Assembly (NCBI GenBank): GCA_014190215.1
Contig: BJGB01000006.1
Location: 1 to 32,818 of the forward strand
Length of the DNA: 32,818 nt
Direction: 5' to 3'
From: Actinomycetes bacterium
Lineage (GTDB): Bacteria > Actinomycetota > Acidimicrobiia > Acidimicrobiales > Ilumatobacteraceae
Under the pieces are notes generated by a model. That model ran no database searches. It was not told where the DNA came from and saw only the letters and a program-made list of their open reading frames with translations. This document shows positions 1 through 32,818 of this stretch, in pieces (the first letter of the stretch is position 1; each line of letters begins with the position of its first letter). A program made the position numbers and the translations under genes.

Positions 1-151
1 AGACATCAACAGCAAACATCACAAACCCTTTCATCACCCACTAAATTTGGAAACACCTTACCCCCCCGGCAACTAAAGCAAACAACGCTCGCGCCACTTC
101 TGGGGTGCGGAATGACGCACCAGGCTCTGCGCACAAGCCAGTCCTAAGACC
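1..151. other. left-edge non-coding stretch
   Basis: I see no convincing gene here. A run of seven C lies near 63-69. On the minus strand an ATG at 34 opens a frame that runs off the window edge after only 11 codons. It could be the start of a gene whose body lies to the left, but nothing in it can be recognised. The enoyl-CoA hydratase-family gene ends at 152. Confidence 0.4.
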
Positions 152-997
152 TCAACTATTTTTGTTCTCGGGCCAATTCTCTGGCCAATCCTCATTCACT
201 GTCAGCGACCACTTTGGCTCTCGTCGTTCGAGGAAAGACAGGACGCCCTCACGAGCATCTGCCTTACCCATCAAGTGCTGATGCAAAGCACTTTCGGCTT
301 GATTCATGTCGTCCGAGGTCATCGAGAATGACTCCCACAGCAGGCGCTTGCTGATTGCCACAGACACTGGAGCGGTATTGACCGCGATGTCGTGGGCTAC
401 TTCTAAGGCTTGCGGTAGAACTTCATCATTTGCTAAAACACGTGAAGCAATACCCAACTCATGTGCCTCTATCCCATTGAAAGTCCGTCCCGTCAGCAAA
501 ATGTCAGCAGCCCGCGCAAGTCCAACGAGTCGGGGTAATGTCCAATGGCTCATCGCATCTGGCATGACTCCACGACGGACTTGCACAATGCCATATTTAG
601 CGTCCTGCGCCATAAAACGCAGATCACAATGCAGAGTAAGCGTCAGTCCGATTCCAATAGCGTGACCGTTGACCGCCGCTATGACTGGCTTACGAATCTT
701 CCATGCGGGTGGGTCCACCGGATTGGAACTGAAATCTGTTGTGTCGGTTTGATCAAAGACGTCGGAGCCATGTGAAAAATCAGCACCAGCACAGAACGCT
801 GGTGGAGTCCCCGTGATGACGACGACCCGTACTGCGTCATTAGTGTCTGCCATTTGATACATGTTCCCGAGCGCTTGCCCCATCGCTGCACTAAAAGCAT
901 TGCGCGTGTCGGGTCGATTGAGGGTCGCTACAAGAACACCATCATCATGAAGTTCACAGAGAAGATCAGTTGTGCCGGTATCGATCGCAAGTGTCAT
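152..997 (-). CDS. enoyl-CoA hydratase/isomerase family protein
   Basis: This is a 281-residue crotonase-fold protein that would act on acyl-CoA thioesters in the cytoplasm. The oxyanion-hole segment AFCAGADFS (about residues 67-75) and the second segment ending in HCDLRF (about 123-128) are typical of the family. The two glutamates used by classical hydratases are missing: threonine 119 and glutamine 139 stand in their places by my alignment. An aspartate, D147 in GVMPD, sits where PaaG-type and delta3-delta2 isomerases carry their catalytic acid, so an isomerase role is more likely than hydration. I chose the ATG at 997 because it overlaps the stop of the LLM gene as ATGA. The longer upstream frame would run deep into that gene. 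It is the second gene of a two-gene operon. Confidence 0.88.
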   Translation of the reverse strand: MTLAIDTGTTDLLCELHDDGVLVATLNRPDTRNAFSAAMGQALGNMYQMADTNDAVRVVVITGTPPAFCAGADFSHGSDVFDQTDTTDFSSNPVDPPAWKIRKPVIAAVNGHAIGIGLTLTLHCDLRFMAQDAKYGIVQVRRGVMPDAMSHWTLPRLVGLARAADILLTGRTFNGIEAHELGIASRVLANDEVLPQALEVAHDIAVNTAPVSVAISKRLLWESFSMTSDDMNQAESALHQHLMGKADAREGVLSFLERREPKWSLTVNEDWPENWPENKNS

Positions 998-2022
998 GAC
1001 AAGCGACCGGACGCTGTCTTGATTGCAGTAATCGTTTGCGCGATACACCCATCACTGATCGGATAGCCGGGGAAGTACAGACACACTCGATCTGCCTGAT
1101 GACCAAAACGGCGGACGATTTCTGTGGCCACCTCGTCGGGTGTCCCAACAACGGCGATGGTCCGTAAGAGATCTTCATCTATCTTGCTCGCCATACCAGC
1201 CCAATTGCCTTGCTTTGACAAAGCATTGAGTTCAACTTGCAAGTCCCCGCGCCCTAAAACCTCGAGTACTGGACGGTAAGAAGGCGTCGAACCATAAAAG
1301 CCAATCAAGGTTTTCACACCACTCATCGCAGTTGCGATCTCCTCACTACTCTCCCCCACGGCACAAATAACTTCCACGATGATCTCAAAATCGCTTCGTT
1401 GGCGACCACTCTTAACGAAACCGCGTTCGACGGCAGGCATGGTCCGCTCCACAAAGTGACGTTCGGAGTTAAAAGGCATGACGAGTAATCCATCGGCAAC
1501 CTCGGCAGCCATCTCGGTCATCTTTGGACCAAGAGCACCAACGAGCACCGGAACCTTTCCATAGGGATTTGGCCCTGGATTGAAGTTAGGTGTCATCAGT
1601 GTGTGCGTTGTCCATTTGCCACGAAAATCAAATGGACCTTCGCCAGCGAAGTGATCAAGGATTGCCTTTGTGGCGCAAACCCATTCGCGCATCTGCGCTA
1701 CAGGTTTTTCCCACACTGACCCGTAACGCTTTTGAATATGTGGACGGATTTGCGAACCCAGGCCGAGGCGGAAACGCCCCCGACTCAGGGTTTGAAGATC
1801 ATCGGCCGCATAAGCCAAGTGCAGTGGGCTTCGCGGGAAAGCCATTGCCACATTTGTCATCAAGTCAATATTCGTCGTCGTACTTGCTAAGACCAATGGG
1901 AAAAATACATCATGAGCATTCTCAAAACTGAATAATCCATCGGCTCCAAGAGCCTGAAGTTCGGCGGCACGGGAAGCAGCATCACTTGGACCTGACATTG
2001 CGAGCGAAATATCAATTTTCAT
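994..2022 (-). CDS. LLM class (F420-dependent-type) oxidoreductase
   Basis: A 342-residue TIM-barrel protein of the bacterial luciferase-like (LLM) superfamily. The pattern resembles the actinobacterial MSMEG_2256-type family (TIGR03617, from memory): an early MKIDISLAMSG strand, the SPLHLAYAADDLQTLSRGRF region with LGLGSQIRPHIQKRYG after it (about residues 65-112), and VLVGALGPKMTEMAAEVADG near the middle. Enzymes of this group usually move hydride with F420 or flavin; the substrate cannot be read from sequence. The start at 2022 has GAGG six bases upstream. The stop overlaps the next gene's start (ATGA), so the two are probably translated together. It diverges from the epimerase operon across an 84-base gap. 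Confidence 0.9.
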   Translation of the reverse strand: MKIDISLAMSGPSDAASRAAELQALGADGLFSFENAHDVFFPLVLASTTTNIDLMTNVAMAFPRSPLHLAYAADDLQTLSRGRFRLGLGSQIRPHIQKRYGSVWEKPVAQMREWVCATKAILDHFAGEGPFDFRGKWTTHTLMTPNFNPGPNPYGKVPVLVGALGPKMTEMAAEVADGLLVMPFNSERHFVERTMPAVERGFVKSGRQRSDFEIIVEVICAVGESSEEIATAMSGVKTLIGFYGSTPSYRPVLEVLGRGDLQVELNALSKQGNWAGMASKIDEDLLRTIAVVGTPDEVATEIVRRFGHQADRVCLYFPGYPISDGCIAQTITAIKTASGRLS

Positions 2023-2094
2023 TGCAGCCTCATTTCTGGCACGTCAATGGATCTTAGGTCTCCATGGCGTAGCACTAGCAAACCCTTGACATGG

Positions 2095-2100
2095 TAAGAC
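2095..2100 (+). promoter_or_regulatory. candidate -10 hexamer for a leaderless epimerase mRNA
   Basis: TAAGAC lies six bases before the ATG at 2107, and no Shine-Dalgarno sequence is visible. This matches the spacing seen at several other starts in the window, although the last base is C instead of T. Confidence 0.35.
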
Positions 2101-2106
2101 ATAACT

Positions 2107-3084
2107 ATGCTCAGTGATAAAAAAATTCTGATTACTGGTCCAGCAGGCCAGATCGCCTTGCCTTTGGTCAAATCACTGGCGACCAATAATGAGGTGTGGG
2201 GAATTGCTCGCTTTAGCGATTCAAACACGCGTGAAAGCGTCGAGTCGCTCGGCGTCACCACTCGCGCCATTGACTTGGCTACTGGTGACTATTCATCACT
2301 GCCTGACGACTTCACCTATGTCTTGCATTTAGCAGCCTTCAAGACTGAAGGGCTTGACTACAACCACGCACTCACCGTCAATGCCGAAGGAACGGGTTTG
2401 TTACTCAAACATTGTCAGCGAGCGAAAGCTGCTCTGATCATGTCAACCCAATCTGTGTATAAGCCTGTAACAGATCCACTCCATGCCTTTAGTGAAAATG
2501 ATCCACTCGGTGATGTCAACTACGTCATGTCTCCGACTTATTCAATCTCAAAAATTGCTGAAGAAGCGGTCGCCCGCTTTTGCGCTCGCGCCTACAACAT
2601 ACCTGTCACCATTGCCCGCATGAATGCCTCCTACGGACCCAACGGTGGGTTGCCTACATATCATCTTGATTGGGTCTTGGCTGACAAGCCAATTGTCACT
2701 CGTTGGGACCCGTGTCGCTACAGCCTGATTCATCAAGATGACATCAACAATCAACTTGAAGCATTGCTTGATGCTGCCAGTGTGCCTGCCACGATTGTCA
2801 ATTGGGCAGGTGACGAAACTCCATCAGTCCAAGAGTGGTGCGCTTATATGGGAGAACTTACTGGTCGCTCACCAGATGTGCGAGTTGTTGATATGCCAGG
2901 TACCCCACGAGGGGCGATCGCTGATGTCACCAAACGACGAGCCATCACAGGAGCATGCCAGGTCTCGTGGAAAGAAGGTATCCGTCGCACCTACGCCGAG
3001 CGCCACGCTGATTCAACGAGCAACCAAATGACTGTTAGTGGTCAGTCAGCGAAACTCCTGAACGAGATTGGAAAATTATCATGA
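2107..3084 (+). CDS. NAD-dependent epimerase/dehydratase family protein
   Basis: A 325-residue extended short-chain dehydrogenase. The Rossmann loop is GPAGQIA (residues 11-17), a variant of GxxGxxG. STQSVY (113-118) supplies the active-site Ser/Thr, and Y145 with K149 (TYSISK) forms the catalytic pair. NASYGPNGG follows, as in nucleotide-sugar epimerases. The substrate is unknown. It could be a sugar nucleotide, but its neighbours (an unknown protein and a haloalkane dehalogenase-like enzyme) point to a small-molecule dehydrogenase role. It is the first gene of a three-gene operon; its TGA overlaps the next ATG. No ribosome binding site is evident, so a leaderless transcript is plausible. 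Confidence 0.88.
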   Translation: MLSDKKILITGPAGQIALPLVKSLATNNEVWGIARFSDSNTRESVESLGVTTRAIDLATGDYSSLPDDFTYVLHLAAFKTEGLDYNHALTVNAEGTGLLLKHCQRAKAALIMSTQSVYKPVTDPLHAFSENDPLGDVNYVMSPTYSISKIAEEAVARFCARAYNIPVTIARMNASYGPNGGLPTYHLDWVLADKPIVTRWDPCRYSLIHQDDINNQLEALLDAASVPATIVNWAGDETPSVQEWCAYMGELTGRSPDVRVVDMPGTPRGAIADVTKRRAITGACQVSWKEGIRRTYAERHADSTSNQMTVSGQSAKLLNEIGKLS

Positions 3085-3710
3085 ACACAAGGCAGGAGAT
3101 CATCGTTGCTCTTGGTGGAGAAAATTCATGGATACACAACTGGTCACTGGGAGGTTGTGAGTTCTACGGCGAGATCATGGACGATGCCACGTTTGGAGTG
3201 TGGCTCTCAAGCGAACCAATATCGCCTGATGACTACGCCGACCTTGTCGCCCCAGAAGGTTTTCGCAAGTCAGGCGTCGGTCGCAGCGAACACGATGCAG
3301 CGTTTTTTCTGCGACCTCCAGGAGCAGATGTAGATGGTCCCGTGTCTTCGATAGTCGTTGATGGTCGTTCCTTCGGCCTTGTCGCACGACCAGGAAAACC
3401 CGAGTCAGGTTTCACTGGGGTCATGGTGTTACCGGTGTACAAGAGCCACCGTCTGTTCTTCGCTAGCGGTCGGACGTTAGAACTACTTGACACTGGTGAT
3501 GGCTTTTCGCTTGTACCGCAAGCGGTTGAATCTCATCTGGGACGCCGTAAAGATCCGACTATTAAGCGCCAGATGCCAAACGGTTGGACCTCGCGGCACA
3601 TCACGCTCAAGGACAACCTCGTCATTGATCTTCCCTGTCCAGCCCGAGTTGCAATCTTTAAGAATGGCGACATTTTTCATGGTCCCGTTCAATTAGATTT
3701 ACCGACATGA
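3081..3710 (+). CDS. unrecognised protein between epimerase and dehalogenase
   Basis: A 209-residue protein that I do not recognise. It has no signal peptide or membrane segment. The sequence is rich in short beta-prone stretches (GCEFYGEIMDDATFGVWLSS near residues 25-44, and SSIVVDGRSFGLVARPG near 88-104) with several Gly/Asp turns, suggesting an all-beta fold. The proline-rich C-terminal third ends in GPVQLDLPT. The gene is tied to both neighbours by ATGA overlaps (3081-3084 and 3707-3710), which is strong evidence that it is real and that its product is needed together with theirs. A binding or accessory role for the same substrate is possible but not shown. Confidence 0.8.
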   Translation: MNTRQEIIVALGGENSWIHNWSLGGCEFYGEIMDDATFGVWLSSEPISPDDYADLVAPEGFRKSGVGRSEHDAAFFLRPPGADVDGPVSSIVVDGRSFGLVARPGKPESGFTGVMVLPVYKSHRLFFASGRTLELLDTGDGFSLVPQAVESHLGRRKDPTIKRQMPNGWTSRHITLKDNLVIDLPCPARVAIFKNGDIFHGPVQLDLPT

Positions 3711-4687
3711 CGACACCAACTTTTCTTCGGGCACCAGATGAGAACTTCGTCACTCTTGCCGACTTTCCGTATCAGCCGCACTATGTCGATATCGCCGGAT
3801 TAAGGATGCATTACATTGACGAAGGTCCATCCGATGGTCCCGTGGTCCTGATGTTGCATGGCATGCCGACGTGGTCGTATCTGTATCGAACAATCATCAA
3901 AGAGTTAGTCACTCACGGATACCGATGTATCGCCCCCGACCATATTGGTTTTGGTCGTTCAGACAAAGTGACTGACCCATCGTGGTACAACATTGCCCGT
4001 CATACCGCCAACATGAAGCAGTTCATTGAAACTCTTGACCTCACAAATATCACCATCATGGTTCAAGATTGGGGTGGACCCATCGGCCTTTCGCAGGTTG
4101 CGCATATGCCCGAAAGATTTTCACGATTGTGCATTATGAATACTTGGCTTCACCACGAGGGGTATGAATACACACCTGGAATTTTGCAGTGGATTCAACA
4201 ATGGTCTGTGGGTGGATTACTTGAGGCAAATATCCCAGAGAAGTTCACCTTGGGTGGACTGATGGCGATGGCTACAGCCCGCGTGGCTCCACAAGATTCG
4301 CTTGGGCCATCACTGCGCGGAGAGACAGCAACCTACTCAGTTGAGGCCGCCCACGTTAAAGATGCCTACGATGCACCATTCAAAGGTCTAGATCGCATTG
4401 GACATGCTGGCCCATACCGCTTTCCGATGAGTATCCCCCATCACGATATGGACGCCGGAGACTCTGCCAACCAAGAAAAAAACTTTGCGATCATTAATGC
4501 CCTCAATATCCCCATTCACTTCATGTGGGGTAATGAGGATTTCGTCTTCGTGACACAATGGGGACGTCAATGGTCGTCAATGATTCCTCATGCAACATTT
4601 GAAGAAATTGAAGGAGCCCGACACTTTCTCCAAGACACGCATGGAACAGAAATTGCCCAGCGCCTGCTCGCCCACTTCAACGCCTAG
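3707..4687 (+). CDS. haloalkane dehalogenase-like alpha/beta hydrolase
   Basis: A 326-residue cytoplasmic alpha/beta hydrolase, most like subfamily I haloalkane dehalogenases (DhlA type, 310 residues). HGMPTWSYLYR (51-61) is the family oxyanion motif. The nucleophile is D121 in VQDWGG, followed by the halide-binding tryptophan W122. The acid D278 (WGNED) and base H306 (GARHFLQD) complete the triad in the DhlA order. Members cleave carbon-halogen bonds by hydrolysis, but related sequences can be epoxide hydrolases or other esterases, so chemistry must be tested. There is no signal peptide. It is the third gene of the operon, with an ATGA overlap upstream. The following gene is convergent, 30 bases away. 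Confidence 0.87.
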   Translation: MTTPTFLRAPDENFVTLADFPYQPHYVDIAGLRMHYIDEGPSDGPVVLMLHGMPTWSYLYRTIIKELVTHGYRCIAPDHIGFGRSDKVTDPSWYNIARHTANMKQFIETLDLTNITIMVQDWGGPIGLSQVAHMPERFSRLCIMNTWLHHEGYEYTPGILQWIQQWSVGGLLEANIPEKFTLGGLMAMATARVAPQDSLGPSLRGETATYSVEAAHVKDAYDAPFKGLDRIGHAGPYRFPMSIPHHDMDAGDSANQEKNFAIINALNIPIHFMWGNEDFVFVTQWGRQWSSMIPHATFEEIEGARHFLQDTHGTEIAQRLLAHFNA

Positions 4688-4717
4688 CGATTGCTCAGGA
4701 AAATTGTCAGAGCGCTA

Positions 4718-5032
4718 CTAAGGGCGTGGTGGAATCGGATGGACGATTGAAATCGAGTGCGTAGTCGTGGCAGCCTTACGAAACTTAGCTAATTCAATGT
4801 ATTCAGCCGAGTTCCACCATCTCAGACAAGCCTCTTGCGACTCAAACTTGATAATCACCGTGCGACCCGCCTCGCGTGCACCTTCGAGAACCTTTGCTTC
4901 ATCGTCATAGGTAATGAACTCCCCACCATGAGCTTTCAAGATGGGAAAGAAACCTTTCTCGTACAGGCGATAGCCGTCTTTGTCATTCACGGTGAAATGG
5001 GCGATGAAGTGCACAGTGCTGTCATGAGACAT
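4718..5032 (-). CDS. DUF1330 family protein
   Basis: A 104-residue protein of the dimeric alpha/beta-barrel DUF1330 family. Typical parts are the N-terminal strand with DKDGYRLYEKGFFPILKAHG (about 17-36), then VLEGAREAGRTVIIKFES (about 48-65) and the WWNSAEYIELAKFRKA helix (about 71-86). The family's biochemical function is not established; these proteins resemble antibiotic-biosynthesis monooxygenase-like folds. AAAAAAGGAAAA lies ahead of the ATG at 5032, with the GGA about ten bases away, and TAGTCT further upstream could be its -10. It is divergent from the fucosidase gene. Confidence 0.85.
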   Translation of the reverse strand: MSHDSTVHFIAHFTVNDKDGYRLYEKGFFPILKAHGGEFITYDDEAKVLEGAREAGRTVIIKFESQEACLRWWNSAEYIELAKFRKAATTTHSISIVHPIPPRP

Positions 5033-5129
5033 AACGAATTTTCCTTTTTTCTGCCGAGAAGACGAGACTAACCAACTGAAATAACCCTAACGCCACAGTT
5101 GATTGCATCACTCATCCATCAAGGGCATC

Positions 5130-5135
5130 TACGAT
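5130..5135 (+). promoter_or_regulatory. candidate -10 hexamer for the fucosidase gene
   Basis: TACGAT ends eight bases before the ATG at 5144, which would give a leader of one or two bases. This supports the ATG at 5144 over the upstream TTG at 5099. Confidence 0.4.
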
Positions 5136-5143
5136 CTCATGAT

Positions 5144-6484
5144 ATGAGTGAATTCCGAAACAGTTTTGAGTCACTTCAGCAGCGCCGACTGCCAAGATGG
5201 TTTGACGAGGCAAAATTTGGAATATTTGTCCACTGGTATCCGGCTTCAGTACCGGCTTATGCCCCACTCACCGAGGACCTTTTTACACAATCCAGGAAGT
5301 ACGGCGATGTCACCGCATTTACCGAATCTCCTTACGCCGAGTGGTACATCAACTCATTGGCAATCGAGGGCTCCTCGGTTCACAAACACCACGCAGAGGT
5401 ATATGGCAAGAAGCCTTACGATGATTTTGTCACCGAGTTTTTCGGCGAGTCGCAAGAGTGGGACCCTCAATCTTGGACCGATGTCCTAGCCCAGTCACAC
5501 GCTAAATATTTTGTGATGGGCACAAAACATATTGATGGTGCTCTGATGTGGCCGAGCGCGACACATAATCCTTTCAAAGGTTCGCAGTACACCTCAAGGC
5601 GCGATCTAGTCGGTGAAGCTTGCACCGCCGCCCAATCTGCCGGGATGCGTACAGGTCTGTATTACTGCGGTGGCTTGGATCTGACATTTCAAGGCTTGGG
5701 TTACAACGGTTGGATGAGCATGTTGATGGCAACTCCACAATCAAGCGAATACAAGGCATACGCCACTGCTCATTACATGGAACTCATTGAGCGCTACTCA
5801 CCAGATGTGTTGTGGAACGATGTCGGTTGGCCAGGCGGCGGGGATGGTGCGCTTCAACTTATGGCCGACTATTACAACATCAATCCCGATGGTTTAGTCA
5901 ATGACCGCTTTGACATGATCGCCTCGGCTATGGGCACATCTCATTGCGATTTCATCACCCCCGAATATTCCTCAGGTCTCACCAAAATAGATAAGAAGTT
6001 TGAAGTGTGTCGAGGGATCTCGATGAGTTTTGGCTACAACCAACTTGACGATGAGACGACATATACAAGTGCTGAGGAACTCATCCACTTGCTAATCAAC
6101 AGCGTGGCCGATGGCGGCAATCTTCTCCTCAACATTGGACCCAAAGCCAACGGAGAGATCCCAGATATTCAGCGCCAACGTTTGATCGCAATTGGTTCCT
6201 GGCTGGAAATCAACGGAGCAGCCATTTTTGCTTCTCGCCAACACCCCATGGGCACTCTGACAAGCGAGTGCGGCCTATCAATCCGCCTCACCCAAGGTCA
6301 AGATGATGCGACCTACGCAATGGTTTTAGGAAAGCCGCGCTCGCCAGCGCTACACATCTCTGGACTTCCCGAGGGTTCTGTTGAGTTACTCGGTGTCTCC
6401 GATGAAATCCAACGCAACGGCAACACAGTAACGCTGCCGAGTCGATTACCTGAGCAAAGCGCAATCACCCTACGCATCAGTTGA
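5144..6484 (+). CDS. GH29 alpha-L-fucosidase
   Basis: A 446-residue glycoside hydrolase family 29 enzyme that would release terminal alpha-L-fucose with retention. LPRWFDEAKFGIFVHWYPAS (16-35) is the family entry motif, and MGTKHIDG (125-132) follows. The nucleophile is D226 in VLWNDVGWP, close in position and context to Asp224 of the Thermotoga enzyme. PDGLVNDRFD comes next, and ITPEYSS marks the region of the acid/base residue. The C-terminal 80 residues form a small beta domain. There is no signal peptide, so it should act inside the cell on imported oligosaccharides. I use the ATG at 5144; an in-frame TTG at 5099 adds 15 unconserved residues. No transporter or other sugar gene is adjacent. 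Its stop abuts the nitroreductase stop with no gap. Confidence 0.93.
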   Translation: MSEFRNSFESLQQRRLPRWFDEAKFGIFVHWYPASVPAYAPLTEDLFTQSRKYGDVTAFTESPYAEWYINSLAIEGSSVHKHHAEVYGKKPYDDFVTEFFGESQEWDPQSWTDVLAQSHAKYFVMGTKHIDGALMWPSATHNPFKGSQYTSRRDLVGEACTAAQSAGMRTGLYYCGGLDLTFQGLGYNGWMSMLMATPQSSEYKAYATAHYMELIERYSPDVLWNDVGWPGGGDGALQLMADYYNINPDGLVNDRFDMIASAMGTSHCDFITPEYSSGLTKIDKKFEVCRGISMSFGYNQLDDETTYTSAEELIHLLINSVADGGNLLLNIGPKANGEIPDIQRQRLIAIGSWLEINGAAIFASRQHPMGTLTSECGLSIRLTQGQDDATYAMVLGKPRSPALHISGLPEGSVELLGVSDEIQRNGNTVTLPSRLPEQSAITLRIS

Positions 6485-7141
6485 TTAGGGCCATAAGGGT
6501 TCAGGAACAGTCCATGACACCGGATTCCCCCATGTGTTTTGAAAGGTCACCTCGTGAGGCTGTTGGCGTTTAGCCACACCCCATCTACCCGTGGGATAAC
6601 CAATAGTGATCATCGCCATCGGTACCCACTCGCCAACTGGCGGTGCTCCCAAAATGTCCAACACTTCCTGAGTGTGCTTTTTGAAAAGCAGTGTCGTGAG
6701 CGATGTCCCGAGACCTTGCGCGGTGGCCGCTAACTGGAAACTCCAAAGTGCCGGAAAGATTGAACTCTCACCATTGGGTTTTCCCCACGCAAACAACAAC
6801 ACTGGAACTTTGTCCAAGTTGTCAGCCAACCAGCGACCAGAGGCATAGGTCTTCTTTGCTTGAATCACTTCTGGATCATTTGGATCACCATCTTGAATGA
6901 GATCCATCACAGACTTGTATTGATTAGCGTTCAACTCGGTGAGACCATCGCTATAAATCTTTTGTAGCGCCGACTTCTTGGCTTGATCAGTAACGATCAG
7001 GAAACGCCATTTTTGGGTGTTGCCGCCCGATGGGGCGCGCACTGCGGCATCTAATAGTTTGGCCATCACTTCATCTGGAATCGGATCGGGTTTAACTCGA
7101 CGCATCGCACGAGTGGTGTACAGGGCTTGTGAAATATCCAT
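6485..7141 (-). CDS. nitroreductase family FMN oxidoreductase
   Basis: A 218-residue nitroreductase-fold protein. The N-terminal TTRAMRRVKPDPIP (9-22) carries the arginines that bind FMN phosphate, APSGGNTQKWRFLIV (36-50) is the second FMN loop, and AATAQGLGTSLTTL in the last third is the family helix. Members reduce nitro groups, quinones or enones with NAD(P)H. The cellular substrate cannot be told. The ATG at 7141 has AAGGA directly in front of it and CACAAT six bases upstream, so either mode of initiation is possible. It lies 22 bases downstream of the unrecognised gene ending at 7164 on the same strand and could be cotranscribed with it. Confidence 0.9.
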   Translation of the reverse strand: MDISQALYTTRAMRRVKPDPIPDEVMAKLLDAAVRAPSGGNTQKWRFLIVTDQAKKSALQKIYSDGLTELNANQYKSVMDLIQDGDPNDPEVIQAKKTYASGRWLADNLDKVPVLLFAWGKPNGESSIFPALWSFQLAATAQGLGTSLTTLLFKKHTQEVLDILGAPPVGEWVPMAMITIGYPTGRWGVAKRQQPHEVTFQNTWGNPVSWTVPEPLWP

Positions 7142-7163
7142 TCCTTCATTGTGGCACTACGGC

Positions 7164-7802
7164 CTACTGAGTCACCCAGCCGTCAACCGTGAGAACCAAG
7201 TCGAGCACATCCCCAGTCGGGAACTTGAACGGCAGACGCGGTCCAAGATGGGCCAGCACCTTGCCAGACATGGCCGGTGGCAGCGTTGCTTCAGCAGTCC
7301 AGCGATGAGTTCGGGCTGCGCGAATCTCACTGATCTCAATCGTCCCACCGAGAGTTTCAACAGCTCCCAATAAGACTCCACTTTGTTGGTAGCCGTCAAC
7401 AATGAATTCGATTTCTCCATTGGCGTACCACTCCAAATCGCTAGCGATAGGAACCGCGTTTCCATACGCCAACCCGAGAGCATCTTGTGGATTTTCAAGT
7501 TCAACAGCGTACGTTTCGTTTCCGAGCGACCATTGTTCAAAGGGAGAGTCACAGGTGTACTCGGCCCACAATGCCGATGCCTTGGCGATCATCGGATCAC
7601 TGCGACGAGGTATTTCAAACTCGGTGATGTGTAACAGAGGGGCATCTGGGCGCCACAGCCCCCAGCAGTACCAAGCATCTGATTGACCTAGCAGGCGATA
7701 GGAGGTGTATCCCGCTATCGCTTGATCCTTGTCCCACCACGAAAAGGTCCACTCTTCACAATTCGCGTCGGGATGTGCACGCTCGTGTTGTTTGGCAAAC
7801 AT
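7164..7802 (-). CDS. unrecognised 212-residue protein
   Basis: I do not recognise this protein with confidence. It is rich in Trp and aromatic residues near the N-terminus (CEEWTFSWWDKDQ and DAWYCWGLW, about residues 15-50) and alternates short strands with acidic turns. This recalls CrtC-like lipocalin-related proteins of actinobacterial lipid and steroid clusters, but that is only a resemblance. There is no signal peptide. I place the start at the ATG at 7802, because TAGCCT lies seven bases upstream on the minus strand. The longer frame, beginning at 7847 or 7967, would leave only three bases to, or overlap, the divergent SelO gene. The nitroreductase follows on the same strand. Confidence 0.7.
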   Translation of the reverse strand: MFAKQHERAHPDANCEEWTFSWWDKDQAIAGYTSYRLLGQSDAWYCWGLWRPDAPLLHITEFEIPRRSDPMIAKASALWAEYTCDSPFEQWSLGNETYAVELENPQDALGLAYGNAVPIASDLEWYANGEIEFIVDGYQQSGVLLGAVETLGGTIEISEIRAARTHRWTAEATLPPAMSGKVLAHLGPRLPFKFPTGDVLDLVLTVDGWVTQ

Positions 7803-7850
7803 TAAGGAAAGGCTAGGCGACTTTGGCGACTTCCATCTAGCCTGCATTCT
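7803..7850. promoter_or_regulatory. divergent leaderless promoter pair
   Basis: The 48-base gap holds TAGCCT on the minus strand (7810-7815), seven bases before the ATG at 7802. It also holds TAGCCT on the plus strand (7838-7843), seven bases before the GTG at 7851. Neither start has a Shine-Dalgarno sequence at a usable distance. The two identical hexamers at identical spacing support both start choices. Confidence 0.5.
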
Positions 7851-9323
7851 GTGAACCAACCATTTGTGCGCTTTGAGAACTCCTATTCCCAAACCTTCCC
7901 TGAGCTCAATGAGATGTGGCAAGCTGCCCCCGCCTCGACTCCAAGGCCACTGATCATTAATCAACAACTAGTTCATGATTTGGGCATTGATCTCGCAGCA
8001 TTAGAGACGCCCTCGGGCACAGACTTTCTCGTTGGCAATCTTGTTCTTGAAGGTTCAACACCAGTGGCCATGGCCTATGCCGGTCACCAATTCGGTGGCT
8101 ACTCACCTCGCCTCGGAGATGGACGCGCTTTGTTACTCGGTGAGGTGATCAACGTTGGTGGACAACGCTGCGATATTCATCTCAAAGGTTCGGGTCGCAC
8201 TCCGTTCTCTCGCGGTGGTGACGGTAAGGCCGTTGTCGGGCCGATGCTACGTGAATACATCATCAGTGAAGCGATGCATGCACTCGGCATCCCCACTACT
8301 CGTTCTTTGGCGGTCATCGCCACCGGCGATCAAGTTGCTCGCGAAACTTGGCTTCCTGGAGCTGTACTGTGCCGAGTGGCCGCGAGCCACCTTCGAGTAG
8401 GCACATTTCAATTTGCTGCTCAACACGAAGATGAGACTCTGTTACACCGTCTTGCCGACTACGCGATTGATCGCCACTATCCGCATGCTCGCCAGAGCGA
8501 CAATCGGCATCTTGCCTTCTTTCAAGCTGTGGTGACTCAACAAGCCTCACTACTCGCCCAGTGGATGCTCATTGGTTTCGTCCATGGAGTGATGAATACA
8601 GACAACATGACGATCTCGGGCGAAACAATTGACTACGGTCCTTGTGCATTTATGGATGCCTTTGATCCGGCCACGGTCTTTAGTTCAATCGACCATCAAG
8701 GGCGTTACGCCTATGCCAACCAGCCACATATTGCTCAATGGAACTTGGCGCGTTTGGCTGAAACACTTTTGCCACTCTTTGCTGACAGCCAAGAAAAGTC
8801 AGTAGAGGTCGCCACAGCAATATTGCTCGACTTCACCGAGCAGTATCAGTCCTTCTGGCTGACTGGGATGCGCAAGAAACTCGGCATCATGAATCAACAA
8901 AATGGTGACGAGGGACTGATCAACGAACTTCTTGACATCATGCATGCACAAAAAGTTGACTTCACAACACTTTTTCGTTCGCTGTCATCATCTGTGCGAG
9001 GCGACTCGTCATTGGCACGTGCACTATTCACCGAACCCACCGCCTTTGATCAGTGGGAGTCAAGTTGGCATGCGCGTCTATCGTTAGAGACCACTGAGGG
9101 AACGGCGGTCGCCGATGTGATGGACCTAGTAAATCCGATCTACATTCCTCGCAACCACACTGTCGAAGCGGCATTAACTGCAGCCACGGAGGGCGACCTA
9201 ACAGCGTTGCATCAAGTTCTTGATGTTCTTGCTCAACCCTTCAAGCAACGATCTGGATACGAGTCGTTCGCCACTCCCGCGCCATCAGAGTTCGCTCACT
9301 ACCAAACCTTCTGTGGCACCTGA
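7851..9323 (+). CDS. selO: protein adenylyltransferase SelO
   Basis: A 490-residue SelO pseudokinase, close to the 478 residues of the E. coli protein. SelO transfers AMP from ATP to Ser/Thr/Tyr of target proteins and takes part in redox responses. Visible signatures are AYAGHQFGGYSPRLGDGRAL (75-94), the lysine in LKGSGRTPFSRGGDG (111-125), GPMLREYIISEAMHALGIPT, and HGVMNTDN (245-252) with D251/N252, followed by DYGPCAFMDAFDP where D261 would bind metal. The C-terminus is TFCGT with Cys488 near the end, the place of the redox-active Cys or Sec in this family. The start is GTG at 7851, which keeps the conserved FENSY segment; TAGCCT seven bases upstream suggests a leaderless message. Confidence 0.96.
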   Translation: MNQPFVRFENSYSQTFPELNEMWQAAPASTPRPLIINQQLVHDLGIDLAALETPSGTDFLVGNLVLEGSTPVAMAYAGHQFGGYSPRLGDGRALLLGEVINVGGQRCDIHLKGSGRTPFSRGGDGKAVVGPMLREYIISEAMHALGIPTTRSLAVIATGDQVARETWLPGAVLCRVAASHLRVGTFQFAAQHEDETLLHRLADYAIDRHYPHARQSDNRHLAFFQAVVTQQASLLAQWMLIGFVHGVMNTDNMTISGETIDYGPCAFMDAFDPATVFSSIDHQGRYAYANQPHIAQWNLARLAETLLPLFADSQEKSVEVATAILLDFTEQYQSFWLTGMRKKLGIMNQQNGDEGLINELLDIMHAQKVDFTTLFRSLSSSVRGDSSLARALFTEPTAFDQWESSWHARLSLETTEGTAVADVMDLVNPIYIPRNHTVEAALTAATEGDLTALHQVLDVLAQPFKQRSGYESFATPAPSEFAHYQTFCGT

Positions 9324-9343
9324 TATTTTCGCTGAGGTTGGTT

Positions 9344-10546
9344 TTAGATTCCGACGATGACAGACGAACCGTGCCCGAATAAGCCTTGATTGGCTGTGAT
9401 TCCAAGTTGAGCATTCTCGATCTGTCGACCGTGAGCCTGACCGCGTAATTGCCACACGAGTTCGCACACTTGAGCAATAGCTTGGGCCGGAATCGCCTCG
9501 CCAAAACAGGCCAAACCACCACTCGGGTTAACAGGAATGCGTCCACCCAAAGCTGTGGCTCCTGAACGTAGCAATCCTTCGGCCTCACCTGGAGCACACA
9601 ATCCTAAATGCTCATACCAATCGAGTTCGAGAGCTGTGGATAGATCGTACACCTCGGCCATCGACAAATCTTGGGGACCTACGCCGGCTTCTTCATAGGC
9701 GTCCCAACAAATTGAATCTTTGAAACCGCGCACTGGCGGCATGACCACAGCAGAGGAATCTGTGGCAAAGTCTGGCATCTCCAGAATCGTTTGAGGGTAC
9801 GTCGGCGTACTAGTGCTCACAGCCCTAATGCGCGGCACGCCCTTTAACGATCCCAGATGATGTTCTGCATAGGCGCGACTTGTCACGATCATCGCTGCTG
9901 CCCCATCGGATGTGGCGCAGATATCAAGTAGGCGCAGTGGATCACTGACAACTGGACTATTCAGCACATCTTCTACAGCGCTCTCTTTACGAAAGCGAGC
10001 ATTTGGATTATTGAGACCGTGCAACGAATTCTTCACTTTGACTTGCGCGAAATCCTCTGCGGTGGCACCGTAAAGATCCATGCGGCGGCGAGCGAATAGA
10101 GCAAAATACACAGGGTTAGTGGCCCCTAGCAAATGAAAGCGCAACCAATCAGGATCATTCTTACGATCTCCTCCGCCGACAGGGGCGAAAAATCCTTTGG
10201 GTGTGGTGTCAGCGCCGATCACCATCGCGACATCGCAAAAGCCAGCGAGAATTGAGGCCCGCGCCGCTTGTAAAGACTGTGAACCGCTGGCACACGCTGC
10301 GTAACTTGATGAGACACGAGCACCGGTCCAACCAAGTTTTTGAGCGAATGTTGCACCTGCAATGAAACCTGGATAGCCATTACGAATGGTGTCAGCACCA
10401 GCTACATACTGAACATCTTTCCATTCAATTCCGGCATCTTTGAGAGCGGCTCGCGCGGCCACCATCCCGTATTCGGTGAAATCACGACCCCACTTACCCC
10501 ACGGATGCATGCCCACACCAAGAACTACTAAATCACGATCATTCAT
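9344..10546 (-). CDS. thiolase-like lipid-transfer protein (Ltp/SCP-x type)
   Basis: A 400-residue thiolase-fold protein. C85 in YAACASGSQSL is the nucleophilic-cysteine position. AEVYDLSTALELDWYEHLG is the form of the NEAF region found in SCP-x/Ltp proteins. The usual GHP motif with its catalytic histidine is replaced by GLACFGEA, and the second cysteine loop (CxGGG) is replaced by NQGLFGHGSS. Such changes are known in Ltp2-type aldolases and related proteins that pair with DUF35 partners, so retro-aldol or other C-C cleavage is as likely as thiolysis. The start shares one base with the stop of the DUF35 gene (TGATG), so the two proteins are almost certainly a complex. Transcription should start at the operator-bearing promoter at 11009-11028. 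Confidence 0.88.
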   Translation of the reverse strand: MNDRDLVVLGVGMHPWGKWGRDFTEYGMVAARAALKDAGIEWKDVQYVAGADTIRNGYPGFIAGATFAQKLGWTGARVSSSYAACASGSQSLQAARASILAGFCDVAMVIGADTTPKGFFAPVGGGDRKNDPDWLRFHLLGATNPVYFALFARRRMDLYGATAEDFAQVKVKNSLHGLNNPNARFRKESAVEDVLNSPVVSDPLRLLDICATSDGAAAMIVTSRAYAEHHLGSLKGVPRIRAVSTSTPTYPQTILEMPDFATDSSAVVMPPVRGFKDSICWDAYEEAGVGPQDLSMAEVYDLSTALELDWYEHLGLCAPGEAEGLLRSGATALGGRIPVNPSGGLACFGEAIPAQAIAQVCELVWQLRGQAHGRQIENAQLGITANQGLFGHGSSVIVGI

Positions 10547-11016
10547 CAGGCACCTCCCACTTCGCAGGGTTGCACTGCGGGAGCCCAGACATAAATCATG
10601 TAATCGATTCCATCTTCGTTGTATAAAACATCAGTCTCTAACTGCATTCGCATACCGACTTTGAGATCAACCGCCAAAATACCTTTCGGGGCCTGCCCCA
10701 AGACGATGATTCCCTCGGTTTCTAACTGCACGGCGACCAAGGCGTAGGGCTCAAAAGGATCGCTGGCGCGATATGGCAGGGGCGGGGCGTAACGATTCTC
10801 GGCGTAACTCCAGACATTGCCGAAGCGCGATAGCGGCGTCGGCAACAATTCGTCGCTATCACACGAGGGATTAGGGCAAGCGCCGTCACGCGGAGGGAAT
10901 ACATAGGTTCCACACATGACGCATTTCGACCCGATTAAGTGAGGGTCTTGACCCAGTGTGAACCAACCTTCGATGGCCGGAATTTGAGAAGGTGGAACAG
11001 TAGTTATTTCTGACAC
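10546..11016 (-). CDS. DUF35 OB-fold/zinc-ribbon acyl-CoA partner protein
   Basis: A 156-residue DUF35 protein: an N-terminal helix, a rubredoxin-like zinc ribbon with C32, C35, C47 and C52 (CVMCG and CPNPSC), then an OB-fold with WSYAENRYAPP and YALVAVQLETEGIIVLGQAP. In steroid side-chain degradation such proteins bind Ltp2-like aldolases or MaoC-like hydratases and help hold acyl-CoA. It is translationally fused by TGATG to the thiolase-like gene. The start is GTG at 11016. A TAGTCT -10 hexamer six bases upstream and the absence of a Shine-Dalgarno sequence suggest a leaderless message. The palindromic operator at 11009-11025 covers this start codon. Confidence 0.9.
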   Translation of the reverse strand: MSEITTVPPSQIPAIEGWFTLGQDPHLIGSKCVMCGTYVFPPRDGACPNPSCDSDELLPTPLSRFGNVWSYAENRYAPPLPYRASDPFEPYALVAVQLETEGIIVLGQAPKGILAVDLKVGMRMQLETDVLYNEDGIDYMIYVWAPAVQPCEVGGA

Positions 11017-11025
11017 TCCGTCAGA
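11009..11025. promoter_or_regulatory. palindromic operator, site 1 (TetR-type)
   Basis: TCTGACACTCCGTCAGA is a perfect inverted repeat of TCTGAC around five bases. It covers the end of the -10, the expected transcription start and the first codons of the DUF35 gene, so a bound repressor would block that promoter. Three more copies occur at 13483, 18376 and 22060. Confidence 0.8.
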
Positions 11026-11028
11026 CTA
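11023..11028 (-). promoter_or_regulatory. -10 hexamer overlapping a stop codon
   Basis: On the minus strand TAGTCT lies six bases before the GTG at 11016. Its first three bases are the TAG stop codon of the acyltransferase gene (11026-11028). Confidence 0.5.
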
Positions 11029-13431
11029 ACCAACCAAGCCCGCCACGCGATCAAGCAAAGGAACAAAATCTCGGCCGATAATCTTGTCGAGATCCTCTTG
11101 TTGCATGTGCACACCATCTCCGCGCAAGTCGCCAGGGATGACCTCACTTGCCGTCACCATCCCTGCCCAATCAACAAGATGAATCTGTGGCCAGCGCGCA
11201 GCCCAACTCTGCATCACTGCATTCCACGCAAATACCCGGTCGGATTGAGAAAATGGAGCGCCTCCAAGTGCTCCACCGTGCACCTCGGGACTGTTCAGTA
11301 ACATCAGAGTGATCCCACGAACATCAAATTCACCCATCATCTGAGTCATCGCTACATCGTGAACTGCCAAAAACTTTGGATCACTCACTGTGTACCACTT
11401 TGGATCACCCAGATACATCTGCTCGGCCTGCTCAGGTATTGAGGCGATTGCCACAACAATTGACGGAGCGAAGGAATCTAGAGCAGTTTTCCAATCACCG
11501 TTCAGCGTGGGACAGTTTTCCATATCAAATTGGGTATCTTTCCACCAACGGACTTTGACCACCTCGACGAGTGGACAATTTCGACCACCAGCCCACAACA
11601 CGCTGTACCGATCCCCGACCGTGTCGTCTATGGCCGTGGCTACACCGAACGATGTTGAATCACCGATGACCATCACCCGAGTGCGATGATCCTGACCTTG
11701 CAATTCGGTGTCAATCAGCAGAAGTGCATCGCGCAATATCTCGGCTGAAGGTTGGTGCAGGGAAACCAAGTTTGAAATACGCATACCCGCATCAGCAATG
11801 TCATTGGAGAGCACGTCAATAGACCCATAATCAACAACAATCACTGGGGTCACACCGAGTGGCTGGATGATGTCAGCTACGACCTGCTCGCTCACCGAAA
11901 AAATTCTGCTGTCACCAAGGGGTTTTACTCCATCACTGAGATTCGGCAGAGCAGCAACAAGCGATGCGATTAATGATCGCTCGGCGGACCCGATTGACAA
12001 AACAACTAGATCAGGCTTCGACTCTGCAAGCAGTCTTTGCGCCATCGCCGCCAGCGATTCGCACTCACCGCTGGCAATCTCAGGCGGCCTAACTGGACAA
12101 CCTTCTCGAACTCCATTGACGATCTCAATCGGAATCTCATCCCCAATGGCTTGACGGATATCACTTTCAATGGGAGGTTCACTTCCAAGAACCAAAATCT
12201 TTAATGGTGCTCGCTGAGGCTCAATCACAGAGGTTGTCGGGGGCAATGTGAATTGCACAAATTCATCAGGGGCATCGACACCAGCGAGCGCCGAAGGACT
12301 AGCTGTCGAAATTCCTGTTACCGCAATCATCATCACAATCAATGAAACGACAAATGCCCAACTCGCCTGACGGCCACTCTTCAGGACCCACCGCAGCCGA
12401 ATCGGATTTTCAATCACTCGCGCAGAGATCAAACCAAGAGAAAGACTCACCAGCAGTCGAATCAGCGATAGCGCCAAACCGTCAAAACCGAGACGTTTCT
12501 CATTCAGCAAAACAAACACTGGCCAATGAAAGAGATACACCGAGTAACTCACTTTGCCCAGTTCAACCAACGGGCGAGATGACATCAAAGAACGAACGGG
12601 TCCGGGCACAAGAACAGCGACGATGAGCAGGCAGGAAATGATCGTGAAACCGGTCAGGCCACCTTGATATAGCCACCCATCACTGGCATGGACAGTGCCT
12701 GAGATATACACATATGCACAAAGAGCAATGATGCCGCCTACAGCAAAAAATGCTTGCAGGCGTTGAGTGATTTCCTTGCGCAGGGGAACTACTAGAGCCA
12801 GTAAAGCACCGATCAAAAACTCCGCTGCTCGGGTGTGCGTGCCGTAGTATGCCAAGTTTCGTGATGATGTGAGGATCATCGCACCTGAACTTAAAGCTGC
12901 TAACAGCATCAACGTCGGGAGCATGAGTCGTTTCCAGCGCATGAGCACTGCCATGAGTAACGGAAAAACAACATAGAACTGTTCTTCAATCGCCAGCGAC
13001 CAAAAATGTAGAAGCGGTGAAGGTGTTGATTCAAAGAGTTGGGCGTATGTCGTTCCCGCAGTGGCAAAGCGCCAGTTAGCGCCGTAACCGATGGTGGCCA
13101 AAAGATCCCCGCGTAATCGCCCTCCCGTAAACACCCCTGCCAAAGCAAGGACTGTCACTGCCAATACAACAACGATTGAACCGGGGGCTAGTCGTCTCAG
13201 ACGCCGCGACCAGAAATGTTTCAGGTCGACTCTCCCAGTTCGCGCATGATCGCTGATCATCAACTGAGTGATCAGGTACCCCGACAGAGTAAAGAACAAA
13301 GAGACGCCGAAAGAACCACCTGGGACTCGGGACCAACCAAGGTGGAACAACACGACGGTCATCACGGCTAATGCCCGAAGACCGTCAAGGCCAGCGACAT
13401 ATGGCAATCCGCTGTGCTCTTTTTCCGCCAC
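11026..13431 (-). CDS. acyltransferase-3 membrane protein with two SGNH-like units
   Basis: An 801-residue OafA-like O-acyltransferase that probably acetylates surface polysaccharide or peptidoglycan. Residues 10-380 form the acyltransferase-3 membrane domain: YVAGLDGLRALAV, H30 in FHLG, FWSRRLRRLAPG (73-84), FWSLAIEEQFY (143-153) and SVYLFHWPVF (297-306), with about ten hydrophobic helices. The outer part contains a complete SGNH esterase-like unit with GDS (590-592) and DGVH (D772, H775). Before it, at about 410-490, is a second, degenerate SGNH-like stretch: LKILVLGSEPP and then DLVVLSIGSAE. OafA proteins are usually about 650 residues, so this one is longer by roughly that extra unit. The start is GTG at 13431 with TATCCT six bases upstream. 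Its relation to the neighbouring catabolic genes is unclear. Confidence 0.9.
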   Translation of the reverse strand: MAEKEHSGLPYVAGLDGLRALAVMTVVLFHLGWSRVPGGSFGVSLFFTLSGYLITQLMISDHARTGRVDLKHFWSRRLRRLAPGSIVVVLAVTVLALAGVFTGGRLRGDLLATIGYGANWRFATAGTTYAQLFESTPSPLLHFWSLAIEEQFYVVFPLLMAVLMRWKRLMLPTLMLLAALSSGAMILTSSRNLAYYGTHTRAAEFLIGALLALVVPLRKEITQRLQAFFAVGGIIALCAYVYISGTVHASDGWLYQGGLTGFTIISCLLIVAVLVPGPVRSLMSSRPLVELGKVSYSVYLFHWPVFVLLNEKRLGFDGLALSLIRLLVSLSLGLISARVIENPIRLRWVLKSGRQASWAFVVSLIVMMIAVTGISTASPSALAGVDAPDEFVQFTLPPTTSVIEPQRAPLKILVLGSEPPIESDIRQAIGDEIPIEIVNGVREGCPVRPPEIASGECESLAAMAQRLLAESKPDLVVLSIGSAERSLIASLVAALPNLSDGVKPLGDSRIFSVSEQVVADIIQPLGVTPVIVVDYGSIDVLSNDIADAGMRISNLVSLHQPSAEILRDALLLIDTELQGQDHRTRVMVIGDSTSFGVATAIDDTVGDRYSVLWAGGRNCPLVEVVKVRWWKDTQFDMENCPTLNGDWKTALDSFAPSIVVAIASIPEQAEQMYLGDPKWYTVSDPKFLAVHDVAMTQMMGEFDVRGITLMLLNSPEVHGGALGGAPFSQSDRVFAWNAVMQSWAARWPQIHLVDWAGMVTASEVIPGDLRGDGVHMQQEDLDKIIGRDFVPLLDRVAGLVG

Positions 13432-13533
13432 ACTTGCAGGATAGTTCTGTGAGGTTAGCTACCGACATCCGACCTGACGATTTCTGACTGAGCGTCAGAT
13501 TTTTGCAATGCTCAGACTAAGGTTTGAAACGAT
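13432..13533. promoter_or_regulatory. divergent promoter region, acyltransferase / acyl-CoA dehydrogenase
   Basis: On the minus strand TATCCT (13438-13443) sits six bases before the GTG at 13431. On the plus strand TAAGGT (13518-13523) sits ten bases before the ATG at 13534, and the right arm of operator site 2 (GTCAGA, 13494-13499) occupies the -35 position with an 18-base spacer. The gap holds no gene. Confidence 0.5.
13483..13499. promoter_or_regulatory. palindromic operator, site 2 (TetR-type)
   Basis: TCTGACTGAGCGTCAGA is a perfect inverted repeat with the same arms as the other three sites. It overlaps the inferred -35 element of the acyl-CoA dehydrogenase operon. For the divergent acyltransferase it would lie about 50-70 bases upstream of the transcription start. 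Confidence 0.85.
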
Positions 13534-14682
13534 ATGGACCTCAACGAAACCGCCCAAGAATCGGCGTTCCGCTCCGAAGCCCGCACATGGCTTGAAGCCA
13601 ACGTGCCAACATCCGCGTTACCCAGTTTCGATACTGCCGAGGGATTCGCACTCCACCGCAAATGGGAACAGAAACTTTACGACGGAGGATGGTCCGCTGT
13701 CTCGTGGCCAGTTGAATACGGCGGCCGCGACGCCGACTACATCATGTGGCTGATTTTTGAAGAGGAGTACTACCGCAGCGGCGCTCCAGGTCGGGTCAAT
13801 CAGAACGGGATCTTTCTTCTCGGCCCCACCATCATGGAGGTGGGGACACAAGAACAAAAAGCAAAGTTCCTTCCATCTATGGCATCATCGGAAATCGTTT
13901 GGGCACAAGCATGGAGTGAACCAAATGCTGGAAGTGATATGGCCAGTATTCGCAGTAAGGCCACCCGTGACGGCGACGAATGGGTTCTTAATGGTCAAAA
14001 GATTTGGGCCAGTCGTGCGGTATGGGCGGACTGGTGTTTCGGCATCTTTCGTACCGACCCCACCGCCGAACGACATCGCGGATTGACATTTATTCTGTGT
14101 CCCCTTGACCTGCCAGGAATCACAGTGCGACCAATCGCACAACTTGACGGTGACACCGGTTTCGCCGAAATCTTTTTTGACGATGTACGCGTTCCCGTGG
14201 CGAACACTTTGGGTGAAGAAAATAAAGGTTGGGCTGTGGCAATGGCTACGGCTGGGTTTGAACGCGGCGTCAGCCTTCGCAGTCCTGCACGCTTCACCGA
14301 GGCTGTGAAGCGACTCATTCATCTCTGGAAAACTTATGGTGATCCCACTGATACTGCACTTTTCGATGCAGTTGCTGATGCGTGGATGCAAGCCGAGGGA
14401 TACCGACTGCATACGTATCAAACAGTGACGGGCATGTTGGAAGGTCGCACTATTGGTGCCGAAGCAAGTCTGAACAAGATCTTTTGGAGTGAGATGGATG
14501 TTCGGATCCACGAAATAGCCCTACAAATCCTTGGTCCTGAAGCCGAACGCATGGAGGGACCATCGCAGAGATGGGTGGACGGTTTCCTCTTCTCGCTGAG
14601 TGGCCCGATCTACGCCGGAACAAACGAAATTCAACGCAACATCATCGCCGACCGAGTTTTGCAGTTACCCAAAGGCATGTGA
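13534..14682 (+). CDS. acyl-CoA dehydrogenase, large subunit type (FadE-like)
   Basis: A 382-residue acyl-CoA dehydrogenase with the full three-domain layout. WSEPNAGSDMAS (about 127-138) is the FAD/substrate loop, NGQKIWASRAVWADW follows, and YAGTNEIQRNIIADRVL lies at the C-terminus. In medium-chain type enzymes the catalytic glutamate sits in YEGT; here it is alanine (YAGT), so the base must come from elsewhere, as in several actinobacterial FadE proteins. The enzyme would introduce a double bond in an acyl-CoA, passing electrons to FAD and electron-transfer flavoprotein. Only four bases separate it from the second dehydrogenase gene; such FadE pairs form alpha2beta2 enzymes for bulky, often steroid-derived acyl-CoAs. 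It is under operator site 2. Confidence 0.92.
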   Translation: MDLNETAQESAFRSEARTWLEANVPTSALPSFDTAEGFALHRKWEQKLYDGGWSAVSWPVEYGGRDADYIMWLIFEEEYYRSGAPGRVNQNGIFLLGPTIMEVGTQEQKAKFLPSMASSEIVWAQAWSEPNAGSDMASIRSKATRDGDEWVLNGQKIWASRAVWADWCFGIFRTDPTAERHRGLTFILCPLDLPGITVRPIAQLDGDTGFAEIFFDDVRVPVANTLGEENKGWAVAMATAGFERGVSLRSPARFTEAVKRLIHLWKTYGDPTDTALFDAVADAWMQAEGYRLHTYQTVTGMLEGRTIGAEASLNKIFWSEMDVRIHEIALQILGPEAERMEGPSQRWVDGFLFSLSGPIYAGTNEIQRNIIADRVLQLPKGM

Positions 14683-14686
14683 TCCC

Positions 14687-15649
14687 ATGAAGTTTTCATT
14701 TACCCACGACCAACGCCTCTTCGCCGAGGGACTGCGCGACTTATTGAGTAAACAATGCACGCCAACCCACGTACGTGAGGTGTGGGAGAACCAAACGGGC
14801 CATCTCCCAGATCTCTGGTCACGCCTTACCGAGATGGGCGTGTTGTCCATGTTGGTACCTGAATCGCAAGGTGGGATGGGCGGCACCTTGATTGACGCGG
14901 TGTTGCTATTCCAGGAACTTGGCCGTGCTGCTGTACCAGGACCAGTGCTTGAGCACATGGCCGTCGCAGCACCTGCTCTTGCTCACTCGCAATGGGCACC
15001 CGCACTCAACGACGGCACCACTATTGCAACTCTGTGGGTCGACACGGGTCCTTATGTTGCTCACGCACAGGTCGCCAATCTTGTTTTACGCAATGAAGCG
15101 GTCATCACTGGCTTTTCGTCAACCGATGTACACGGCATTGACGGTGGACGACAACTGTTCACAATTTCTGGCGGATCAGAAAGCGCCGCTTCAGCACAAG
15201 TCTTCGGCTTACCTGCCAGCGATGTGATGGCCCTTGCAAGCGCTGCATATTTGATCGGTGTCAGTGAATCGATGATTGAGGTTGCCGCAGAATACGCGCG
15301 CCAGCGTGAACAGTTTGGTAAGCCGATCGGCTCCTTTCAAGCAGTAAAGCACTTAATGTCTGATGCTCTTCTCAAAGTTGAATTCGCCAAGGCTCCCACC
15401 TACCGCGCCGCATGGAGTGCAAGCACGGGGTCACCAACAGCGTTACGCGATATCAGTATGGCTAAGGCTCTTGCGAGCGAAGCTGCTTATCGCGCCAGTC
15501 GCAGCACGATGCAGGTCCATGGTGGAATTGGCTACACCTGGGAAGCCGACCTACAACTGTGGATGAAAAAATCTTGGGCCTTGATGCGCGCCTACGGCGA
15601 TGCCACATACCATCGCCGCCGTGTCGGGGCCTCAGTGCTTCACGGGTAA
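14687..15649 (+). CDS. acyl-CoA dehydrogenase, small partner subunit type
   Basis: A 320-residue acyl-CoA dehydrogenase-family protein, shorter than the usual 380. The N-terminal helical domain is present (MKFSFTHDQRLFAEGLRDLL), the middle beta domain is reduced, and the C-terminal domain is well kept: REQFGKPIGSFQAVKH and then VHGGIGYTWEADLQLWMKK. The YEGT-type segment is replaced by GDATYHRRR. This is the usual look of the smaller subunit in FadE28/FadE29-like heterotetramers, where each subunit supplies part of the FAD site. I chose the ATG at 14687, four bases after the preceding stop. The upstream frame to 14600 lies inside the first dehydrogenase gene. The stop is two bases from the convergent SurE-like gene. 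Confidence 0.92.
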   Translation: MKFSFTHDQRLFAEGLRDLLSKQCTPTHVREVWENQTGHLPDLWSRLTEMGVLSMLVPESQGGMGGTLIDAVLLFQELGRAAVPGPVLEHMAVAAPALAHSQWAPALNDGTTIATLWVDTGPYVAHAQVANLVLRNEAVITGFSSTDVHGIDGGRQLFTISGGSESAASAQVFGLPASDVMALASAAYLIGVSESMIEVAAEYARQREQFGKPIGSFQAVKHLMSDALLKVEFAKAPTYRAAWSASTGSPTALRDISMAKALASEAAYRASRSTMQVHGGIGYTWEADLQLWMKKSWALMRAYGDATYHRRRVGASVLHG

Positions 15650-15651
15650 TT

Positions 15652-16530
15652 TCAATCAGTAAATGGTGAGCCACTAATTGGCAACATACTGATTGTGATG
15701 TAGCCATTTTGGAATCCGCTGACATCACCCGTTGGCACAACCGTTGAGGCACAATCATTGGCGTTGTAATCCGATGTTCCTATTGATTCGATTGGCGTTT
15801 CAATAACACCACGGACACTTAAACCAGCGGCGCATGAGGGTGCATTGACATTGGCAAATTCGGTGACGGTTTCGCCATCAGCGCGAGCCAACAATTCGTC
15901 ACGATGATCTTCAATCCATGCGACTACTGCACCAGCCGAAGTTGGGAAGTCAGGTGCCGCAGCGAGCCCTTGGCTGACTGCGACTGACGGAATATTGCGC
16001 GCCGCTGCTGCTCGAGCTGCGCCAACTGTTCCTGACAGGGGCACAATTTCCACACTGTAATTTTGACCGTTATTGATACCAGAGACAACAAGATCTGGGA
16101 CAAAGTCAATTCCACCCTGATCGATTGCCCAAATAATTGTGTCTGCCGGAAATCCAGCGACAGCCTTCGCTGGATAACCGCTCTTGGTCGTGGCATCGGC
16201 GACGACCAAGTCCCCAGCGGTTGTCTTGCCGCCAGTTCCACTTTGGTTCTCCAATGGGGCAACAACCGTCACGGTCACATTGTTCATTGCCAACAAAGAT
16301 TGCACCATCACATCAATGCCATCAGCACCCACCCCATCGTCATTAGTGACCAAAATGCGCAAGGGTTCGGGAGCACTCGTTGTCGTCGGCGCGTCAGTTA
16401 CTGGCGCTTCAGTCACTGGTACTTCAGTTACTGGTGCGACCGATGTGACCTTATTGCCATCACTTGAACAAGCCGTCACGCCCAATAGGCCGAATACTGC
16501 AACTCCGAATGTACGAGTCAAATTTTTCAT
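15652..16530 (-). CDS. SurE-like 5'/3'-nucleotidase lipoprotein
   Basis: A 292-residue protein. The N-terminus is a lipoprotein signal peptide with a lipobox ending GVTAC (Cys21), followed by a linker rich in Val, Thr and Pro built of five-residue repeats (VTEVP, VTEAP, VTDAP). From residue 57 it is SurE-like: VTNDDG with D64/D65, NQSGTGG with S97, SGINNGQN (150-157) and LSGTVGAARAA. SurE enzymes are metal-dependent phosphatases of nucleotides and normally cytoplasmic; here the domain should be anchored outside the membrane, perhaps to scavenge phosphate from nucleotides. A good Shine-Dalgarno sequence (GAGGGAG) precedes the ATG at 16530. It is not part of the neighbouring catabolic operons. 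Confidence 0.87.
   Translation of the reverse strand: MKNLTRTFGVAVFGLLGVTACSSDGNKVTSVAPVTEVPVTEAPVTDAPTTTSAPEPLRILVTNDDGVGADGIDVMVQSLLAMNNVTVTVVAPLENQSGTGGKTTAGDLVVADATTKSGYPAKAVAGFPADTIIWAIDQGGIDFVPDLVVSGINNGQNYSVEIVPLSGTVGAARAAAARNIPSVAVSQGLAAAPDFPTSAGAVVAWIEDHRDELLARADGETVTEFANVNAPSCAAGLSVRGVIETPIESIGTSDYNANDCASTVVPTGDVSGFQNGYITISMLPISGSPFTD
16396..16440. repeat. three 15-bp tandem repeats in the lipoprotein linker
   Basis: Three near-identical 15-base units (AGTTACTGGCGCTTC and variants) follow one another at 16396, 16411 and 16426. On the minus strand they encode the VTEVP/VTEAP/VTDAP repeats between the lipid anchor and the SurE-like domain. Copy number could vary between strains by slippage. 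Confidence 0.75.
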
Positions 16531-16621
16531 GATTTCTCCCTCTCACGCCGTGATTTAACCTTATGTCCTACCCGCCCGAGCAACGAGAAAGTCTGTCACT
16601 GTTCACCCGAGCGAGTAGAAC

Positions 16622-16627
16622 TATTAT
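16622..16627 (+). promoter_or_regulatory. candidate -10 hexamer for the TauE/SafE gene
   Basis: TATTAT lies directly before an in-frame GTG (16628) and 12 bases before the ATG at 16640. If used, transcription would start near 16634, excluding the GTG and favouring the ATG. Confidence 0.4.
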
Positions 16628-16639
16628 GTGACAGTTCAT

Positions 16640-17419
16640 ATGACAACACCTCGTCCGCCCGTTCGGACCTCCCTGGTGATCGTACTTGGACTCGGTGCCG
16701 GTCTGTTGTCTGGACTGTTTGGAGTCGGCGGGGGCATTCTGGTCGTCCCGGTCCTCGTTCTCCTACTCAAGTTTGATCAACGACTCGCCAATGGCACATC
16801 TCTTGGTGCAGTTCTGCCGATCTCCATTTCCAGTTTGCTGACTTATTGGAGTCATGGCAACGTTGACTGGCACATGGCCTTGTGGTTAGCAGTCGGAGCA
16901 TTGGCAGGGGCAATCCTCGGAACAAAATGGATTCACATCTTGCCCAAAAAAACTCTCGGCTATCTATTCGCAGCGATGCTCATGATCACCGCAGTGCGTC
17001 TTTTTATTCCGCTCAACGCCGATGGACGTTCGACACTCACCATATTTTCTGCTCTCGCTCTACTTTTCATTGGCCTCGTCACTGGGACATTGGCTGGGCT
17101 ACTGGGCATTGGAGGCGGCGTGGTGATGGTCCCTGCTATGGCTGTTTTCTTTAGTGAACTCAGCGTCGTCGCCAAGGGAACCTCCGCTGCTGTGATCATT
17201 CCAACATCAATCATGGGCACCTGGCGCAATTGGAAAACCAACAATGTTGATCTTAAAGTTGCTGCTCTCGTCGGCTTTTCGGGTATTCCAGCGGCAATCG
17301 CCGGCGGAATTATTGCCGATCACATGTCACAGGATCTGTCAAACATCTTGTTCGCTTCACTAGTACTCGTTGTGGCCCTGCGTATGATTTGGGACTTACA
17401 AAAAAATCCGAGTGACTGA
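16640..17419 (+). CDS. TauE/SafE family membrane permease
   Basis: A 259-residue inner-membrane protein with about eight hydrophobic helices. It shows the two internal repeats typical of TauE/SafE (sulfite exporter/DUF81) proteins: LLSGLFGVGGGILVVPVL near the N-terminus and LAGLLGIGGGVVMVPAMAVF in the middle. Members move small organosulfur or carboxylate anions such as sulfite, sulfoacetate or taurine-derived compounds; the substrate here is unknown. I use the ATG at 16640; the in-frame GTG at 16628 adds four residues and touches the inferred -10. It ends one base before the convergent LLM gene. Confidence 0.9.
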   Translation: MTTPRPPVRTSLVIVLGLGAGLLSGLFGVGGGILVVPVLVLLLKFDQRLANGTSLGAVLPISISSLLTYWSHGNVDWHMALWLAVGALAGAILGTKWIHILPKKTLGYLFAAMLMITAVRLFIPLNADGRSTLTIFSALALLFIGLVTGTLAGLLGIGGGVVMVPAMAVFFSELSVVAKGTSAAVIIPTSIMGTWRNWKTNNVDLKVAALVGFSGIPAAIAGGIIADHMSQDLSNILFASLVLVVALRMIWDLQKNPSD

Positions 17420-17420
17420 A

Positions 17421-18326
17421 TTAGCGGCGCGAGGCAACAACATCTGCCAATCGGTCGAGCATCGCCGGATCGCTTGTGGCGGGAACGATAATGAATTCAT
17501 CGGCCCCTTCAGCTTCAACCTTGTCAAGCAAATCAACGAGACGCGAAGGTTCGTAGAGATTCATTGCTTCTGCCAAAGAGCGGGCGAAGTCTGGAGAGAA
17601 GACTTGTAAATATGCCGCTGCGAAGTCACGCAAATTCTCTGCGGCGTTGGGTCCTAACGACACGAATGAACCGGTCACCAGTCGCGGCTTATCGGAGCGA
17701 CCTGCCGTCGTCCATGCATCTCGCGTCGCCCTAAAGAGTCGGCCCGCTTCTTGGGCATCGCCCAAAAGGGTGAAACCACTCACTCCAATCGCCCATTGAG
17801 CAGCACGAGCCAAAGACTTTGGACCCATCGCCGAAGCCAAAATCGGCGGCCCTCCAACCTGCATGGGAAGTGGCCCAACTTGTTCCCCGTCGGCAGCTGT
17901 CCCACCAGACCACAAACGCTTCACCTCATGTACCGAGTCGTCAAGGCGCTGATGCCGACCCGCAAAGAGCGAATCTAAAGCGGCATAGTCCTGTTGACGA
18001 CCACCAACTCCAACGGCGACCTCCACCCGACCACCGGACACGACATCCATGGACGCCAACTCTTTGGCTACTAGGGCTGGAGCGTGCCAAGGAAGCACCG
18101 CCACATTGACCAAAACTCGCACCCTTTCGGTCAAAACACTGGCCGCCGAACACAGCGTAAAACCATCGAGATTGTGAAAAGTGATCCGCTCGCCAGCAGA
18201 AATGCTGGAAAATGGGCCTTGATCAATTCCCCGACACCAGGCGATGAGCCGATCTCGGTCAAGACCAGGTGCCATTTGAGGCAAAGCCACTCCAACCGTC
18301 ATCGCCTGTTTCGTTGCGTCACTCAT
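17421..18326 (-). CDS. LLM class (F420-dependent-type) oxidoreductase
   Basis: A 301-residue luciferase-like TIM barrel. The N-terminal MTVGVALPQMAPGLDRDRL strand, VLVNVAVLPWHAPALVAKELASMDVVSGGRVEVAVGVGG block (split across about residues 70-110) and the VGGPPILASAMGPKSLARAA loop are typical. It would reduce or oxidise a small substrate with F420 or flavin. I chose the ATG at 18326 over a TTG at 18347; TACGCT lies seven bases upstream on the minus strand, as for a leaderless message. It is divergent from the amidohydrolase gene across 88 bases holding operator site 3, so it could share the regulon. Confidence 0.9.
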   Translation of the reverse strand: MSDATKQAMTVGVALPQMAPGLDRDRLIAWCRGIDQGPFSSISAGERITFHNLDGFTLCSAASVLTERVRVLVNVAVLPWHAPALVAKELASMDVVSGGRVEVAVGVGGRQQDYAALDSLFAGRHQRLDDSVHEVKRLWSGGTAADGEQVGPLPMQVGGPPILASAMGPKSLARAAQWAIGVSGFTLLGDAQEAGRLFRATRDAWTTAGRSDKPRLVTGSFVSLGPNAAENLRDFAAAYLQVFSPDFARSLAEAMNLYEPSRLVDLLDKVEAEGADEFIIVPATSDPAMLDRLADVVASRR

Positions 18327-18414
18327 ATAGCGAAGCGTAGGTCCCAAACTCCTCTTTCGCCCATTCCACGCTCAATCTGACACACCGTCAGAAAGTAGTG
18401 CTACCCTCAAGACC
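18327..18414. promoter_or_regulatory. divergent leaderless promoters, LLM / amidohydrolase
   Basis: On the minus strand TACGCT (18334-18339) precedes the ATG at 18326 by seven bases. On the plus strand TACCCT (18402-18407) precedes the ATG at 18415 by seven bases. Neither gene has a Shine-Dalgarno sequence. Operator site 3 lies between them. Confidence 0.5.
18376..18392. promoter_or_regulatory. palindromic operator, site 3 (TetR-type)
   Basis: TCTGACACACCGTCAGA is a perfect inverted repeat. It ends nine bases before the TACCCT hexamer and so covers the -35 and spacer region of the amidohydrolase promoter (about -39 to -23 from the expected start). Confidence 0.85.
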
Positions 18415-19623
18415 ATGCGTGAACTGCCCAAAATTATCTCCGTTGACGACCACGTCACAGAACCTGCAACCGTGTGGTCTGATCGCCTCCCCCAGAAGTA
18501 CGCCGACGTCGGTCCTCGAGTACACCGCCTGCCCGTTAAAGAAATGACGTTCGTCGGTGGCACCTTTACTGCGATTCCTGGAGAGAAAGGTGATGAGGGT
18601 CCTCTCGCCGACTGGTGGTTCTATGAAAACCTCCGTCGCCCCTTGACACGCCTTGATACTGCTGTGGGTTTCAGTCGCGATGAAGTCATCTTGGCTGGCA
18701 TCACCTACGACGAGATGCGCCAAGGCAGTTACAAAACTAAAGAACGTCTTGAAGATATGGACACCGCCGGCATCGAAGCGTCATTTTGCTTCCCGACTTT
18801 CCCACGCTTTTGTGGGCAAACTTTTTACGAGGCACAAGACAAAGAATTAGCCATGCTCTGCGTGCGCGCCTACAACGACTGGATGGTTGAAGAATGGTGT
18901 GGCGAATCAGGTGGCCGGATGTTGCCGTTGTGCATCGTCCCATTATGGGATCCCGTCGCCGCTGCTGCTGAAGTTCGGCGCAATGCGGCGCGCGGAGTAC
19001 ACGCAGTGTGCTTCAGCGAGATTCCGACCAATCTTGGGTTGCCCAGTATCCACGACAAGGATGGTTTCTGGTTGCCATTCTTTGATGCATGCAATGAGAC
19101 GCACACCACGATCAATATGCATATCGGTTCGGGTTCAAAAATGCCCAGCACGTCCCCTGATGCACCAGCTGCCGTTGGTTCAACATTGACATTTGCCAAT
19201 TGCTGTTTCAGCATGGTCGACTGGTTGATGAGCGGATTGTTTACCCAGTTCAAAGATCTCAAGATTGCCTACAGCGAAGGTCAAATTGGCTGGATTCCTT
19301 ACATCCTTGAGCGCGCCAATGTGGTCTGGGAAGAAAATCGTGGTTGGGGTGGAATTGCCGACAAGGTTCTTGAACGGCCAAGTGAATTATTCAAGAAGCA
19401 TATTTACGGTTGCTACTTTGACGATCCACACGGTCTGCGTTCGCTTGAGGAAATCGGCGTGGACAACGTCACCTTCGAATGCGACTACCCACACTCCGAC
19501 TCCACTTGGCCACATACCGCCAAGATCGCACTTGAGCAGACGATGAACCTCAGCGATGAAGTGGTGTACAAACTGATGCGCGGCAATGCCATCAAGTTGT
19601 ACAGCATTAGTCATCTCAAATAA
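18415..19623 (+). CDS. amidohydrolase-2 family metal-dependent hydrolase/decarboxylase
   Basis: A 402-residue TIM-barrel protein of the amidohydrolase-related group that includes ACMSD and gamma-resorcylate decarboxylase. ISVDDHVTEP (8-17) holds the D-x-H-type metal motif, INMHIGSGS in the middle supplies another histidine, and the late FECDYPHSDSTWP holds the catalytic aspartate. These enzymes hydrolyse or decarboxylate cyclic carboxylic acids. Members are common in actinobacterial steroid and aromatic clusters, mostly without known substrates. The gene starts at ATG 18415 under operator site 3 and is followed after three bases by the FadD3-like ligase, so the two form an operon. Confidence 0.88.
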   Translation: MRELPKIISVDDHVTEPATVWSDRLPQKYADVGPRVHRLPVKEMTFVGGTFTAIPGEKGDEGPLADWWFYENLRRPLTRLDTAVGFSRDEVILAGITYDEMRQGSYKTKERLEDMDTAGIEASFCFPTFPRFCGQTFYEAQDKELAMLCVRAYNDWMVEEWCGESGGRMLPLCIVPLWDPVAAAAEVRRNAARGVHAVCFSEIPTNLGLPSIHDKDGFWLPFFDACNETHTTINMHIGSGSKMPSTSPDAPAAVGSTLTFANCCFSMVDWLMSGLFTQFKDLKIAYSEGQIGWIPYILERANVVWEENRGWGGIADKVLERPSELFKKHIYGCYFDDPHGLRSLEEIGVDNVTFECDYPHSDSTWPHTAKIALEQTMNLSDEVVYKLMRGNAIKLYSISHLK

Positions 19624-19626
19624 CAA

Positions 19627-21186
19627 GTGCTGACTATCGCCCAGGTTGTGCGGGAGACCGTGCGCTTCGGAGATCGTGAAGCCCTCGTTGACGCTGATCG
19701 CCGGTGGTCATTTTCTGAAATAGTCGAGGCCGTTGAAGACGCCGCCAGGTCCTTCATTGCTTTGGGCTTACAACACGGTGATCGCCTAGCAATCTGGGCG
19801 CCGAACAGTGCCGAATGGATTTTTTCTGCGCTTGGTGCGCAAATCGTCGGTGGAGTTCTAGTTCCCATCAACACACGCTTCAAGGCTTCAGAGGCTGCCT
19901 ATGTTCTAAACCACAGTGGCGCTAAATTTCTCCTATGCGACAATAAATTTCTCGGCCAAAACTACGCGCAAGAACTCCGTGACAGTCGTATCACCCTCCC
20001 CAGCCTTGAGCACGTCATTGATTTTTCAGGGGCCACGGACGCTCAATGCACACCTTGGCAAGATTTTCTTGCGCAAGGTCATTCAGTACCGCTCAAGGCG
20101 GTGCATGAACGCGAGAAAAAAATCATGCCGTCGGATTTATGCGACATCATCTTCACATCTGGGACAACTGGCAAACCTAAAGGCGTCATGTCACGTCACG
20201 ATCAAACCATTCGGGTGTTCACTGAGTGGTCATCCATTGTTGGATTGAGTGAGTCCGATCGGTACCTAATCGTCAATCCCTTTTTTCACACATTCGGTTA
20301 TAAGGCTGGATTTCTTGCGTGTTTGTTGAGTGGCGCGACCATGATTCCTGTCCCAATATTTGATGTCCCAACTGTCCTCAAAATCGTCAACCAAGAAAAA
20401 ATCACTGCGTTACCTGGTCCGCCAACTTTGTACCTCAGTATTCTCAATCACCCCGAGAGAAACAATTTTGACCTTTCGTCTTTGCGCTTGGCGGTGACTG
20501 GTTCAGCAGCCGTTCCAGTAGAGATGATTCGGCGCATGCGTCAAGAACTCACATTCACCGTCATCCTTACCGCTTATGGACTCACCGAATCTACGGGCAC
20601 GATCACGATGTGTCGCGCTGATGATGATCCATTCACAATCTCGACAACAAGTGGTCGAGCGATCAGTGACGTTGAAGTGCGAGTCGTGGACCAGAATAAT
20701 GCTGAGGTTGCGCGTGGGACGGCCGGTGAAATCATCTGTCGCGGATACAACGTAATGCCTGGCTATTTCGAGAATCCTGAAGCCACAGCTCAAGCCATTG
20801 ACGAAGATGGATTTTTACATACTGGTGACATAGGAATCATGGACGCGAACGGCTATCTGGCGATTACTGATCGCATCAAGGACATGTTCATCGTCGGAGG
20901 GTTCAATGCCTACCCTGCTGAAATTGAAAATACTCTGCTGACCCATCCCTCAATCGCCCAGGTAGCAGTTGTTGGACAACCCGATGATCGTCTCGGAGAA
21001 GTCGGCCATGCTTTCGTGGTGCTGCGCACAGAGCAAACGGTGAGTGAGCAAGAACTCATCGAGTGGTCGCGCCAATGTATGGCCATTTACAAGATCCCGC
21101 GGCACTTCACATTTGTCGATCTGCTACCGCTCAACGCCAGTGGCAAAGTGCTCAAGTATGAGCTTCGCGCACGCACTCGCGGCTAG
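19627..21186 (+). CDS. acyl-CoA ligase, FadD3-like
   Basis: A 519-residue AMP-forming acyl-CoA synthetase. FTSGTTGKPKG (176-186) is the ATP loop, LTAYGLTES the A5 motif, HTGDIG the A7 motif, and K507 in NASGKVLKYEL the catalytic lysine. Stretches such as NPFFHTFGYKAGFLACLLSG and ITALPGPPTLYLSILNHPER closely resemble, from memory, mycobacterial FadD3, which activates HIP, the two-ring propanoate left after steroid ring A/B removal. I therefore think a bicyclic or similarly bulky carboxylic acid is the substrate, but that is inference. The start is GTG at 19627, three bases after the amidohydrolase stop. The convergent TauD-type gene ends ten bases away. Confidence 0.9.
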   Translation: MLTIAQVVRETVRFGDREALVDADRRWSFSEIVEAVEDAARSFIALGLQHGDRLAIWAPNSAEWIFSALGAQIVGGVLVPINTRFKASEAAYVLNHSGAKFLLCDNKFLGQNYAQELRDSRITLPSLEHVIDFSGATDAQCTPWQDFLAQGHSVPLKAVHEREKKIMPSDLCDIIFTSGTTGKPKGVMSRHDQTIRVFTEWSSIVGLSESDRYLIVNPFFHTFGYKAGFLACLLSGATMIPVPIFDVPTVLKIVNQEKITALPGPPTLYLSILNHPERNNFDLSSLRLAVTGSAAVPVEMIRRMRQELTFTVILTAYGLTESTGTITMCRADDDPFTISTTSGRAISDVEVRVVDQNNAEVARGTAGEIICRGYNVMPGYFENPEATAQAIDEDGFLHTGDIGIMDANGYLAITDRIKDMFIVGGFNAYPAEIENTLLTHPSIAQVAVVGQPDDRLGEVGHAFVVLRTEQTVSEQELIEWSRQCMAIYKIPRHFTFVDLLPLNASGKVLKYELRARTRG

Positions 21187-21196
21187 TTCGCGAAAA

Positions 21197-22018
21197 CTAC
21201 ACGTTATAAATTGTTGCCCGCCGCGCGCGTCGACGTTGACCGTGATAATCATTCACGGCGTAATGCATGGTGTACCTGTTATCCCATAACGCCGCGTCAC
21301 CTGATGTCCACTTCCATCTCGTTTGTAATTCAGGTCGCTCCGAAGTCTGATGAATTACTTCCAGGAGATGCATGCTTTCGAGTGGTTTCAAACCGACTAT
21401 TGAATTTGTCCAGCCTCGATTCACAAATAAGACTTTCTCTCCCGTTGAATGGTGCTCGCGTACCATGGGGTGTACTGCTGTTCCGGTTGCGGGAGGACGT
21501 CCGTGATTTGCATTGAGACCACCGATGAATTCGCGTATCGGCGCGCTCAAGGCAGCAAGAGCTTTAATTTGATTCGACCACATAGTGTCACCCCCACTTT
21601 GGGCAGCGATCTCCATGACAAAAAGAGAGCCGATGGGAGGGTTCTCCGTGAAAGTGACATCTGTGTGCCACACTGCCGTTTGACGCGGATCGGCCTTGAG
21701 ATCGGTGTCCAGAAGTAAAATTTCTGGAAAGCCATCGCGAGCCAATGAAGGAGCATTGCGATAGTCGCCTCCTGCCTCGGTGGTGGCAGCAATGTGATTA
21801 CCAAAACAGCGCGCCAAGCGGACCTGATCTGCTGGCGTTAAATGAGCCCCAGGGAAGAAAAGCACCAGATATTGAGCCCAAGCGGCAACCAATTCGACGG
21901 CTACTTCGGCCAGATCTTGGTCACTCAATTTGGCCACTTGAAGTCCCTCAACAACTGCCCCGAGGGAACCCGGCAATGGGGAAATCGAAATCTGCGAGCG
22001 AGAAATGAGACTGGTCAT
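21197..22018 (-). CDS. TauD/TfdA-type Fe(II)/2-oxoglutarate dioxygenase
   Basis: A 273-residue member of the taurine/2,4-D dioxygenase family. H118 and D120 in WHTDVTF and H252 in MHYAVNDY form the iron triad, and the Arg-rich RRRARRATI near the end provides the 2-oxoglutarate-binding arginine. These enzymes hydroxylate a substrate and often release sulfite, an amine or an ether-linked group. The substrate is unknown. I use the ATG at 22018 rather than a TTG at 22033; TACAGT six bases upstream on the minus strand indicates a leaderless start. It diverges from the ADH operon, with operator site 4 in between, so it may be co-regulated. Confidence 0.92.
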   Translation of the reverse strand: MTSLISRSQISISPLPGSLGAVVEGLQVAKLSDQDLAEVAVELVAAWAQYLVLFFPGAHLTPADQVRLARCFGNHIAATTEAGGDYRNAPSLARDGFPEILLLDTDLKADPRQTAVWHTDVTFTENPPIGSLFVMEIAAQSGGDTMWSNQIKALAALSAPIREFIGGLNANHGRPPATGTAVHPMVREHHSTGEKVLFVNRGWTNSIVGLKPLESMHLLEVIHQTSERPELQTRWKWTSGDAALWDNRYTMHYAVNDYHGQRRRARRATIYNV

Positions 22019-22125
22019 ATAAGGACTGTACAACCCAGAAAGTTACAGGGAAAGACCTATCTGACTGACCGTCAGATTTTCGTAGTGCCTGCACTAGAGT
22101 TCAGATACCGATTGAAAGGGGTCCC
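22019..22125. promoter_or_regulatory. divergent promoter region, dioxygenase / ADH operon
   Basis: TACAGT on the minus strand (22025-22030) serves the dioxygenase. On the plus strand TAGAGT (22095-22100) lies 18 bases after the right arm of operator site 4, exactly as at 13494-13523. The ADH gene then has a leader of about 20 bases with GAAAGGGG five bases before its ATG. Confidence 0.55.
22060..22076. promoter_or_regulatory. palindromic operator, site 4 (TetR-type)
   Basis: TCTGACTGACCGTCAGA is a perfect inverted repeat. Its right arm takes the -35 place of the promoter that drives the operon ending in the TetR gene, so autoregulation is expected. Confidence 0.87.
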
Positions 22126-23229
22126 ATGAAGGGCATTGTTTATAACGGATCGACGACCAATTTGGTTGACGGACTTTCACTGCGAGCACCAGGACCACGC
22201 GAGGTCATCGTGCAGGTTGCTGCTGCTGGTCTGTGCCACAGCGACATCTCCTATATGGGCGGCATGTACCCCGTTCCCTCACCTGGAGTCTGCGGTCACG
22301 AAGCTGCTGGAGTTGTTGCAGAAGTCGGTAATGCCGTCACTCATGTGCAACCTGGCGACCATGTCATCATCGCTACTTTGGCGGCTTGTGGCTTTTGCCA
22401 ATACTGCATGGATGGACGTCCCACCGCATGTCGCGCCACTCTCGGCAATGCCAGCACTCCATTCACACTTGACGGTGAGGCAATTTACAACTTTGCCGCA
22501 ACTAGTGCTTTTGCTGAACGAACTTTGGTTCGCGATGTTCAGTGCGTGAAGATCCCCAAAGATGTGCCATTGACTTCTGCTGCTCTTGTCGGTTGTGGAG
22601 TTGTCACTGGCATGGGTGCGGTATTCAATCGCGCCAATGTGAAGCGCGGTCAATCGGCTTTGGTCTTTGGTGTTGGTGGTGTGGGACTCAATGTCATCCA
22701 GGCTCTCAAAGTTCAAGGTGCTACCACGATCATTGCTGTGGACACTGTTCCAGAAAAGGAAGCCTTAGCCATGAAATTCGGCGCCACGCACTTCCTTGAT
22801 GGAAAGACCGAAGACATCGTGGCTGCAGTGGGAGCAATCATGCCGCACAATGAAACGACGCCACGTGGTCCATTTAATTCGGGTGGAGTGAATTGGGCCT
22901 TTGACTGTGTCGCACATCCGAGCGTGACTTACAACGCTCTCGAATGCCTCGACTGGGAAGGCACCGTTGTTGTCATCGGTGTCAGCAGTCAGACTGCAAA
23001 GTTTGAAGGTCTGTACACGCGTCTCACTCAAGTCGATCGCGGCATTATTGGCTGTCGCTACGGGACAATCAGTCCCCAGCGTGATATCCCTCGAATCATT
23101 GAACTCTACCGACGCGGCGAAATCCTCCTCGACGAACTTGTGAGCGCCACTTTCCCCGTTGATCATTGGCAAGATGCCGTACACGGCCTAGAAAGCGGAA
23201 CGCTCGCCCGCGCCGTGATTACATTCTAA
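22126..23229 (+). CDS. zinc-dependent alcohol dehydrogenase
   Basis: A 367-residue medium-chain dehydrogenase of the class III-like group. The catalytic zinc ligands are C37, H58 and probably C157. The structural zinc site is C88, C91, C94 and C102 (CGFCQYCMDGRPTAC). The NAD loop is GVGGVG (182-187), and D206 favours NAD over NADP. It would oxidise a primary or secondary alcohol to an aldehyde or ketone, probably an intermediate of the same pathway as the following ligase. It is the first gene of the five-gene operon under operator site 4, with a clear Shine-Dalgarno sequence. Confidence 0.93.
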   Translation: MKGIVYNGSTTNLVDGLSLRAPGPREVIVQVAAAGLCHSDISYMGGMYPVPSPGVCGHEAAGVVAEVGNAVTHVQPGDHVIIATLAACGFCQYCMDGRPTACRATLGNASTPFTLDGEAIYNFAATSAFAERTLVRDVQCVKIPKDVPLTSAALVGCGVVTGMGAVFNRANVKRGQSALVFGVGGVGLNVIQALKVQGATTIIAVDTVPEKEALAMKFGATHFLDGKTEDIVAAVGAIMPHNETTPRGPFNSGGVNWAFDCVAHPSVTYNALECLDWEGTVVVIGVSSQTAKFEGLYTRLTQVDRGIIGCRYGTISPQRDIPRIIELYRRGEILLDELVSATFPVDHWQDAVHGLESGTLARAVITF

Positions 23230-23249
23230 GAAATCGATCTCTCATCAAC

Positions 23250-24806
23250 ATGAATCAACATATCGCTGGAACAATCGACACTGCGGGAAAGACTCTCTGG
23301 CAACTGATATCTGAACGCGCCCTAATGACACCCGACAAACGGATGGCTCTTGACGGAAATGGTCGAACTCTGACCTATGGAGAATATAAAAATTGGTGTG
23401 AACGAGTTGCCGCAGGACTCTCACAAAGAGGTATCGGTAAAAATACCAATGTCTCGTGGGTCCTCCCATCTCGTTTCGAGTCGCTTGTTCTCACGGGCGC
23501 ACTCTCACGCTTAGGTGCGATTCAAAATCCAATTCTGCCGATCTACCGAAATCGGGAAGTGAGTTTTATCGTCTCCCAATCAAACTGCAAGGTTTTGATT
23601 GTTCCACGCATGTTTCGTGGCTTTGATTATGAACCAATGGCTCGCGAGGTCGTGACCTCACTTGGCGGCAATGTTGAGATCATTATCGCTGATCCCGACA
23701 TGCCCGAAGCAGACCCTGCTGGTCTCGCCACCTATCAGGCCGAACTCGACGACGTGCGTTGGCTTTTTTATTCTTCGGGCACGACAGCTGACCCGAAGGG
23801 CGCCAAGCACAGCGACAACAGTTTGTCGGCTGCGAATGATGGCATGCAGTGGAGTATGCAAGTCACCCCCGAGGACAAGGCCGCTGTCGTCTTTCCGATC
23901 ACTCACGTCGGTGGACTGGTGTGGCTGTTCAATGCCATGCAAACTGGTGTTGAGCTACTGATGGTTGAGACCTTTGACCCCGCGAACACCCCGAAGTGGC
24001 TGGGTGAAAACGGGGTCACCTGTGCCGGCGCGGGAACCGTTTTTTGGTTGACCTACCTCAACGCTCAAAATCAATTACCAACGGGACAGCAGTTGCTTCC
24101 CGACGTACGCATCTTCAATGGCGGTGGTGCTCCCAAACCAAAAACCCTTCATGCCGAAATGATGCGTGCATTTAATGCACCACTCATCGGCGGCTGGGGA
24201 CTGACTGAAGCACCGATCAATACCATGGTTCATGTTGACGACCCCGATGACAAAAAAGCCGTCACAGATGGTCGCCCTTGTCCTGGCGTGACACTACGTA
24301 CCATCATTGATGGCAAGGTCTGTGCCCCTGGCGAAGAAGGCGAACTACGAGTCAAGGGTCGCCAAGTCTGTCAGGGATACCTTGACTCATCTCTTGACGC
24401 CGAAGCCTTTGACGAGGATGGCTGGTTTCGAACTGGTGATTTAGGCGTTATTGACGCACAGGGTTTTGTGAGTATCACTGGTCGGTTGAAAGACATCATC
24501 ATTCGCAAGGGTGAGAATATTTCTGCAAAAGAAATTGAAGACTTGCTGTTCGCTCATCCATCTGTCGCTGACGCCGCTGTCATTGGTTTGCCGGACGATA
24601 AAAGCGGGGAACGGGCTTGCGCTGTTATTGTTTGCAAGCCTGATATGACGATTACCTTTGTTGAGATGGTTTCCTTTCTCAAGAGCGCCCAACTATCGGT
24701 GCACAAAATTCCCGAGCAATTAGAAATCGTGAGCGCTTTACCACGAAATCCAAGTGGCAAAGTCTTAAAGAAAGACCTACGAGCTACCTACGGAGGGGCA
24801 AAATGA
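23250..24806 (+). CDS. AMP-dependent acyl-CoA ligase
   Basis: A 518-residue acyl-CoA synthetase. YSSGTTADPKGAKHS is the ATP loop in the TADPKG variant seen in cyclohexanecarboxylate-CoA ligase-like proteins. GGWGLTEAP is the A5 motif, FRTGDLG A7, and K504 in NPSGKVLKKDL the catalytic lysine. It differs clearly from the FadD3-like ligase in the neighbouring unit, so the regulon has two CoA-activation steps, possibly for two acids or two stages of one pathway. I chose the ATG at 23250, 20 bases after the ADH stop; the longer frame starts within the ADH gene. Its TGA overlaps the next ATG, and CGGAGGGG there is a strong ribosome binding site. Confidence 0.92.
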   Translation: MNQHIAGTIDTAGKTLWQLISERALMTPDKRMALDGNGRTLTYGEYKNWCERVAAGLSQRGIGKNTNVSWVLPSRFESLVLTGALSRLGAIQNPILPIYRNREVSFIVSQSNCKVLIVPRMFRGFDYEPMAREVVTSLGGNVEIIIADPDMPEADPAGLATYQAELDDVRWLFYSSGTTADPKGAKHSDNSLSAANDGMQWSMQVTPEDKAAVVFPITHVGGLVWLFNAMQTGVELLMVETFDPANTPKWLGENGVTCAGAGTVFWLTYLNAQNQLPTGQQLLPDVRIFNGGGAPKPKTLHAEMMRAFNAPLIGGWGLTEAPINTMVHVDDPDDKKAVTDGRPCPGVTLRTIIDGKVCAPGEEGELRVKGRQVCQGYLDSSLDAEAFDEDGWFRTGDLGVIDAQGFVSITGRLKDIIIRKGENISAKEIEDLLFAHPSVADAAVIGLPDDKSGERACAVIVCKPDMTITFVEMVSFLKSAQLSVHKIPEQLEIVSALPRNPSGKVLKKDLRATYGGAK

Positions 24807-25639
24807 GTACCGCAAAGAAGACACCAGGGAAAAAAGCCATCGTTAAGAAATCGCCAGTGAAACCAGCACCGATTTATAAGCGCCTGCGCGCTCGACGGGC
24901 CTTTATCACAGGTGCTGGATCAGGAATCGGGCGAGCCACAGCGTTACGCTTTGCCGCTGAAGGCGCTCATGTTGCCCTCGCCGATTTACGCGGCGCCAAA
25001 GAAACAGCCGCCGAAATCAAAAAGGCTGGTGGCACTGCCGTGGCTTACGACTTAGATGTCACTAAAGCCATTGAGGTTGAGAAGGTTGTCAATAAAGCTG
25101 CCAAAGCCTTGGGTGGTTTAGACATTGTGTGCAACATCGCTGGCATCGGACATTTTGCAAACAGTCATGAAGAAACTCCGGAATGGTTTGACCGCATCGT
25201 GGCCGTCAACCTCAATGGAACTTTCTATGTCACTCGCTACGCACTGCCCCACCTTCTCGCTTCTTACGCCCAAACTGGTCGTGATGGGGTCATCGTCAAC
25301 ACAGCGTCAACATCCGGAATTATGGGCGCTCCTTGGAGCGCTGCTTATTGCGCCAGTAAAGGTGGCGTCGTCAACCTCACGCGCGAATTGGCTTACGAAT
25401 ATCGCGGCAAAGGCGTGCGCGTCAATGCAGTTGCTCCAGGAGGAACGAACACCGCCATTTACGCTTCATTCGCTGCCCTACCAGCTGATGCTGATTACGG
25501 GTTGATGGGCAAAATCATGACTCCTATGGATCCTGCTGAACCCGATGAGATGGCAAATATGTTCACCTTCATCGCTTCTGATGAAGGCCGTTATATGACT
25601 GGTTCAATCGTCGTCATTGACGGCGGAATCACCTGTTAG
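24803..25639 (+). CDS. short-chain dehydrogenase/reductase with a lysine-rich N-terminal tail
   Basis: A 278-residue classical SDR. The cofactor loop is GAGSGIG (37-43), D61 favours NAD, NIAG replaces NNAG (111-114), and S169, Y182 and K186 form the active site. It would interconvert a hydroxyl and a ketone, probably on a CoA ester or ring alcohol. Unusual is the first 26 residues before the Rossmann fold: eight lysines mixed with Ala and Pro (KKTPGKKAIVKKSPVKPAP), like a histone H1 or nucleoid-protein tail. The ATG at 24803 is fixed by the ATGA overlap and the strong ribosome binding site, so the tail is probably translated. A start within the tail is not supported by another ATG. Confidence 0.9.
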   Translation: MSTAKKTPGKKAIVKKSPVKPAPIYKRLRARRAFITGAGSGIGRATALRFAAEGAHVALADLRGAKETAAEIKKAGGTAVAYDLDVTKAIEVEKVVNKAAKALGGLDIVCNIAGIGHFANSHEETPEWFDRIVAVNLNGTFYVTRYALPHLLASYAQTGRDGVIVNTASTSGIMGAPWSAAYCASKGGVVNLTRELAYEYRGKGVRVNAVAPGGTNTAIYASFAALPADADYGLMGKIMTPMDPAEPDEMANMFTFIASDEGRYMTGSIVVIDGGITC

Positions 25640-25656
25640 AGAAAGCAACAAAAAAA

Positions 25657-26559
25657 ATGGGAATCTGTGACGGCCGCGTGGTCATTATTACTGGAGCTGG
25701 ACGAGGACTTGGTCGCGCACATGCACTGGCTTTCGCTGCTGAGGGGGCCAAGGTCATCGTCAATGATGTGGGTGCTTCACTCACAGGCGAAGGGCACGAC
25801 ATCAGTCCAGCGGCTGAAGTGGTAGCAACTATCAAAGCAATGGGCGGCGAAGCGGTCATTAACGATGATGATGTCAGCGACTGGGATGGTGCTGGTCGCA
25901 TGGTGCAACAAGCCATTGATACCTTCGGGCGTCTCGATACTTTGGTCTGCAACGCGGGCATCGTTCGGGATCGGATGATCGTCAATATGTCAGTTGATGA
26001 GTGGGACGCTGTGATGAAAGTTCACTTACGCGGCATGTTCTGCCCCGTTCGTCATGCCGTTGATTATTGGCGAGCGATGAGTAAGGCAGGAACGCCCGTT
26101 GAAGCACGGATCATCACCACTTCATCGGGTGCTGGCTTATTTGGCAGTGTTTCACAAGCCAACTATTCGGCCGCCAAGGCTGGTATTGCCTCATTCACTA
26201 TCGTCAGTGCTGCAGAACTTGAGCGCTACGGAATTAAGATCAACGGCATTGCACCGTCAGCACGCAGTCGCATGACGCAAGACGCATTCGCCGAGATGAT
26301 GAAGAAGCCAGACTCTGGATTTGACGCGATGGATCCCGCTAATGTCAGCCCCGTCGTGGTCTGGCTTGGTTCATCTGTCTGTGAAATCTCGGGACGAATG
26401 TTTGAAACGTCAGGTGGCGAACTATCGGTGGCTGATGGCTGGCAGCACGGTCAAGTATTTAACAAGGGTGCTCGTTATGAGGCAGCCGAGGTTGGTGCTG
26501 TCATTACCGATCTCTTACGAGAAGCACCCGCCGCAGCTCCTGTCTACGGAGCGAACTAA
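25657..26559 (+). CDS. short-chain dehydrogenase, MFE-2/Rv3548c-like
   Basis: A 300-residue SDR that resembles the (3R)-hydroxyacyl-CoA dehydrogenase part of peroxisomal MFE-2 and mycobacterial Rv3548c. GAGRGLGRAHALAFAAEGAK (13-32) is the cofactor region, CNAGIVRDRM holds the NAG motif, and S156/S157, Y170 and K174 form the active site. A C-terminal extension of about 50 residues goes beyond the usual SDR length of 250. The likely role is oxidation of a 3-hydroxyacyl-CoA in the regulon's pathway. It follows the other SDR by 17 bases, with no good Shine-Dalgarno sequence. Its TAA shares one base with the TetR start. Confidence 0.9.
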   Translation: MGICDGRVVIITGAGRGLGRAHALAFAAEGAKVIVNDVGASLTGEGHDISPAAEVVATIKAMGGEAVINDDDVSDWDGAGRMVQQAIDTFGRLDTLVCNAGIVRDRMIVNMSVDEWDAVMKVHLRGMFCPVRHAVDYWRAMSKAGTPVEARIITTSSGAGLFGSVSQANYSAAKAGIASFTIVSAAELERYGIKINGIAPSARSRMTQDAFAEMMKKPDSGFDAMDPANVSPVVVWLGSSVCEISGRMFETSGGELSVADGWQHGQVFNKGARYEAAEVGAVITDLLREAPAAAPVYGAN

Positions 26560-27191
26560 TGACTGATGATGTCCTCGCCGCTGATGGCAGGGTCATCGGA
26601 ACACGGGCGATTGCAACACGTCGACGCCTGCTTGATGCAACAGCAAAGTTGCTCACTGAACAAGGCATCTTGGACCTCCGCGTCGTTGACATCACTCGTG
26701 ATATCGGTTCGTCTCCTGCAACCTTCTATCAGTATTTCAATGATGTTGATGAAGCAATTCTGGAATTGGCTAAGGAAGCAACCGAAGATGAAAAACCGTT
26801 AGTCAGGCTCCTACAACCAGGTTGGAATAAAAAAACAGGACTCGAACAAGCCCATCATTTTGTTGACGCCTATATGGTTTTTTGGGATACCCACCACGCT
26901 GTCTTGCGCGCTCGCAATCTCAAGGCCGAAGAGGGAAACCGCCACTTTCGCGCCGTGCGGACCGAAGCAAACTTGTTGATCATGAATGCTCTCGCGGCGA
27001 TGGTGACCGAAGGAGTCAATGCAAAACGACTTCCCGACTCCCTTGATCCATTCACCACCGCTGCTGCCGTCGTTGCCATGTGCGAACGACTCTTAGCTTT
27101 CCAGCCAGAAATGGCCAAGCGCGGATCTGATAAGAACGCAATTCGCAATACCTTGGCGACATTGCTCTACGGGGCGCTCACTGGCCACTGA
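26559..27191 (+). CDS. TetR family transcriptional regulator
   Basis: A 210-residue TetR-type repressor. The N-terminal DNA-binding domain covers about residues 18-65 with the helix-turn-helix at 41-60 (VVDITRDIGSSPATFYQYF). The rest is the all-helical ligand-binding and dimerisation domain. It is the fifth gene of the operon starting at 22126 and is tied to the previous gene by a TAATG overlap. I infer that it binds the four TCTGAC-N5-GTCAGA palindromes, represses all four units including its own, and is released by an acyl-CoA or free acid of the pathway. Binding is not shown by sequence. The LLM gene converges on it with five bases between stops. Confidence 0.93.
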   Translation: MTDDVLAADGRVIGTRAIATRRRLLDATAKLLTEQGILDLRVVDITRDIGSSPATFYQYFNDVDEAILELAKEATEDEKPLVRLLQPGWNKKTGLEQAHHFVDAYMVFWDTHHAVLRARNLKAEEGNRHFRAVRTEANLLIMNALAAMVTEGVNAKRLPDSLDPFTTAAAVVAMCERLLAFQPEMAKRGSDKNAIRNTLATLLYGALTGH

Positions 27192-27196
27192 GGAAT

Positions 27197-28102
27197 TTAC
27201 AAACTCGGAATGAGGCTTGCTAATTCGCGGAATTCGTTCATTGTCACGGCAGTTGGATTTGCCGAAAGAACTTGCACGCACACATGATCTGCGCCACCAT
27301 CAAGGTGAGCCTTGATGCGGGCATGAATATCTTCCAGCGTTCCCCAAGCAACGATGGCATCAACCAACTTGTCCGATGGCCCATTTGGCGTGACGAGGTC
27401 TTCGTCTCCCCAACCCAACCGCCGCAAATTATTGGTGTAGTTGGGTAAGCCCATGTATGTCGACATGTGCCCACGCGCGATTGCACGCGCTTCGTCGGCG
27501 TTGGTACTGAATACAACGGCTTGTTCTGGAGCCAATAAGGCGTCGGGACCCACGATCGCACGCGCGATAGGCGTGTGTTCAACCGGCACAAAATAGGGGT
27601 GGGCTCCCAGAGTTTTTTCAGCCGCTAATTTCAGCATTTTGGGACCAAGAGCTGCCAGACAACGCGCTGGAGCCTGTGTTGGTCCCGAGGCGAAGAACAA
27701 ACTGCGATCCATGGCGTCGAGATACTTCACCATATTTGAGTATGGCTTGCCGTACGACGCTCCATGGAAACCTTCAACAGCAGGTTGATGACTCACACCG
27801 ATACCCAACAGAAAACGATCGGGGAAAGCTTCGGTGAGAGTTTTTTGACCCGCCGACATTGTCATTGCGGAACGAGCGTGAAGTGATGCAATGCCTGTTC
27901 CCATGATCAGTTTTTCAGTCGCTGATAACAGCAACCCACATGAGGCAAAGGGTTCACGACCCACAGCCTCAGGAACCCACACCGCTCCAAAACCCAACTC
28001 CTCAATCTGAGCGGCGGTTTTTTGTGCCTCTTTCATTGGTTGCATATCTAACTGAAAAGTCCAGAGACCCAATTTCCCAAGTGAATTTTTTGTCAAAGTC
28101 AT
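27197..28102 (-). CDS. LLM class (F420-dependent-type) oxidoreductase
   Basis: A 301-residue luciferase-like protein resembling the MSMEG_4141-type family (TIGR03620, from memory). It begins with LGKLGLWTFQLDMQP, then IEELGFGAVWVPEA, FLLGIGVSHQPAVEGFHG (about residues 97-114) and CLAALGPKMLKLAAEKTLGA. Substrate and cofactor are not proven. I chose the ATG at 28102 over a TTG at 28108 because TAGGTT lies six bases upstream on the minus strand. It is not under a recognisable copy of the palindrome. Confidence 0.9.
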   Translation of the reverse strand: MTLTKNSLGKLGLWTFQLDMQPMKEAQKTAAQIEELGFGAVWVPEAVGREPFASCGLLLSATEKLIMGTGIASLHARSAMTMSAGQKTLTEAFPDRFLLGIGVSHQPAVEGFHGASYGKPYSNMVKYLDAMDRSLFFASGPTQAPARCLAALGPKMLKLAAEKTLGAHPYFVPVEHTPIARAIVGPDALLAPEQAVVFSTNADEARAIARGHMSTYMGLPNYTNNLRRLGWGDEDLVTPNGPSDKLVDAIVAWGTLEDIHARIKAHLDGGADHVCVQVLSANPTAVTMNEFRELASLIPSL

Positions 28103-28108
28103 ATTCAA

Positions 28109-28114
28109 AACCTA
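28109..28114 (-). promoter_or_regulatory. candidate -10 hexamer, leaderless LLM gene
   Basis: On the minus strand TAGGTT lies six bases before the ATG at 28102, and no Shine-Dalgarno sequence is present. Confidence 0.45.
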
Positions 28115-28166
28115 GACCAGATTTTGCAAGATTGAAGCATCCGCAATACGCACAATCGATCTTTGA

Positions 28167-30188
28167 TCAGTTCGGAGGATATTGAATTGTGTAGCCAGGG
28201 TTATCGGGGTTGATGCGACCCGAACCCTGATTACCAAATAAGACAGTTGCTGCGTTCCATAGATCTTCCACGAGATCCCAGCCTGCAGCGTTCGTCTCTT
28301 CGTAGTGACCTTGGGGTTCACCCAACTCGCGCCCTAATGCCTGACCATAACGACACACTGCTGCCACCGCTGCGGCATCAGCTGCGGTGTAGGCCGCTGA
28401 TGCATTGGGGTCATCGGTGATCTTCTTACATGTCAGTCCGCCCACGGAATCGACATGCTCAATGATTCCCCGAGCATTTAGATCGGCACAAGTCGTACCA
28501 GCGGGCAAAGCGATTTCTAAACATTTCAATCGGTACTCAGACACAAGCACCCAGTATCCAACTTCTTCAGTCCCAAGACCAACGGTAAAGGGCACATCAC
28601 GTTGTACCAGAGACATCAGATAGCCCGGAATGTCGTAATCAACTCCTTCAGCATGAAGTCCTGGACCTTCCAAATAATACTTGGATGTATTTGTATCAAA
28701 GTCGCTCGGCAGACCCACGACTAGTTCCGGCGGTAATTCACCAGGCATGAAGATGAAGCCGACTGAACCAAGATCCAAAAATGAGATGCGCGTTTTCAGC
28801 ACATCACCAACGCGTATCTCGCTATCAGTCAAAGGTGTCAGCACCGGATCCACTTCAAGAACCCCGTCATCACTGGCACAGGTCGCGTCAGATTCTGGTT
28901 GGCCTGGCTCGCAGGTGTAGAGCATCGGTGGCTTCCATGCAAGATCGCCATCACCGATCAATAAACGAAAGCCGATGTTCGTCAACTTGGTATAGAAAGG
29001 TTGCGTCGTGAATTCAACCTTGTCGACCGTGATCGGCTCCGCCTTGCTGACTAGATCAATCACTGCCTGTGACAACTGGGTTCCAATAGCTTCGGTACGC
29101 GCCAGATTGCGGCACCGCAAATCCTCGCAACCCAACACAGGCTCCGCTCCCTCTGGTGCCGTCCAACCATTGCCCACTGGATGGGTGTCAGAGATCTTCC
29201 AAACATCCGCATCGCCTGGTCCAATCTGACTACCGACTGCACCATTGAGATACAAAATGTCACCGAACCCTTGACTCTGCAGATTTTCGCGTAACACTCC
29301 CGGATAGTCAGCAGTGAAGTATCGACCATCAGCTGAACAAGAGTCAGCATCCCAACCTTTTTCGACGCAGATGGCGGCGAGATTTGGCACGTCGGGCGGA
29401 TCCCAGCCGAGTGTGGTTTCTGGATGACTATTCCATTGCACAACTGTGGCGATCGGGGCACGACTTTGGCTCGTGAGGGCGAGGACATTGAGTCGCGGAT
29501 CAAAGACGATTGGGTCGCGTCCATCGCTGACACCAAATCGATGAACACCCGTAGCGGCCCTAGCCACCGCTGGCTGAAGGTCGCTCACCGCATCAGCTAC
29601 AACGCCGGCGATGACGTCGGCCATATAGGAGTACCAATCATCGTTGATGGAGAACGCTGTATCTGGGCCATGATGATTATGAGTGGCATTGATCATTATC
29701 GGTACACCCTGCCAATCTGCAGGTAGTAACACTTGTGCACGACGCTCAATCTCATCGGCATCACTAGAGAAAATCATGTACACATCGACGCCGACCAAAA
29801 TGGCGCGCTCGCCATTGTTGTCAAGAGCTATCGCCGTGGCACGGATATCATCGTGCACCCAACTGCCGTCACTTTCACCGTTGCCAACATCAACTGAACC
29901 TTGATCAAATGTCTTGACATAGACGCCGATGTCATTGGGAGCAATCGTGGCAGCATTCCAACCTGGAGCCTGAGCCAAATAATCGGTCGTCCCATCGAGA
30001 GTCGGCAGCACTGAGGCACTGGCTGACCCCGCCAACAAAGACGATTCACTCGGGACACTGGTATCAGGGACCTCGGTGCCTGCGGGCCCAGAAGTCACTG
30101 TGCCTGAGTCACTGGAACTACAAGCCACCAGCGACAAGAACAAGACAATGACAACTGATGCACAAGAACTACGAATCTGTCGTTTCAT
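28167..30188 (-). CDS. neutral/alkaline ceramidase-like lipoprotein hydrolase
   Basis: A 673-residue exported protein. The N-terminus is a lipoprotein signal peptide with lipobox LVAC (Cys23), followed by a Ser/Thr/Pro linker to about residue 60. The rest resembles the N-terminal catalytic domain of neutral ceramidases: THNHHGPD (169-176) and NSHPETT (253-259) carry the histidines that bind zinc in that family. Neutral ceramidases cut the amide of ceramide; distant homologues may act on other amides, so the substrate is open. A strong Shine-Dalgarno sequence (AGGGGGA) precedes the ATG and lies in the loop of a short hairpin. NudC lies upstream on the same strand, 100 bases away. Confidence 0.82.
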   Translation of the reverse strand: MKRQIRSSCASVVIVLFLSLVACSSSDSGTVTSGPAGTEVPDTSVPSESSLLAGSASASVLPTLDGTTDYLAQAPGWNAATIAPNDIGVYVKTFDQGSVDVGNGESDGSWVHDDIRATAIALDNNGERAILVGVDVYMIFSSDADEIERRAQVLLPADWQGVPIMINATHNHHGPDTAFSINDDWYSYMADVIAGVVADAVSDLQPAVARAATGVHRFGVSDGRDPIVFDPRLNVLALTSQSRAPIATVVQWNSHPETTLGWDPPDVPNLAAICVEKGWDADSCSADGRYFTADYPGVLRENLQSQGFGDILYLNGAVGSQIGPGDADVWKISDTHPVGNGWTAPEGAEPVLGCEDLRCRNLARTEAIGTQLSQAVIDLVSKAEPITVDKVEFTTQPFYTKLTNIGFRLLIGDGDLAWKPPMLYTCEPGQPESDATCASDDGVLEVDPVLTPLTDSEIRVGDVLKTRISFLDLGSVGFIFMPGELPPELVVGLPSDFDTNTSKYYLEGPGLHAEGVDYDIPGYLMSLVQRDVPFTVGLGTEEVGYWVLVSEYRLKCLEIALPAGTTCADLNARGIIEHVDSVGGLTCKKITDDPNASAAYTAADAAAVAAVCRYGQALGRELGEPQGHYEETNAAGWDLVEDLWNAATVLFGNQGSGRINPDNPGYTIQYPPN

Positions 30189-30189
30189 T

Positions 30190-30207
30190 TCTATATCCCC
30201 CTATAGA
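30190..30207 (-). other. small hairpin presenting the Shine-Dalgarno sequence
   Basis: TCTATA and TATAGA form a perfect six-base-pair stem around GGGGGA, one base upstream of the ceramidase-like start codon. Five of the six pairs are A-U, so the hairpin would be weak. Confidence 0.35.
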
Positions 30208-30288
30208 TCAGCGAAGAAACATGTCCCCCGACACACTCACAATACTCGCAAAAACAAGGAGCGAATGACAGCCATAGATTCTCTGTTC

Positions 30289-31119
30289 TTATTCGTTTAG
30301 CCATGAATCAATGAGTTTGCGGGCGATTGAAATCCCAGGAGGAATATTTGGTAAGGCGTCCTTGCGGTACCAATTTGCATCCAGAATTTCACTCGGATCA
30401 CAGACAATCTCTCCGCTCACCCATTCGGCGCGAAAGCCCAACATCAAACTATGTGGGAAGGGCCAAGGTTGGCTTCCCATGTACGTCACAGTTCCGACGT
30501 GGACGCCAACTTCTTCAAATACTTCACGCACTACTGCACCTTCAAGCGTCTCACCTGGTTCAACGAATCCCGCAAGGCAGCTGTACATCGGACCACGAAA
30601 TTGCACACCTTGGGCCAACAAAGCTTCTTGATCGGGGCCGGCAGGACCACGAGTCACCAATGTGATCATTGCAGGTGCTAATCGCGGAAAATTCATCAAC
30701 CCACAGGCAGCACACTTCATCGCCCGCTCACCAGGTAGTGCGTCAGTCTTGTCTCCACAACGACCGCAAAAACGATGAGTTCTCGCCCACTCAACCAGTT
30801 GCACCGCGCGACCAGCTACAAGCCAATCTTCTTGCGAAGCACGACCAAAGAAACTAAATAAGTCCAGCGCTCCCCCATCGGAAGGGTCTTCGCCGCGTGG
30901 TACATCGACACCCCAGCAGGCATAGTCGTCAAGCATGCCCAAGAAGTGGGTTGAATAAGCAGAATCTGCGGGTTCCTCAGCAATCCAAACGCGAGATTCA
31001 ACCACATGAAAATAGCGATCGCCGACTGAATCGGTGGCTGGTTTCATGGATGGCTGAAAGCGAGATGGTCGAGAAATTGAACCCGGGCCGAAAGATCTAG
31101 GTTGCTGCGAATCGGTCAC
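30289..31119 (-). CDS. nudC: NADH pyrophosphatase NudC (NAD-RNA decapping type)
   Basis: A 276-residue Nudix hydrolase with the full NudC layout. The zinc ribbon uses C118, C121, C136 and C139, the Nudix box is GFVEPGE...REVFEEVGV (184-206), and SQPWPFPHS (216-224) is the motif that separates NudC from other Nudix enzymes. It cleaves NADH to NMNH and AMP and can remove NAD caps from RNA in related bacteria. The start is GTG at 31119; the alternative ATG at 31047 would trim an unconserved 24-residue lead. No good ribosome binding site is seen. It is divergent from the thiolase gene. Confidence 0.95.
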   Translation of the reverse strand: MTDSQQPRSFGPGSISRPSRFQPSMKPATDSVGDRYFHVVESRVWIAEEPADSAYSTHFLGMLDDYACWGVDVPRGEDPSDGGALDLFSFFGRASQEDWLVAGRAVQLVEWARTHRFCGRCGDKTDALPGERAMKCAACGLMNFPRLAPAMITLVTRGPAGPDQEALLAQGVQFRGPMYSCLAGFVEPGETLEGAVVREVFEEVGVHVGTVTYMGSQPWPFPHSLMLGFRAEWVSGEIVCDPSEILDANWYRKDALPNIPPGISIARKLIDSWLNE

Positions 31120-31135
31120 CCCTAGAGCATGACCG

Positions 31136-31141
31136 TAAGAT
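31136..31141 (+). promoter_or_regulatory. candidate -10 hexamer for the thiolase gene
   Basis: TAAGAT lies seven bases before the ATG at 31149. It overlaps the in-frame ATG at 31140, which favours the downstream start. Confidence 0.45.
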
Positions 31142-31148
31142 GACCCCT

Positions 31149-32381
31149 ATGTCTAACTCCAACACATCAAATACAGGCCGTACCGTCGTCATCGTGGATG
31201 CTGTGCGCACCCCAGTGGGCCGCAAAAATGGGGGTCTATCGACCCTGCATCCCACTGACCTGCTCGGACTGGTGCAAAAAGCCATTGTTCAGCGCACGGG
31301 TATCGATCCATCAAAAATTGAGCAAGTAGTCGGCGGCAATGTCAGTCAAGTCGGTGCTCAAAGTTTCAATGTCACCCGCACCGCATGGCTATCGGCTGGT
31401 CTGCCCCTCACCACCGCCTGCACCACAGTTGACACACAGTGTGGTTCAAGCCAGCAGGCAACAGGCCTCGCTGCATCACTGATCTCTTCTGGTGTCGTTG
31501 ACATCGCCATGGCCTGTGGTGTTGAGTCCATGAGCCGAGTGCCGATTGGCAGTAACTCAAATGCATTCACCAAAGACCCCAAGACCAAGGCGGAAGTTTC
31601 TCTCGGTAAGGCTGTGAGTAAGAGTTACTTTGAGCATTACGAATTCACTTCACAGTTTGAAGGCGCCGAGCGCATCGCTGACATCTGGAATGTCACCCGC
31701 GATGACACTGACAACTTTGGTTTGCTATCACAGCAGCGCGCTGCGCAAGCATGGCAAGAAGGTCGTTTCGATGGTCAGTTCATCACTGTCGAAGCACCTG
31801 ATCTAGATGCCGATGGTAAACCCACTGGGACCACACACACCGTTGCGCGTGACGAAGGTATGCGCGAAACCACGATGGAAAAACTTGCATCGCTCAAGCC
31901 GGTGGCACGCGAAAACGGCGTCCACACCGCAGGCAACTCGTCGCAAATCTCCGATGGAGCTAGCGCAATTTTAATGATGACCGAAGAAAAAGCCAAAGAA
32001 CTTGGTCTCACACCGCGTGCCCGCGTTGTTGATACGTGCCTTGTCGGCGTTGATCCAGTGCTGATGCTCACAGGTCCGATTGACGCCACGAAACGTTTGC
32101 TTGAACGCAACAATTTGACCATTGACCAGATTGATACTTTTGAAATCAACGAAGCATTCGCCTCAGTTGTTTTAGCGTGGGCCAAAGCCGTCGGCGCCGA
32201 TCTCGCGAAGACCAACCCCAACGGTGGCGCAATCGCTCTTGGACATCCTCTCGGTAGCACAGGTGCAATTCTGACGACAAAAGCGTTGTACGAACTCGAG
32301 CGAACAGGTGGACGTTACGCGATCATCTCAATGTGCTGTGGTGGCGGTCTCGGTACAGGAACGTTGATTGAGCGCATCTGA
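31149..32381 (+). CDS. acetyl-CoA acetyltransferase (thiolase), FadA-like
   Basis: A 410-residue degradative-type thiolase with all catalytic elements: C98 in DTQCGSSQQATG, NEAFASVV, GGAIALGHPLGSTG with the catalytic histidine, and CCGGGLGTG with the second cysteine. The QCGSSQQA form of the first motif is shared with mycobacterial FadA5/FadA6-type steroid thiolases as I recall them. It cleaves a 3-oxoacyl-CoA with CoA, removing acetyl-CoA. It lacks a copy of the palindromic operator, so it may serve beta-oxidation generally. I use the ATG at 31149; an in-frame ATG at 31140 adds three residues. Confidence 0.93.
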   Translation: MSNSNTSNTGRTVVIVDAVRTPVGRKNGGLSTLHPTDLLGLVQKAIVQRTGIDPSKIEQVVGGNVSQVGAQSFNVTRTAWLSAGLPLTTACTTVDTQCGSSQQATGLAASLISSGVVDIAMACGVESMSRVPIGSNSNAFTKDPKTKAEVSLGKAVSKSYFEHYEFTSQFEGAERIADIWNVTRDDTDNFGLLSQQRAAQAWQEGRFDGQFITVEAPDLDADGKPTGTTHTVARDEGMRETTMEKLASLKPVARENGVHTAGNSSQISDGASAILMMTEEKAKELGLTPRARVVDTCLVGVDPVLMLTGPIDATKRLLERNNLTIDQIDTFEINEAFASVVLAWAKAVGADLAKTNPNGGAIALGHPLGSTGAILTTKALYELERTGGRYAIISMCCGGGLGTGTLIERI

Positions 32382-32394
32382 TTCGTTGACGCCG

Positions 32395-32417
32395 TGTGGG
32401 TCTCAACCATTCCCACA
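32395..32417. terminator. possible hairpin after the thiolase gene
   Basis: TGTGGG and CCCACA form a six-base-pair stem with an 11-base loop, 14 bases after the thiolase stop. There is no T-tract, so this may be a weak terminator or an operator for the nuclease gene that starts at 32426. Confidence 0.3.
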
Positions 32418-32425
32418 TTGACGAT

Positions 32426-32818
32426 ATGAATCTCAGCAACTTTCGACAGCGATGCCTATTTGTCATACTTGCCTGTGCGTTTCTCGGATCCTGTTCGTCT
32501 TCTGATTCATCATTACCTCAGGGAGCCAATGCTCGTGTCGTCAAAGTGATCGATGGTGACACAGTTGATGTCTCCATTGATGGCAAGGTCGAACGCGTTC
32601 GTTTGATTGGTATTGATACCCCAGAAACTAAAAAGCCGAATACCCCCATCGAGTGTTACGGACCTGAGGCTTCTCAGCGCACCACTTTTTTGCTCCCTGT
32701 TGGCACTCCAGTGATTCTCCAGCGTGATGCTGAAGCACGAGATCACTACGGGCGATTATTGGGTTACATCTTTCGCTTTTCTGACAACCTCTTCGTCAAC
32801 AGTGACCTGATGGCTGGT
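32426..32818 (+). CDS. thermonuclease-like (SNase) lipoprotein, partial
   Basis: This open frame runs 131 codons to the window end without a stop. The N-terminus is a lipoprotein signal with lipobox LGSC (Cys23) and a Ser-rich spacer. The staphylococcal nuclease domain follows: VKVIDGDTVDV, RLIGIDTPET and RDHYGRLLGYIF, which hold the calcium-binding aspartates and the catalytic arginines. It should cut DNA or RNA outside the cell, anchored to the membrane. Together with the SurE-like lipoprotein it suggests scavenging of nucleic acid. CACATT six bases upstream of the ATG is a weak -10 candidate. The C-terminal end lies beyond the window. Confidence 0.87.
   Translation, partial: MNLSNFRQRCLFVILACAFLGSCSSSDSSLPQGANARVVKVIDGDTVDVSIDGKVERVRLIGIDTPETKKPNTPIECYGPEASQRTTFLLPVGTPVILQRDAEARDHYGRLLGYIFRFSDNLFVNSDLMAG

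Follow-up and report, generated by a model that had tools for sequence, protein, structure and literature searches.

A 17-bp palindrome that tracks a TetR-family gene and marks a candidate steroid-type catabolic regulon in Acidimicrobiales

Results

The window (i.e., the whole stretch of 32,818 nucleotides that was analyzed) is contig C6 of a 2.2-Mb draft genome, G000, which consists of 259 contigs and is 80.8% complete. Its genes include acyl-CoA dehydrogenases, acyl-CoA ligases, SDR oxidoreductases, and a TetR-family regulator (Table 1); we take the second of the SDR oxidoreductases to be Hsd4A-like. A pattern scan of the whole window located four exact copies of TCTGAC-N5-GTCAGA, with the positions and cores that the first-pass annotation had given, and no fifth copy in the window with up to two mismatches allowed. 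That annotation had also placed all four at promoters, and their placement at gene starts bears this out, with the correction that the first overlaps the GTG start of the DUF35 gene. Since sites 3 and 4 lie between divergent genes, the LLM-class and TauD-like genes may also be targets. Site 4 heads a gene run of which the TetR gene is the fifth member. Between sites 1 and 2 is a gene that, by eye, encodes an acyltransferase-3/SGNH-type membrane protein (11026-13431). Considered within the window alone, the number of palindromes is mildly unusual, as 4 of 100 shuffled windows gave at least four matches with up to two mismatches (mean 1.43).

Table 1. Genes and candidate operator sites discussed in the text (window positions).
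Feature	Position	Strand	Basis or remark
Lipid-transfer-protein-type thiolase	9344..10546	-	NCBIfam PRK06059, 743.7 bits, cut-off 424
DUF35 / ChsH2-type OB-fold partner protein	10546..11016	-	Pfam zf-ChsH2 and OB_ChsH2_C
Operator site 1 (candidate)	11009..11025	.	TCTGAC-ACTCC-GTCAGA; overlaps GTG start of DUF35 gene
Operator site 2 (candidate)	13483..13499	.	Core TGAGC; ATG of acyl-CoA dehydrogenase 34 bp downstream
Acyl-CoA dehydrogenase	13534..14682	+	Best PDB sequence match 4x28 (2e-50)
Acyl-CoA dehydrogenase, second of pair	14687..15649	+	Best model IpdE2, 168 bits, below cut-off 450
LLM-class oxidoreductase	17421..18326	-	By eye; divergent from site 3; possible target
Operator site 3 (candidate)	18376..18392	.	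Core ACACC; amidohydrolase ATG 22 bp downstream; divergent genes either side
Amidohydro_2 hydrolase	18415..19623	+	Pfam
FadD3-family acyl-CoA ligase	19627..21186	+	743.6 bits, cut-off 657
TauD-like dioxygenase	21197..22018	-	By eye; divergent from site 4; possible target
Operator site 4 (candidate)	22060..22076	.	Core TGACC; ADH ATG 49 bp downstream; divergent genes either side
Alcohol dehydrogenase (ADH)	22126..23229	+	Best family NDMA-dependent ADH, below cut-off
Acyl-CoA ligase	23250..24806	+	No family over cut-off among matches listed
SDR oxidoreductase	24803..25639	+	Model search
SDR oxidoreductase	25657..26559	+	PRK07791, 459 bits, cut-off 373
TetR-family regulator, candidate palindrome binder	26559..27191	+	TetR_N and TetR_C_38

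The palindrome across the draft genome

The draft genome contains 12 exact copies of the palindrome, where 0.13 would be expected under an i.i.d. model (Poisson P of at least 12, about 4e-20) and a control pattern, read backward, gave 0. The eight copies outside the window are on contigs C21 (four), C3, C74, C88, and C205. With one mismatch allowed, there are 22 such places and again 0 for the control. All 12 exact sites are at gene starts once the called starts of EchA20 and of an aldehyde dehydrogenase on C21 are shifted to a later ATG, and with these adjusted starts they range from 8 bp inside to 67 bp upstream of the nearer start codon. The later ATG of EchA20 is supported by the NCBIfam match, which starts at residue 24; that of the aldehyde dehydrogenase is our own judgment, and genes were called by our own script. 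Two exact sites overlap the start codon, i.e., those of the DUF35 gene and of an ECH gene on C21 (C21:11806). Only A or T occurs as the center base of the 12 sites, and their flanking bases tend toward T...A. The first-pass annotation had proposed a genome-wide scan as a check against random copies, and this distribution is far from random; we consider it nearly certain that the regulon is real.

Ten further sites appeared when one mismatch was allowed. Six are within called genes, including two in the first 11 codons (on C41 and C164), where the called gene start may be wrong, and those on C65 and C202 precede catabolic-type genes (acyl-CoA dehydrogenase or amidohydrolase-like, named by eye). 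Contig C18 carries two intergenic near-copies of the form TCTGATCCG(A/T)AGTCAGA (L050:4183-4199 and 6761-6777), before neighboring genes of non-catabolic look by eye; these are perhaps the box of another regulator.

Genes behind the sites

Recognizable catabolic enzymes lie downstream of 10 of the 12 exact sites. A run on C21 encodes a steroid 3-ketoacyl-CoA thiolase (609 bits, cut-off 515), the lipid-transfer protein PRK07855 (688 bits, cut-off 469), a P450 with CYP125 structures as its best PDB matches (8.8e-141), a protein that matches ChsH2/ChsH1 structures (1e-30) and the ChsH2 DUF35 domain (6e-22), a MaoC protein, and two dehydrogenases. We take this single run to resemble, in its order, what is called the igr operon in mycobacteria. 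On C3, the site-headed unit comprises an enoyl-CoA hydratase (PRK07938; 424 bits, cut-off 260), which we take as EchA20, a CoA transferase matching PDB 6co6 (8.5e-95), which we take as IpdA, its partner gene alongside (Pfam), and a FabK-like flavoprotein, the term also used for IpdC (PMC5380842). Based on the gene identities in the window and on C21 and C3, the box precedes both side-chain-type genes (CYP125, FadA5, ChsE/ChsH, and Ltp2) and ring C/D-type genes (EchA20-IpdABC and FadD3), and the putative targets thus resemble both of the mycobacterial steroid regulons.

Counting same-strand runs, with inferred operon ends and without divergent genes of uncertain role, 35 genes on six contigs stand behind the 12 sites. 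The first-pass annotation had called the set a catabolic regulon, a description that gene homology now refines to steroid-type side-chain and ring C/D catabolism, but its estimate of about eleven genes was too small. The first gene behind the site at C74:2279 has no Pfam match, and an SDR comes next. The site at C21:17684 has on one side a gene that, by eye, encodes a substrate-binding protein and on the other a gene with MFS and ABC ATPase domains (Pfam; L045:16156-19978); these transporter genes are a candidate uptake system within the regulon. A site in G300 (L113) likewise adjoins ABC ATPase genes and a binding-protein-like gene.

Enzymes for rings A and B gave a different picture. KshA had no clear find by model search in 24 genomes of the window's genus, where three borderline partial matches reached its cut-off (G004, G011, and G012). 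An HsaC-type domain occurred in 0 of the 6 genus genomes checked, as well as in neither G315 nor G051, and no KstD-like protein stood out in a PF00890 search of 6 genus genomes. These searches had positives elsewhere, i.e., KshA in other genomes of the order and the HsaC-type domain in G161 and G300. The PF00890 search, which also covered G300 and other genomes of the genus, was followed by model naming of matches in G000, G051, G315, and G161; among these, a KstD-like protein is present in G161 alone, at 331.8 bits against a model cut-off of 789. The top matches of G315 and G161 were identified as L-aspartate oxidase, and those checked in G000 and G051, along with the second in G315, were SdhA. 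Since KshA, KstD, and the HsaC-type domain were not found in the genus by these searches, the window organism may import steroids that are already partly degraded, or some other polycyclic; "steroid-type" as used here denotes gene homology rather than a demonstrated substrate.

Site number tracks the TetR gene

The first-pass annotation had singled out the TetR protein as the one to test for binding, and site number was found to track its presence across genomes. In a set of 61 genomes, at least two sites were present in 29 of 31 with the TetR (TetR+) vs. 2 of 30 without it (TetR-; Fisher 9e-13). Within the window's genus, 20 of 24 genomes encode it and have 5-15 sites each; the remaining four have 1, 0, 1, and 5 sites, the last being G022, which is 60% complete. 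When 298 genomes of the order were searched, 90 had the TetR (E<=1e-10), and it was present in 63 of the 66 genomes with at least two sites (Fisher 7e-39), the exceptions being G040, G112, and G172. The mean number of exact sites was 4.97 in the 79 genomes with a TetR match at E<=1e-25 vs. 0.17 in the 208 without a match. Twelve families contain both TetR states, and TetR+ genomes had more sites in 10 of these, fewer in 0, and equal numbers in 2. Because the genomes are related, the P-values overstate independence. Zero exact sites were found in 16 of the 79 genomes with a good match; 13 of these could be tested at ipdA, where 8 have a site with one or two mismatches and five have none within two mismatches (G047, G081, G129, G205, and G289).

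Presence of the pathway alone was considered as a cause of this co-occurrence, and tests conditioned on ipdA speak against it. A search with residues 1-60 of the IpdA homologue matched 118 of the 298 genomes, and dropping weak matches in G136 and G211 left 116 ipdA+ genomes, including 82 of the 90 TetR+ genomes. At least two sites were present in 59 of the 82 TetR+ members of this set vs. 2 of the 34 TetR- members, the latter mostly of families f26, f34, and f35. The best palindrome match within 1.3 kb upstream of ipdA was then taken from each of 115 genomes (the window's own genome not included), which became 80 TetR+ and 34 TetR- genomes as the stretch from G229 was too short. Matches with 0, 1, 2, 3, 4, and 5 mismatches numbered 21, 27, 16, 4, 8, and 4 in TetR+ genomes and 1, 1, 1, 6, 24, and 1 in TetR- genomes, so that a site with up to two mismatches precedes ipdA in 64 of 80 vs. 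3 of 34 (Fisher 6e-13). At up to one mismatch, the true arms were found in 60% of TetR+ and 5.9% of TetR- genomes, while 40 shuffled-arm controls averaged 0.1% in both groups, with the highest single arm at 1.3% and 5.9%, respectively; therefore, TetR- genomes do no better than the worst control.

The location of the ipdA sites is also constrained. The 64 TetR+ sites with up to two mismatches all fall into two ranges of distance ahead of the ipdA match, 781-949 bp and 30-110 bp, and in G315, G237, and G300 the longer gap is filled by echA20. Such a site occurs in 21 of 26 TetR+ families and 3 of 12 TetR- families. Within family f34, an exact site stands 51 bp ahead of the ipdA match in each of the two TetR+ genomes, whose TetR matches are weak (1e-22 to 1e-23); the best site in the six TetR- genomes has at least three mismatches. 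Sites without a detected TetR were seen in G112 (exact), G043 (one mismatch), and G263 (two mismatches), and 16 of the 80 TetR+ genomes lack a site within two mismatches, 4 of them with less than 1.3 kb of contig. The 64 sites give the consensus YCTGAYG-N3-CRTCAGR, although true variation may be larger because they were picked by likeness to the exact arms.

Conservation of the sites before orthologous genes, anticipated in the first-pass annotation, was also observed in other families at further targets. In G315, sites with up to one mismatch precede EchA20-IpdABC, DUF35-thiolase, and a dehydrogenase-SDR-TetR run, as well as genes of both amidohydrolase 2 types and a C205-type dehydrogenase; unlike the window genome, G315 also has a site between a C74-type ligase and a hydratase. 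In G161 and G237, sites recur at the ipdA, SDR-TetR, C74 unknown-protein, and amidohydrolase 3 targets.

Relatives of the TetR protein in named genomes were collected as the best 80 loci, seeded with the peptide PATFYQYF, which is thus invariant among them by construction. They come from Ilumatobacteraceae/Acidimicrobiales MAGs, Deltaproteobacteria, Myxococcota, Pseudomonadales, other Gammaproteobacteria, and Streptomyces. The neighborhoods of 68 of these loci were tested, the other 12 being close relatives or actinobacterial MAGs. A site with up to one mismatch was near the TetR homologue at 22 of 31 actinobacterial MAG loci (24 of 43 when the 12 are included, 2 of which have a site), at 8 of 12 Proteobacteria/Myxococcota loci (5 exact), and at 15 of 25 Streptomyces loci (2 exact). 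Shuffled-arm controls at the same mismatch level averaged 1.6-4.1%, and since single arms reached 16-33%, this test is weaker than that upstream of ipdA. Several Streptomyces loci have a pair like TCTGACGGTCCGTCATA and TCTGATGTACCGTCAGA, which in L188 lies between acyl-CoA dehydrogenase-like and thiolase-like genes. Besides the pair close to the TetR homologue, with a spacing of about 60-70 bp, Streptomyces loci L187, L204, L205, and L209 (also L189) have two further near-palindromes 27 bp apart, consisting of a GCTGAC...GTCAGA copy and a second one. Four MAG records titled Bifidobacterium breve (L136, L137, L157, and L160) encode TetR proteins of 48-86% identity; these titles look wrong.

The TetR protein

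The protein has the N-terminal HTH domain TetR_N (PF00440; 27.3 bits, Pfam cut-off 24) and the C-terminal domain TetR_C_38 (70.7 bits, cut-off 23.9), and is modeled with the all-helical TetR fold (pLDDT 93.8). An alignment of 25 sequences from a whole-protein search (A1) showed residues A54, F56, Y57, Q58, Y59, and F60 to be invariant in or just after the predicted recognition helix (53-59), along with D9, R11, G14, and R16 around the start of the first helix. The closest fold match is EthR (3tp3; Z 18.9, rmsd 2.9, 189 aligned), below which are the lipid regulators FasR, DesT, and FadR, in part solved with acyl-CoA ligands. These acyl-CoA-responsive proteins share the overall fold and control lipid regulons, which suggests an acyl-CoA-type ligand for the window TetR; however, they are only 12-20% identical to it in structural alignments. 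They also use other boxes. Likeness of the modeled fold points only weakly to a lipid-type or CoA-thioester ligand. KstR2 (4w97) matched well below the best (Z 14.9, rmsd 3.9, 185 aligned, 15% identity) and is absent from the 39 phmmer matches of the window TetR (E<=0.1). The curated KstR model NF033703 (cut-off 280 bits) gave no match to the window TetR at E<=0.01 and 17.8 bits for its G038 orthologue; KstR is also absent among the fold matches listed, an absence that excludes nothing.

Discussion

KstR (Rv3574), found in mycobacteria and their relatives, is likewise a TetR-type regulator with a palindromic box in many promoters, and it controls side-chain genes of the type found here on C21. 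However, the KstR box is 14 bp long, TnnAACnnGTTnnA (PMC1995591), and the 17-bp window sites do not fit it, differing in both arms and spacing. KstR2 controls echA20, ipdAB, ipdC, and fadD3 and responds to HIP-CoA (PMC5380842), and it is a repressor with negative autoregulation (PMC3068626). In the window genome, the homologues of echA20-ipdABC and of fadD3 are both in units headed by the palindrome, and the window TetR would also be autoregulated. The KstR2 box differs in that it is given as the 14-bp AnCAAGnnCTTGnT (PMC3068626), which the window sites fit in neither arms nor spacing. The first-pass annotation had held the motif to be unlike both boxes, and these published forms agree. SRTF1 of Pimelobacter/Nocardioides simplex is also a TetR-family, steroid-responsive regulator with a palindromic site; its site is described as 22 bp beside ketosteroid dehydrogenase genes (PMC7062782), and it is by this length and setting that we tell it apart. 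Among the papers listed in literature searches for the box or its regulator, none describes the TCTGAC-N5-GTCAGA box, judged by titles and the beginnings of abstracts.

The sites occur at gene starts, are conserved before the orthologous ipdA operon, and track the TetR gene, also among ipdA+ genomes. We judge it likely that the palindrome is the operator of the TetR protein, which would act as a ligand-released repressor over a steroid-type regulon. The operator, in a fuller form of about YCTGAYG-N3-CRTCAGR, would be covered by a TetR dimer sitting over or beside the promoters of genes for side-chain beta-oxidation and ring C/D opening, i.e., about 35 genes in the draft genome including the regulator's own operon. 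A pathway intermediate, most likely a CoA thioester, would enter the C-terminal pocket and release the protein from the operator. From the comparative data, the TetR very probably binds the palindrome; physical contact, like repression, autoregulation, and the ligand, is our inference.

The operator might instead be bound by another co-occurring regulator, such as a KstR-like TetR or an unlinked factor, with the window TetR a passenger. Such an arrangement would fit the link of the TetR with ipdA itself and the few genomes that have sites and no detected TetR, but among ipdA+ genomes the TetR still separates those that bear sites, at ipdA and overall, from those that do not. Nor do KstR-like proteins have the right distribution. 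TetR proteins with some match to the KstR model occur in all 61 of 61 genomes (E<=1e-3), and its cut-off is passed in 0, with G000 having three weak matches, none over 280 bits. Closer KstR-like proteins (E<=1e-20) are absent from the 24 genus genomes, G031, and G051, a group in which many sites per genome are the rule, and G057, which does have one and is ipdA+ and TetR-, has only 1 site. Since this distribution is mismatched with that of the sites, a KstR-like protein was rejected as the binder, and as inspection by eye of the gene runs headed by sites in G000 showed no further regulator, we consider a different binder improbable.

It is equally doubtful that the TetR, once bound, activates its targets or has a dual role instead of simply repressing them. 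Site-to-start distances, from start-codon overlap to 67 bp upstream with promoters that are predicted only, would leave room for such a role, but the sites that overlap start codons (11009 and C21:11806) fit a block to transcription, and the closest functional analogues, KstR and KstR2, are repressors (PMC1995591, PMC3068626). Repression by the TetR, relieved by a CoA-thioester ligand, is our best guess. A chance or structural/repeat element without regulatory role, with which the unexceptional count in the window alone would be compatible, is hardly credible given the genome-wide excess over expectation and control and the conservation before the ipdA operon, which is strong evidence against it.

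More broadly, we lean slightly toward the view that this is a further, undescribed master regulator of steroid-type catabolism, in which a single TetR clade and a 17-bp box join side-chain and ring C/D modules, widespread in the Acidimicrobiales, shared with MAGs of Myxococcota, Deltaproteobacteria, and Pseudomonadales, and in a genus whose pathway came without the known ring A/B enzymes in our searches. If true, one switch would unite modules that mycobacteria split between KstR and KstR2. The findings also suggest that steroid-type catabolism outside mycobacteria is wired by another box and regulator. They give a probable regulator-operator pair for the breakdown of sterol-like carbon in freshwater actinobacteria, most of them uncultured and with substrates that are not easily guessed, and they make the window TetR a candidate sensor protein for steroid-derived CoA thioesters. 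The box allows the regulon and the pathway's unknown genes, including amidohydrolases, LLM oxidoreductases, SDRs, and the candidate importer, to be read from genomes alone.
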